From an uncultured Clostridia bacterium (lineage in GTDB: Bacteria > Bacillota > Clostridia > Oscillospirales > Ruminococcaceae): a DNA stretch of 49,811 bases. The translations under genes and the position numbers were made by a program. Shown here piece after piece: positions 1 to 49,811 of the stretch. The notes beneath the pieces were generated by a model that was not told the origin of the DNA, ran no database searches, and saw nothing but the letters and a program-made list of their open reading frames with translations. Location: assembly GCA_947627875.1 (NCBI GenBank), contig CANQXS010000018.1, forward strand, positions 1 through 49,811, given 5' to 3'. The stretch's first letter is position 1. Each line of letters begins with the position of its first letter.

Positions 1-204
1 CAATTTCCATTCTCTCAAAATCTCCTTGGAAGGGTAGTCCAGCGGTTCGTAGCACTCGCAAAGGTCGATAGGGTCGTAATTATTCTTTTTTCTGCTTATC
101 GCATTTGCCGGCAGCTGACGAGGACGACCCGGAGCAGCAGATAGGGACGCTCTGGACGATAACAGAATCGCCGGGGCGTTTTCATTGTAATAAATTTTTT
201 CCTC
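1..204. other. Left-edge region, no gene called
   Basis: No convincing gene is seen. On the minus strand one frame stays open from about position 205 to the left edge and would encode a basic, asparagine- and tyrosine-containing stretch, so a gene could lie mostly outside the window. I find neither a start codon with a ribosome binding site nor a family I recognise in it. The plus strand from about 180 is AT-rich and leads into the promoter of the next gene. Confidence 0.3.
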
Positions 205-233
205 TTGACAAAAGCAGAAATCTATGATATTCT
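205..233 (+). promoter_or_regulatory. Sigma-A promoter of the RHH regulator gene
   Basis: TTGACA at 205-210 and TATTCT at 228-233 are separated by 17 nt. The expected start of transcription is near 240, leaving a short leader with GGAGG at about 266-270, 8 nt before the ATG at 279. Confidence 0.7.
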
Positions 234-278
234 ATATATGCTCTGACTGGAGTATATTTTAGGCTCGGAGGTATATTT

Positions 279-671
279 ATGGAAACAAGCGAAAAAGTAT
301 CCGTCAATATGAACATCGCAACACTGTCTCAAATCGACCTGCTGGTCGATAAGGGATATTATTCCAACCGAAGCGATTTTATCAATCAGTCTGTAAGGCA
401 AGCGCTTAACGAGAAGAGTTCGGTTATCGAAGAGATGAGCAAGCAGCAAAATGCTCTGGATTTCAGATGGTTTATCGGTGTTATGTCTCTTGAAAAAGAA
501 GAACTGCTGAAGGCAAAAGAAAACCAGATTAAGATAAAAATCAAGGGCTACGGACTATTGGGTATCGACAGCGAGCTTGACGGATTAGTGATTGAAAATG
601 TAGAAAGCATTGCCGTTAAAGGCAAAGTAATATGTTCCGACAAAATTAAAAAGCATTTTAAGATACGGTGA
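279..671 (+). CDS. Ribbon-helix-helix (CopG-like) DNA-binding protein
   Basis: This 130-residue protein is probably a small dimeric transcriptional repressor. Residues about 6-45 read as a ribbon-helix-helix: a beta strand (VSVNMN), then helices around QIDLLVDKGYYSNRSDFI and the following NQSVRQAL. The C-terminal part (about 75-130) is a mixed charged/hydrophobic segment resembling the small beta-rich tail that some CopG-type proteins carry; I see no enzymatic motif. The start is supported by GGAGG upstream and a good promoter at 205-233. No toxin partner is seen next to it, so an antitoxin role is not supported. A short inverted repeat (678-694) follows the stop but has no T-tract. The family is fairly sure; the target genes are unknown. 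Confidence 0.75.
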   Translation: METSEKVSVNMNIATLSQIDLLVDKGYYSNRSDFINQSVRQALNEKSSVIEEMSKQQNALDFRWFIGVMSLEKEELLKAKENQIKIKIKGYGLLGIDSELDGLVIENVESIAVKGKVICSDKIKKHFKIR

Positions 672-691
672 AAAAACCTTTTAGAAACTAA

Positions 692-970
692 AAGACACAC
701 ATCTGCATATACAAATCGAACGTTGACACACCGGGTTTCAAGGAGCGGCATATCTTCAGCCCGCAGGCTGTTAATGACTATGTGACAATGAATGTTCCTG
801 CTGTGATTGTGACTGTCGGCATGAGTGCAGACGATTGCCTGATGTCCTGCGAAATGCGGCAGATTTATCCAACCACCGGTTTAGTCAATTCGCCGAATGG
901 TTTGTTGACTTTCCGTGAAAAATGCTCTAAAATGACAACAGAAGATCTTCAAAAAGTCAAAGAGGAGTAA
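692..970 (+). pseudogene. Unrecognised open frame, probably the 3' remnant of a gene
   Basis: A frame is open from the stop at 689-691 to the stop at 968-970, with its first ATG at 782 (62 residues from there). The upstream part of the frame also reads like protein (for example DTPGFKERHIFSPQ), with no start codon or ribosome binding site before it, which suggests a 5'-truncated gene. I do not recognise the family. It ends just before the XRE regulator at 975. The alternative is chance. Confidence 0.25.
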
Positions 971-974
971 ATCT

Positions 975-1727
975 ATGGAAAAAACTATTTCACAAAAAAT
1001 TATCGAGCTTCGCAAGGCGGCGGGGCTGACGCAGGAGCAGCTCGGCGAGAAGCTGGGGATTTCAGGGCAGGCTGTTTCAAAATGGGAGCGTGACGAAGCG
1101 ATGCCGGACATCTTAATTCTGCCCGACCTATGCGACGCGCTCGGCACTACGCTTGACTCGCTTCTGGGCGGAAAGCGCGCCGAAAAATCCGAAAGTCCGC
1201 AGATCATAGGCGATTTCTGTGAATTTGCGATGAAAAACGGCCGCGCGGAAACGGTTCGGCAGGCGATTTCGCGAATGATGAATCGAGATGTCGTTGTGTC
1301 AAGGAATGATGAGCTCAGTATCTGCCTCGAAAACGGCGAAAACATCCTTGTTTCCGACCCGCTCGGTATGGGTTTTGTGATGTCAGGGACTGATTTTGCA
1401 GACTATTGCATGAAGGTTGACAGAACACGAATCAATAATCTGATTAGGCTTTTTGCCGATGAGACCGTGTTTGATGTCATCAAGATTATTGTGAAAAATA
1501 CGGCGACGGTTGACGAAATCTGCGCCGAAACAGGATTAGAAAAATCAGAAATTCAGGAGATCCTTTTAGAGCTTTCAAACTTCGCTGTGATAGCGCACGG
1601 TCGCGACAAAAACGGCAAGGCGGGCTACTGCCCCGCGTCCGGCATGGTCGCCGTGTGGATGGTGCTTGCGGGGTGCAGCCTGTTTGACCTCGGGGGTGTC
1701 CGCGGCAGCTCGTGGGTGTCGGTGTGA
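975..1727 (+). CDS. XRE-family transcriptional regulator with C-terminal sensor-like domain
   Basis: The 250-residue protein starts with a classic Cro/C1-type helix-turn-helix at about residues 7-62: IIELRKAAGLTQEQLGEKLG followed by ISGQAVSKWERDEAMPD. Residues about 80-150 form an unassigned domain. About 165-215 has the look of a second winged helix (TVDEICAETGLEKSEIQEIL). The protein ends in a short hydrophobic stretch rich in Gly, Val and Trp. It is probably a DNA-binding regulator acting on a nearby or unlinked target. The ATG is preceded by AGAGGAG about 5 nt upstream. A stem-loop terminator at 1764-1801 follows. The ligand and targets cannot be deduced. The C-terminus may have been altered, because the last ten or so residues are low complexity. 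Confidence 0.8.
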   Translation: MEKTISQKIIELRKAAGLTQEQLGEKLGISGQAVSKWERDEAMPDILILPDLCDALGTTLDSLLGGKRAEKSESPQIIGDFCEFAMKNGRAETVRQAISRMMNRDVVVSRNDELSICLENGENILVSDPLGMGFVMSGTDFADYCMKVDRTRINNLIRLFADETVFDVIKIIVKNTATVDEICAETGLEKSEIQEILLELSNFAVIAHGRDKNGKAGYCPASGMVAVWMVLAGCSLFDLGGVRGSSWVSV

Positions 1728-1763
1728 TACGGGCGCGGGCGGACTAAACACATTTAAACAAAT

Positions 1764-1801
1764 AAATCGTCAATGCGGATTATGGCATTGGCGATTTTTA
1801 T
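1764..1801 (+). terminator. Intrinsic terminator after the XRE gene
   Basis: A 13-bp stem (AAATCGTCAATGC at 1764-1776 pairing with GCATTGGCGATTT at 1785-1797, one G-U pair) has an 8-nt loop and is followed by a run of T. Confidence 0.75.
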
Positions 1802-1853
1802 TATGGGTCCCCACAATGTCGCAAGAATTTGTGGGGAAAAGGAGGCAAAAGAA

Positions 1854-1905
1854 GCGTTACTTCTTGCCGCTCGACTTCTCTCGTCGTCTTGCGGAGAAGT
1901 AATCG
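1854..1905 (+). repeat. Dispersed repeat R1, copy A
   Basis: The ends of this stretch (GCGTTACTTCTTGCCGCTCG at 1854-1873 and CTTGCGGAGAAGTAATCG at 1888-1905) match, with one difference each, the reverse complement of 7162-7181 and 7111-7128. The middle differs in length and sequence between the copies. Confidence 0.7.
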
Positions 1906-1976
1906 AATCTTTGCGCAAAATGAGTGAGCCCTGCCGATTTCGGCAGGGCGAGGGATATGGAGCTTGCGACGACGTG

Positions 1977-2160
1977 CAGGGTTTGGGGAAGGCACTCCCC
2001 AACAAGATTCCGTGCAGCCAAATTTGAGCATAATGCAAGCTGGTTTTGTTTCTGCTCGCACTTCGCGGTCATAAACGCCCGACCGCTTGTGCTTGCAGAC
2101 AAAACCCCGCGTGCATAGCCAAATTTGGTCCCGCGGTAGAATCTTGCTCTAATAGTATCC
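1977..2160 (+). repeat. Dispersed repeat R2, copy A (mobile-element derived)
   Basis: Blocks of this stretch recur near the mobilization remnants on the right side of the window. The 1979-2010 hairpin block and the 2120-2148 block recur in direct orientation at 44616-44722. The 2040-2120 block (CACTTCGCGGTCATAAACGC; GTGCTTGCAGACAAAACCCC) recurs inverted at 44143-44290, where an extra stretch of about 80 nt separates the two halves. The association suggests a non-coding part of a mobilizable element, possibly its transfer-origin region. Confidence 0.65.
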
Positions 2161-2365
2161 AACCCAACTTATCATCTTTTATTCATAGCTTTTAAAAATC
2201 CCCGCCGATTTTCGTCCCCGAACGGTCGCACGTCCACTTGTCCTTCCTCGTAAGGATATTTTTTTAAACATAATATATTCAGAACCGAAGCCTCAGCCCG
2301 GAAAAAAACATTTCAAAAAATATATCTTTTTCCCGCACTTCGGTGTTATACTTAAATGAAAGGCG

Positions 2366-2908
2366 ATGATTGGCGGCGTGAACATGAGCGAGCAGAACAT
2401 GGTAAGAAAAATTCAAAGCGGCGACAGGTTGGCTATGAACGAGCTGATTTGCAAATATTATCAACCCGTTTTCGCGTTTTTCTACAAAAACGTCGGCAAT
2501 TACCATCAGGCGAAGGATTTGACGCAGGAGGTATTTATGAAGATGGCGGCGGGCATTTCAAAATACCGCCCGAAAACGCCTTTTAAGAATTGGCTTTTTA
2601 CGATTGCCTCCAATCATCTGAAAAATTATTATCGGACAATATCCCGCCGTCCCGAAAATTACGAGCTTTTTGAGGATTATCCCGCGCCCGACAATGAAGT
2701 CGATAAAATTTTAATATTGAGCGATACGCAAGCAGCGTTGACGCGATTGCCGATTGAGCAGAAAGAAGCCGTTATCTTGCGCTTTTACTACGGTTTTTCG
2801 ATACACGATATATCAAAAATTACCAATGCGAAGGAGTCGACCGTTAAGGCTCGGATTCGCTACGGCTTGGAGAAGTTGAAAAACGAATTGGAGGGGTACG
2901 ATGAATGA
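2366..2908 (+). CDS. ECF-type RNA polymerase sigma factor
   Basis: The 180-residue protein has the two domains of a group IV (ECF) sigma factor. Region 2 is at about residues 22-90, with the core-binding KDLTQEVFMKMA and the WLFTIASNHLKNYYR helix. Region 4 is at about 115-175 (LPIEQKEAVILRFYYGFS, then the helix-turn-helix ISKITNAKESTVKARIR). It would redirect RNA polymerase to a small regulon, plausibly including its own operon. The stop overlaps the start of the following membrane protein by 8 nt, the typical sigma/anti-sigma arrangement. The start is uncertain: ATG at 2366 has a close AAAGG, and ATG at 2384 (residue 7) is a reasonable alternative. The call as sigma factor is firm; the inducing signal is unknown. 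Confidence 0.9.
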   Translation: MIGGVNMSEQNMVRKIQSGDRLAMNELICKYYQPVFAFFYKNVGNYHQAKDLTQEVFMKMAAGISKYRPKTPFKNWLFTIASNHLKNYYRTISRRPENYELFEDYPAPDNEVDKILILSDTQAALTRLPIEQKEAVILRFYYGFSIHDISKITNAKESTVKARIRYGLEKLKNELEGYDE

Positions 2909-3638
2909 TTTAACTTTACGGAAAATTGCCGAGGCGGTAAAAAACGCCCCAGTTCCCGTTGTCCCTCAGTCAGAGATAGACGCGGTATGTCGGGCGGCGG
3001 CTTTATGCCGTTCAAAAAGGCAAGGACTTTTCGATGTCGGCTTGTGGAAAGTTGTCTTTTCATGCTGTTCCTCGGAATCCGCGTTCTTTTGGATTTTGTC
3101 GGCGTTTTTGCTTGCAAGCTGCGTGATTACAGCACATCTGTCCGGTGCGTACGGCTTCGAGCCGATTGCGATTATGTCTGCGCTTTCGCCCGTTCCCGTG
3201 ATTGCATTTGCCATTCGAGAGACGCATTACCGTGACCCCGATTTAGTGCAAATCGAAAAAGCCTGCAAATATGCGCCCGAAAAAATATACTTTGCGCGCC
3301 TATGGATTTGTATGCTTCCGAGCGCCGTCTTGGTGCTGCTCTCGGGTGCCGTATTTTCGGGCTATGAGCATATCGTGCGGTTGTATCTGTGCGCCTTTAT
3401 CGCAATGTTCTTTGTGGGCGCGGCCGCGCTGATTCTGATGTCACTGTCCGACAGCACGCTGCCCCTTTCGGTCTGCTTGTCGGCATGGGTTCTGGGCGCG
3501 GTTTTTATGCTCTCCGAAGAGGAATTTATCGGTATGATTACAAATATAAATGCCGCTTATTTGGCGATTATTCTGCTCATCGGCATAGGCGCGTTTACCG
3601 CCGTGACCGTCGGAACATCAAGAAAAATGTACGCTTAG
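2901..3638 (+). CDS. Multi-pass membrane protein, putative anti-sigma factor
   Basis: This 245-residue protein has a soluble N-terminus of about 55 residues and then six predicted membrane segments (around FFWILSAFLLASCVI, PIAIMSALSPVPVIAFAI, LWICMLPSAVLVLLSGAV, LYLCAFIAMFFVGAAALI, LPLSVCLSAWVLGAVFML and LAIILLIGIGAFTAVTV). I do not recognise a named domain and there is no zinc-binding HxxxCxxC motif. Its start overlaps the ECF sigma gene by 8 nt behind a strong GGAGGGG, and an ABC ATPase follows after a short gap. From that position I infer that it binds and restrains the sigma factor at the membrane, or acts as a sensor for the transporter. It could also be a transporter subunit. Confidence 0.55.
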   Translation: MNDLTLRKIAEAVKNAPVPVVPQSEIDAVCRAAALCRSKRQGLFDVGLWKVVFSCCSSESAFFWILSAFLLASCVITAHLSGAYGFEPIAIMSALSPVPVIAFAIRETHYRDPDLVQIEKACKYAPEKIYFARLWICMLPSAVLVLLSGAVFSGYEHIVRLYLCAFIAMFFVGAAALILMSLSDSTLPLSVCLSAWVLGAVFMLSEEEFIGMITNINAAYLAIILLIGIGAFTAVTVGTSRKMYA

Positions 3639-3651
3639 AAAGGAAATGAAA

Positions 3652-4521
3652 ATGGAATTATCTGTACGGAATCTGACAAAAGACTTTAACGGTAAACGCG
3701 CTGTCAGCAATGTGTCTTTCGATTTATCCTATGGCGTTTACGGTCTTTTAGGTCCCAATGGAGCGGGAAAAACAACGCTTATGAAAATGATGGCTGACAT
3801 TCTTGACCCGACCGAGGGCGAGGTGCTTTTGGACGGCGTAAACATCAGAGAACTCGGCGCGGCTTACCGCGACAGGCTTGGGTATATGCCGCAGGAAATC
3901 GGGGTTTATAAGAATTTTTCTGCAAGAAAATTCCTGAAATATATCGCCGCTCTCAAAGGAATTACGGGGAAGCCCGCAGATGAAAAAACAGATGAGCTTT
4001 TAGAGCTTGTGGGACTAAAGGACGAGGCAAAGAAAAAGCTGGGCGGGTTTTCGGGCGGAATGCTTCGCAGAGTAGGCATCGCGCAAACGCTTTTAAACGA
4101 TCCCGAAATACTTATCCTCGACGAGCCGACGGCAGGACTTGACCCGCAGGAGAGAATACGCTTCCGCAACATCATCTCCGAACTTTCTGAGCAAAGAATC
4201 GTTCTGCTCTCAACGCACATAATTTCCGACATGGAGTTTATCGCGGGCAAGGTGATTATGATGCGAAACGGCGCGGTTCTCAAAATCGACACGACCGAAA
4301 ACCTGCTCGGTGAAGTTGAGGGAAAGGTTTGGACCGCCGTCATTTCGCACTCCGATCTGAACGGGCTGAAAAAGCGGTTTACCGTCGGGAATATCATTCA
4401 GCGAAGCGGCGGCGTTGAGGTCAGAATCGTTGGGGATAATCAGCCCGATTTTCCCTGCGAAGCCGTCAAGCCGATTTTGGAAGATGTTTTCAGCTACTTT
4501 TTCGGAGGGAACGCGCTATGA
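3652..4521 (+). CDS. ABC transporter ATP-binding protein, ABC-2/BcrA-like
   Basis: This 289-residue ATPase has Walker A GPNGAGKTT (about residues 34-42), Q-loop MPQEIG, signature FSGGMLRR, Walker B plus catalytic Glu in ILILDEPTAGLD and the H-loop STHI. It belongs to the single-domain ATPases that drive ABC-2 type exporters of the antibiotic-resistance or lipid/peptide efflux kind. I chose ATG 3652 because AGGA lies 7 nt before it; the ATG at 3646 is too close to that site. The stop overlaps the first permease gene (ATGA, 4518-4521), so the three transporter genes are translationally coupled. The substrate cannot be told from sequence; cell-envelope stress or peptide antibiotic defence is a reasonable guess given the ECF sigma factor. 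Confidence 0.88.
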   Translation: MELSVRNLTKDFNGKRAVSNVSFDLSYGVYGLLGPNGAGKTTLMKMMADILDPTEGEVLLDGVNIRELGAAYRDRLGYMPQEIGVYKNFSARKFLKYIAALKGITGKPADEKTDELLELVGLKDEAKKKLGGFSGGMLRRVGIAQTLLNDPEILILDEPTAGLDPQERIRFRNIISELSEQRIVLLSTHIISDMEFIAGKVIMMRNGAVLKIDTTENLLGEVEGKVWTAVISHSDLNGLKKRFTVGNIIQRSGGVEVRIVGDNQPDFPCEAVKPILEDVFSYFFGGNAL

Positions 4522-5714
4522 ACTTTGAAATTCTCGGCACCGAATTATATAAAATATTCTCAAAAAAGGTCGTCTGGATTTCAATGGCGGCGTTTATAAT
4601 GCTGTTTTTCGCCCTCAAAATTCAAATGCGGGACATTGTCGGCGTAAAATATACGCTTGAACCTATGCGTGCCGAGCTTGCAGGCGCGGTTGAAAGCGGG
4701 GAATTTCGCGATTTTGTCCGCAGCAAAAATTATTCCTGCTCGATTGATGAAATTGAGCCGTATATTCCGACCGCAGTCTTTGAATATATCGACCGATACA
4801 AAACAGCCGAACGGGTTTATAATTCCCTGAGAAGCGATTTAATCGGCGCCGTCAACAATTATTTTGAGCGTGCAGACAACCGCGAAGATTATATTTCTCG
4901 GCTTGCCGATGATGCCGCGAATTCCGATGGGTCAACTTTGGCAAGGGCAAAAGTAAAGCTGCTGTCGGATTATCAAAAATCGCAGGTTAAAATCGAACTG
5001 AATTTGGAGAGCAGCGCAAACAATTTTATCGACGTAAATCACTCGGCGGTTTTCCCGGGACTAATCATGCTTGTCATAATCGTCGGTCTTTCAGGAATCT
5101 ATTCCGACGAGTATATCAGCGGCATGCAGTCTGCTCTTCTGACCTCCAAAAAAGGACGGAAAGACGTATTTTTCAGCAAATTATCGGCGGCATTTATCTT
5201 CATCACCGCCGTCGTCGCCGTCATGGAAATTTCATATATGATCATCACGGCGGTTTGCTATTATGCTCCGAAATCGTCAATATCTGCGGCAAGCACCTAT
5301 GGGCTTTCGCTGACTACGTTCGGCGGCTCGGTCTGTGATTTTTGTCTTAGGCAGGTTTTGGGGACGCTGCTCGCGGGATATACTCTGGGAAGCATAGTGA
5401 TGTGTATCTCCGCGTTCGGCAAAAACGCGCTCATTCCGTTTTTTGCCGCAGGTTTATTTTACGGCGGCACGGCGCTTTACGCAAATGCGATCACCCTCCC
5501 GCCGATACTTTCATCGGCATATTCCTTGCCCGCAGAATTGAGTCTGTTCATGCTTCAAACTCAGTATGAACTCGCGGCGGCCGGGCATTACACAAGCGTC
5601 TTCGGAATCCTCCTGCCGACGCCGGCGGTGAATGCCGTATTTAACGCGTGCGTGACGCTGATTTGCCTGATAATTACATATAAAGCATACACCCGAAAGC
5701 AGGTTAAAGGCTGA
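4518..5714 (+). CDS. ABC-2 type permease, first subunit
   Basis: The 398-residue integral membrane protein has the ABC-2 exporter layout: a first membrane segment (about 18-34), a long extracytoplasmic domain (about 40-170) rich in charged residues, then five or six membrane segments to the C-terminus. It would form the channel with the product of the next gene and be powered by the ATPase upstream. It begins at an ATGA overlap with the ATPase, with GGAGG 9 nt upstream, and ends one base into the next start codon. No substrate-specific motif is seen. Confidence 0.78.
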   Translation: MNFEILGTELYKIFSKKVVWISMAAFIMLFFALKIQMRDIVGVKYTLEPMRAELAGAVESGEFRDFVRSKNYSCSIDEIEPYIPTAVFEYIDRYKTAERVYNSLRSDLIGAVNNYFERADNREDYISRLADDAANSDGSTLARAKVKLLSDYQKSQVKIELNLESSANNFIDVNHSAVFPGLIMLVIIVGLSGIYSDEYISGMQSALLTSKKGRKDVFFSKLSAAFIFITAVVAVMEISYMIITAVCYYAPKSSISAASTYGLSLTTFGGSVCDFCLRQVLGTLLAGYTLGSIVMCISAFGKNALIPFFAAGLFYGGTALYANAITLPPILSSAYSLPAELSLFMLQTQYELAAAGHYTSVFGILLPTPAVNAVFNACVTLICLIITYKAYTRKQVKG

Positions 5715-6505
5715 TGAAAAATATCCTGCATGCCGCGCTGTTTGAGTTGGAAAATATGCTCGCCAAAAAATCAACATGGCTGATTGCCGCAGCATATACG
5801 TTGTTTTCGCTCGCGATATGCCTTTCGGAGCAGCTTCGGCAAAGCTGGTTTTCAATGACGGAAAGCCTTCCCGCGACGCTTTATAACTTCGTTCTGCCGT
5901 ATGCCCTCGTGCTGATTTTGCTGAGCGCGTTATCTCCGACCTTCGCGGGCGACAGGGAGCGCGGAATCGAGCAGATACCCGCAGCCTGCCTCATCGGTAA
6001 AAAAGGACGAGCCCGCGCAAAGCTGATTGCAGCAGTTTCATTCGCGATGATAATCTGCACTGCGTTGGTGCTTTCAACGCTCATAATATGCTCCGTATCG
6101 GGATTAACAAACGGCGACGCACCGATAAAAAATATCCGTTCGGAAGCCGCAGAGGTAAGGCTCAAACCTGTATGGACAGCGTTTCGTCATATCGGATTTT
6201 CAGCAGTATCTCTGACAGTCGGCAGCGTTTTCACGGGATTGTTAGTGCTGTTCATCTCCGCTCGCGCAAAAAGCACCATTTCGGCGACGAGCGTATCAGC
6301 AGTTGTCGTACTGTTTGAATTTTTGATTAACAGGTTTTCATTTCCAACAATTATACAGGAATACAATATTTGGGTGTTTCTGAAGCCTTATTATTTGTTT
6401 GGACTGGAAACATTTAATATTTCGCCGTTTGTCAATCTTGTGATTTTGTCGCTTGCCTTTTCGCCGCTTTGCGTTTTAGAGGCGTGGGATATTGGGAGAA
6501 GATGA
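5714..6505 (+). CDS. ABC-2 type permease, second subunit
   Basis: The 263-residue membrane protein has about six hydrophobic segments (first at about 18-36, last at about 235-252) and a short N-terminal cytoplasmic tail. The GDRERGIEQIPA stretch after the second segment resembles the cytoplasmic loop of ABC-2 permeases that docks to the ATPase. The TGATG overlap at 5712-5716 couples it to the first permease. It ends the sigma/ABC cassette; no clear terminator follows at once, and the next hairpin is at 6669-6700. Confidence 0.72.
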   Translation: MKNILHAALFELENMLAKKSTWLIAAAYTLFSLAICLSEQLRQSWFSMTESLPATLYNFVLPYALVLILLSALSPTFAGDRERGIEQIPAACLIGKKGRARAKLIAAVSFAMIICTALVLSTLIICSVSGLTNGDAPIKNIRSEAAEVRLKPVWTAFRHIGFSAVSLTVGSVFTGLLVLFISARAKSTISATSVSAVVVLFEFLINRFSFPTIIQEYNIWVFLKPYYLFGLETFNISPFVNLVILSLAFSPLCVLEAWDIGRR

Positions 6506-6540
6506 TATTTCCTGTACTTGCTTCCGTGCTGCCTCTCTGC

Positions 6541-6579
6541 AAAAATTTTTGATTTTTGGCACATATTGCGACAGTAAAA
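6541..6579 (+). repeat. Dispersed repeat R3, solo copy
   Basis: The stretch contains CACATATTGCGACAGTAAAA, which recurs exactly at 44347-44366 and in diverged form at 48901-48920. At those two sites it lies just downstream of the 3' ends of mobA-like genes. Here no mobA sequence follows, so it looks like the end of an element that has been lost, or an insertion scar. Confidence 0.55.
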
Positions 6580-6668
6580 ACGGTTGACACTCGTGTAACT
6601 CGGGCGGCTTGCAGTCGCTTCTCTGACGCGCCAATCAACAGGTTTTGACTTATCGTTCAAACATAAAT

Positions 6669-6700
6669 CGGCTCTTGCACATTTTTGTGTGCAAGAGCCG
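6669..6700. terminator. Perfect 13-bp hairpin, possible terminator
   Basis: CGGCTCTTGCACA pairs with TGTGCAAGAGCCG around the loop TTTTTG. There is no T-tract immediately after it on either strand, so it may act as a processing or stability structure. It is the first strong hairpin downstream of the sigma/ABC cassette. Confidence 0.5.
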
Positions 6701-7110
6701 AGACTGTTTGTATGGTTGTTTTTCTTTGATTGTAAGCGTGGGAATGGGTCGCGGGTCTTTAAGTGTGGGGGACACCCTCTTCCTCTTTGAGGGCAATCTG
6801 ATTGCTCCGCAATCAGATGCGTGGATTAGGGGGGTGTGAAGCAAAGACGGTGGTTTTTCGCTAAACAAAGTTTTATTTGCCTCACTCACCGTTCGGCAAA
6901 TCAGGGGACCCCTTAATAGGGTCCCCTGCGCCCGAACCGTCCACAGGACGGATTCGGGCTACCCTCCTGATTTTTGTTTGTAAAGAGATTCCGCGCCTGC
7001 AATGCGGCGTCATAAGTTTGCACAAACCGTACTGCCTACACGCCGCATCTGTCGTTCGCTTCGCTCTCGACCCGAATGCCCTGTGCCCTGACCCCGCAAG
7101 CCGAGATACG

Positions 7111-7181
7111 CGATTATTTCTCCGCAAGCTCCCCGAGCCAAGCCGTAACGGTGAGGGAGAGCGAGCGGCAAGAAATAACGC
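7111..7181 (-). repeat. Dispersed repeat R1, copy B (inverted)
   Basis: The two ends (7111-7128 and 7162-7181) are the reverse complement of the ends of 1854-1905, with one difference each. The intervening sequence is not conserved. Confidence 0.7.
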
Positions 7182-7191
7182 TTATCTTTTT

Positions 7192-7216
7192 GAAAAAGGC
7201 TTGACCGAAAACTTTT
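7192..7216 (+). repeat. Dispersed repeat R4, copy A
   Basis: This 25-nt stretch (core GCTTGACCGAAAACTTTT) matches the reverse complement of 26565-26589 with one difference. Confidence 0.7.
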
Positions 7217-7259
7217 AAATTTTGCGTCTTGAAAATGTCATCGGCAATCTCCCCTCTCC

Positions 7260-7287
7260 TTGACAAATCCGAAAATTGTGCTACAAT
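7260..7287 (+). promoter_or_regulatory. Sigma-A promoter of the ABC exporter operon
   Basis: TTGACA at 7260-7265 and TACAAT at 7282-7287 are separated by 16 nt. The start of the first exporter gene lies about 55 nt downstream. Confidence 0.75.
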
Positions 7288-7342
7288 ATCATAAGTCAAT
7301 CATAGATAGCTATAGACGTTAAAGATTTTGAAAGGAGCACAA

Positions 7343-9067
7343 GTGAAAAGACTGCTTGCATACCTCAAGCCTTTCATTCCGAGAATGTCGCTCGGATTTC
7401 TCATCAAAGTTTTCGGAACGCTTGTTGAGCTCGCTATCCCCTGGATACTCTCGCATATCATCGACGACCTTATCCCACTCGGAGAGATCTCGCCGGTCGT
7501 GGTCTGGGGCTGCCTGATGATACTCTGCTCTCTTCTCGCCTGGATAGGCAACATCGCTGCCAACAGAATGGCTTCGGCGGTGGCGAGAGACTTCACCCGC
7601 GAGCTGAGGCACGACCTTTTTTCGAGGATATCCTATCTCTCGGAACGGCAGGTCGACGGCTTTACGATACCGTCGCTTATTTCGAGGGTCACAAGCGATA
7701 CTTACGTCCTTCATCAGACAGTCGGAATGATGCAGCGCCTCGGAGTAAGAGCCCCGATAATGCTCGTCGGCGGAGTTATTGTTACCCTCACCCTCGACCC
7801 AGTCCTCACCTTAATAATGGTAGCAACGCTGCCGATAGTCGGCGCGATAACCTTTATCGTCTCCCGCAAGGGCGCGAAGCTCTTTAAAATCGTTCAGAAG
7901 GGCTCAGACTCGATGCTCAGGGTGGTCCGCGAGAACGCGGTCGGCGTAAGGGTGATAAAGGCGCTCTCGAAGTCGGGCTACGAGCGCGAGCGCTTCAAAA
8001 AGGTCAACGACGAACTCACCGAGCGCGAAAGGGTAGCCGAAAAGACGATGGCTCTCATAAACCCCGTTATGAGCCTGCTTTTGAACCTCGGGATCGTCGC
8101 AGTTATCGTCGCGGGGGCTTACAGAGTTCAGTTCGGGCTCACGAAGGTAGGAAAGATAATCGCGTTTATGAACCTCTTTACCATCGTTCTCAACGCGCTT
8201 ATGGCGATAAACAGAATGTTCACTATGCTCTCCCGCGCGGCGGCTTCTTCGGCGCGTGTGCTCGAAGTCCTCGATACGCCTATGGAGCTCTACGAGACCG
8301 AGCCGCATTACAGCTTCCTGCCCGAAAACGCCCCGCATATCGCCTTTAAGGACGTTACCTTTAGATACGATCGCGGAAGCTTTGCCGTAAGGCATCTTAA
8401 CTTCGAGCTCGAGCGCGGCGAGACCCTCGGCATAATCGGCGCGACGGGAGCCGGAAAGTCAACGATTATCCGCGCACTGATGAGATATTACGACGTCGCC
8501 GAAGGCTCGATAGAAATAGACGGAGTAGATATCCGCGACTACGCCACTTCAGACCTCAGAGCGAAATTCGGCGTGGTCTTCCAGAACGACACCTTGTTTA
8601 AAGACACCGTCCGCGAGAATATCCGCCTCGGGCGGGATATTCCCGACGAAGAACTCGTCGAAGCCGCGAGACGGGCTCAGGCTATTAACTTCATAACCAA
8701 CCAGGGCGGGCTCGACGCCGAAGTAGCGATAAAGGGCGCAAACCTCTCGGGCGGGCAGAAGCAGAGGCTTCTTATCTCCCGCGCGCTCGCGGGCGATCCC
8801 GAGATACTTATTCTCGACGACTCCTCGAGCGCCCTCGACTATAAGACCGATTCGAGGCTCCGCGAGGAGATAAGGCTGCATTGCGCCGACTCCACGAAAA
8901 TAATAATCGCCCAGCGCATAAGCTCGATAATGCACGCCGAAAAGATTATCGTTATGGACAACGGAAACGTAGTCGGAATGGGCACTCACGACGAGCTGAT
9001 GCGCAGCTGCCCGCTTTACCGCGAAATCGGCGAATCCCAGATAGGCGAAGGGAGGGCTGCGGTATGA
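7343..9067 (+). CDS. ABC exporter half-transporter with degenerate ATPase site (subunit 1)
   Basis: The 574-residue protein joins an N-terminal six-helix exporter membrane domain (about 1-310) to an ATPase domain. Walker A is GATGAGKST (about 366), the signature is LSGGQKQR and the Walker B region is LILDDSSSALD. In that last motif the catalytic Glu is replaced by Asp, which marks the degenerate-site partner of heterodimeric exporters such as TM287/288 or BmrCD. The start is set at GTG 7343 because AAAGGAG sits 5 nt before it; an in-frame ATG at 7328 would precede that site. The gene overlaps the next by 4 nt (ATGA at 9064-9067), so the two products very likely form one efflux pump. The substrate is unknown; drugs, peptides or lipids are typical. 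Confidence 0.88.
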   Translation: MKRLLAYLKPFIPRMSLGFLIKVFGTLVELAIPWILSHIIDDLIPLGEISPVVVWGCLMILCSLLAWIGNIAANRMASAVARDFTRELRHDLFSRISYLSERQVDGFTIPSLISRVTSDTYVLHQTVGMMQRLGVRAPIMLVGGVIVTLTLDPVLTLIMVATLPIVGAITFIVSRKGAKLFKIVQKGSDSMLRVVRENAVGVRVIKALSKSGYERERFKKVNDELTERERVAEKTMALINPVMSLLLNLGIVAVIVAGAYRVQFGLTKVGKIIAFMNLFTIVLNALMAINRMFTMLSRAAASSARVLEVLDTPMELYETEPHYSFLPENAPHIAFKDVTFRYDRGSFAVRHLNFELERGETLGIIGATGAGKSTIIRALMRYYDVAEGSIEIDGVDIRDYATSDLRAKFGVVFQNDTLFKDTVRENIRLGRDIPDEELVEAARRAQAINFITNQGGLDAEVAIKGANLSGGQKQRLLISRALAGDPEILILDDSSSALDYKTDSRLREEIRLHCADSTKIIIAQRISSIMHAEKIIVMDNGNVVGMGTHDELMRSCPLYREIGESQIGEGRAAV

Positions 9068-10827
9068 GCGAACAGCGAGAAAAGATGAAAAAAACTGCGG
9101 TTTTGGGCAGGCTTATGCCCTATCTCTTAAGGCATAAGGAGCTTATGGCGCTCTGCATACTGCTGACGATAGGCGGAAACCTCCTCGGTCTCGCGGGACC
9201 TTATTTCTCGGGCTTTGCGATAGACGCAATAAAGCTCTCGGAGGACGGCAAGGGAGTAGACCTCTCGGCGGTTTGGCGCTATGCCGCGATAATGGCGGTG
9301 CTCTATGTCCTCTCGGGGCTGCTTTCCTACCTTCTTTCGCGGCTGATGATAGTCGTGAGCCGAAAAGTCGTCAACAGAATGAGAAAAGACGTTTTCGACA
9401 AGCTCACCGAGCTGCCCGTAGGGTATTTCGACCGCAACCAGACCGGCGACATTTTGAGCCGCATCTCTTACGACATCGACACAATAAACACCTCGCTCTC
9501 TCACGACCTCGTTCAGATTTTCGCGAGCGCGGTAACGGTTATCGGCGCGCTCGTTATGATGATCTCGATCTCTCCCCTGCTCGTTTTGGTGTTTGCGTTC
9601 ACTGTTCCGCTCTCGGTAATACTCACGAAGAAGATAACCGGCTTCACAAGACCGCTATTCAGAAAGCGCTCGGCAAAACTCGGCGAGCTCAACGGATTCG
9701 TCGAAGAGATGATAAGCGGTCAGAAAACCTTAAGAGCTTACAGCCAGGAGGAAAACACCGGCAAGAAGTTCGACGCCAAGAACGACGAGACCTCGGAAGC
9801 CTATTACCGCGCCGAGTATTACGGCAGTATGACCGGTCCTTCGGTAAACTTCGTTAATAACCTCTCGCTCTCGCTCGTGAGCTTCTTCGGGGCGGTGCTG
9901 TTCCTCAAAGGCTCGATCTCGATAGGAAACATCTCGACCTTCGTTCTGTATTCCCGAAAGTTCAGCGGACCGATAAACGAGGTCGCGAACATAATCGGCG
10001 AGCTTCAATCGGCATTCTCGGCGGCGGAAAGAGTGTTCAGGCTCCTCGACGAGCAGCCCGAGCCCGCCGACTCGGAAAAAGCATATGAACTCAACAACGC
10101 CCGCGGCGACGTAGACCTCGAGAACGTTCACTTCGGCTATACCGAGGACAAGGAGATAATCCATGGGCTTTCGCTCAAGGTCCCGAAGGGCGCGCTCGTT
10201 GCTATTGTAGGTCCTACCGGCGCGGGAAAGACGACGATAGTAAACCTTCTTATGCGATTTTACGACGCCGACAGCGGCGAAATAAAGCTCGACGGAAACC
10301 CGATAAAGGACCTCACCCGAAAGAGCCTGCGGCTCAACTACTCGATGGTTTTGCAGGACACCTGGCTCTTTAACGGAACGGTGAGCGAAAACATCGCCTA
10401 CGGAAGCGAATCGGCGACTAAGGAGGACATCGAGCGGGTCTGCCGCGCCTGCGGTATCCACGACTACATCGAGACCCTCCCCGAGGGCTACGACACCGTT
10501 TTGGACGACGACGGCTCGAACATCTCGAAGGGGCAGAAGCAGCTTATGACCATCGCCCGCGCGATGCTGCTCCCCTCTTCGCTTCTGATACTCGACGAGG
10601 CGACCTCTAACGTAGACACACGCACCGAAATGCAGATACAGCGGGCAATGCGCGCGCTTATGGCGGACAAGACCTGCTTTGTTATCGCCCACAGGCTCTC
10701 GACAGTAAGGAACGCCGACATAATTTTGGTCGTCAGAGACGGCGAAATAGTCGAGCGCGGCACCCACGACAGCCTTATGAGCGGCGACACCTTCTATAAA
10801 CAGCTCTACAACGCGCAGTTTGCGTAA
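9064..10827 (+). CDS. ABC exporter half-transporter with intact catalytic Glu (subunit 2)
   Basis: The 587-residue partner has the same membrane-plus-ATPase layout: Walker A GPTGAGKTT (about 383), a variant signature ISKGQKQ in place of LSGGQ (about 486), and Walker B LILDEATSNVD with intact Glu (about 508). Together with subunit 1, each composite ATP site is built from one normal and one altered half, the known asymmetric design of heterodimeric exporters. The frame is open much further upstream (to 8881), but that stretch is antisense-like and inside subunit 1. ATG 9064 has GGAGGG 7 nt before it and sits in an ATGA overlap. A strong terminator follows at 10841. Confidence 0.88.
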   Translation: MSEQREKMKKTAVLGRLMPYLLRHKELMALCILLTIGGNLLGLAGPYFSGFAIDAIKLSEDGKGVDLSAVWRYAAIMAVLYVLSGLLSYLLSRLMIVVSRKVVNRMRKDVFDKLTELPVGYFDRNQTGDILSRISYDIDTINTSLSHDLVQIFASAVTVIGALVMMISISPLLVLVFAFTVPLSVILTKKITGFTRPLFRKRSAKLGELNGFVEEMISGQKTLRAYSQEENTGKKFDAKNDETSEAYYRAEYYGSMTGPSVNFVNNLSLSLVSFFGAVLFLKGSISIGNISTFVLYSRKFSGPINEVANIIGELQSAFSAAERVFRLLDEQPEPADSEKAYELNNARGDVDLENVHFGYTEDKEIIHGLSLKVPKGALVAIVGPTGAGKTTIVNLLMRFYDADSGEIKLDGNPIKDLTRKSLRLNYSMVLQDTWLFNGTVSENIAYGSESATKEDIERVCRACGIHDYIETLPEGYDTVLDDDGSNISKGQKQLMTIARAMLLPSSLLILDEATSNVDTRTEMQIQRAMRALMADKTCFVIAHRLSTVRNADIILVVRDGEIVERGTHDSLMSGDTFYKQLYNAQFA

Positions 10828-10840
10828 AGACAGACAATAT

Positions 10841-10872
10841 AAAAGCGCTCCGAAGAAAAGGAGCGCTTTTTT
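10841..10872 (+). terminator. Intrinsic terminator of the exporter operon
   Basis: AAAAGCGCTCC pairs with GGAGCGCTTTT across an 8-nt loop, followed by TTGTTT. Its A-tract side may also serve the convergent GH43 gene that ends at 10923. Confidence 0.85.
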
Positions 10873-10922
10873 GTTTATTTCGGGGTGCAGAAATCGCCCC
10901 GATGATTTCAGCCGGCTTCGAC

Positions 10923-12512
10923 CTATTCACCTTCCTCAATGAATTTCCAGGTGCCGAGCTCTATCCCCTCTCCCGAGAATACGAGGTAAACGTCGTGGAG
11001 CCTGCCGCCGAAGCTCTCGAAGCCCGCCGACTTGACCCAAGCGAAATCTTCGTTATCGAATTCGATGAAGGATACCGGCGCGGAATCGGCGCTGTCGAGC
11101 CTTACCTCGAGCCTGCCCTCTCCCTTTACCGAGGCTCTGAATTCCGAAGCGCCGTAGCCGAAGTCGCAGTTCTTGACGCATATATATGCGCCTTCGCCGA
11201 GGCTCTTCGAAGCGGGGTTTGTTTCATCGTCGGTAAAACCTACGTCGGCGCTTGTGAACATAACCGACCCGGGGTTTTCGGCGTAGGGGTCGAGCGGCTT
11301 TATCTGCGCGACGCCCTTATAGGTAGCGGCGGTTATCGGGATAGTGCCGTCGGAATTTATCGGCAGATAATCCACCATAAGGCTGCGGAATCCGTCATCG
11401 CTGCCGTTGAGCTCCTCTAAAAGCATAGTGTGGTGAAGAATATAGTTTGTTCCCTCATATTTAATGAAGTGGGTATGGTTGTTTGACCATCTCATTCCCG
11501 AGCCGCCCTTGGCGTTCTCGCCGGCGTTATAGAAGTATGCGCCCTTATATTCCCAACTCTCCGAGACGAGCGGGGTGGTTGTCGTCATATAAGACATCGA
11601 GCAGGCAGGCGGCGCGGGAATATCGCCGTAATCGTCCTTCCAGCAGAGGCTGTGATTCTGCCAGTCGTTGCAATAGGTGTAATAATAAACGCCGTCGATA
11701 TAGTTGAGCTCGCTCGCCTCGAAGAAATATGGCGCGTCGATGGAAACAAACTCGCTGTCGAAGGAGATAAGGTCGTCGCCGAGGCGGGCTATCTTAGGTA
11801 TGCTTGTATGCATAACGCCGTCGCCGTTGGGGGCTCCTCCGCCGAAAGCAAGCCAGCCTATGCCGTTTTCGTCTATAACCGCTCCGGGGTCAAAGGGCGC
11901 GGGGCAGTTTTCGAGCCCGGGCATATCCTGATAGACGAGCGGTCCGCCCAAAGGGTCGCTCCAGCCGACTACAGGGTCGGTAGAGGTTATAACTCCCACG
12001 CCCGCGCCGCTGTTTGAGAAGTAGAGGTAAAAATGAGTAAGACCGTCGTCTTCGACCCTCGAAATTATTGAAGGAGCCCAGGAATTGTATATCCAGGGCG
12101 CGATCTCGCCGACGTTTATGATGCCGTGGTATACCCAGTTGACCATATCGTCGGTAGAGAAGATGACGAGCGACTTGATATATTCGTATCCTCCGCCGTT
12201 GCCCTTGCCCTTTACCTCAAACTGCTGATTGTCGTTGGTGCCGTAAACGTATAGCCTGCCGTTGTATTCAACGCCGGTAGGGTCGGCGCAGTAGATGTCG
12301 GACGAAAGCGGGTTAGCCATATCGGCGGTCTTATAAAGGTTTTCGCTCACCTTGTTTATCGCGACGCCTCCGCTAAGGCTTTCGAGAACGTTCTCCTCGG
12401 CGACCGATGCCGCGGTCGTTTCTGCGGTTTGTTTCAAATCTGTCTCCTCCTTGGTGCAGCCCGCGCTCAAGAGCATAACGGCGCTGAGAATCAATGCTGT
12501 GAATTTTTTCAT
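10923..12512 (-). CDS. GH43-family glycoside hydrolase lipoprotein with C-terminal CBM6-like domain
   Basis: The 529-residue protein starts with a lipoprotein signal (lipobox LSAGC, Cys 19), so it should sit on the outside of the membrane. Residues about 75-400 look like the five-bladed propeller of GH43. The expected triad is visible: Asp 77 in ADPTG, Asp 208 in APFDPG and the general acid Glu 265 in FFEASE. GH43 enzymes release L-arabinose or D-xylose from arabinan, arabinoxylan and similar polymers. About 430-528 (RLEVRLDSADS, HDVYLVF) resembles a CBM6-type binding module. I set the start at ATG 12512, preceded by AAAGGAG and opening a proper signal peptide; the longer frame to 12593 lacks both. 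It is divergent from the sensor-regulator at 12671, its likely controller. The exact substrate is not settled. Confidence 0.85.
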   Translation of the reverse strand: MKKFTALILSAVMLLSAGCTKEETDLKQTAETTAASVAEENVLESLSGGVAINKVSENLYKTADMANPLSSDIYCADPTGVEYNGRLYVYGTNDNQQFEVKGKGNGGGYEYIKSLVIFSTDDMVNWVYHGIINVGEIAPWIYNSWAPSIISRVEDDGLTHFYLYFSNSGAGVGVITSTDPVVGWSDPLGGPLVYQDMPGLENCPAPFDPGAVIDENGIGWLAFGGGAPNGDGVMHTSIPKIARLGDDLISFDSEFVSIDAPYFFEASELNYIDGVYYYTYCNDWQNHSLCWKDDYGDIPAPPACSMSYMTTTTPLVSESWEYKGAYFYNAGENAKGGSGMRWSNNHTHFIKYEGTNYILHHTMLLEELNGSDDGFRSLMVDYLPINSDGTIPITAATYKGVAQIKPLDPYAENPGSVMFTSADVGFTDDETNPASKSLGEGAYICVKNCDFGYGASEFRASVKGEGRLEVRLDSADSAPVSFIEFDNEDFAWVKSAGFESFGGRLHDVYLVFSGEGIELGTWKFIEEGE

Positions 12513-12542
12513 AATTAACTCCTTTCGCTGAGTTTTGAGACC

Positions 12543-12570
12543 ATTATACAGCTCCGAAGCAAAAAAGCAA
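12543..12570 (-). promoter_or_regulatory. Promoter of the GH43 gene
   Basis: On the minus strand TTGCTT (12570-12565) and TATAAT (12548-12543) are 16 nt apart, about 30 nt before the start codon at 12512. Confidence 0.6.
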
Positions 12571-12622
12571 TACGGAATATTCAAATTCTCCACCTTTTCA
12601 CCATAATATCAACCTTAATTGT

Positions 12623-12651
12623 TTGACATTTGCTCATTTGCATATTACACT
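12623..12651 (+). promoter_or_regulatory. Promoter of the sensor-regulator gene
   Basis: TTGACA at 12623-12628 and TACACT at 12646-12651 are 17 nt apart. It lies back to back with the GH43 promoter in a 158-nt divergent intergenic region. Confidence 0.6.
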
Positions 12652-12670
12652 TTAATTAGGGGGCGATTAT

Positions 12671-14779
12671 ATGACAGGCTGTATCGCGGTTTTAACCACA
12701 AGAGCGGAGGCGAGCGAGAGAAAGGATATTCTTTCGGGGATAGGAAAGGCGGCTTTTTCGCAGGGGTTATCCGTCGCGGTATTTTCAAATATCTACAATC
12801 ATTGGATAAACGACAGCTTGCTCAACTTTGAAAACGTCATTTACAACCTCTTCGACCCGAAGCTCTTCGACGGAGTTATAATAGACGCCGAGGCTTTTCC
12901 GAATATAGAGGGAATGAAGATAACAGACGGCGCAGTCGAAAAGATACGCGCGGCGAAGATCCCCTGTGTTGCTGTCGACGGAAAGATTGAAGGGCTTATG
13001 AGCCTCAGCTCGGACGACTCCGACGACCTCGAGCTCATAGCGGAGCACCTTATCTGCGGTCACGGCTACAAAAGGATAGACGTTTTAACGAGCGACAGCG
13101 GCGGAAGCATCTCTGAGCGGCGCCTCGAGGGGATAATGCGGGCTTTTTCGCGCCACGGCATAACCCCCGCCGAAAGCAGGATAATCCACAGCGGCAACTT
13201 CTGGGACGACTCGGGCGAGGCGCTCGGAAAGAGGTATGCCTGCGGCGAGCTTTCTCTCCCCGAAGCGGTAATATGCCTCAACGACTATATGGCTTTCGGG
13301 CTCTGCAAGGCGCTGACCGACGCGGGGATAAAAATACCCGACGACGTTGCGGTCACGGGCTACGACACCAACGAGGACAGAGTCCTGCATTACCCATATT
13401 TAACGAGTATGCGCCGCGACAGGCATTCGCTCGGGATAAAGGCGGTCGAAATGATAACCGGAAAGCGCTGCCCGATACCCAAAAAGGTAAACGAAATAGT
13501 ATACGGTATGTCCTGCCCCTGCGGGCTTAGGGACGACCAGATACGCAGCGACGTCTCAAAAACTTATGCGACTTGGGACAGGACGGTCATAGGTCCTTAC
13601 CTTCAGTTTTCGGGAAGCCTGACCGCCTGCCGCACCCTTTCGGAATACACTTCGGTCCTCTCGGAGTATTTCTATATACTCCGGCCCTCGGAAAAGCTCT
13701 TTCTTTGCATCGACAGCGAATGGAACAGCCCGAAATTCAGCGGCGAGGAGTTTATGAGGATAGATATCGACGGCGGCGGCTTTACCGCTCCCCAAACGGT
13801 AAGCGGCGGAAAGCTCGTTGAAAATATCCTTGCCGGCGGCTCGCCCGCGATGTATTATTTCAGCCCGCTTTATTACCAGATGAGGCTTTTCGGATATACC
13901 GTTTTAAAGATAAGCTCCCCCGAAAGCTACGATTTCAGCTTTTTGGACTGGAGCAAGACCGCGGGCAACACACTCGAATTTCTGAGAATGAAAAACGATA
14001 TAGACTACCTCACTCAATGCCGAAAGGTCTCGGAGCTCTACGATTCGCTGACCGGCTTTTACAACCTCGGGGAATTTCGGAGCATTACCGGAGTTATGGA
14101 GCCCTCGGAGCTTGAGGAATGCGAGATATTTGCCGTAAGGCTCGGGATTCCCGAAGGCACCGGCTTTTCGCTCGGCGAAAACTTTAAGAGCGAGGTCATA
14201 TCCGCAGTGGCTTCGGCGCTTAAAAGCACCGTGAAAAACCACGAGGTCCTCTGCCGCGCTAAGGACACGCTCTTTTTGATCCTTGTAAAGAACCCGGACG
14301 AATATTTCTTCGACCGCATAAAGGCGATGGTCTGCTGCGCGGTATGCTCAAGCGGCAGCGCTGAGCTTATAAGCGTTAAATTCGAGAGCTGCCGCGCCGA
14401 CGGAATGGAGAGCCTTTTAAAAGCCGACCCGAGCGGTCAGGCTCCCTCGGACGGACCTTATTACAGGACGATGCTCCAGATAAGGTCGCGGATATATTCC
14501 TCACCGAAGCGCGCTCCCTCAAAGGAGAGCGAGGCAAAGGCTCTCTGCCTGAGCCCGGGGTATTTCGCGGCGGTCTACAGGAACACCTTCGGAGTGAGCT
14601 ATCAGAGCGACTGCATAAACGCGAAGATAACGCTCGCAAAATATCTTTTATGCACAACGGTTATGAGCGTTTTCGCCGTTGCGAACACCTGCGGCTATAA
14701 CGACGAAAAGTATTTTGCAAGGCAGTTTCGGCAGCTCACGGGCTGCTCGCCGGTACAATACAGAAACGCCGCCTACTGA
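12671..14779 (+). CDS. Three-part sugar-sensing regulator: LacI-like sensor, degenerate GGDEF-like segment, AraC helix-turn-helix
   Basis: The 702-residue protein has no N-terminal DNA-binding domain. It opens directly into a periplasmic-binding-protein fold as found in LacI/GalR and XylR sensors (about 1-275; DDVAVTGYDTNEDRVLHYPY is the typical end of that fold). After a middle region, about 457-600 begins with the GGDEF-family hallmark YDSLTGFYNLGEF but lacks any GG[DE]EF active site, so it is probably structural or ligand-binding. The C-terminus (about 617-702) is an AraC-type double helix-turn-helix (ANTCGYNDEKYFARQFRQL, GCSPVQY). It probably senses a sugar directly and activates the surrounding catabolic genes. 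A G-rich ribosome binding site precedes the ATG. It is divergent from GH43 and upstream of the binding-protein gene. The domain calls at both ends are firm; the middle is tentative. Confidence 0.85.
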   Translation: MTGCIAVLTTRAEASERKDILSGIGKAAFSQGLSVAVFSNIYNHWINDSLLNFENVIYNLFDPKLFDGVIIDAEAFPNIEGMKITDGAVEKIRAAKIPCVAVDGKIEGLMSLSSDDSDDLELIAEHLICGHGYKRIDVLTSDSGGSISERRLEGIMRAFSRHGITPAESRIIHSGNFWDDSGEALGKRYACGELSLPEAVICLNDYMAFGLCKALTDAGIKIPDDVAVTGYDTNEDRVLHYPYLTSMRRDRHSLGIKAVEMITGKRCPIPKKVNEIVYGMSCPCGLRDDQIRSDVSKTYATWDRTVIGPYLQFSGSLTACRTLSEYTSVLSEYFYILRPSEKLFLCIDSEWNSPKFSGEEFMRIDIDGGGFTAPQTVSGGKLVENILAGGSPAMYYFSPLYYQMRLFGYTVLKISSPESYDFSFLDWSKTAGNTLEFLRMKNDIDYLTQCRKVSELYDSLTGFYNLGEFRSITGVMEPSELEECEIFAVRLGIPEGTGFSLGENFKSEVISAVASALKSTVKNHEVLCRAKDTLFLILVKNPDEYFFDRIKAMVCCAVCSSGSAELISVKFESCRADGMESLLKADPSGQAPSDGPYYRTMLQIRSRIYSSPKRAPSKESEAKALCLSPGYFAAVYRNTFGVSYQSDCINAKITLAKYLLCTTVMSVFAVANTCGYNDEKYFARQFRQLTGCSPVQYRNAAY

Positions 14780-14784
14780 ACGTA

Positions 14785-14802
14785 AAAAAGCGGAAGCTTT
14801 TT
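14785..14802 (+). terminator. Small tetraloop hairpin between regulator and binding-protein gene
   Basis: AAAAAGC and GCTTTTT pair around GGAA immediately after the regulator stop. It is a weak, AT-rich terminator at best, so read-through into the binding-protein gene is likely. Confidence 0.45.
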
Positions 14803-14839
14803 ATATATCAAAGACTGTAACGAAAGGATCGATAACAAA

Positions 14840-16279
14840 ATGACAAAGAAAATAATCGCCGTTTTTCTGGCTCTGCTCACGGTCATCGCGCTCGTGGGCT
14901 GCGGCAGCAATAAGCGCAAGCCCATCGAGCTCACGCTTTCGTCGGAGGACTCGGAAGCCATTCTTGCGGCAGCGGGAATAAGGCTCCCCGACGAAGCCGA
15001 TACCCCCGCCGCGGGCTCGACCATCAAGTATTACAGCTGGGGCGACTTCGTTCACAACTATGACGACGACGAAATAATCCAGACCGGCTACTGGACCTTC
15101 CACCAAAAATACGGCTGCGAGGTGGAATGGATAGAATGCACCTGGGGCGAGCGCTTCGATAAGCTCGCGAACCTTGTTCTGACCGGCGACGCGCCCGACT
15201 TTTACGACGCCTACGCCGAGACCTTCCCGCAGTATTACCTGACCGGCGTGTTCCAGTCGGTAGACGACTACGTCGATTACACCGACCCGCTTTGGTTGGA
15301 TATAAAGGAGTTTGCCGATAAGTTCTTCTCGCTCGGCGACAAGCACTATATGTTTGTTACCGACGCGACCTTTAACAACGTCTGCGCCTACAACCGCAGA
15401 GTTATAACCGAATACGGCTTCGACGACCCCGCTCAGCTCTTCTACAACGACGAGTGGACCTGGGACGTATTCTACGACATGTGCCTCGATTTCAGCGACC
15501 CCGACGCCGACAGATATGCGATAGACGGCTGGGGCGCAAACGGAGCTTTTCTGACCTCTTCGGGGACGATGCTCGTTACCCTTGACCCCGAGAGCGCGAA
15601 ATTCGTCTCGAATATCGACGACCCGAGGCTCGAACGCGCGGCGGGATACCTGTATGAACTCAACAAGAACGAGTGCAGCTATCCTATGTGGGCGCACGGG
15701 TCTACCAGAAACGGCGGAGCCGAGGGCGCGGGAATGAACGAAGGGCTCTGCCTGTTCTGGATGAGAGGCTCCTGGACCTTTACCGGACCCGTTGACGAAA
15801 TTTCTCCCGTCTGGGGCGACGTTGCCGCGGGCGAGCTGATGTTCTGCCCGATACCGAGAGACGAAAACGGCGACGGCAACTACTACGTCGATACGATCCC
15901 CTCCGGAGTATGCCTTATAGTCGGCTCGCAGAACCCAGAGGGCGTGGGGCTTTACGCAGCCTGCTGCCGCTTCAAGACTATCGACCCTAACGTTATAGAC
16001 ATCGACCGCAAGCAGCTCAAGGAGACCTATCTCTGGACTCAGGAAATGCTCGATATGTACGATACTCTGTATGCGCTCGCTCACGCCCACAGCACGGTTA
16101 TCGACTACGAGGGCGGTCTCGGCGCGGTTTCAAGCGCAATATCGGACTGCCAGAACATAACCCTCACCCAGAACCCGACCACCTGGGCGCAGTCGAAGGA
16201 GGCAAACAGAGACAGGATAGACAACCTGCTCTCGATCCTGAACAGCGATATACAGGATTTCGTTGCAAACGGCGGCTGA
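14840..16279 (+). CDS. Extracellular solute-binding lipoprotein (sugar ABC type), orphan
   Basis: The 479-residue protein has a lipoprotein signal (lipobox ALVGC, Cys 21) and the fold signature of family-1 extracellular sugar-binding proteins: TIKYYSWGDF near the mature N-terminus, then an aromatic-rich body (GTMLVTLDPESAKFV; a Trp-rich MRGSWTFTGP). It would capture an oligosaccharide at the cell surface and hand it to an ABC permease. No permease or ATPase gene of that type lies next to it, so it must share a permease encoded elsewhere or act as a sensor. It follows the regulator by 60 nt and is closed by a terminator at 16297. A weak AAAGGA about 12 nt upstream is the only ribosome binding site seen. 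Confidence 0.82.
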   Translation: MTKKIIAVFLALLTVIALVGCGSNKRKPIELTLSSEDSEAILAAAGIRLPDEADTPAAGSTIKYYSWGDFVHNYDDDEIIQTGYWTFHQKYGCEVEWIECTWGERFDKLANLVLTGDAPDFYDAYAETFPQYYLTGVFQSVDDYVDYTDPLWLDIKEFADKFFSLGDKHYMFVTDATFNNVCAYNRRVITEYGFDDPAQLFYNDEWTWDVFYDMCLDFSDPDADRYAIDGWGANGAFLTSSGTMLVTLDPESAKFVSNIDDPRLERAAGYLYELNKNECSYPMWAHGSTRNGGAEGAGMNEGLCLFWMRGSWTFTGPVDEISPVWGDVAAGELMFCPIPRDENGDGNYYVDTIPSGVCLIVGSQNPEGVGLYAACCRFKTIDPNVIDIDRKQLKETYLWTQEMLDMYDTLYALAHAHSTVIDYEGGLGAVSSAISDCQNITLTQNPTTWAQSKEANRDRIDNLLSILNSDIQDFVANGG

Positions 16280-16296
16280 TAATAAAAGCCCGTTCT

Positions 16297-16328
16297 CCCC
16301 GACAGTACGAAGAGTATTGTCGGGGATT
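16297..16328 (+). terminator. Intrinsic terminator of the binding-protein gene
   Basis: CCCCGACAGTA pairs with TATTGTCGGGG (one G-U pair) around a 7-nt loop, followed by ATTTGAT. Confidence 0.7.
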
Positions 16329-16340
16329 TGATATTATAGG

Positions 16341-16370
16341 TTGACATTTCTGCCGGCAAAACGCTATAAT
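16341..16370 (+). promoter_or_regulatory. Sigma-A promoter of the glycosidase gene
   Basis: TTGACA at 16341-16346 and TATAAT at 16365-16370 are 18 nt apart, 35 nt upstream of the start codon at 16406. Confidence 0.75.
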
Positions 16371-16405
16371 CAAATCAGACGGAATAAAACAAAGGAGAAA
16401 AGAAT

Positions 16406-17905
16406 ATGAAATACACTTCAAGCGTTGAAAGATGGGGAGTTTTCGAGCTCTCCTGCAAAGGGACTGCGGAGGGCAACCCCTTCTCGGAGCGAAATATAAC
16501 CGCGGAATTCGTGAGCCAAAGCGAGCATAAGACCGTCGCGGGGTTCTATGACGGCGGGGGCGTTTATAAGGTGAGGTTTATGCCCTCGTTTGAAGAGACC
16601 TACCGCTTTACCGTCTCGGGGAATTTCTCGGGCGAGAGCTATTCCGGCGAGTTTTCGGTGACCGCTCCGTCAGCCGGAAACCACGGACCCGTGAGGGTTT
16701 GCAATACCTTCCACTTCGCCTACGCCGACGGCACGCCATATTACCCTATCGGCACGACCTGCTACGTCTGGGAGCTTCAGAGCGATGAGCTTATAGCCGA
16801 AACGCTCGAAAGCCTGAAAAACTCCCCCTTCAACAAAATTCGCTTCTGCGTATTCCCGAAGAGCTATTGCTACAATTCCCGCGAGCCGCGCTCCTACCCC
16901 TTTGAAGGTACTCCGGTCGACGGCAGCCTTGTGAACGAAGACAACGTTTGGGGCTTCACGCCCGATTCCGAGGGCAACAGCTGGGACTTTTTGCGCTTTA
17001 ATCCCGCGCATTTTGAGCATATCGAGAAGTGTATTTACGAGCTTCAGAAGCTCGGAATCGAGGCGGATATAATTCTGTTTCACCCCTACGACCGCTGGGG
17101 CTTCTCGACGATGACCCCCGAGCAGGACGAGTTCTATCTGCGCTACGCTGCGGCAAGGTTCTCGGCGCTGAGAAACGTATGGTGGTCCTTCGCAAACGAA
17201 TACGACTTCATCAAGAGCAAGACCGTTGACGACTGGGAGCGGCTCGCGGAGGTTATAGTAAAAAGCGACCCTTACGGGCATCTTCGCTCGATACACAACG
17301 CGGGGCAGTTTTACGATCACACACGCCCTTGGATAACCCATTGCAGCGTTCAGCGCTCGCCCGAGGGGACCTCGGACTGGCGCAGGCAGTACGGCAAGCC
17401 GATAGTCATCGACGAAATGCAGTATGAAGGAAACATTCAATACTGCTGGGGGAATATTTCGCCTCGGGAGCTCATAAAGCGCTTCTGGGAGGCTCTTTGC
17501 CGCGGAGGCTACGGCGGACACGGCGAAACTTACGTCGGCGAGGACCTCTGGTGGTCACACGGCGGAAAGCTCAAAGGCGAGAGCCCCGCAAGGATAGCCT
17601 TTATGCGGAAAGTTCTCGAAGAAGCCCCTGCGGGCGGCTTAAAGCCGAAAGCTATGGAATGGGACGAGCTCTGCGCTGTTCCCGAGGACGAAAAGCTCGA
17701 AAAAGAGAGCGGCTACCACCTATTTTACTACGGTATCAACCGCCCTGCGTTCCGTTGGTATCACATAGACGACGAAAACACCTACTCCGCCGAGATAATC
17801 GACACCTGGAATATGACCGTCGAGAAGGTCGGAGAGTTTAAAGGAAGGTTCCGGCTCGACCTGCCCTCCCGCGAATACATCGCCGTGAGGATAAGAAGGA
17901 TATAG
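16406..17905 (+). CDS. Cytoplasmic glycoside hydrolase of the DUF5060/DUF5605-like type
   Basis: The 499-residue protein has no signal peptide, so it probably acts on imported oligosaccharides. Residues about 1-90 look like the beta-sandwich DUF5060 domain (VERWGVFELSCKG; YKVRFMPSFEETYRFTVSG). About 100-410 is a TIM-barrel core of the DUF4038 kind (FHFAYADGTPYYPIGTTCYV). The C-terminal beta domain (about 420-499) resembles DUF5605. Candidate catalytic residues are Glu 265 in WWSFANEYDF and Glu 337 in IVIDEMQYEG, placed as acid/base and nucleophile in retaining clan-A enzymes. Related families include GH140 apiosidases, but substrate specificity cannot be read here. It has its own promoter, an AAAGGAG site 8 nt before the ATG, and a terminator shared with the converging operon. 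Confidence 0.78.
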   Translation: MKYTSSVERWGVFELSCKGTAEGNPFSERNITAEFVSQSEHKTVAGFYDGGGVYKVRFMPSFEETYRFTVSGNFSGESYSGEFSVTAPSAGNHGPVRVCNTFHFAYADGTPYYPIGTTCYVWELQSDELIAETLESLKNSPFNKIRFCVFPKSYCYNSREPRSYPFEGTPVDGSLVNEDNVWGFTPDSEGNSWDFLRFNPAHFEHIEKCIYELQKLGIEADIILFHPYDRWGFSTMTPEQDEFYLRYAAARFSALRNVWWSFANEYDFIKSKTVDDWERLAEVIVKSDPYGHLRSIHNAGQFYDHTRPWITHCSVQRSPEGTSDWRRQYGKPIVIDEMQYEGNIQYCWGNISPRELIKRFWEALCRGGYGGHGETYVGEDLWWSHGGKLKGESPARIAFMRKVLEEAPAGGLKPKAMEWDELCAVPEDEKLEKESGYHLFYYGINRPAFRWYHIDDENTYSAEIIDTWNMTVEKVGEFKGRFRLDLPSREYIAVRIRRI

Positions 17906-17911
17906 ATAAAA

Positions 17912-17942
17912 TTCACCCCGATACGTCTCGCATCGGGGTGAA
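17912..17942. terminator. Bidirectional terminator between converging units
   Basis: TTCACCCCGAT and ATCGGGGTGAA form a perfect 11-bp stem around a 9-nt loop. It lies between the stop of the glycosidase gene (17905) and the stop of the last gene of the minus-strand operon (17957). Confidence 0.85.
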
Positions 17943-17956
17943 AGCTATATTCGGTT

Positions 17957-18391
17957 TTAAAGCACGCAGCCCTTTTTGAGTATCACGTTGGCGTATTGGC
18001 TGCGCTCCGAGGTCGCGATAACGGCGTAAGCCTTCTTCGCCTCGTCGTAGAATTCAAAGCGCTCGAGCTTCGCGGCTTCGAGCCCCTTGCCCTCGGCGTT
18101 TCTGAGGATTTTATCGTAGGTTTGCCAGATCGAGACGTCGGCGTTGTCTCCCTTTACCCTGTCCATAAGGCAGACCGGCTTCTCGACATATTGGTCGAGC
18201 GGGATAAGCGAGAGCACCGCCTCGAGTATCTCGGGAACGCCGTGACCGTCCATTCTCACAACTACGGCGTTTTTTCCGACCGATTCCGAGGGGAAGTTGC
18301 CGTCGGCAATAACTATCGTATCTCCGTGACCCATTTCGCAGAGCACCTTTAAGAGCATCGGCGGAATTATCGGGTTGATTCCTTTCAGCAT
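17957..18391 (-). CDS. fucU: RbsD/FucU-family sugar mutarotase (L-fucose mutarotase type)
   Basis: The 144-residue protein matches the FucU branch of the RbsD/FucU family in length and motifs. It opens MLKGINPIIPPMLLKVL, then has MGHGDTIVIADGNFP with the expected His 22, Asp 24 and Asp 30, and ends with a QYANVILKKG tail. These enzymes interconvert alpha and beta anomers of L-fucose or related sugars and usually feed a stereospecific first enzyme. A clear AAAGGAG site lies 6 nt before the ATG. It is the last gene of the seven-gene minus-strand operon and ends at the bidirectional terminator. No fucose isomerase or kinase (fucI, fucK) is in the window. A dehydrogenase and a lactonase-like enzyme accompany it instead, which points to an oxidative use of the sugar. 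D-arabinose or L-galactose are possible substrates too. Confidence 0.85.
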   Translation of the reverse strand: MLKGINPIIPPMLLKVLCEMGHGDTIVIADGNFPSESVGKNAVVVRMDGHGVPEILEAVLSLIPLDQYVEKPVCLMDRVKGDNADVSIWQTYDKILRNAEGKGLEAAKLERFEFYDEAKKAYAVIATSERSQYANVILKKGCVL

Positions 18392-18452
18392 TTTTATCTC
18401 TCCTTTGAAGTCATTCGCTGAAGCATCTCCTGCTCAAGCGCGTAAATGAAAA

Positions 18453-18578
18453 TCATAACCTGAATAAGAAGTAGAGCGAAAATATATACCAGCCTATAGA
18501 GAAGCATATACTTATCAGCCTGTAGAGCAGCCCGAGGACTATTCCTATAACGAGCGCGATTTTATCGATATCGTTCAT
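18453..18578 (-). CDS. Small membrane peptide inside the sugar-acid operon
   Basis: A 41-codon frame fills the gap between the amidohydrolase and fucU genes. It reads M-N-D-I-D-K followed by an almost uninterrupted hydrophobic stretch (IALVIGIVLGLLYRLI, then ICFSIGWYIFSLYFLF) and ends R-L-stop. This is long enough for one or two membrane helices with a short charged N-terminus. The ribosome binding site is weak (AATGAGAT about 5 nt upstream), although the GAGATAAAAATG context is shared with fucU. I do not recognise a family. It could be a real small regulator or subunit of a transporter, or a chance frame; position and composition favour a real gene. Confidence 0.5.
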   Translation of the reverse strand: MNDIDKIALVIGIVLGLLYRLISICFSIGWYIFSLYFLFRL

Positions 18579-18601
18579 TTTTATCTCATTTCGGCAGCCG
18601 A

Positions 18602-19483
18602 TCAAAGCATATTCGGAATAGGTTCGAGGCGTTTAAATTCCCCGAAGCGGTAGAATTTTTGGGCGTTCTCGCCCAAAAACGCCTTCTTTTCGGCTTCGGT
18701 GAGCCTTCTGGTCTCCAAAATGAACCTTACAGCCATTTTATAGGTTATCTCGGTCATCGTTCTCGGGTAGTCGCTGCCCCACATAAGCTTTTCGATACCG
18801 CAGATATCCGCCGCCTCTTTTACGGCTTCTATCGCCGAGGGATAGGGGTAATATTCATAGTTGAAAAGCCAAGTGAGCCCGCCGCTCTCGATGAAAACGT
18901 TTTTGTTCCTTGCGAGCTTTATCTGCTCCTGCCAGCCGTCGGTGGTGACCATTCCGAAGTGACCTATCGCTATGCGAAGGTCGGGGCAGCGCTCTATAAG
19001 ATACCTCATATCATCGGTCTGCTCAGCGCCGTCGCAGAGATCGATAGATATAAACATATCCCTTTGCTCGGCGTCTTTAAATACGGGCAGGAGCTTTTTT
19101 AAATCCTTATCGGCAAGGCGGGAGGCGCATATCTTTATGCCGTCGAAGCCTTCGGTGAGATAGTCGGGCTTCTCCCAATAGAGGGAGCAGACCCTGAAGC
19201 GGTCGGGGTATTTATTCCTGACCGAAAGAAGGTAGCCGTCCTGATTGCCGTCCATATATTCCTGGGTGCAGACGCAGCCGTTTACGCAGGCATAGTCCAT
19301 ATTTCCCAAAAGGCGCTCGGCGGTGTTTTCGCCGTCGTCCATATATGCGGGCATCATCTGCCTTACCTCGCCGATAAAGCTCGATTTGCCGTTCCCGATA
19401 TGCCTGACGGGAAGCCCGTTTACGAGCCCGTCCTGCTTCTTCCAGAGGTGAAGATGCGCGTCGATAATAACGTCAATGCTCAA
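18602..19483 (-). CDS. Amidohydrolase_2 family enzyme, candidate sugar lactonase
   Basis: The 293-residue protein is an amidohydrolase-superfamily TIM barrel with the metal-binding DAHLHLW at residues 8-14 (HxH), a conserved His 175 in IAIGHFG and Asp 238 in WGSDYP. This family (COG3618) includes L-fucono-1,5-lactonase, L-rhamnonolactonase and related enzymes that hydrolyse sugar lactones. It starts at TTG 19483, whose TTGA overlaps the UxaA stop by 4 nt, with AAGGA about 11 nt upstream. Between a sugar-acid dehydratase and a mutarotase, lactone hydrolysis is the most coherent role: it would open the lactone made by an upstream dehydrogenase. Decarboxylases of the same superfamily are the main alternative. 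Confidence 0.78.
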   Translation of the reverse strand: MSIDVIIDAHLHLWKKQDGLVNGLPVRHIGNGKSSFIGEVRQMMPAYMDDGENTAERLLGNMDYACVNGCVCTQEYMDGNQDGYLLSVRNKYPDRFRVCSLYWEKPDYLTEGFDGIKICASRLADKDLKKLLPVFKDAEQRDMFISIDLCDGAEQTDDMRYLIERCPDLRIAIGHFGMVTTDGWQEQIKLARNKNVFIESGGLTWLFNYEYYPYPSAIEAVKEAADICGIEKLMWGSDYPRTMTEITYKMAVRFILETRRLTEAEKKAFLGENAQKFYRFGEFKRLEPIPNML

Positions 19484-20856
19484 AGCGTAACACCGTCCTT
19501 GAATACGGCTATCTCGCGGAAGCCGTTTTCTTCGCTCTTGGTGAGTTTTCCGTTCGCGACGGATACGACGAAGTCGAAGAAGCTTTCGTCGGGCTGCTCG
19601 CCGTCGATTATTCCGCCGGCGTTGAAATCGAGCCAGCCGCTCTTTTTTGCGAAGAGCGCGGAGTTGCTCGCTATCTTTACCGTGGGCACCGGCGAGCCGA
19701 GGGGGGTCCCCCTGCCGGTCGAAAACAGTATTATCTGGCAGCCGCAGGCGGCGAGGTTGGTTATCGCGACCATATCGTTGCCCGGACCGTTCAAAAGATT
19801 CAGCCCGCTCTTCGTTACCCTGCCGCCGTAGTCCAAAACGTCGCTTACGGGCGAGCTGCCGCCCTTCTGGGTGCAGCCGAGCGACTTCTCCTCGAGGGTG
19901 GTTATCCCTCCGGCTTTGTTCCCGGGGGAGGGATTTTCGTATATTTCCTGACCGTGGGCGGTGAAGTAATCCTTAAAATCGTTTATTAACTTTACGGTTT
20001 TTTCAAAGACCTCTCGGCTCTCGCAGCGGTTCATAAGAATAGTTTCGGCGCCGAACATCTCGGGGACTTCGGTCAAAACGGTCGAGCCGCCCATAGCGGT
20101 GAGACGGTCGGAAAAGCGCCCTATAAGCGGGTTTGCGGTTATCCCGGAGAAGCCGTCGGAGCCGCCGCATTTGAGACCTACGCGGAGCTTTGATATCGGG
20201 ACCGGTACGCGCTCGAATTTCGAGGCATATTCTTTCAGCTCGCCGATGAGCCGAAGCCCTTCGGAAATTTCGTCGTCAAAATCCTGGGCGTTCATAAACT
20301 TAACTCTGCGCGGGTCTGCCTCGCCGAGGACCTTTTTAAACTCGCCGATGTTGTTGTTTTCGCAGCCGAGCCCCAAAACGAGAACTCCGCCCGCGTTCGG
20401 GTGCATAACCAGCCCGCGGAGGATTTTTTGGGTGGTAAGGTGGTCGCCGCCGAGCTGGGAGCAGCCGTAGGGGTGGGTCAAAGCTATCGCTCCGCCGAGC
20501 TCGGCAAGCCGCTTAGCTACGCCGTTCACGCAGCCGACCGTCGGGATTATCCATATATCGTTCCTGACGCCTATTTCGCCGTTTTCGCGGAGGTAGGCGT
20601 TTATCATGACCGGCTCGCGGGGCGTCAAATCGCAGACCGAGGGCTCGTAGCGGTAGTCGGCTCTTAGGGTGAGGGCGGTTTTAAGGTTGTGGGTATGTAC
20701 AGGCTCGCCCGCCTTTATATCAGCCGAAGCCCTGCCTATCGGGAAGCCGTATTTTATTACCTGCTCCCCCGCGGCTATATCTTTAAGGGCGATTTTATGA
20801 CCCGTTTCCGAGTCGACCGCAACGCTGTCGGCAGGGTGGATCTTTATAAGGCTCAT
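19480..20856 (-). CDS. uxaA: UxaA-family altronate / sugar-acid dehydratase
   Basis: The 458-residue protein is a full-length UxaA-type dehydratase. It has an N-terminal SAF domain (about 1-90) followed by the D-galactarate dehydratase/altronate hydrolase catalytic domain. The family's conserved motifs are in place: GCSQLGGDH, GLGCENN, KCGGSDGFSG, KAGGITTLEEKSLGCTQKGG and TGRGTPLGSPVPT. It removes water from an aldonate (D-altronate in the classical case) to give a 2-keto-3-deoxy acid. It overlaps uxaB by 4 nt (ATGA) and the amidohydrolase by 4 nt, with GGAGG before the ATG, so the three are translationally coupled. In the presence of a FucU and a lactonase, the substrate could instead be L-fuconate, L-galactonate or a pentonate. 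Confidence 0.88.
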   Translation of the reverse strand: MSLIKIHPADSVAVDSETGHKIALKDIAAGEQVIKYGFPIGRASADIKAGEPVHTHNLKTALTLRADYRYEPSVCDLTPREPVMINAYLRENGEIGVRNDIWIIPTVGCVNGVAKRLAELGGAIALTHPYGCSQLGGDHLTTQKILRGLVMHPNAGGVLVLGLGCENNNIGEFKKVLGEADPRRVKFMNAQDFDDEISEGLRLIGELKEYASKFERVPVPISKLRVGLKCGGSDGFSGITANPLIGRFSDRLTAMGGSTVLTEVPEMFGAETILMNRCESREVFEKTVKLINDFKDYFTAHGQEIYENPSPGNKAGGITTLEEKSLGCTQKGGSSPVSDVLDYGGRVTKSGLNLLNGPGNDMVAITNLAACGCQIILFSTGRGTPLGSPVPTVKIASNSALFAKKSGWLDFNAGGIIDGEQPDESFFDFVVSVANGKLTKSEENGFREIAVFKDGVTL

Positions 20857-22178
20857 CTGAGCGCCTCCGCGTAATATGCCTTCATTCCGCCCTCTTCGAT
20901 AAGCTTCAGCGCGGCTTCGATCTCGGGCTGCATAAAGCTCAAGCTTTCGCCCCAGTAATCCTCTCTCGCGAGGATATCCTTTACCGAAGCGGTTTTCATA
21001 AACTTCATTATCTCCTCGCCGTCGTTGGCTTCGTCGGTGCGGTAGAAGGCTATAAGCGCCGCGAGCGACATAGTAAGGCGCTTCGGAAGCCTGCCGTATT
21101 TTTCGCGGTATTCTGAAATGGTCGGCAGAACGCGCGCCTTGAACTTGCTGACCGAGTTGAGCGCAATAGAAAGAAGCTGATGCTTTACAAAGGGGTTCGC
21201 GAAGCGCTCTAAAACGGCGTTTCCGAAGGTTATATCCTCGTCGGTCGAGCCGAGAGTCGGGATTATCTCCTCGTCGAGAGTCTTTTTGAGGCAGACGCTG
21301 ACGTTCGGGTCGTTAAGGCACTCCCCTACCGTAGAAAGCCCGTAGAGCCGCGCCGCAAGGACCATTGAGGTGTGGGCGCCGTTGAGAATGCGGACCTTGC
21401 GCTTTTTATAGGGGGTAACGTCGTCGGTCCAGATAACGTTTATCCCGGATTTTTTGAGCGGGAACTCGTCTTCGTAGCTGCCTTCTATTACCCAGAGGTG
21501 GAATATTTCGGCGGTGTTGAGAAGCCTGTCCTCGCAGCCGAGCTCGCGGCAGAGCTTTTCGGCTTCGTCCTTGGGGTAGCCGGTGCATATGCGGTCGACA
21601 AGGGTGTTGCAGAAGCGGTTTTCGGTCTCTATCCACGATTTGAACTCATCGCCGAGCTGCCAGAGGTCGGCGTATTTTAAGACGTATTCCTTCAAAAAGT
21701 CGGCGTTATGGTCGATAAGCTCGCAGCAGAAAAGTATGAACCCGGGAAGTCCGCATCTGAAGCGCTCGTATAAAAGCGCGGTGAGCTTCGCGGGGAACGA
21801 CTTCGGCGGAGCGTCGCTAAGTTTTTCGGTCCCGAGATATTCTATTCCCGCCTCGGTGGTGTTAGAGATAATAAAGCGCATATCGGGGTTATGGGCGAGC
21901 TCGAGATACGCCTTATAGTCGGTATAAGGGTCTACTCCTCGGGAAATGGAACGGACCTCGGTGCAGGAATTTATTACCTCGCCGTTCTCTATTCCGCGGA
22001 GGTACTGATGATAAACTCCGCCCTGCTCGTTGATTACGTTTATAAGCCCCTTCTGTATCGGCTGGACGACTACGACCTTGCCGTCGAAAGTCCCCTTTTC
22101 GTTCATTATGTGAACGAACATATCGGCAAAGCTGCGCAAAAATCCGCCCTCGCCGAACTGGATTATCCTCTCTCTCAT
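20853..22178 (-). CDS. uxaB: Tagaturonate reductase-like (mannitol dehydrogenase family)
   Basis: The 441-residue protein belongs to the long-chain polyol/mannitol dehydrogenase family and is closest in style to altronate oxidoreductase (tagaturonate reductase). Visible features are an N-terminal nucleotide-binding start IIQFGEGGFLRSF, the substrate-domain motif KVRILNGAHTSMV (Lys, Asn and His of the polyol dehydrogenase signature) and FANPFVKHQLLSIALNS. It would interconvert D-tagaturonate and D-altronate with NADH. It is somewhat shorter than the E. coli enzyme. I place the start at ATG 22178, which has GGAGGA 7 nt before it; the frame up to 22214 runs into the previous gene. Its stop overlaps uxaA. 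Uronate isomerase (uxaC) is absent from the window. Confidence 0.82.
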   Translation of the reverse strand: MRERIIQFGEGGFLRSFADMFVHIMNEKGTFDGKVVVVQPIQKGLINVINEQGGVYHQYLRGIENGEVINSCTEVRSISRGVDPYTDYKAYLELAHNPDMRFIISNTTEAGIEYLGTEKLSDAPPKSFPAKLTALLYERFRCGLPGFILFCCELIDHNADFLKEYVLKYADLWQLGDEFKSWIETENRFCNTLVDRICTGYPKDEAEKLCRELGCEDRLLNTAEIFHLWVIEGSYEDEFPLKKSGINVIWTDDVTPYKKRKVRILNGAHTSMVLAARLYGLSTVGECLNDPNVSVCLKKTLDEEIIPTLGSTDEDITFGNAVLERFANPFVKHQLLSIALNSVSKFKARVLPTISEYREKYGRLPKRLTMSLAALIAFYRTDEANDGEEIMKFMKTASVKDILAREDYWGESLSFMQPEIEAALKLIEEGGMKAYYAEALR

Positions 22179-22180
22179 AA

Positions 22181-23203
22181 TCAGTCCTCCGCTATCTTTA
22201 CGAGCACCTTGCAAAGGTCGCCCTTATTGTTGGCAAGAGCTTTAAAAGCTTCGTCGGCTCTGTCCATCGGGTAAACGTCGCTGACCATCTTTAAAACGTC
22301 GACCTTTCCCGAAGCAATTACGTCAATGACCGCCTTGAAGTCCTTGGGGTATGAGTTGCGGCTGCCGAAAACGTTGAGCTCCTTTTTAAGGAGTATCGAA
22401 TGGAGGAAGGTGGTCTCCTTCTTGCCGTTGCCTATAAGGATTATGTTCCCCGCGAAAGCCGCGCAGTCGATGCAGTTGAGGAAGGTTACCGACTGACCGC
22501 ACGCCTCGATGCATACGTCGAATCCGTCGCCGCCGGTAATGCGCATAGCCTCTTCAACTATGTCCTTCTCCTTGGAGTTGATGACCCCCGCCGCGCCGAA
22601 GTCGAGAGCCTTCTTAAGCCTGCCGTCTAAAATGTCGGCGACATATACCTTTGCGCCCTTCTGGAGCGCGGATATGAGCGCAAACAGCCCTATAGGTCCC
22701 GCTCCGACGACGAGCACCCTGTCGCCCTCCTTTACGGTGGCGCGGTTTACTGCGTGCCAGCTTATCGTGAACGGCTCGACGAGCGCAAGCTCCTTCGCGG
22801 AGAGCCCCTTGCCCTCGTAAATCCTCTCGACCGGCATAGAGACGTATTCGCAGAAGCTTCCGTCGCGCTGAACGCCCATAGTGCGGTTATCGGTGCAGCA
22901 GTTTACATATCCCCTGCGGCAGGAATAGCATTCGCCGCAGTTGAAATAGGGGTTAGCGGTAACTACGTCGCCGGGCTTCAAGCCGCGGTCGTTCTCGGGA
23001 ATTGACACTATCTCAGCCGAAAACTCGTGACCGGGTATCCTCGGATAGGTAGTAAAGGGCTGGTTGCCGGTGTAGCTCGCGACGTCGGCTCCGCAGATTC
23101 CTCCGTACAGAATTTTCAGCAGCGCCTCGCCCTCCTTCGCCACGGGCTTGGGGGTATCGGTCACCGCTATTTCAAAGGGCTTGTTGATAAGAACTGTCTT
23201 CAT
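22181..23203 (-). CDS. Zinc-dependent medium-chain alcohol/polyol dehydrogenase
   Basis: The 340-residue enzyme has the full medium-chain dehydrogenase layout: catalytic zinc ligands in GGICGAD and GHEFSAE, the four-Cys structural zinc lobe CGECYSCRRGYVNCC (about 90-104), and a Rossmann motif VVGAGPIGL. It resembles sorbitol/L-iditol and L-threonine dehydrogenases, as well as L-idonate 5-dehydrogenase and galactonate-type oxidases. It should oxidise a hydroxyl group of a sugar, polyol or aldonate with NAD(P)+. I prefer ATG 23203 to the GTG at 23212, since AAAGAG lies about 9 nt before the ATG. Its stop is 2 nt from the uxaB start and overlaps that gene's ribosome binding site. Confidence 0.85.
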   Translation of the reverse strand: MKTVLINKPFEIAVTDTPKPVAKEGEALLKILYGGICGADVASYTGNQPFTTYPRIPGHEFSAEIVSIPENDRGLKPGDVVTANPYFNCGECYSCRRGYVNCCTDNRTMGVQRDGSFCEYVSMPVERIYEGKGLSAKELALVEPFTISWHAVNRATVKEGDRVLVVGAGPIGLFALISALQKGAKVYVADILDGRLKKALDFGAAGVINSKEKDIVEEAMRITGGDGFDVCIEACGQSVTFLNCIDCAAFAGNIILIGNGKKETTFLHSILLKKELNVFGSRNSYPKDFKAVIDVIASGKVDVLKMVSDVYPMDRADEAFKALANNKGDLCKVLVKIAED

Positions 23204-23216
23204 AAGAATCACTCTT

Positions 23217-24416
23217 TCATAAATTGATATATTTTTTGTTCCATATAACGGCGGTCTTCATCGGCGCCGCCTTGGAATAAATCCTGTTTTTGTAGGCTCC
23301 TATCGGGTCGGCGGCGAATTCGTCGCGGTCTATAAGCTCGACTATCTCATTGTAGCGGCTCTTTGCCAAAAGCTCGATGGCGCGCTCCATATGGCATTGG
23401 CGGAAGTTAATCGAGCCGAAGATGAGATGGTTCTCGAAGCCGAAGGGCATAGTGTCGTATTCCACCCTTGGTCCCAAAGAGAAGCTGTTGTAAATTCCGT
23501 TGCAGCCTAAGACCTTATGCTCAAACGCGACTCTGTGCTCAACATTTGAGCCGCTCACGCCGATGAACATAGTAGCCCTGCCGCCGAGCCTTTCGACTAT
23601 CGCGTCGGCGAGCTCGCGCTCGGTCGAAAAATCGCTGCGAAGGTAAGAAGCTCCCGTTTCGCGGAGCGCGAATTTTACCTTCGGCGAATCCTCGGGGCTG
23701 CGCGCAACAAAGAGTATCTTCGAGTTCGGGTGATACTTTGAGATCAGGTCTCCCATAAACATTCCGGTCGTGCCGAGACCGAATATAACGGTGCGCGAAA
23801 AAGCCTCTTCGGTCGCGAGCTTTCGGGCGGTCTGCTCGTCGCACTTTTCGCGCGCCATAACCACGCGGAAAAGATGGGCGCTGCCGAGGTCTTCCATTCG
23901 CTCGAGCTGGAAAAGCATACAGCCGTAAGGGTCGGGGAAGACCATTTTTTTGGCGAATTCAAGGTCGAGCTTGCCGTCTTTAACATAGCCGTCGGGGATC
24001 TTTAAGAGCATATCGGGGTTGAAATACTGCTTGTCGGCAAAGAGACCGTCGGCTCTGTCGCAGCCGTATTCAAAATAGGTCTCGTCCTCGGTATAGCGGG
24101 TTGGGTCATAGCTGTCGCCCCCGCGGATAAGGACAATGGCGAAGCGGTTCTGCGACGGTACCCAAACGATGCCCTCGTGACCGTTGATGAGGCGGTTTTT
24201 ACCCTCGGGGAATTTCGGACCCAAAAGCCCCTTAGAGCCCATATTCATAAGCTCGTTGTCGGTCCCGCAGAAACCGATAAGAACCGGCTCGCAGAGAATG
24301 CCCTCCTTTTCCTCCTCGCCCCTTAAGCGGCGGCGCTTTACGTTTTCTATCTCGACGTCGCCGTAAACGAGCGGGCGCTCGGCGTCGTTCTGAAAATATG
24401 TACCTTTTACGATCAT
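23217..24416 (-). CDS. Medium-chain dehydrogenase of the glucose 1-dehydrogenase type, candidate aldose dehydrogenase
   Basis: The 399-residue protein is a medium-chain dehydrogenase. It has the catalytic zinc-type motifs GFCGTDNELM and INGHEGIVWV, and a Rossmann motif VIFGLGTTGMFMG. It lacks the four-Cys structural zinc lobe seen in its neighbour and has a longer insert between the halves, which is closer to the archaeal/bacterial glucose dehydrogenase branch. Oxidation of an aldose at C1 to a lactone would supply the substrate for the downstream lactonase-like amidohydrolase; that is inference from gene order. It is the first gene of the minus-strand operon, with AAGGAGGA 6 nt before the ATG and a good promoter at 24449-24477. 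Confidence 0.78.
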   Translation of the reverse strand: MIVKGTYFQNDAERPLVYGDVEIENVKRRRLRGEEEKEGILCEPVLIGFCGTDNELMNMGSKGLLGPKFPEGKNRLINGHEGIVWVPSQNRFAIVLIRGGDSYDPTRYTEDETYFEYGCDRADGLFADKQYFNPDMLLKIPDGYVKDGKLDLEFAKKMVFPDPYGCMLFQLERMEDLGSAHLFRVVMAREKCDEQTARKLATEEAFSRTVIFGLGTTGMFMGDLISKYHPNSKILFVARSPEDSPKVKFALRETGASYLRSDFSTERELADAIVERLGGRATMFIGVSGSNVEHRVAFEHKVLGCNGIYNSFSLGPRVEYDTMPFGFENHLIFGSINFRQCHMERAIELLAKSRYNEIVELIDRDEFAADPIGAYKNRIYSKAAPMKTAVIWNKKYINL

Positions 24417-24448
24417 AATCTTCCTCCTTGAGATATTTTTCCGAGATT

Positions 24449-24477
24449 ATTTTACACCATCTTTTTTCGTATTTCAA
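24449..24477 (-). promoter_or_regulatory. Promoter of the seven-gene sugar-acid operon
   Basis: On the minus strand TTGAAA (24477-24472) and TAAAAT (24454-24449) are 17 nt apart, about 33 nt before the first start codon. All downstream genes to 17957 overlap or are closely spaced, so one transcript is expected. Confidence 0.7.
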
Positions 24478-24589
24478 TAGCTATTCCTACTTTTTTGCTG
24501 CCGTTTTCAAGGCTTTTGCACCGAGCCACGCAAATAATAGCGGATTCTTACAAGTTGGTTGAACGATTGTAACATATAACAAAAATCGC

Positions 24590-24618
24590 TTGAAATCGCG
24601 GGCTGATTTTTATATAAT
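24590..24618 (+). promoter_or_regulatory. Promoter of the esterase pair
   Basis: TTGAAA at 24590-24595 and TATAAT at 24613-24618 are 17 nt apart, 36 nt before ATG 24655. It is divergent from the operon promoter at 24449-24477; about 110 nt between them is available for a shared regulator. Confidence 0.78.
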
Positions 24619-24654
24619 AGTCATACGGATCATTATATGAAAGGAAGTAATACA

Positions 24655-25512
24655 ATGAAATATGCTTACGAAATGCCTGCCGAAATGCTCAGGGAGACCG
24701 AAAAGCGCGGCGAGGTCAGGCGGTTTGAATACGACACCGAGACCTATGACGCCGATTCGAGCGTTCCTATGCACAAGGGCGCTTGGGTCTACCTGCCCTG
24801 CGGCTACACTCCCGAGAGAAAATACGACATCGTATATCTTCTGCACGGCGGCGGAGTTAACGAGGACTGGTGGTTCAAGATGTTCCCCGAAACTGTCACC
24901 ATTCTCGACAATATGTTTGCCGACGGGATATGCGAGCCCTGCATTATCGTTGCGCCGACATATTACCGCGGCGGAGATAAAGACAACAATGCCGAATACA
25001 TAACCGAGCACTTCGCGGTTGAGCTGAGGCGCGACCTCATTCCCGCCGTAGAAGCCGAATTTTCGACCTATGCCGAGGGCGACGTTACCGAGGAAAACCT
25101 TGTTGCGACCCGCCGCCACCGCGCCTTTGCGGGGCTTTCGCTCGGCTCGATGACCACCTACCGCGCCGCGTTTTACAACAACTTCGACCTGTTCTCGTGG
25201 TACGGTCCGTTCTCGGGCTGCTGCGGTCCTTGGGGAAATCACGACGTTGAGGTCGAGAGGATATGCAAGACCCTTTCCGACGCAAAGGAAAAGGGCTTGA
25301 AGCTCGACTATCTCTTCTGCTGCAACGGCGACAAGGATATAGCCTATCCCGAGCACCTCGACATTATGACGAGAGTCGAAAAGCTCTGCCCCGAGCTTAT
25401 AAAGGGCAAAAACTACGATTTCGTGACCATTCCCGGCGGAGTTCACGATATGAAGGCGTGGCAGCTCGACCTTTACAACGCGCTTCACGTTTTCTTCCGC
25501 CCGCAGGACTGA
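24655..25512 (+). CDS. CE1-like alpha/beta-hydrolase esterase, cytoplasmic
   Basis: The 285-residue enzyme is an esterase of the CE1/esterase D kind (feruloyl and acetyl-xylan esterases). It has YDIVYLLHGGG for the oxyanion region, the nucleophile Ser in AGLSLGSMT, a candidate Asp in CCNGDKDIAYP and a His in PGGVHDMKAW. It has no signal peptide, so it should remove ester decorations from imported oligosaccharides. The start at ATG 24655 is supported by AAAGGAAG about 8 nt before it; the ATG at 24637 lies upstream of that site. The next gene follows after 18 nt and encodes a secreted relative, making an inside/outside pair. Confidence 0.82.
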   Translation: MKYAYEMPAEMLRETEKRGEVRRFEYDTETYDADSSVPMHKGAWVYLPCGYTPERKYDIVYLLHGGGVNEDWWFKMFPETVTILDNMFADGICEPCIIVAPTYYRGGDKDNNAEYITEHFAVELRRDLIPAVEAEFSTYAEGDVTEENLVATRRHRAFAGLSLGSMTTYRAAFYNNFDLFSWYGPFSGCCGPWGNHDVEVERICKTLSDAKEKGLKLDYLFCCNGDKDIAYPEHLDIMTRVEKLCPELIKGKNYDFVTIPGGVHDMKAWQLDLYNALHVFFRPQD

Positions 25513-25530
25513 TATGAAAGGAGTTTCAAA

Positions 25531-26475
25531 ATGAAAAAAATTCTCGCATTTATGCTTGCGGCGCTTATGCTCGCAGGCTGCGCCTCGGGAGCCGAAGACG
25601 GCGATTCTTCCGACGGCGGCAGCGAGCCGAAAAAGGAGATAAACATTATGGACAATATGACGGTAGACGAATTCTGCCCCTCCGAGTCTTCCGAGACGAG
25701 GAGCGACGTGGAATATCCCTCATACGAGCACGTCACCTACCATTCCGACACCACGGGAAGCGACAGGGGCTTTAATATCCTCCTCCCCGCGGGGTATAAG
25801 AAGTCGAAGAAATACCCCGTTGTTTACGTTCTTCACGGTATCTTCGGCGACGAGAACACGATGACCAACGAGCCCGCGTATAAATTCAAGGAGATAAGCA
25901 CCAACCTCGCCGCCGACGGAAAGGCAAAAGAGGCTATACTCGTATTCCCGGCGATGTATGCGACCGGCGACCCGAATATGCAGCCCGGCTTCACTCCCGA
26001 GCAGGTCCTCCCCTACGACAACTTCATCAACGACCTCGTGAACGACCTTATGCCCTACGTTGAAGACAACTACTCGGTCCTCACCGGACGCGACAACACC
26101 GCTATCTGCGGCTTCTCGATGGGTGGCAGAGAGACCCTGTTCATCGGTCTTGAGCGCCCCGACCTTTTCGGATATGTAGGAGCTTTTGCCCCCGCTCCCG
26201 GTCTGACTCCCGGTCAGGACTGGGCTATGCAGCACCCGGGGCAGCTCACCGAGGACGAGCTCACCTTTGAGGGCAAGGACTACAGCCCCTACCTGCTGCT
26301 CGTCTGCTGCGGCACCGACGACCACACCGTCGGGACCTTCCCGAAGAGCTATCACGAGATATTCGACAGAAACGGAGTAAAGCATATCTGGTATGAAGTC
26401 ACCGGCGCCGACCACGACGCAACGATGATAAACAGCGGCTTCAACAACTTTATGAGCAATATCTTCCCCGATTAA
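25531..26475 (+). CDS. CE1-like esterase lipoprotein
   Basis: The 314-residue protein starts with a lipoprotein signal (LMLAGC) and a Ser/Gly/Asp-rich linker, so it is probably anchored outside the membrane. The catalytic domain has YPVVYVLHGIFGD, nucleophile Ser in CGFSMGGRE, Asp in CGTDDHTVG and His in GADHDATMI, the pattern of CE1 feruloyl/acetyl esterases. It would act on the cell surface before sugar uptake, alongside the GH43 lipoprotein. AAAGGAG lies 8 nt before the ATG, and a terminator follows at 26491. Confidence 0.83.
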   Translation: MKKILAFMLAALMLAGCASGAEDGDSSDGGSEPKKEINIMDNMTVDEFCPSESSETRSDVEYPSYEHVTYHSDTTGSDRGFNILLPAGYKKSKKYPVVYVLHGIFGDENTMTNEPAYKFKEISTNLAADGKAKEAILVFPAMYATGDPNMQPGFTPEQVLPYDNFINDLVNDLMPYVEDNYSVLTGRDNTAICGFSMGGRETLFIGLERPDLFGYVGAFAPAPGLTPGQDWAMQHPGQLTEDELTFEGKDYSPYLLLVCCGTDDHTVGTFPKSYHEIFDRNGVKHIWYEVTGADHDATMINSGFNNFMSNIFPD

Positions 26476-26490
26476 GGGGGGCAAAAAGCT

Positions 26491-26526
26491 TCCCCGTTCC
26501 GCCTAACGGCAGAGCGGGGATTTTTT
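26491..26526 (+). terminator. Intrinsic terminator of the esterase operon
   Basis: CCCCGTTCCGCC pairs with GGCAGAGCGGGG (one G-U pair, one mismatch) around a 4-nt loop, followed by six T. Confidence 0.8.
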
Positions 26527-26564
26527 ATGGGTGAAGAGCCAAATATTAGCTTCGAGCGAGAATA

Positions 26565-26589
26565 AAAAGTTTTCGGTCAAGCTTTTTTC
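26565..26589 (-). repeat. Dispersed repeat R4, copy B (inverted)
   Basis: This 25-nt stretch is the reverse complement of 7192-7216 with a single difference. It lies in non-coding DNA between the esterase terminator and the giant surface-protein gene. Confidence 0.7.
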
Positions 26590-26625
26590 AGACCTCTTAT
26601 GTCAAGGGGTAGAATCCACATTTTA

Positions 26626-26661
26626 AAAAGCATCTGGATTTTTATACACTCAGATGCTTTT
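26626..26661 (-). terminator. Intrinsic terminator downstream of the giant gene
   Basis: On the minus strand AAAAGCATCTG pairs with CAGATGCTTTT across a 14-nt loop, followed by TAAAA. It would end the transcript of the giant gene and the small fragment at 26685. Confidence 0.7.
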
Positions 26662-26684
26662 AATTATCATATTGACTATATAAC

Positions 26685-26894
26685 TTATTTTGACTGTCTA
26701 TCTGCCATCCAGCACAAAAGGTAAAAGATATAGGCAGTCGTCAATACGCCTGTGATAAATTTGTTAGTGGCTGCGGGGAAATCCCCGCAGTCACACTTAC
26801 ATCGCCATAAAATATACCCGTTTTTTCTCTCTCCCGAGTCTTCGATCACGGTAAGCCTGCCGAAGCGCATACCGGCTAAATCTCTGCTCTTCAT
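26685..26894 (-). pseudogene. Truncated gene: N-terminus of a phage-type zinc-ribbon/AP2-like protein
   Basis: The first 36 or so residues (LAGMRFGRLTVIEDSGER, then WRCKCDCG) match the start of small phage and mobile-element proteins of the AP2/HNH-associated type, which begin with GMRFGRLTV and continue through a CxCG knuckle. After CDCG the sequence no longer resembles the family and becomes a short hydrophobic tail, giving only 69 residues. The break coincides with a perfect palindrome at 26771-26790 (CTGCGGGGA / TCCCCGCAG), so the gene appears to have been cut there by deletion or insertion. Its ATG lies 7 nt after the stop of the giant gene, with only a weak ribosome binding site. It is probably non-functional. 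Confidence 0.5.
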
Positions 26895-26900
26895 AGCCGG

Positions 26901-29900
26901 TCACCGCTCTTTTCTTCTCTTGACTATAACTCCGACGGCGGCGATGACGAGCAGCAGCCCTGCCGCGCCGATGTGGGCGATGTAGCTGTTGCCCGTCGGC
27001 GGGTTAAAGTCGACTGTAGGCGTCGGCGGGTCGATGAGCTCGAGCACCTTCGGTCTGTCTTCCTCGGTCAGGTAGTTGACGTATTCGCAATATGCCGAAC
27101 CGTTCTTTACTATAATTCCGTTTTCTCCGGTTGAGCTTACGACGTAGTAATCGTTGTTCGACTCGGTCACAGAGTAGCTCACTCCCGCGGGAAGTCCCGT
27201 TGCAGTTGCAGTCTCGCCGTGCTTGAGGGTGAAGACCGCAACGCCGTTGTTGAAGAACATCTGACCGTACTGCCCCGTGATGGGTGCGCTGAGCGTTACC
27301 GTGAAGGTGAAGTTCTGGTAGTCAATTCCGAAGCCGGTCACGAATTTCGCAACCGTGAGGCTTCCGAATTCGTCGAACTCGCCTCTGCTGTTCACAAACT
27401 CAGCAACCGCTTCGCCGTTTGCGGGAATGGTTCCCGTTTCTCCGAGGCTTGCAACGGTGTAGCCCTCGTTATCGGTCTCGGTGACGGTGTAGGAGACATC
27501 TGCGGGAAGTCCGGAAGCGGTCAGGCTTTCGCCGTGCCTCAGAGTGAATGATGCAGTGCCGTTAACAAACGTCATACCGCCGTAGGTGCCGTTTATCGAG
27601 GAGTCGCCTAAAGTTACGGTAAACGTGAACTCCTTGGACTGGTCGCCGTCTCTGCCGGTAACTATCTTTCTTACGGTCAGACCGCCCTTTTCTCCCTCGG
27701 GCTCTTCGCGGGTATTTATAAAGTCTGCGCTTGCAACGGTGTTTGCCATTACCGTGCCGACTTCTCCGACGCTCGTTACCTCATATCCTTCGTTATCCGA
27801 CTCGGTAACGGAGTAAGAGGTTCCTGCGGGAATTCCGGAGGCGGTGCAGCTCTCGCCGTGCTTAAGGGTGAATGTTGCAGTGCCGGCGTTGAAGTACATC
27901 TGACCGTACTGACCGGTAAGAGGCTCGCCGAGCGTTACCGTGAAGGTGAAGTATTTCTCGTAATCGGCTCCGCTGCCCTCTACGGTCTTTGTAACGGTGA
28001 GTCCGCCGTATTCGGGTTCGGGGATATCCGAGATATTCGTGAACGCCTCGAATCTTACCGAGCCGGAGAGTATCATTCCCGAAGCGGAACCAGCGGAAGG
28101 CATTCCGTTTACGAGTACCGTGAAGCCGTAGGCGTCGGTCTCATATACGCTGTAGGATATTCCTGCGGGAAGACCGGAAGCCGTGAGACTCTGTCCGCTT
28201 ATAAGAGTGATGTAAGCGGTACCGTTAGTGAACATCATATCGCCGTAGACGCCGTTTACCGTAGGATCGCTGAGCTGCACGACGAATCCGAACGGACGCA
28301 TATAGTCGCTCGGGTCGGGTGACTGGACTGTCTTGGCAACGGTCAGGCTGCCCGTCTCGCTTACCGGCGGCGGAGGAGGAGTTGTGGGAAGATCGTTTAC
28401 GACCTCCGCGTGAGCGGTGCCGTTTGCGGGTATCTCGCCCGTCTTGCCGGTATAGGTGGTCACATAGCTTTCGGCATTTTCTTCAAGCTCGGTGACGGTA
28501 TAGGTTATTCCTGCGGGAAGTCCCGAAGCGGTTACGGTTACGCCGTCAGTTATTGTGAAGTTCGCGATGCCGTTTTCGAAGTACATATCTCCGTACTGAC
28601 CTGTGAGCGACTCGCCGAGAGTTACGGTTATATGCCATTCTTTCTGCTTATCTCCGCTGCCGGTAACGTGTTTGACGACTTCGAGCGCGCCGGTCTCATC
28701 TTCCGGCGGAGGCGGAGGAGTTGTGGGAAGATCGTTTACGATCTCCGCGTGAGCGGTGCCGTTTGCGGGTATCTCGCCCGTCTTGCCGGTATAGGTGGTC
28801 ACATAGCTTTCGGCGTTTTCTTCAAGCTCCGTAACGGTATAGGTTATTCCTGCGGGAAGTCCCGAAGCGGTTACGGTTACGCCGTCAGTTATTGTGAAGT
28901 TCGCGATGCCGTTTTCGAAGTACATATCTCCGTACTGACCTGTGAGCGACTCGCCGAGAGTTACGGTTATATGCCATTCTTTCTGCTTATCTCCGCTGCC
29001 GGTAACGTGCTTGACGACTTCGAGCGCGCCGGTTTCTTCTTCCGGCGGAGGCGGAGGAGCGACGTTGGTGTATCTGACCAACGCTCTTTCCGCGGTGATT
29101 CCGCCCGTTATGCTGCCGCTTTCCGAAACAGCGCCGTCAATTTTTACGGTATAGCCCTTGCTGTCGGTTTCGGTCACGGCGTAAACTGTTCCGACCGGCA
29201 GGTTGTTTACGGTTATGCTCTCGTTGTTTCCGAGAGAGAATTCGGCAAGTCCGTTTGTTATCTTTCCGTTCACCGAGCCGGTATACTCATATTCGCCTTC
29301 AAGTGCGTTTTCTTCGGCGTCTTTAAGCTCCAGCCTGAAGCCGAATTTATCGCTTGTGACCTCTTCGCCGGGATTTACTTCAACGATCTTGGAGACCGTG
29401 AGCCCTCCGGTCGGAATTACGGTCTTGTTGTTGAAGACTATTCCTCCGCCCATACTCGGAGTCGCGGCGGGAACGGTCAAACCGTCTATAACGGTCGCAT
29501 AATACACGATCTCTGCGCTCAGGTCGCCGGCATTCTCCGTTACCTTTACGGTTATCCTGTAAACTGTAGCATCATAGACATACTTGCCGTTGTCGGGGTC
29601 GGGTATAATCTCGCGTATCTCGTAGACGTAATCGCCCACGACGGTATACTTTATTGGTCCGAAACAGAACTTGCCGTCGGGACCGTTTTTGACGGTCGTG
29701 TTCTCGGGCATTGGGATATCTTTGACGCCGGCGGGAGCCAATTTGCCCTCAATGATGAACTCGAATACTTCGCTTGAAGGCTTGCCGTCAAGGTTCTTTA
29801 TGCCTTCGATTGTGAGAACGGCATTTTCGGGTGCAGGTTCGCGGTTCACAACGCTTATAGTAACAGGCGTGACGGCGTCGGTGATCTTACCGATACTGCC

Positions 29901-32900
29901 TCCGAGTTCGAAGTCGGGAATATATCCGCCGGCCTCGATCTCGTCGATGCTGTACCACAGACCCACAGGAATTCCGCCGATCTGCGCCGTCGGCCAAGCG
30001 CCGCTGTTGACGGTAAAGCTTACCGTCGTGACGCCGTTTTGATAATCGTAAGCCCCATAGCGGCCGTTCATCTCGGTTACGGGCACACTCAGCTGCTCGT
30101 CATGGAAGAGAGAAATCCTGAATGTGAATTCGTATGTGCTGCCCTCGGCATAATTCTCGACCGACTTTGTGAGACGGATCTCGCCGACATACTCGACAGT
30201 CTCGACCTCGTTTGAAGGTGTCCAAGGATCACCGGGCTCGTCGGGATCATCGGGATCATCAGGATCGTGAGGCTCGTCGGGTTTGTCATATTTTACCGCC
30301 GCAATGTTGATCCAGTGCGTCTCGCTGTCCACTGCCGGAACGGTGACGTCGAACGCAAGTCTTACCGTCTCGCCGGGACGGAGATCGTTTTTGAATGCCC
30401 AGTAAATCGTTCTTTCGGCATCGGGAGGAGTGATATCGCATTCAATTCCCTCGGTAACGACCTTCGCCGTGCCGTCGATATAGGTCAGACCTTCGGGGAC
30501 CGCGTCTTTAACGACCACGTTTTCTGCGGGTACTTCTCCCGTATTCGTTACGTCGATGTAGTACGTTACAATGTCGCCGGGGTTCACTGTCATCAGCTGC
30601 TCGCCGGGAACGCCGTTGTTCACTGCCTGAGTCTTGTGGATGGCGATGTCGGGCATTTTTGGCGGTGCGACGCGAGTGTTGGTCGCGGTCACGCTGTTTG
30701 TGATGTTTTCGTCCGCCAAAATCGTTCCGGATCCGCTGCCGTCGCCGCCGTAGGTCACGGTGAAGTCGGCGTTCGGCTCTTCGACGACGGTGTACTTCGT
30801 ACCCTCTGGCAGATCTTTTATTGTTGCGGTTTGGTCGGCCTTGACAGTGATTTTTCCGCCGCTCGTGATTGTGCCGGATTCTGCTATAGTGCCGTCCGAC
30901 GAGGTAACATCGTATGAATATGCGCCTGTCAGATCGTTATTGCTGCCGTCTTTCAATGTGACGGTGAACTCGAATCCGATTTCCTTATCTTCATTGATAA
31001 CATCGCCTTCGAGCTTCTTGGTTATGCTAAGATTGCCGGTCTTGACTTCGTTGGTGACGGTGTTGGTCTTCTGCTCGTTCTCGTTGCCGACCTTGACCAA
31101 GGCGGAATTTTCAACCGTCTTATCGTCTTTAACGGCTTTCTCGTTGACCTTGACCATGAGCGTTACGGTGCCGCTTACGCCGGGTTCGACGTTCGGTATG
31201 ATCCATTTGACCGTGTGGGTATCGCCGTTGTAGTTTCCTTCGTTATCCGCGCTCACAAAGTCTACGCCCTCATCAAGTTTGTCGGTGATTATCACCGTGG
31301 CGGACTGGGCTTCGTAATTCTTCCATCTTATAGTATAAGTGATCTCGTCGCCGACCGTTACCCCGGGACCTTCCCATATTTTGCCGGGGTCGCTCGGCAT
31401 ATTGACATCGGTATCGTTGATCTTCGTCTCGGTCTTCTCGGGCTCATAGGGAACGCGAGTGTTGATGAATTTCAGCTTTGCGGGATCCATCTTGTCGATC
31501 AGACCTGTGACGACCCCTTCGGTGACGCTGCCGCCGCCGGTTATTGAAACCTCGAAATCGCCGGAAGCATCGCCAAGCACCTCGGTAACTCTGTAATACA
31601 CTGCCGTGTCAACGGGGAGTTCATAGATGTTGACGATTTGACGGTGCTTAATGGTTACAGTGGTGTTATTGGGCGTGAGATATCCCGTGTGCCTGCCGTA
31701 CTCATCGTAAGGAGAGGAGGTAAGCATTATACCGCTGTTTTCCTGCGGCGGAAGATTCAATGTGGTGTACGGGAATTCGTAATTTTCAAGAGGAGTCTTG
31801 AAGTCTGCATCCGTAAAGAACTCGATTTTAAGCGTGAATTCACGGTTTTCATCGCCTTCTGCGGCGCCTTTGACCTCTTTTTCAATGCTGAGCTGAGTGT
31901 GCTCCTCGTGTATCTTGACCTCGTTAGAAGGCTTCCAACCGTCAGGGTCGGGATTGTTCGGATCGACCGGTTTGTCGCCGTGACGGACTTCACCCGTGTT
32001 GACCCACTCGGTGTAGTCATTAGCATACGGCACCTTGACGTTGTAGGAGACCCAGAAGCCGTCGGAATCCGTGGGCAAGGTAATATCGCCGATGAACCAG
32101 TATACAGTGCCGCCGACCTCCGTATAGTGCGGGGTGTCGGTACCGGCATCGGAAACGCCTCTGAGCGAAGCAATATCCTTGCCGTACTTTTCCGAACCCG
32201 AGACCAGCTCAAGGCCGCTCGGAGTGACGTCGCGGACGGTGACATTTTTAAGCGTTGCGCCGCTGTCGCCCTTAGGAACGATATGCAGGTAATAGGTCAC
32301 GATGTATCCGTCGTCTACAGAGAACTCGTCCTTTGTAGGAGCGATATGATGCTCGGTGACGCCCTGGAGCTTTTCAATCGAAAGATCCGCTATCGGGTTT
32401 ACGGGTGTGCCGACCACATCATAGGTATTTCCGACCTTAACGCCCGCGCTGTTCTCGACCTTATCGTCGCCGTCGGGATCGATTGACCTGTCTAAAGCAT
32501 CTTCGCGGACCTTTACGATCAGGGTCACTGTGCCGGACGTATTGGCATCGGCAGTAAACGCCCATGTGACGGTATTGGTTTTCGGGTCATAGCTGCCATT
32601 ATCGCTTGCTTCGACAAATTCAACATCGGGGTCAAGCTCGTCGGTAATCGTAACATCGGCTTCGGCGTCGTAGTTATTATACCATTTAATGTTGTATGTG
32701 ATCTTGTCGCCGGGATATACGGTATCGCCGTCGTGGGGATCGATCTCGGTCTTCTCGGGGATAGTGCGCGGCTTGTTGTAGAAATCGGCCTTGCTGAGAG
32801 CTTCGGAGACATCGCCCGAAACGATGTTTTTCTCGTCTTCCGGCCCGTGTGATTCGCCGGTGAAGACAAGATATTTATTCCCGTCGTCTCTTTTCTCGGT

Positions 32901-35900
32901 GACCGTATACTTCGTGCCTATGGGAATGCCGCTGAATATAATGTTTTCGCCGTGCTTGAGCTTGAACTCATAGGGTATCTCGGTAACTGTGTCGTTCTCG
33001 CCCGTGGACTTATTGTAGGTAATTGAGTATGCGGCAATTTTATCGGAAGTGAGCTCCGTACCGTCGGTATCAAAGAGCTGCAAGGTGAAGCTGAAATCTT
33101 CGGAGGTGTCTTCACCCTCGACGGTCTTTGTCACCTTTATCTCGCCGCTGTGCTTGGTGTTGGTGTACTCAACGGTGATATCGGCATTTTCATCGTCTAT
33201 TCTGTACCAACCGTTGCCGATGCTCTCAAGTTTTTTGCCGTTTATCTCAACCTCGACTGCAGCATCATAGCTGTTATTATTTTCTTCGGTTATCTTGAAC
33301 TGCACTCCGGTCGGGAGGTCTGAAAGCTTAACCGTTCCGCCGTTTTTAAGCTCGGCGGCATATTTGCCGTTTCCTAACTCGTGGACATTCCCACCGTTGA
33401 TCTTAATGTCCTCGGTGTAATCATTACCTCCGTAGTCCAGTTCAATGGTGAACTTGAAGACGGTATCATTGTCTGACGGCAGACCGTTTTTTACCACTTT
33501 AGTGAGGGTCAAACCGGTTTTGCGCCTTGTGTTTTTGAAGACAACGCTGTTTATTGTACCTTCAACATCTTCGACGATTTTTTCCTCGAATACATTGTCT
33601 TCAACCGCGGCGCGTCCGTTATAGCTCCATTCAGCGGTATATTTGCCGCTGACATCATCGGGAGTCTCGGTAACGGTGTAAACAGTGCCGACGGGAAGAT
33701 TATAGAATTCCGCGGTTTCGCCTGCTTTGAGCTTAAAGGTTATTTCGTTGCCTTGTATCTTTCCCTCGCCATTGTCCTTGGGGTCCTCGATCATTGTGTA
33801 TGTTTTTGTTTTGCCGGACTCTTCATGGCTGAACCATAGCGTACCGTTATCCTTAGGCTCAAACTTGACAGTGAAGGTAAATTCGTCGTTCTCGTCACCC
33901 GCGACAGAGTCAACTACTGTCTTGGTGACCTTAAAGGAACCATGCGGCGTCGGGTTGACCACTTTTTCAGTCTGCTTCGTTACATCGTTGACGGTGACGC
34001 TCGCACTGTTTTCTACCTGTTCTGTGATAGTTGCGTTGTGATTGACGCGCACGGTAAGCGTAACGTCTCCTTCGGAATGAGCGGGAACGTTATCAAGCGT
34101 CCAGGTGACTTTACGAGTCCCTCCGTCGTAGCTGTATGTCGAGGCGGGTTCGGCAGTGACAAAGTCAACGCCATTATTAAGTTCATCGACAATTACAACA
34201 TTTGCCGCCGTGTCGTGGACGTTCTTATAGTGGATAGAGTAGGTTATCGTTTGACCGACCTCGACCTCGTCAAAGATCCAAGTGCGATTATCGACATTGT
34301 ATTCGCCGGTCACTGCCTTGCCGTCGATCGCCGTCTCGGTTTTCTCGGGAACGGGGTTCTCGACTGTGGTGGTAAATGTCGCCTTATTGTCAACTTTTAC
34401 CTCGGCGCGGTTCAGTACTTCATAGTCCTTGTCGCCCGCGTCTGCGGTGCCGCTGTTGGCGCTCTCGCTGTAGCTCCACTGCCGGACAGCCTTCTCGTTT
34501 ACTTTGACCTTGAGCGTGACCGTGCCGGCGGCTCCGGCGGGAACTCCGGTTACGGTATTGCCGTCATCGTCTATTGTGCCGAAAGTCCATATTACAGCCC
34601 TTTTGACGTCGTCATACCTGACGGTTACGTCGACAGCCTGACCGTCTATTGTAACCTTTCCGGAATTGCTGTTTTCCGAACTGTCAATAACGACCTCGCC
34701 TTCGGAAGCGCTGTCGCCGACGAACGCGCTTGCAAAGTCTACGCCGTCGTCAAGCGGGTCGGTGATAACGACCGCAGCTGCCTTGGGGTTACCGTTCTTC
34801 CACTCAATCTCGTATGTGATAACCTCGCCGATGCCGACCAACTTGCCGTTGCCGGGATTAGTCTCGGTCTTATCGTTTACGGGATTTTCCACTACGGCTG
34901 TAAACGAAGCTTTATCGCCGATCTGAACCTGCGCGCGGTTGACTATTTCGTTGTCTTTGCCGACGCCTTTTTCTCCCTTGTTTACTTTTTCGTCATAAGT
35001 CCAGGTGGTGAACGCGTTTTCATTCACCTTGACGGTGAGCGTGACCTCGCCGACGGCTCCGGCGGGAACTCTCGTTGTTTCATCGCCTATAGTCCAAGTG
35101 ACGGTTTTTCCGACAATACCGATTTTAACATTGACGATTTTGCCGCCTATTTCGACGGTGCCGGTTGCTTCGGAAGCAGTCGGAGCGTCCAAATGTACCT
35201 TGCCGACGACCGCGCTCACAAAGTCAGCGCCGATATCGAGCGGGTCGGTGATCGTTACGATTGCTTCTTCGGCATTGCCGTTTTTCCAAGCGATCTTGTA
35301 TGTTACGGTGTCGCCGATACGCACCGGTGTGCCGTCTTCGGTCACTTCCGTGTCGTTGACCGCGGTCTCGGTCTTCTCGGGAACTGGGTTCTCGACCGTT
35401 GCGGTAAATGTCGCCTTATTGTCAACTTTTACCTCGGCGCGGTTGACTACTTCATAGTCCTTTTCACCCGCGTCTCCGGCGCCGCTGTTGTCGTTCTCGC
35501 TGTAGCTCCACTGCCGGACAGCCTTCTCGTTTACTTTGACCTTGAGCGTGACCTTGCCGGATTCGCCGGGGGCTGCTCCGGTGATAGTCCAAGCTACAGT
35601 ATGGCTGCCTGCGTCATATGCGATCTTAACATGCTGCTTGTCGCCGCTGTTGACGGTGGCGTCAGCCTCAACAGTGCCGAGCTTATCGAGCGTTACTCCG
35701 CCGTAAGAAGCGCTTACGAAGTCTACGCCGATATCGAGCGGGTCGGTGATAGTAACCATGGCGTCCTTATCTTCGGTGTTGCTCCAGCTTATCTCATAGG
35801 TGATATCCTCACCGACGCCGACCAACTTGCCGTCGCCGGGATCGGTCTCGGTCTTCTCGGGAACAGGGTTCTCGACATCGGTGGTGGTTACGCTGTCATT

Positions 35901-38900
35901 GCCGACCTTGATTTCGGCACGGTTGACGATCTTATGATCCTCGCCGTCCTCAGAAGCCTCGTCATAAGACCAGGTTTTGACAGCATTCTCGTTGACCTTG
36001 ACGGTCAGGGTCAGAATGCCGTATGCTCCGGCGGGAAGAGGAGTTACAAACTCGCCGCCGAGCTGCTGACCGCCGGTTTCGACGCTGTTGCCGTTCTTAC
36101 CGATGGTCCATGTGACGGTATGTGTCAAAGGATTATATGTGATCAAATATGCGTACCCCTCGGAAGTCACCCCGGTGTAGGTTCTGCTGTCGGCAGTTAT
36201 CCCGTTACCGCCGTAAACATACAGCTCGTCGTCGGGACCTTCGAGCATACCCGCGCTTACGAAATCTACGCCGGGATCAAGCTTATCGGTGACGGTTATC
36301 GCTGTACCGTTATCCGCAGTATTCTTCCAGCCGATATTATAGGTGACTACGTCGCCGACCTTGACAGGCATATCCTCGCCGGGGTCAGCCTCTGTCTTCT
36401 CGGGGACAGGGTTCTCTACCTCTGCGGTATATGCGCCCTGATTGTCGACCTCGACTCTTGCGCGGTTGACTATCCTGTAGTCGTTGGCGTCATCGCCCTC
36501 TGTGCCGGCGCCCTCTTTATAAGACCATGTCTTAATAGCGTCCTTGTTGACCTTAACGATCAATGAGACATCGCCGGAAGCCCCTGCGGGAACCTTGGTA
36601 TCGTCGTCGCCGATTGTCCAGGTGACTGTGCCGTTCTCGAACTTGATTCCGACGGGTACGCTGACACCGTCAAACGTTACGCTGCCGGCGGCAGTTGTGT
36701 TCGCAGCGTCGAGCTCAACGCTGTCGTAGCTTGCGCTTACAAAGTCTACGCCCTTATCCAGCGGGTCGGTGACGACTACCTTCGCGGGTCGGTCGTAGCC
36801 GTTCTTCCAGTGAATTTTATAGGTCACGTTATCGCCGACCTGAAGCGGCTTGTCTTCCTTACCGTCTTCTTCGGTCTTCTCGGGAACAGGGTTCTCGACA
36901 ATATCGGTGAACTGCACGTCGTTGCCAACCTTTACGCTCGCGCGGTTGACGATTTCGTAGTCCTTACCGGCGCCCTCGGAACCGCCGTCATTTTCATTAT
37001 TATAAGTCCAAGTCGTAACTGCTTTCTCGTTTACTCTGACCTTGAGAGTGACTTCGCCGGAGGTGTTTCCGGGAACCATGACGCCGCTCTCTTCGCCGAA
37101 CGTCCATGTGACAGTATGATTTTCATATTTTATGGTAACGGGAACGGAAGCATCGCCGATAGTTACATTGCCCTTGTATTCCGTTGACGAATAGTTGAGT
37201 AAAGCGTCGCCAACGGCAGCCTCAAGGAAGTCAACTCCGATGTCGAGCGGGTCGGTGACAGTAACCACCGCAGGAGTCGCGTTCCTGTTCTGCCAAGTGA
37301 TCTTATAGGTTATTTCCTCGCCCACCTCGACCTGCTTGCCGTCACCGGGAGTTATCTCGGTCTTCTCGGGCTCTGGGAGCTTGTTTTCAACGGTCTTGGT
37401 GCGGACTGTGCGGGAGTTGCCGACCTGAACATCGGCATAGTTCTCTACCTGATGAGGAACAAGCGCACCTTCTTCGACCTTTACCTTGAGAGTTGCCGTG
37501 CCGGTTGCCGTCGGAGGAACGGGGATAGCATGAGACGCGTTGAATTCCTTGTCATAGGAAGGCATCTGCTCGGTTACACTGCCAATACCCCATATGACAT
37601 ACGTTACGCCGTCCCTCTCTCTGAGCCAGATATCCGCGGGGACATTATTGACAGTGGCAGGTGTGCCGTCTTCCTTCGTGTAGGTCAGCGAAATCTCGCC
37701 GGAGGCATGCGTCTGCCCGGATTTAAGCGTGATACTGCCTATTTGTGCTTCAACAAACGAAACATTCGGATCGAGCGGGTCGGTGACGGTTATGACTGCG
37801 GGCTCTGCGATGTTGTTGTCGAAGGTGATCTCATACTCGATGATATCGCCGACGTGGACGGCAGGACCCTCCCAGAGGTTTTTATCGGGGTCATAAACGC
37901 CTTTATCATCTGTTATAGTCTCTTTATTGCCAGCATGTTCAATGCCGATCTCATTCTTGTCGGGCGTGCCGCACGGGTTGGTGACGATATTCGTAGTGTA
38001 TGAGTTGTCGCCGACCGCAACTGTTGCGCGGTTGTGAACGAGGTTGTCTTCGCCGTCGCCGGGCGCGCCGGTGCCGCTGTCTGAACCGTAGTTCCAAGTC
38101 TTCTCAGCCTTGTCATTAACTCTTACGGTCAGAGTGACGGTGCCGAAATCGCCCTTTGCGACCTTTCCGCCCACAACGGCAGTTCCGAAGGTCTTATCGC
38201 CGGCAGCCGTAGAGTCGGAGTTGGAGCCGATGATCCAGGTTACCGAATGGCTGTCGGGATCATACTCGACAGAATAAGCATACCTGCCGTCGTCGGTAGT
38301 ACCGGAGAAGGACGGACGCGCAGCAGTCGCCTTGCCGCTGCCATAGACATACTGCGGATTTTCGCTCTCGCCGGGGACCATGCCCGCTTCGACGAAATCA
38401 ACGCCGGTGTCAAGGAAGTCGGTTATCCTGACCTCGCCGTCTTCGTCTGTATGGTTAGCCCACTTGATAGTGTAGGTTATCTCGTCGCCGACATTGACAG
38501 GCGGATATAGCCCGGTCTCCTCGTTTTTCTCGACCTCATCGCCGTTCACCGCGGTCTCGTCCTTGAGGAGGTTCCAGACGTTGAAGAAGTGTCCCTCCTC
38601 TATCTTCGTCTCGCCTTTGCCTGCGGTGTCGCCGCTTATATAGTAGTCATGCTCGTGAGGCTTTTCGGCGTTTGCAAAATCAGCCGCAGTCTTTGTTGTT
38701 GCTGTACTTGACTGCTGAACATGCTTGATCCTGTCGAAGCTGTAGCCCTGTTCAAGGTCGTCGTCTCCGAGATGTTCAACCAAAGCATAATTCGTGCTGT
38801 GCTTGGGCGAGCTGAAGATAAGTCCCCAGCCGCTTCTGAGCTTGACAACTGCTGTGTTCGCGGGTTCTGCGTTGACATTGTCGGGGAAGTAGAGATCAGA

Positions 38901-41900
38901 GGCTTGCAGCTTAATTCTGCCGTTTTCATCTGCTTCATTGGCCGCGATTTCCTCATCGGTTGCAGGGCGAGTGCCGAAGGAAACGGTCTCTCTCCAATAT
39001 GCACTGCTGGTGCGGTAATCGGAGTCGATCGTTATCATGTCGGATTTGCTGTCAAAGCTGACTTTGACCAGCTCGAAGTTGTCAATAGCAGTACGACCGG
39101 TCAAATCGCTTGTGCCGGAGAAACTGTCATACTCGTTCTGAGTGAAGAGATAGACCCTCTTCGAGAATTTGACATAATCAGCCCCGGATATAGCATTCCA
39201 ATCGGTGAACTGTTCGGTATCCAGCTTTGTATCGGAATCCTCGCCCGGTTCGGCATTCTTGTAAAATTCTGCCTTAACATCATCGGGGCTTACACTGCCG
39301 TTGCTGTCAACGGCGTCGTTATGGAATACTCGCAGACCGGTAACAGGCGCCTTGATATCGGCGCTGCTGTTGGTGTTGGTGCCGATATAAACATAGTACG
39401 GTCCGCCGTCGGTGGGATTATACTCTCCGCCGCCGTCGGCATAGGTATATGTGTATTTGTATGTACCGCTTCCTTCGTCATAAGTTGCGCCGTAAGACCT
39501 GATAACGCGCTTACCGGTCTTATCGACAAGCACAAGATTGCCGTCGCTCGTCTGGAGGAAGAGGTTGGCGCTGAGCTCGAGGTCAATATAGTGGAGCTGG
39601 CGCTGCCAGTTTTGAGTCTCGGGATTATATCTTACAACTATAGCCTGTTCGTCCTGAGTGAAGCCTTTGATATATACCTGGAAATCAAATTCCTTGTCGG
39701 GATCGGGCTCGGCGCCCGAAAGCGGACTTTCAACAAGCTTTGTGAGCAAAAGCTCGGTGTCCTGGACCTCAAGCCTACCGTTGTTGCCGAGATAGACGTT
39801 GACTATAACGTCGTCCTTGCCGACCTGAGAGCTCGAGCTTATAGTCGGCAGATAGTAGCTGTTAGAGGTGCGGGTTATATTATTATTATAGTAGCGCCAA
39901 GTGGTGTTAATATAATCAGGGAACCGGTCTTTAATATAGTTCTTATCATACTCCTTATATGTGGTTCCTTTCAGCTGAACCGCCTGAGCAAGCGCGCCGA
40001 CGCGCAGCCCGCCCGGCTTGGTGGCTACGACCCACTGACCTTGTGTATTTATTTCGGATTTATAGCCCGTTGACGGATTCGTATAGTCACCGGTCGGGAT
40101 TTGATGCCGGCTCTTATCAAGGTTCTTATAATATCCGGTCTTCTCGTCAAGCTCTACGCCGATGAAATCTTTACCGCGGCTTGCGTTATGGGTCTCGGAA
40201 TAGGACAGATAAGGATAATCGGGATATTGACCCGAGAGGTCATGCCAGACGAGCATATCGCCGTTGGTAATTCCCGAGATATGATATGCCGAGCCGAACT
40301 CGCTGCCCTTGCGGGTTATGACATACCGAACAAGGCTTGCCCCGCCGGTGGTAGAGCTCTTGGTGTAATATTCGATTGCGAAGAAATAGTATGCGTCAGA
40401 AGAGAAGGGGTCTTTCTCGCCCTCTTGTTCCGGCTTGGTGACATCGTCAAGCCTGTCGGATTTAAGCAGGACAATATCACGCTCAACAGGGGTATAGCCC
40501 TTTAACTCTTCAATTTTACCTAAAGCATCAGTTATATCTTGAGATGACGGAGTCTGATTAGTTACTTCAAGATCCTGCGCAAGCAGCTTGCCTCCGAAAT
40601 CGGCGGGCAGGAAGGTTTGGCTGTCGGCGGAGCCGCTTGTCTCGTTTATCGCAACGCGGCGCCACTGACCGCCGGTGTAAACATATGCCGTATCATAAAT
40701 CGGCAGAGCCTTTTCGAAGATATAATACCTGTTGTCGGTGCTCGGAGAGAACGAGATCATCGGGTCGCCGAAGGTATAGTCGTTCTGGGTGGTCGCGTAG
40801 TCGCTGTAGCGCGCGGCAGGGTTATACCAGTTCGAGAAGAACTCAACGCTGCCGAGCCCGATTCCGCGTGATTTCGCCGCATCCTGAGTGTTGGCGCGGT
40901 TTTCGTTGAGATATTCAAGACTTACGCCGGTCAGGTCGATATTATTTTCCTTTATATAGTCGTCTTCGATGCCGACGGTGTAGAAAACTCTCAGCGGGAA
41001 GCTCGCAGCATTGCCGTCTGTCTCATTCTTATCCTTATACTCACCGTTTTTGTCTCTCAGATACATCTGGTTGGTGGTGTATTTAGATGTGTCCTCCATG
41101 GGCTTGTTCGGATCGACCTGCGAAAGGTCGATATTAACGGTGCGCAGAGGAAGCATATTTACGGGAATGTTGATATAGAGCGCCTCGTCAAAGTTGGCGT
41201 CGGTCTTCGAGCCGCTGTCTTCGATAGAGGAGTCGCTGTAATCGCCGCTGTCCTCGACCCATATTCTGAGGTCTGAAAGCTTATAGGCGCCGGGCGTCTC
41301 CTGATACTTATCCGGTTTATAGCTGTTCGGGAAGGTTTTGCCGTAGGCGGGGTTCATATTGACCACATCGCGGGCGGCAGCGTCGAGCGTTTTAGTCCCT
41401 TCGGAATTTTTTACGGTATCTAAGCGGAAGAATCTGTAGGTAGTATGCTTGATCTTGTCGTCCGGGTTGGATTTTTTGATTTCCTCAAGCGAGGGGACAA
41501 ACTTCGCTGCGGTGTCGCTGCTTACGCGATAGACCCAGCCCGCCGCCCAAGCGGCGTTTGAATCCGTGCAGCCGGTTGGCAGCTTAGCCTTGCCGTCCTC
41601 CTGACCGGCAAATTCTGCGTCGGTGCCGCTTTCGCCCCTATACCAGCCCTCGGTAAAGGTAGTAGTCCCGGGTTCGCCGTTATGATTACGGATATAATCG
41701 TCGTTGAACTGCCAGTTATATTCTGCGGTTTCGACTATTCCGTAGTAGCTGCCGAAGAGAGAAAGCCCCTTTACATCCTTGACCTCCATATATTTGCCGA
41801 TAGGGTCGACATAGGTAACGGAGTCTTTAACGCCGAGGTCGTTGCCGCCGGCAGCGGGGATAAACGTAGGCTCATAGAATTTCGCAATCAGGTCTTTAAA

Positions 41901-43673
41901 GTGCTGAGTGAGACCAGCAGTGTCGAGGTCTGTGAACGAATCGTTGTAGTTAATGTTTTTGATTACATCTGATTTGGGTACCTCATCGTCAACAGTATCG
42001 TCATATCCTTTAAACTTTATTTCTTGATTTTTACTGTCTGAATCTTTAAAGTCGACTGTAATATATTCGTCTTTACTTTTTTCTTGCCATTCACCGAATT
42101 CATCAAACGCATTTGTAATGTCATCTCTCTGCTTCCACCATTTCTTCTCGTCAAGGGTATCTTTTCCATTACCTTTGCCGCCGTCTTTATTAAAATAGTC
42201 GACCGGGTCGAGAGCCGCGTAAACTCTCGGGACCTGCCATACCTGTTCCGGCGTGTCAACACTGATTGTATGAACCTGGAAATCAGCGCTTTCGCCTTCG
42301 CCGAGAAGTCCGGCTTTTTGCAACAGCTCTGTATATTTATTCTCGACCTTAGACTTCATATATGAAGCGGTCAGAAGAATATCGAGAATTACGGCGTCGC
42401 CGCCTCCCTTGCCTCCATCAGATTTGTCACTCTCCGCACGGTATTTTTTGATATCTCCGCCCCAACTACTAGAGTTAGATACACTGGAGGCTATTGGCAC
42501 CTTATGCCATTCGTCACCGGTACCTCCGTCCGGGATGCTTTCACCTTTCAGAGCATAGTTAGAGCCACCGTCGCTCATTACAAACGCGATGGGAACTCTT
42601 TGGACTTTTCTGTATTCGTTTTTAACACTTGAATAATATGTATATGTAGCGTCTTCTTCTTTAGTTAAATTTTTATAAAGCTCATTAAAGCCAAGATAAA
42701 TACCTGCCTGAAGGTCGGTATGATAACCTATCAGTGTAGTATCTTTAGTGCCGTCGGCACTATAGTCATTTCTTACTTTATTTTCAACTTTTGTCCAGTT
42801 GGTCGGCTTTCCGTTATTATTGTATTCTGTGGCTTTTTGGGCGCTACCGGTGACAGTATAGGCAGCGGAAGTTGTATCAGATGTACTATAATTTTCGATG
42901 TTTGTACCATATTTACTAAATTGACTTACAGTAATATATTTACCGTCACCGTTGGTGCTTTTATAATGACCCAAAGGAAGTATAACAGCGGCTGTTGCGC
43001 CGTAGCCGATGACCGCAACACGGTTGGTGTCGTTCTTTTTCATCAAATCGTCAATAGCTTCGTTAATAGAGTCAACAACTGAGCCTATTCTGGAACACGC
43101 TATACGTTCCGCTTCATCAGTATGAGAATGGGTACCTAAATGCTTCAAGTCATAACCCATTGAGCCCGACATATCTATCAATATAACTAAATCGACTGCG
43201 GGCAGAACGACCTCGGTTATCTGCTCCGACGAGCCCAACGCGCTGAAAACATGTAAAAACCCGGAATCGAGCGCAACGCTGCCGCTGAGCCCGTCGTCCT
43301 CTTCATTAAGCGTGAGGGTGTTGGACGTTGAGTTCCAGTCGGTATCTCCGCCGGCGTCTGTATAATTATAGGCGAAGACTGTTTTATCCGACCACAGGCG
43401 CCCGACATAGCGAGTGTCGTCGGTGAAATCGAGCATTGACTTATAGGTGTCCATCGTGCTCGGGTCAGCCTCGCGCTCAACGTTGCTGAGCACAACTGTT
43501 CGCGACGATTCGGACAGGCTTTGCGTCAGCCCGTTTATGATATTAGTGCCCGGCTGCCTGAGCGGCGAAGACGCAGGAACAAACACGCCGGAAACGTCCC
43601 CGACTGTCGACATAACGATCAACAGGCAGGTCAACAGCGAAATGAATCTCTTTAGAATTCCGCTTTCTCTCAT
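26901..43673 (-). CDS. Giant (5,590-residue) cell-wall-anchored repeat protein with von Willebrand A domain
   Basis: This single uninterrupted frame covers one third of the window. An N-terminal signal peptide (FISLLTCLLIVMSTVG) is followed by a von Willebrand A domain with a MIDAS motif DMSGS (about residue 165) and SDGGSN (about 365), as in pilus-tip adhesins. About 700-1690 is unassigned. Nine DUF11-like repeats follow at about 1690-3240, with recurring elements VGDEITY, TDPLDIGVDFVSA, VTWTIG, VTLKVKVN and VENPVPEKTET. From about 3243 to 4870 Cna-B/DUF7601-like modules alternate with four more DUF11-like ones. Six similar modules at about 4873-5540 precede the anchor: NPPTG (5557-5561), a hydrophobic helix and a KRRKER tail. 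GGAGG lies 8 nt before the ATG. It probably acts as an adhesin or surface fibre. No sortase or pilin gene is nearby. Cysteine is very rare. The domain calls are firm; the ligand is unknown. Confidence 0.9.
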   Translation of the reverse strand: MRESGILKRFISLLTCLLIVMSTVGDVSGVFVPASSPLRQPGTNIINGLTQSLSESSRTVVLSNVEREADPSTMDTYKSMLDFTDDTRYVGRLWSDKTVFAYNYTDAGGDTDWNSTSNTLTLNEEDDGLSGSVALDSGFLHVFSALGSSEQITEVVLPAVDLVILIDMSGSMGYDLKHLGTHSHTDEAERIACSRIGSVVDSINEAIDDLMKKNDTNRVAVIGYGATAAVILPLGHYKSTNGDGKYITVSQFSKYGTNIENYSTSDTTSAAYTVTGSAQKATEYNNNGKPTNWTKVENKVRNDYSADGTKDTTLIGYHTDLQAGIYLGFNELYKNLTKEEDATYTYYSSVKNEYRKVQRVPIAFVMSDGGSNYALKGESIPDGGTGDEWHKVPIASSVSNSSSWGGDIKKYRAESDKSDGGKGGGDAVILDILLTASYMKSKVENKYTELLQKAGLLGEGESADFQVHTISVDTPEQVWQVPRVYAALDPVDYFNKDGGKGNGKDTLDEKKWWKQRDDITNAFDEFGEWQEKSKDEYITVDFKDSDSKNQEIKFKGYDDTVDDEVPKSDVIKNINYNDSFTDLDTAGLTQHFKDLIAKFYEPTFIPAAGGNDLGVKDSVTYVDPIGKYMEVKDVKGLSLFGSYYGIVETAEYNWQFNDDYIRNHNGEPGTTTFTEGWYRGESGTDAEFAGQEDGKAKLPTGCTDSNAAWAAGWVYRVSSDTAAKFVPSLEEIKKSNPDDKIKHTTYRFFRLDTVKNSEGTKTLDAAARDVVNMNPAYGKTFPNSYKPDKYQETPGAYKLSDLRIWVEDSGDYSDSSIEDSGSKTDANFDEALYINIPVNMLPLRTVNIDLSQVDPNKPMEDTSKYTTNQMYLRDKNGEYKDKNETDGNAASFPLRVFYTVGIEDDYIKENNIDLTGVSLEYLNENRANTQDAAKSRGIGLGSVEFFSNWYNPAARYSDYATTQNDYTFGDPMISFSPSTDNRYYIFEKALPIYDTAYVYTGGQWRRVAINETSGSADSQTFLPADFGGKLLAQDLEVTNQTPSSQDITDALGKIEELKGYTPVERDIVLLKSDRLDDVTKPEQEGEKDPFSSDAYYFFAIEYYTKSSTTGGASLVRYVITRKGSEFGSAYHISGITNGDMLVWHDLSGQYPDYPYLSYSETHNASRGKDFIGVELDEKTGYYKNLDKSRHQIPTGDYTNPSTGYKSEINTQGQWVVATKPGGLRVGALAQAVQLKGTTYKEYDKNYIKDRFPDYINTTWRYYNNNITRTSNSYYLPTISSSSQVGKDDVIVNVYLGNNGRLEVQDTELLLTKLVESPLSGAEPDPDKEFDFQVYIKGFTQDEQAIVVRYNPETQNWQRQLHYIDLELSANLFLQTSDGNLVLVDKTGKRVIRSYGATYDEGSGTYKYTYTYADGGGEYNPTDGGPYYVYIGTNTNSSADIKAPVTGLRVFHNDAVDSNGSVSPDDVKAEFYKNAEPGEDSDTKLDTEQFTDWNAISGADYVKFSKRVYLFTQNEYDSFSGTSDLTGRTAIDNFELVKVSFDSKSDMITIDSDYRTSSAYWRETVSFGTRPATDEEIAANEADENGRIKLQASDLYFPDNVNAEPANTAVVKLRSGWGLIFSSPKHSTNYALVEHLGDDDLEQGYSFDRIKHVQQSSTATTKTAADFANAEKPHEHDYYISGDTAGKGETKIEEGHFFNVWNLLKDETAVNGDEVEKNEETGLYPPVNVGDEITYTIKWANHTDEDGEVRITDFLDTGVDFVEAGMVPGESENPQYVYGSGKATAARPSFSGTTDDGRYAYSVEYDPDSHSVTWIIGSNSDSTAAGDKTFGTAVVGGKVAKGDFGTVTLTVRVNDKAEKTWNYGSDSGTGAPGDGEDNLVHNRATVAVGDNSYTTNIVTNPCGTPDKNEIGIEHAGNKETITDDKGVYDPDKNLWEGPAVHVGDIIEYEITFDNNIAEPAVITVTDPLDPNVSFVEAQIGSITLKSGQTHASGEISLTYTKEDGTPATVNNVPADIWLRERDGVTYVIWGIGSVTEQMPSYDKEFNASHAIPVPPTATGTATLKVKVEEGALVPHQVENYADVQVGNSRTVRTKTVENKLPEPEKTEITPGDGKQVEVGEEITYKITWQNRNATPAVVTVTDPLDIGVDFLEAAVGDALLNYSSTEYKGNVTIGDASVPVTIKYENHTVTWTFGEESGVMVPGNTSGEVTLKVRVNEKAVTTWTYNNENDGGSEGAGKDYEIVNRASVKVGNDVQFTDIVENPVPEKTEEDGKEDKPLQVGDNVTYKIHWKNGYDRPAKVVVTDPLDKGVDFVSASYDSVELDAANTTAAGSVTFDGVSVPVGIKFENGTVTWTIGDDDTKVPAGASGDVSLIVKVNKDAIKTWSYKEGAGTEGDDANDYRIVNRARVEVDNQGAYTAEVENPVPEKTEADPGEDMPVKVGDVVTYNIGWKNTADNGTAITVTDKLDPGVDFVSAGMLEGPDDELYVYGGNGITADSRTYTGVTSEGYAYLITYNPLTHTVTWTIGKNGNSVETGGQQLGGEFVTPLPAGAYGILTLTVKVNENAVKTWSYDEASEDGEDHKIVNRAEIKVGNDSVTTTDVENPVPEKTETDPGDGKLVGVGEDITYEISWSNTEDKDAMVTITDPLDIGVDFVSASYGGVTLDKLGTVEADATVNSGDKQHVKIAYDAGSHTVAWTITGAAPGESGKVTLKVKVNEKAVRQWSYSENDNSGAGDAGEKDYEVVNRAEVKVDNKATFTATVENPVPEKTETAVNDTEVTEDGTPVRIGDTVTYKIAWKNGNAEEAIVTITDPLDIGADFVSAVVGKVHLDAPTASEATGTVEIGGKIVNVKIGIVGKTVTWTIGDETTRVPAGAVGEVTLTVKVNENAFTTWTYDEKVNKGEKGVGKDNEIVNRAQVQIGDKASFTAVVENPVNDKTETNPGNGKLVGIGEVITYEIEWKNGNPKAAAVVITDPLDDGVDFASAFVGDSASEGEVVIDSSENSNSGKVTIDGQAVDVTVRYDDVKRAVIWTFGTIDDDGNTVTGVPAGAAGTVTLKVKVNEKAVRQWSYSESANSGTADAGDKDYEVLNRAEVKVDNKATFTTTVENPVPEKTETAIDGKAVTGEYNVDNRTWIFDEVEVGQTITYSIHYKNVHDTAANVVIVDELNNGVDFVTAEPASTYSYDGGTRKVTWTLDNVPAHSEGDVTLTVRVNHNATITEQVENSASVTVNDVTKQTEKVVNPTPHGSFKVTKTVVDSVAGDENDEFTFTVKFEPKDNGTLWFSHEESGKTKTYTMIEDPKDNGEGKIQGNEITFKLKAGETAEFYNLPVGTVYTVTETPDDVSGKYTAEWSYNGRAAVEDNVFEEKIVEDVEGTINSVVFKNTRRKTGLTLTKVVKNGLPSDNDTVFKFTIELDYGGNDYTEDIKINGGNVHELGNGKYAAELKNGGTVKLSDLPTGVQFKITEENNNSYDAAVEVEINGKKLESIGNGWYRIDDENADITVEYTNTKHSGEIKVTKTVEGEDTSEDFSFTLQLFDTDGTELTSDKIAAYSITYNKSTGENDTVTEIPYEFKLKHGENIIFSGIPIGTKYTVTEKRDDGNKYLVFTGESHGPEDEKNIVSGDVSEALSKADFYNKPRTIPEKTEIDPHDGDTVYPGDKITYNIKWYNNYDAEADVTITDELDPDVEFVEASDNGSYDPKTNTVTWAFTADANTSGTVTLIVKVREDALDRSIDPDGDDKVENSAGVKVGNTYDVVGTPVNPIADLSIEKLQGVTEHHIAPTKDEFSVDDGYIVTYYLHIVPKGDSGATLKNVTVRDVTPSGLELVSGSEKYGKDIASLRGVSDAGTDTPHYTEVGGTVYWFIGDITLPTDSDGFWVSYNVKVPYANDYTEWVNTGEVRHGDKPVDPNNPDPDGWKPSNEVKIHEEHTQLSIEKEVKGAAEGDENREFTLKIEFFTDADFKTPLENYEFPYTTLNLPPQENSGIMLTSSPYDEYGRHTGYLTPNNTTVTIKHRQIVNIYELPVDTAVYYRVTEVLGDASGDFEVSITGGGSVTEGVVTGLIDKMDPAKLKFINTRVPYEPEKTETKINDTDVNMPSDPGKIWEGPGVTVGDEITYTIRWKNYEAQSATVIITDKLDEGVDFVSADNEGNYNGDTHTVKWIIPNVEPGVSGTVTLMVKVNEKAVKDDKTVENSALVKVGNENEQKTNTVTNEVKTGNLSITKKLEGDVINEDKEIGFEFTVTLKDGSNNDLTGAYSYDVTSSDGTIAESGTITSGGKITVKADQTATIKDLPEGTKYTVVEEPNADFTVTYGGDGSGSGTILADENITNSVTATNTRVAPPKMPDIAIHKTQAVNNGVPGEQLMTVNPGDIVTYYIDVTNTGEVPAENVVVKDAVPEGLTYIDGTAKVVTEGIECDITPPDAERTIYWAFKNDLRPGETVRLAFDVTVPAVDSETHWINIAAVKYDKPDEPHDPDDPDDPDEPGDPWTPSNEVETVEYVGEIRLTKSVENYAEGSTYEFTFRISLFHDEQLSVPVTEMNGRYGAYDYQNGVTTVSFTVNSGAWPTAQIGGIPVGLWYSIDEIEAGGYIPDFELGGSIGKITDAVTPVTISVVNREPAPENAVLTIEGIKNLDGKPSSEVFEFIIEGKLAPAGVKDIPMPENTTVKNGPDGKFCFGPIKYTVVGDYVYEIREIIPDPDNGKYVYDATVYRITVKVTENAGDLSAEIVYYATVIDGLTVPAATPSMGGGIVFNNKTVIPTGGLTVSKIVEVNPGEEVTSDKFGFRLELKDAEENALEGEYEYTGSVNGKITNGLAEFSLGNNESITVNNLPVGTVYAVTETDSKGYTVKIDGAVSESGSITGGITAERALVRYTNVAPPPPPEEETGALEVVKHVTGSGDKQKEWHITVTLGESLTGQYGDMYFENGIANFTITDGVTVTASGLPAGITYTVTELEENAESYVTTYTGKTGEIPANGTAHAEIVNDLPTTPPPPPEDETGALEVVKHVTGSGDKQKEWHITVTLGESLTGQYGDMYFENGIANFTITDGVTVTASGLPAGITYTVTELEENAESYVTTYTGKTGEIPANGTAHAEVVNDLPTTPPPPPVSETGSLTVAKTVQSPDPSDYMRPFGFVVQLSDPTVNGVYGDMMFTNGTAYITLISGQSLTASGLPAGISYSVYETDAYGFTVLVNGMPSAGSASGMILSGSVRFEAFTNISDIPEPEYGGLTVTKTVEGSGADYEKYFTFTVTLGEPLTGQYGQMYFNAGTATFTLKHGESCTASGIPAGTSYSVTESDNEGYEVTSVGEVGTVMANTVASADFINTREEPEGEKGGLTVRKIVTGRDGDQSKEFTFTVTLGDSSINGTYGGMTFVNGTASFTLRHGESLTASGLPADVSYTVTETDNEGYTVASLGETGTIPANGEAVAEFVNSRGEFDEFGSLTVAKFVTGFGIDYQNFTFTVTLSAPITGQYGQMFFNNGVAVFTLKHGETATATGLPAGVSYSVTESNNDYYVVSSTGENGIIVKNGSAYCEYVNYLTEEDRPKVLELIDPPTPTVDFNPPTGNSYIAHIGAAGLLLVIAAVGVIVKRRKER
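28381..29058 (-). repeat. Near-identical tandem duplication of a 113-residue module
   Basis: Two direct 339-bp units (28381-28719 and 28720-29058) differ at only about eight positions. Each encodes one Cna-B/DUF7601-like module (starting GALEVVKHVTGSGDKQKEWH) and a short proline-rich linker. The protein copies differ at just a few residues, for example Val/Ile in AEVVND and the acidic residues before TGALE. The neighbouring modules are clearly more diverged, so this duplication is recent or is kept uniform by recombination. Confidence 0.9.
34371..34521 (-). repeat. DUF11 repeat-boundary segment duplicated at 35403-35553
   Basis: The segment encoding the end of one DUF11 repeat (VTLKVKVNEKAVRQWSYSE onwards to VDNKATFTTTV) recurs 1,032 bp away (344 codons, two repeat units) with about eight differences in 151 nt. 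The adjoining parts of the repeats are far less similar. That uneven similarity suggests gene conversion or a block duplication within the giant gene. Confidence 0.75.
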
Positions 43674-43699
43674 TACTCATACCTCCAAGTTACAAAAAA

Positions 43700-43724
43700 T
43701 GTACCTTTTTGTAAAAAAGTGTAC
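43700..43724 (-). promoter_or_regulatory. Downstream copy of a 25-nt inverted operator-like repeat
   Basis: This sequence is the exact reverse complement of 43856-43880. It lies in the 5' leader of the giant gene, between the promoter and the ribosome binding site. It contains two GTAC cores flanking a T-rich and an A-rich run. Confidence 0.65.
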
Positions 43725-43736
43725 TTTATTGAAAAA

Positions 43737-43756
43737 ATGTATTTATAAAAATACAT
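43737..43756. promoter_or_regulatory. AT-rich dyad at the expected transcription start of the giant gene
   Basis: ATGTATTT and AAATACAT form an 8-bp inverted repeat around ATAA, just downstream of the -10 box of the minus-strand promoter. It could be an operator or melt readily as part of the start region. Confidence 0.35.
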
Positions 43757-43761
43757 ATGCC

Positions 43762-43790
43762 ATTATACAGCATGCTTTCAAAAAAATCAA
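43762..43790 (-). promoter_or_regulatory. Sigma-A promoter of the giant surface-protein gene
   Basis: On the minus strand TTGATT (43790-43785) and TATAAT (43767-43762) are 17 nt apart. The transcript would start near 43755 and carry a leader of about 80 nt with one copy of the 25-nt repeat. Confidence 0.7.
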
Positions 43791-43855
43791 GTACCCCGAG
43801 CCACTTTTTGACGTTTTCGTCGAAAAAAATAACCCCACATACGGGTTACAAAAAT

Positions 43856-43880
43856 GTACACTTTTTTACAAAAAGGTACA
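43856..43880 (+). promoter_or_regulatory. Upstream copy of the 25-nt inverted operator-like repeat
   Basis: The exact reverse complement of 43700-43724, with about 131 nt between the two copies. The promoter of the giant gene lies between them. Partial matches (TTACAAAAA next to a GTAC) extend beyond both copies. Confidence 0.65.
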
Positions 43881-44382
43881 CATTATTGTAAAACGGTCTG
43901 CCTAAAGAGGCTGACCTTTGTATAATTTTATGATATTAAAGCCTAAGAAATGGCTATAATACGCGGTTTGGCTGAATGACGACCGATTAGATGATTTGAA
44001 ATATTTTCCTATGCTCCGCAGAGGAACGGGCTATGCATACCGATGAGATTAGGAAGTAAAATTGATTGATGTATTCTATATATGTAAAATTTGGAAATGG
44101 TGATTATAATAGAGAAAACTTCTTCCGCGGGAGCAAATTTCGCGTATGCACGCGGGGTTTTGTCTGCAAGCACGAGGCGAGACACGCGGGATTTTGCCCA
44201 AGAAAGCGTCCTGCGGACGGTCGATTGGCTGCAAAATCAGCTTGTCTTATGGGCGTTTATGACCGCGAAGTGCGCGCGGAAACAAAACCGGCGCATTACC
44301 CCTATCTCCGAAACGCCTCACAGCGCAAATTTTTGCCGATTTTCGACACATATTGCGACAGTAAAACTTCATTGATGTTCAA
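43881..44382. other. Gene-free region left of the mobilization remnants
   Basis: I find no convincing gene. The overlapping plus-strand frames at 44066-44446 and 44091-44375 cross an inverted copy of repeat R2 and the mobA downstream region, and have no ribosome binding site. The first part is AT-rich spacer. Confidence 0.45.
44143..44290 (-). repeat. Dispersed repeat R2, inverted copy
   Basis: 44143-44171 and 44251-44274 are the reverse complement of 2091-2119 and 2056-2079, nearly base for base. An extra stretch of about 80 nt separates the two halves here. The next 40 nt on the left continue the match loosely. Confidence 0.75.
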
Positions 44383-44580
44383 TCACAACGCCTCCTGTTC
44401 CATTGTTTTTGTTTTCTCCTGCGTTTTCTCCTTTTCTTTCTCCTGATAGTACCTCATCTTTTCCGTAATAGAGTGCTTCGGCTCGGATTTGCTCTCAATC
44501 TCTGACTGCTCCTAAGAGAAAACTTTGCTCGCCCAACGGCGTATATCTTTCAGCGGCTGAAGCTCTTCATTGATGGTGGT
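44383..44580 (-). pseudogene. Decayed 3' end of a mobA/mobL relaxase gene
   Basis: On the minus strand the stretch reads as the last 65 or so residues of the relaxase encoded at 48937-49811: NEELQPLKDIRRWASKVFS, an in-frame stop, then SKSEPKHSITEKMRYYQ and a tail ending MEQEAL. DNA identity with 48937-49134 is high, and the match continues about 70 nt past the stop codon in both copies. The upstream part of the gene is missing beyond about 44580. This is the leftover of a second, related mobilizable element. Confidence 0.8.
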
Positions 44581-44615
44581 ATCAATTTGGCACGTTGGTA
44601 ACATTTTTATATAAA

Positions 44616-44730
44616 GCAGGGTTTGGGGAAGTCTACTCCCCCAACAAGATTCTGCGTAAGATAAAATAAGCATGCTTGCGAATTTTGGTCTCGCGGTATA
44701 GAATCTTGCTCTAAGCTGCTCATGTATCCA
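44616..44730 (+). repeat. Dispersed repeat R2, direct copy next to mobC; possible transfer-origin region
   Basis: The block GCAGGGTTTGGGGAA plus CCCCAACAAGATTC and the block TCTCGCGGTATAGAATCTTG match 1977-2010 and 2128-2148. It contains an imperfect hairpin (TTGGGG / CCCCAA, 44623-44644) about 165 nt upstream of the mobC-like gene, the usual place of an oriT in mobilizable elements. The oriT assignment is inference from position only. Confidence 0.45.
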
Positions 44731-44737
44731 ATTATAC

Positions 44738-44769
44738 TGCTCCAAAATGAAAAAATGCATGTTGGAGCA
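44738..44769 (+). promoter_or_regulatory. Hairpin upstream of the mobC-like gene
   Basis: TGCTCCAA and TTGGAGCA pair perfectly across a 16-nt A-rich loop. It lies 38 nt before the start codon and could be a MobC binding site or part of an oriT. Confidence 0.4.
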
Positions 44770-44807
44770 ACTGCCCCAAACCCCAAAATTCAAAAAAGGA
44801 GAACACT

Positions 44808-44963
44808 ATGCCGAACAGAAAAAGACCAATTATTATGCGCCTCGCGGTGACTGAAGATGAGAAAAAGCCGATTGAGAAGAAGATAAAAATCCTCGGAACT
44901 CGCAACTTCGGGGCGTATGCAAGAAAGATGTTAATTGACGGATATATTATAAAGGCTGTTTAA
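44808..44963 (+). CDS. MobC-like relaxosome protein, truncated
   Basis: The 51-residue product begins MPNRKRPIIMRLAVTEDE and continues through KILGTRNFGAYARKMLIDGY. This matches the N-terminal ribbon-helix-helix part of the MobC-type relaxosome proteins found next to MobA/MobL relaxases in Clostridial transposons and plasmids. Full-length relatives continue for another 50 or more residues after IDGY, but here the frame stops two codons after ILL-type residues (IIKAV). It has a good AAAGGAG site 6 nt before the ATG. It could be a short functional DNA-binding version, but truncation is more likely because the relaxase beside it (44383-44580) is decayed. Confidence 0.7.
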   Translation: MPNRKRPIIMRLAVTEDEKKPIEKKIKILGTRNFGAYARKMLIDGYIIKAV

Positions 44964-45054
44964 AACTGCGAAATTATCCATTTCAGGCTTTATCTTCCAA
45001 ATCAGTTGTATCCGTATTATTCACAGCATTAGACCATTTGTTTTCAAAGCGTGC

Positions 45055-45083
45055 TTGCAATCTTGCCGCATTAGTGATATAAT
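45055..45083 (+). promoter_or_regulatory. Promoter of the M23 peptidase gene
   Basis: TTGCAA at 45055-45060 and TATAAT at 45078-45083 are 17 nt apart, 24 nt before ATG 45108. The leader contains GAAAGGGGG as ribosome binding site. Confidence 0.7.
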
Positions 45084-45107
45084 GTCCCCAACGAAAGGGG
45101 GTCTTCC

Positions 45108-46097
45108 ATGAAAAAACTCACCGCTATACTTATTGCGTGCATGCTTGTTCTTTTAGCCGCGTCTTTTGGCGTCACTGCCGCCGAGACTTCCGGGATTGTT
45201 TCGGGCGGGGTATATACTCTCTCCATCGGCGGGAAAAATCTCACCGTCTCAGCCGACAAAAACGGCGCGGGAGTATCGGCTGATACGCCCGACAGCTCAT
45301 GGGCTCAGAGGTTTGTTCTGCGGTATGATTCCTCAGAAAACGCCTACCGCATTTATACAATGCTCAGCGAAAACGGGCGCAGGCGGGTGCTCGACATCGT
45401 CAAAAAGAACAGAAAAGTCGCCGCCGGCTGCGCGGTGGAGATATACAACCCCGTCGACCCTGCGGCTCAGCTGTTTAATATAATCAAACTCACAAACGGC
45501 AAATACAAGATCTCTCCCAAGTCAAATTCTAATGTCGCGCTGACTTTTTCGGCAAGCGGAGCGTCGGTAGAAACATGCGGGAAAAGCGTTTCCTCTGCGT
45601 TTCAGTGGGAAATTAAATCCGTCATCGATTGGCAGTATATGTTTATCACGCCGGGTCAGATCGCGACGACGCTGAGCGAGCAGTTCGGCGCTCCGAGGGT
45701 CGAGGGCTCGTCTCGGCACAAAGGTCTTGATATTGTCGCCGAAAGGCGGGGCAAAATCAAGGGATATACTCTTTCGTCAGTCGCCGAAGGCACCGTGCTT
45801 TACGAAGGATACAGCAAAACTGCGGGAAATTATATTGCAATCAAGCTTAACGACGGTTTTACCGTGCGGTATCTGCACATGATGAACCGAAGCCCGAAAA
45901 AAATCAAAAGCTCCGTCAAAAAGGGCGAATACATAGGCAACGTCGGGACCTCGGGCAACTCAACGGGGTATCACCTTCACTTCGACTGCAATACGGTTGG
46001 CGCATATCGCGGCGGCGAAAGCCCAAGAACGGTCAATTTTAACACCTGTGTAGACCCTGCACCGTTCTTCCCGGGAATTAAATTCGCTCAGCGCTGA
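45108..46097 (+). CDS. Secreted M23 (LytM) peptidase with N-terminal RICIN-like domain
   Basis: The 329-residue protein has a signal peptide (LTAILIACMLVLLAASFGVTA). Residues about 30-170 look like a RICIN beta-trefoil: repeated units such as YRIYTMLSENGRRRVLDI, and SAFQWEI at the end. About 185-320 is an M23/LytM peptidase with the zinc motif HKGLDIV (His and Asp near 204-208), AEGTVLYEGYSKTAGNYI and the second motif YHLHFD (about 288-292). M23 enzymes cut peptide cross-links of peptidoglycan; the RICIN-like part may bind wall sugars. It lies between two sets of mobilization remnants, so it may be cargo. The next gene starts 21 nt after its stop and is probably co-transcribed. Confidence 0.83.
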   Translation: MKKLTAILIACMLVLLAASFGVTAAETSGIVSGGVYTLSIGGKNLTVSADKNGAGVSADTPDSSWAQRFVLRYDSSENAYRIYTMLSENGRRRVLDIVKKNRKVAAGCAVEIYNPVDPAAQLFNIIKLTNGKYKISPKSNSNVALTFSASGASVETCGKSVSSAFQWEIKSVIDWQYMFITPGQIATTLSEQFGAPRVEGSSRHKGLDIVAERRGKIKGYTLSSVAEGTVLYEGYSKTAGNYIAIKLNDGFTVRYLHMMNRSPKKIKSSVKKGEYIGNVGTSGNSTGYHLHFDCNTVGAYRGGESPRTVNFNTCVDPAPFFPGIKFAQR

Positions 46098-46118
46098 GGA
46101 AGTATCGAGGAGGTATTT

Positions 46119-46892
46119 ATGAAAAAGACGGCTATATTTTTGGCGCTTGCACTTCTTATGCTGAGCGGCTGCGAAAATGCGGCGATTTTTGAGGACGACA
46201 ACGAACACTGGAGCTTCTATCAGCCCTGTGTGCCGGAAATGGACAGCATTCCCGGCTTTCTGACAAAAGAATACGCCACCGACGAGGAGTGGGAAGCGTG
46301 GATCGAAAAGTATGAAAATATGCAGGATTGCCGGAAAGTGACCGATTATCCGACGGTATACACATTTATTAAAGACTTTAATGTTTCAGATGAGGATATA
46401 ATAAACTTATATGACGATTACGACATTCTCAGCGAGCAGGATATGCAGATTCTTCTTACGCATGACGAAGCAAAGATTGCCGAGCATTTTGCAACCGATT
46501 GCGCAATCGTGATAGGCGACTGCATCTACCCGCCGGAGTGGATTTATGAGCATTCTGCAGACGATTATATCGACGCCGGAATCACGCCGGAAATTCTGGA
46601 AGAAAAGTTAGATGAATATGCGGATTTAGGGCTTTCGGAGGAAGCCGAGGAGCGGTTTTATGAAAAACTGAGCGAGTATGTCGGGCATGAAATAAATACC
46701 GCGGACGAGCCGTGTATTTCAATCGGCGGGAAAGAATACAGCTCGGTTTGGCTTTCTTCGCACGATTTGACGGATTATGAAGAGGCGGGAATAACCGCTA
46801 ATGATGTTAAAGAATTTCTGAGCGAGTACGGCGATGAAATCGAGGACGATGAGAAAGATTGGATTGAGAGCTGCCTGGAGAGAATGGAATAA
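46119..46892 (+). CDS. Acidic lipoprotein with an internal duplication, function unknown
   Basis: The 257-residue protein has a lipoprotein signal (LLMLSGC, Cys 18) and a strongly acidic body. Two similar halves are visible: about 125-190 (VIGDCIYPPEWIYEH, then DAGITPEILEEKLDEYADLG) and about 197-255 (SIGGKEYSSVWLSSHDLTD, then EAGITANDVKEFLSEYGDE). The family is unknown to me. It follows the M23 peptidase by 21 nt with a GGAGG site, so it may be a partner of that enzyme, for example an immunity or regulatory lipoprotein. That role is inference from position. A terminator follows at 46946. Confidence 0.7.
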   Translation: MKKTAIFLALALLMLSGCENAAIFEDDNEHWSFYQPCVPEMDSIPGFLTKEYATDEEWEAWIEKYENMQDCRKVTDYPTVYTFIKDFNVSDEDIINLYDDYDILSEQDMQILLTHDEAKIAEHFATDCAIVIGDCIYPPEWIYEHSADDYIDAGITPEILEEKLDEYADLGLSEEAEERFYEKLSEYVGHEINTADEPCISIGGKEYSSVWLSSHDLTDYEEAGITANDVKEFLSEYGDEIEDDEKDWIESCLERME

Positions 46893-46945
46893 CAAAACAA
46901 ATCCGATCTTCAAACTCGCTTAAAGCTTAAATAAGATTACCAAAT

Positions 46946-46977
46946 CCCGCCCGGCAGTTATGTCGGACGGGGCTTGT
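46946..46977 (+). terminator. Terminator after the lipoprotein gene
   Basis: CCCGCCCGGCA and TGTCGGACGGG form an 11-bp stem with one G-U pair and one mismatch around GTTA, followed by GCTTGTTTT. Confidence 0.6.
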
Positions 46978-46983
46978 TTTCGC

Positions 46984-47637
46984 TCAGCTATTGTTAAAAT
47001 CTTCTAAAGAAATCTCTTGTGCTTGTTCCGGATTCCCCTCGGTATGAAGCCCGGTCGCATAGCCATCGCCTTTCACATATCGATTTGAACTGCTCACGTT
47101 CGGCGCGACTGCAAAGACGTACTGCCAAGATGTATCAAGATTTCTGAATGCCGCTATGTTTTCCTCAAGCGTTATCTCGCCATCTTTTACGGCAAGAATT
47201 CCGCCAAGCTTCACAACTCTTTTATCCAAAGGCTTTGTAGAACCGTTGACCATCGCTTTGTTGCCGTTTATTGTAGCAGAAGCCAGGCAATTAGACGCGC
47301 TGCCGACAATTCCTCCGAAAGTTTTTGCATATCCGAATGTAATGTTTGTTTCGCACTTTGTAATTGATGTTTCAGATCCGACTTCAATTTTTCCTGCGAT
47401 TCCGCCGATTGTGATGTTCAAAAGCAAGGCGTATTCATATTCGTTAATAGTGGCATTAAATCGTTCATAGTCGTTGCCTGATGTCACCTCGGTGAAAATT
47501 CCAAATTCCCAAAAATCGGGAGGTGTTTGACCCTTACTATCGACGAGAGCATTCCATTTATAATAAGCATTATGTACAGCTTGAGCCGTTATTTCAAAGT
47601 ATTGATCTCCGTCTATAGTCTTCAGCGAACCTTCCAA
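46984..47637 (-). pseudogene. 5'-truncated surface-protein gene with GLUG-like motifs
   Basis: The frame encodes about 217 residues with GLUG-type repeats (NITIGGIAGKIEVG, FGGIVGSASNCLASA, LGGILAVKDGEIT), as found in secreted adhesins and surface proteins of gut Firmicutes. There is no ATG start or signal peptide. The only formal start is a TTG at 47637, and the frame remains open and protein-like for about 50 nt further before meeting a stop near the repressor remnant. The C-terminus has no wall anchor. I read it as the 3' part of a larger surface-protein gene cut off when the neighbouring element inserted or rearranged. Confidence 0.55.
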
Positions 47638-47655
47638 GGGCGAGTCTTTGGAATA

Positions 47656-48367
47656 TGGGCTTCCTGTGCATTTATGGCTCTCTGTATAATGATATTAGTC
47701 CGTTTGCGATTGTAACTTTGGCAGAGTTCTACGGAGTTTCAACCGATTACTTGCTCGGTCTGACAGAAACAAAAATCACCCAAACACAACTCTTGACGAG
47801 TTGCATTTGAGTGATGCTGCGATAGATGTTTTAAAGAACGGCAAGCTGAATAACAGGCTTATTTGCGAAATTCTTTGTCACGAGAATTTTAGGCGGCTGC
47901 TTTTGGACGGCGAAATTTACGTTGACAGAATTGTCGATATGCTAATAAATGACGTGAACGCCCTGCTTGAAGTTGCGAGAAAGAAAGCTCTTGAAAAGGC
48001 AGGAGGGGAAGATGTCTATACCCGCTCGTTGGAGGTTGGGCAGATCGACTAAACCGAATACTTCGCCCACATCATTTATGACGATTTTAAAGCGATTCTC
48101 AAAGATGTACGAGAAGTACATAAACCTGATACCACTACTGCCGATGTTGATTCGACCGTGGCGAATATGCAGGCGAATGTTGAAGCGACCCTTCACTTTG
48201 AGGGCAGTCAGGAGGAGAAAAGCGCAAAATTATGGCTTTCAAGTTTAAATATTGATTATAATAAGCTGTCAAAAGAGTAGTTTGTAACGCTGATCAACAT
48301 CTTGCAGAAGTCAACGATTTTGAAAAATAGGGCAAGCAGGCGGGAAAAGACGTTAAAGAAAAGATAA
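47656..48367 (+). pseudogene. Decayed HTH repressor of a Clostridial mobilizable/conjugative element
   Basis: Conceptual translation across several lesions gives the widespread repressor found in Clostridial transposons: YNDISPFAIVTLAEFYGVS and TDYLLGL (C-terminal part of the helix-turn-helix domain), LHLSDAAIDVLKNGKLNNRL, EIYVDRIVDMLINDVNALLE, then a tail ending near KTLKKR. The N-terminal helix-turn-helix is missing. A one-base loss in the A-run near 47771-47775 shifts the frame. In-frame stops occur near 48050 (after GQID) and 48279 (after LSKE). It is therefore a dead gene and a marker for an old element. Confidence 0.75.
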
Positions 48368-48378
48368 CTATATAAAGC

Positions 48379-48413
48379 AAAAGCCATACCCGATTGCTCG
48401 GATATGGCTTTTT
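48379..48413 (+). terminator. Terminator-like hairpin after the repressor remnant
   Basis: AAAAGCCATA and TATGGCTTTT pair across a 14-nt loop, followed by TTATAA. It may work on both strands. Confidence 0.6.
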
Positions 48414-48426
48414 ATAACCTGAGAAA

Positions 48427-48603
48427 TTAGTTTTGCACCCCTGACGGCAGACCACCACAATAAAATTCTTGTTTTGTTGTTTTATGCGGTGCTGCCCCTA
48501 CTTTCTCTTTTGCGGTCGCACATAACCGCAAGGGGTGGGACGCTTTCTCATCTTTGTCTCTTACCGTAAAGGGTGTACCCTTTTTCTCAGTATTATCTGC
48601 CAT
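48427..48603 (-). CDS. Possible 58-residue protein of the mobile element
   Basis: A minus-strand frame runs from ATG 48603 to the stop at 48427 and encodes a hydrophilic protein (MADNTEKKGTPFTVRDKDEK, then HPLRLCATAKEKV and a Gly-rich end). No membrane segment or known domain is seen, and the ribosome binding site is poor. It lies between the repressor remnant and the relaxase, where small accessory genes are common, and a hairpin at 48379-48413 would terminate it. The rest of 48604-48936 holds no gene I can support. Confidence 0.3.
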   Translation of the reverse strand: MADNTEKKGTPFTVRDKDEKASHPLRLCATAKEKVGAAPHKTTKQEFYCGGLPSGVQN

Positions 48604-48875
48604 AATTTACCGCAAAGGTTAAGGCGCCAAATGCCGCACAGACATCGCGTCCAAGCGGCTCTTAGGTTTATAACAATCTTATTTTTTAAAATAATGATGA
48701 CTTTACTCAAAATGGCCTTGGTGAGTTTTGCCTTAAAAACAGAAAAAGTTCAGCCGATGTCCTAAGATACCGACCGGGGATTAAAATGTGTTTATTTTGA
48801 CCTTTTTTCTTACATAAAAACGCTTTTTAGCCTGATAATGAAAATTGCCCTGTCCATTCCTCCAAAACGCCTCAC

Positions 48876-48920
48876 AGCTCAAATTTTTCTCGATTTCCGA
48901 CACATACCGCAGTAGTAAAA
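48876..48920 (+). repeat. Dispersed repeat R3, copy downstream of the relaxase gene
   Basis: The stretch just beyond the relaxase stop (AAATTTTTCTCGATTTCCGA, then ACACATACCGCAGTAGTAAAAC) matches 44326-44367, which lies at the same place beyond the decayed relaxase copy. It also matches the solo copy at 6541-6579. Confidence 0.65.
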
Positions 48921-48936
48921 CTTCATTGATGTTCAA

Positions 48937-49811
48937 TCACAACGCCTCCTGTTCCATAGCTTTTGTTTTCTCCTGTGTTTCCTCCTTTTCTTTTTCCTGA
49001 TAGTACCTCATCTTTTCCGTAATAGAGTGCTTCGGCTCGGATTTGTTCTCAATCTCCGACTTTTCCGGCGAAAGGGCTTTGCTCACCCAACGGCGTATAT
49101 CTTTCATCGGTTTTAGCTCTTCATTGACGGCGGCAAGCTGACGTGAAAGCTCGGCGTGGGAAGATTGCAGGCTGTCGTATTCCGCTTGCAGGGCTTCAAG
49201 ATTCACGTTCAAATCCACGCCCTGTTTTTTGAGATAGCGATACGCCTTATTGAAGCTGTCAAGCTCATCTCTGTGGGATTCCGCAAAAGCTGCTTGTCTG
49301 GTTTTCCAACCTATTTTAAGATACTTATCGTGAGTTGCTTTAGTTTTGTTGCAGTCGGCAACAGCTTTCTGTATGCCGGTAATCGCCTGCATACGTTGCT
49401 CGGTTTTCTTCATCTCTGCGCTTATAGGCTTTGCCTTTTCATTCAATTCCCGCAAGGCATTATTCAAATCTTCAAGCGTGACAAGTCCCTTGGCGTTCAG
49501 ATAAATCATAGCCTGAGATACTGCTTTCAAGTCGTCCGTCGCGCCTTTCTGTTTGTCATAGCTCGACCAATTTCCGCGCTCACTTGACCGTAAAGAGAGA
49601 TATTTGTTGAGCAGGTCGCTAAGAAGCGGTGAAGATATTTCTTCCGACTTATTTGATTTGCGAGCCTGTGCAATCCAGTTAAGCAAGTCACGAATAGTCT
49701 TGCGTACATTTCTTAAAAGATTGTTCGCAGATTCTATATCACGGTTCAGATTACCAATGTTTGTGGCGATTCCCCGACGTTCCATTTGCGTGACGGCAGG
49801 ACCCATATGAA
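48937..49811 (-). CDS. MobA/MobL-family relaxase, C-terminal part (runs off the right edge)
   Basis: At least 290 residues of the C-terminal region of a MobA/MobL-type relaxase are present. The frame starts outside the window, and the residue before the first Met is His, giving HMGPAVTQMERRGI, the conserved segment that follows the nuclease domain in this family. The visible part is mostly helical and coiled-coil (for example LNEKAKPISAEMKKTEQRM and LQAEYDSLQSSHAELSRQL) and ends in a charged tail MEQEAL. The family nicks oriT and pilots DNA during mobilization; the catalytic Tyr/His residues would lie upstream, beyond position 49811. The gene is intact as far as seen. Its 3' end is duplicated as a relic at 44383-44580. 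Confidence 0.85.
   Translation of the reverse strand, partial: HMGPAVTQMERRGIATNIGNLNRDIESANNLLRNVRKTIRDLLNWIAQARKSNKSEEISSPLLSDLLNKYLSLRSSERGNWSSYDKQKGATDDLKAVSQAMIYLNAKGLVTLEDLNNALRELNEKAKPISAEMKKTEQRMQAITGIQKAVADCNKTKATHDKYLKIGWKTRQAAFAESHRDELDSFNKAYRYLKKQGVDLNVNLEALQAEYDSLQSSHAELSRQLAAVNEELKPMKDIRRWVSKALSPEKSEIENKSEPKHSITEKMRYYQEKEKEETQEKTKAMEQEAL

Follow-up and report, generated by a model that had tools for sequence, protein, structure and literature searches.

The window, the whole stretch of 49,811 nucleotides that was analysed (G000:C18:1-49811), belongs to a genome of 2.57 Mb (G000) in 50 contigs, with a completeness of 100% and a contamination of 0.43%. It carries the gene for a 5,590-residue surface protein, here called the giant protein, in one unbroken frame on the minus strand that runs from position 43673 to 26901, from ATG to stop, with GGAGGT seven bases 5' of the ATG. 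The intact frame of this length described in the initial annotation, which gave no strand, was thereby borne out. The G+C content is 0.522 in the gene, 0.519 in the window below it and 0.443 in the window above it. The following features were assigned to the locus.

26901..43673, minus strand: gene for the 5,590-residue surface protein (ATG at 43673, stop at 26901; intact frame)
43581..43673, minus strand: signal-peptide-like N-terminus, about residues 1-31 (sequence, by eye)
38571..43673, minus strand: entire conserved head, residues 1-1701 (head alignments)
41874..43196, minus strand: vWA-like region, about residues 160-600, with the presumed MIDAS residues D167/S169/S171/T319/D368 (VWA_2 below threshold, PDB 3tw0, identity in 31/31 heads)
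33945..38570, minus strand: stalk 1, D1-D9, nine successive DUF11-like modules, residues 1702-3243 (PF01345, TIGR04226 at 141.5 bits, module alignment)
30189..33944, minus strand: mixed section, C1-C3, D10, D11, C4, D12, C5, D13, residues 3244-4495 (PF01345, PF24547, module alignment)
27066..30188, minus strand: anchor-proximal run, C6, F1, C7-C13, residues 4496-5536 (PF24547, module alignment)
28359..29036, minus strand: C8 and C9, a recent module duplication with copies of 339 bp that differ at 12 positions (sequence comparison)
26904..27065, minus strand: wall-sorting region with NPPTG at 26991-27005, hydrophobic stretch and basic tail (sequence; Gram_pos_anchor 19.5 bits)
43700..43734, no strand: gene-proximal arm of a 35-nt inverted repeat, candidate recombination site (repeat search)
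43762..43790, minus strand: TTGATT-17-TATAAT, a promoter-like sequence enclosed by the arms and directed at the gene, i.e. ON (consensus match only)
43846..43880, no strand: gene-distal arm of the inverted repeat, with a site-family match at 43866-43893 (repeat search, site pattern)

Stalk modules and wall anchor

The stalk is composed of 13 DUF11-like modules (D), 13 DUF7601-like modules (C) and one strep_pil_rpt/FctA-like module (F1), the last being counted as C by our custom module profile. Their order from the N-terminus is DDDDDDDDD CCC DD C D C D CCCCCCCCC. All 13 C modules were detected by PF24547, each above the cut-off. PF01345 alone detected 10/13 D modules, eight of them above the cut-off, and the remaining 3/13 were found solely via a custom alignment and profile; because PF01345 and the VWA_2 profile discussed below understate the domains when used alone, module alignments were used besides. 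One 1,000-residue piece scored 141.5 bits with TIGR04226 ('RrgB_K2N_iso_D2', an isopeptide-forming pilin domain), and a profile of the DUF11 tandem gave no match among PDB sequences at E<=0.01. These counts agree with the initial annotation in its at least 13 DUF11-like modules, in its nine DUF11 repeats in a row and in its dozen or so Cna-B/DUF7601-like modules, which here are 13 DUF7601-like modules and the strep_pil_rpt-like one. Its six anchor-proximal modules stand in so far as the last six (C8-C13) are of the Cna-B type, but the unbroken run of that type comprises nine modules with F1.

The annotation had also suggested a search for isopeptide-bond triads. Lys, Asp and Asn are invariant in 13/13 D modules and Lys, Glu and Asn in 13/13 C modules, so that the triad residues are conserved in 26/26 DUF11/DUF7601 modules, and they run in the order given for PF01345 and PF24547 in the available text of a recent isopeptide survey (PMC12617251). 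When F1 is included, the C alignment has only four invariant columns, three of which are the triad; the Glu aligned in F1 is probably the wrong one, that in YEIRE, picked by eye, being the likelier candidate. This pattern of residues suggests that the 27 stalk modules are probably cross-linked.

Modules C8 and C9 form a tandem that is 97% identical. Eight of the 12 differences in 339 bases fall at third positions, and 7/10 changed codons are synonymous, in agreement with the selection on the frame that the initial annotation had claimed. In the related protein of G044, another genome of the genus, there seems by eye to be one module where the window protein has C8 and C9.

The C-terminal residues 5557-5590 carry a sorting signal, recognized by eye from NPPTG, a hydrophobic stretch and the tail KRRKER, which upholds the wall-anchor signal proposed initially. 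With Gram_pos_anchor the giant protein scored 19.5 bits, under the cut-off of 20, and this is the top match in the genome. NP.TG is among the sortase motifs listed in the available part of the isopeptide survey (PMC12617251). Our sortase analysis, with class B and class C profiles built from sequences typed by NCBIfam, revealed three sortases in the window genome, all nearest to the class B model (151.4, 120.9 and 115.5 bits) and under its cut-off of 153.75 bits. The class C model (NF033745) had no match in this genome, and the giant's contig holds neither a sortase gene nor another Gram_pos_anchor match.

The promoter-bearing segment and its site family

The giant gene is preceded by inverted arms of 35 nt (43700-43734 and 43846-43880) that are 91% complementary and begin 26 bp from the ATG. 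As in a promoter inverton, inverted repeats here enclose a promoter, recognized as a consensus match, beside a gene; this arrangement was absent from the initial annotation. A recombinase gene is not adjacent, and tblastn with the serine recombinase of G315 and the tyrosine recombinase of G417, two further genomes of the genus, found no recombinase remnant beside the window gene.

In G315, the end of a serine recombinase gene (200 residues, PF00239) is closely followed by two paired sites (31 nt, 81% complementary) and then by the giant gene. A 20-base stretch is 19/20 identical between G315 and the window in opposite sense, with a score of 35 that was reached by 0/500 shuffles, against a score of 26, reached by 23/500 shuffles, in the same sense. 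The best promoters of both senses in the G315 segment tie at 9 of 12, and the window-like TTGATT-17-TATACT faces away from the gene. In G417, a tyrosine recombinase (PF00589) precedes a 5,815-residue frame; arms of 25 nt lie 216 bp apart, and TTGACA-17-TAAAAT between them faces away, matching at 11 of 12 positions vs 8 toward the gene.

The window genome itself encodes two serine recombinases elsewhere, on contigs C3 and C10, which are 70% identical to that of G315, and behind each lies a site that matches the window's. A GCAGACC stretch near the window gene is common to the ends of both recombinase genes. A site pattern was drawn from three sites (window, C3 and C10) and searched with at most two mismatches, which gave 20 sites in 11/31 genus genomes and 0 for a reversed-pattern control. 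A G315-like serine recombinase gene ends at the site in 8/20. An inverted partner (<=2 mismatches) was found at 16/20 sites, 14 of them at 137-140 bp, one at 160 bp and the window's at 159/179 bp, figures that are given without a chance rate. Exact TTGATT-17-TATAAT occurs in 14/20 segments, facing the next gene in 4, the window's included, and facing away in 10. Single promoter matches are weak: for these 14 exact ones, 4-24 of 200 shuffles of the segment score as high. It is their constant form and place that carry the argument. Genes behind the family sites include, as judged by eye, those for lipoprotein-like, prepilin-like and leucine-rich surface-like proteins.

Two loci of sister species bear directly on inversion. 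Between the sites, L187 (G315:C6) and L192 (G416:C102) are 110/111 identical when one segment is inverted and 60% identical in the same sense, with right flanks that are 97% identical over 300 bp and left flanks that are 71% identical. At the level of sequence, this pair shows that segments of the site family flip, the sister species carrying opposite orientations.

Long inverted repeats are not a general trait of proteins that share the giant's head (see below). Among 81 head genes with a start, 11 with <200 bp upstream were left out, and inverted repeats of >=16 nt were found in 4/70 upstream regions vs 2/126 controls, so that this idea was rejected. BLAST found recombinases within 3 kb upstream of 6/81 head genes, two of the six weak (24-27% identity), 19/81 having <700 bp upstream. 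By eye, no such site was seen upstream of the second giant of the window genome, of G412 (150 bp only), of G417:C56 or of G399.

The repeats at 43700-43880 might instead be operators of a regulator, or the relic of a dead inverton, with ordinary expression of the giant. We regard this as somewhat unlikely. It would fit a gene that has no neighbouring recombinase, sites that are doubled with a 20-bp period and the LytTR regulator located ahead of the genome's other giant. However, the sites behind the serine recombinase genes of the same genome (C3, C10) are matched by the site pattern with 0 mismatches, and the site family occurs in both orientations. Because no recombinase gene lies beside the giant gene, inversion of the window segment would have to occur in trans. 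The segment may also be locked, given the lack of an adjacent recombinase and its doubled, more widely spaced sites (159 and 179 bp from their partner, vs 137-140 bp at 14/16 partnered sites of the family).

The head family in pilus loci and in giants

Head residues 1-1701 comprise a signal-peptide-like start, which was judged by eye and accords with the signal peptide noted initially, the vWA region and further domains. The Pfam profile VWA_2 scored 22.5 bits on the head, under its cut-off of 27. The window protein and 30 relatives, chosen from 80 loci by coverage and score, were combined into an alignment of 31 heads, in which D167, S169, S171, T319 and D368 are each identical in 31/31, which is what a site of metal-dependent binding would lead one to expect; we take these to be the MIDAS positions, assigned from the motif. 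A head profile searched against PDB sequences gave a single match at E<=0.01, namely 3tw0, 'Cell wall surface anchor family protein' (E=0.0015), which covers the vWA start only. These identities and the 3tw0 match support the vWA domain with MIDAS residues of the initial annotation, VWA_2 being sub-threshold. Identical in 31/31 heads are also K97, D623 and N948, with N868 and N981 invariant too. K97 lies within a W[ST]DK[ST]V motif ahead of the vWA region and D623 behind it. K97, D623 and N948 are candidates for an isopeptide triad of the GBS104 kind that would enclose the vWA region, in an order that resembles the GBS104 triad of Lys 188, Asp 597 and Asn 692 given in the available survey text (PMC12617251).

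That such a protein is a self-associating spacer, coat or shield, and not an adhesin directed at the surfaces of hosts or plants, is unlikely. In favour of this reading, the available text of the Periscope study names competition for space and modulation of immunity among the roles open to repeat stalks (PMC9704523); the MIDAS positions, on the other hand, are the same in every one of the 31 heads, which speaks for a binding function.

The first 1,200 residues, used as a query, matched in 12/396 sampled genomes of the family. A three-row head alignment matched in 6/31 genus genomes, five strongly (G000, G044, G315, G412, G417) and G399 weakly, and two same-genus relatives reach contig ends at 5,815 and 5,475 residues. 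The collection of species genomes, scanned with search patterns derived from three sequences, yielded 141 relatives, of which 80 were listed. Among those listed are complete, N-free single-frame relatives of 6,556, 6,499, 6,046 and 5,416 residues (stop-to-stop lengths) and one whose frame is still open at the contig end after 7,314 residues. A relative of 26,056 residues (G431:C2) was dropped, as 72,000 of its 78,226 bases are N. The isolate names of the 80 listed relatives (of 141) all start with 'Lapin', French for rabbit.

The length that the initial annotation had singled out is not unusual within the head family, which has complete members of up to 6,556 residues, and a special layout is not supported either: in G412 and G417, of the same genus, a mixed section likewise comes after a long row of DUF11-like modules. 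The annotation had allowed that homologues might normally consist of several separate genes. The giants among them do not, although their length is ordinary within the family. The window and G044 proteins are 28% identical in the head and 46% in the last 1,442 residues, and the custom profile found no DUF11-like module in the G044 protein.

In addition to 80 loci, nine of which were exchanged for longer stretches or duplicates, the search for linked sortases covered the window, G044 and L046. Six complete full-length head genes, with frames of 2,627, 3,138, 3,486, 4,433, 5,416 and 6,046 residues, are followed by a class B sortase gene that begins at -30 to +65 bp relative to their end. A class C sortase is linked to 10 complete full-length head genes of 2,144-2,641 residues, and at 7/10 of these loci an LPxTG-type frame of 591-764 residues, the size of a backbone pilin, lies between the head gene and the sortase. 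The class B link rests on six loci, since 29 complete full-length head frames, the window's included, have no sortase in the available sequence, some of them with <1 kb downstream. Seventeen complete frames have at least 3,000 residues; a class B sortase lies directly behind five, a class C sortase behind none, and for 12 no sortase is in view. Frame length and sortase class are associated (rank-sum, exact one-sided p=2/8008, with 1/60 pairs out of order), the p-value being a guide only, as the sequences are related. Omitted from this comparison were L070, L081, L132 (class C-linked) and L110 (class B-linked), all broken early, and frames running off the sequence. G153 (L046), with 2,435 residues and a class C sortase behind it, has a head that lacks the search motif and so falls outside the test; it would fit.

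Module counts follow the same division. The seven class C-linked members that were counted carry 1-3 modules, against 9-30 in the complete giants that were counted, with L108 (5) and L121 (2) as exceptions. Within the genus, a class C sortase exceeds the cut-off in 0/5 strong head carriers vs 12/26 other genomes, G399 with its weak head match being among the 12, which counts against the trend. Class B sortase matches occur in 31/31 genus genomes, 1/31 over the cut-off.

Among the complete frames, class C sortases thus accompany proteins of 2,144-2,641 residues, giants have class B or none in view, and the window genome has class B only, all of which favours a single-chain fibre over a pilus. 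The initial suggestion of a single-molecule fibre that does the work of a pilus is strengthened accordingly by the 0/17 giants with class C and the five with class B directly behind. For membership in a sortase-polymerised pilus, we found neither a linked polymerising sortase nor a backbone pilin gene on the contig; a backbone might be encoded elsewhere in the genome.

That the giant is the tip subunit of a heteropolymeric pilus, with a class B sortase polymerising other proteins onto it, appears improbable to us. The idea stays alive because pilus polymerisation by class B sortases is described for group A streptococcus (FCT-2 to FCT-4) in the available text of PMC7900414; moreover, the head family occupies class C pilus loci elsewhere, and a second sorted giant on contig C6 is a possible partner. 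It is opposed by the want of a class C sortase in the window genome, by a contig that has no sortase or further Gram_pos_anchor match beside the giant and by the six complete class B-linked loci, where the distance of -30 to +65 bp is too short to hold a backbone gene. An assembly artefact, by which repeat collapse, expansion or chimerism gave a wrong length or module number, is very improbable: the genome is a draft in 50 contigs, the 339-bp C8/C9 tandem could be open to collapse or expansion, and relatives' frames often run out where the available sequence ends, but among the 14 modules compared (D3-D9, C7-C13) all other same-kind pairs are <=66% identical and thus distinct enough to assemble, G044 shares the head and the C-terminal 1,442 residues, and G412 and G417 repeat a similar layout.

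Interpretation and comparison with known systems

From our analyses, we consider it likely that the giant is a fibrillar adhesin made of a single chain and subject to phase variation, fixed to the wall by a class B sortase and built as an isopeptide rod with a pilus-tip-like head. The protein would be exported by Sec, and a class B sortase would cut NPPTG and tie the C-terminus to the cell wall. About 27 Ig-like modules, each with one predicted internal Lys-Asn isopeptide bond, would then form a stiff rod with a length that we estimate to be of the order of 100 nm, carrying the vWA head and its putative ligand-binding site away from the cell. One chain would do the job that is done in head relatives by the tip of a sortase-polymerised pilus. 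Transcription is probably all-or-none, as the promoter lies inside an invertible-type segment, which is ON in the assembly; inversion at the window locus (43700-43880) would be carried out in trans by a recombinase encoded elsewhere.

More tentatively, we propose a wider scheme, to which we give slightly less than even weight. One head family would have two interchangeable deliveries, the tip of a class C pilus and the stalk of a class B-anchored giant, and giants of the genus would stand under a promoter flipped by serine recombinases in some species and a tyrosine recombinase in another, so that each cell would either make this expensive fibre of about 0.1 micrometre or go without it. The occurrence of one head family on a polymerised and on a one-gene shaft offers a natural test case for the question of what bacteria gain from polymeric pili, and the state of the switch could be read from the orientation of 43700-43880.

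One counterpart is the vWA-tip sortase-assembled pilus of the RrgA/GBS104 type, 3tw0 being the one PDB match. The likeness lies in the head family and MIDAS, and in the short relatives found in head-backbone-SrtC loci (7/10). Unlike such pili, the window giant has no linked backbone and no class C sortase, and its stalk is fused to the head.

The comparisons that follow refer to the available text of the cited papers. Among fibrillar adhesins, vWA is the second commonest adhesive domain, with 659 hits (19%) (PMC8286594). The giant resembles the vWA-headed members in its N-terminal adhesive domain, its stalk toward the C-terminus and its sortase motif, and that text mentions neither a flip switch nor an exchange of heads between pilus and giant (PMC8286594). 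It combines a predicted N-terminal adhesive domain (VWA_2 sub-threshold) and a repeated stalk in one chain, with a surface anchor indicated by NPPTG, the hydrophobic stretch and the basic tail (Gram_pos_anchor 19.5 vs 20). CLIPPER (DUF11) is an isopeptide stalk domain (PMC12617251). With CLIPPER and DUF7601 domains the giant shares the same Pfam families, the Lys-Asp-Asn and Lys-Glu-Asn triads and the placing in a stalk (PMC12617251), membership being indicated by family score and triads alike. As the AlphaFold DB models surveyed there had <=1,280 residues, giants were outside its scope and fibres of such size are largely uncharted by it (PMC12617251).

Like Periscope proteins (PMC9704523), the giant is a predicted wall-anchored rod with a recent tandem duplication, and its module number differs among relatives. 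Unlike them, it has a single near-identical repeat pair (97%). Periscope proteins have highly identical tandem repeats whose number varies within a species; the differences in module number observed here lie between species, one genome per species having been compared. Gut promoter invertons are segments bounded by inverted repeats, often near surface genes, with a median of 3 in Clostridia-like genomes (PMC11892184). The window segment is likewise bounded by inverted repeats beside a surface gene, and two serine recombinases with the same site (C3, C10) lie elsewhere in the genome. A giant isopeptide adhesin controlled in this way is not named in the text consulted (PMC11892184). In our literature search, of partial coverage, no paper joined a giant adhesin with an invertible promoter or with pilus-head exchange in its title or the start of its abstract.

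A close counterpart in overall design is the Mobiluncus mulieris adhesin, a single cross-linked chain of 7,651 residues with dozens of Ig-like modules (PMC10619420). Both have one chain with an N-terminal head, cross-linked Ig-like modules and a C-terminal wall anchor, the cross-links of the window giant being predicted, and domain-number differences between species are common to the two families (PMC10619420). The Mobiluncus protein has a thioester-type head and a mix of ester and isopeptide bonds (PMC10619420), whereas the window giant has a vWA head, DUF11/DUF7601 modules, a genome with class B sortases and an invertible-type promoter. Giant single-chain fibres are therefore already known, and it is the head shared with pili, together with the likely flip switch, that probably makes the present protein a notable variant of them.

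Neighbouring genes and a second giant frame

Two gene features lie close to the gene for the giant surface protein, and a second giant frame is found elsewhere in the same genome:

18602-24416, sugar-acid type gene group, close to the giant gene
45108-46097, M23 peptidase that also carries a ricin-type lectin domain, orientation divergent relative to the giant gene
G000:C6:29775-39566 (contig C6 of the window genome; L040/L041), the second giant frame, 3,263 residues long

The sugar-acid group comprises genes for an altronate/galactarate dehydratase, a member of the mannitol dehydrogenase family, an alcohol dehydrogenase and an amidohydrolase, and is separated from the giant gene by two esterase genes. 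In the second giant frame, the profile made in this analysis detected nine DUF7601-like modules, and the sorting signal is VPETG. A LytTR response regulator is encoded immediately 5' of this frame, and a class B sortase approximately 5 kb past its end.

Promoter invertons in the genus

Promoter invertons of approximately 138 bp (L183-L202) in the genus genomes make up one family that is genus-wide. Eight of these 20 have their own serine recombinase, and both orientations were found at one locus. Among the genes downstream, inspection by eye shows some for lipoprotein-like, prepilin-like and leucine-rich surface-like proteins.

Relatives of the vWA-containing head

Among the best 80 of 141 matches (L056-L135), all 80 head relatives carry 'Lapin' in the assembly name, which may reflect a rabbit-gut trait or query bias; their record titles name Oscillospiraceae, Lachnospiraceae, Bacilli and others. 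Head-family frames at L110, L132, L081 and L070 break early, and sortases are still present in these loci. The reported length of one further frame (G431:C2, 26,056 residues) was not accepted; this frame is mostly masked N.

The best segments shared with L056-L058, on contigs outside the genus matches, have 46-47% identity to the window head, compared with 34-35% for the genus mates G044 and G315 (L043, L044). Since the window head is thus nearer to L056-L058 than to its genus mates, these sequence comparisons hint at transfer of the head between genera.
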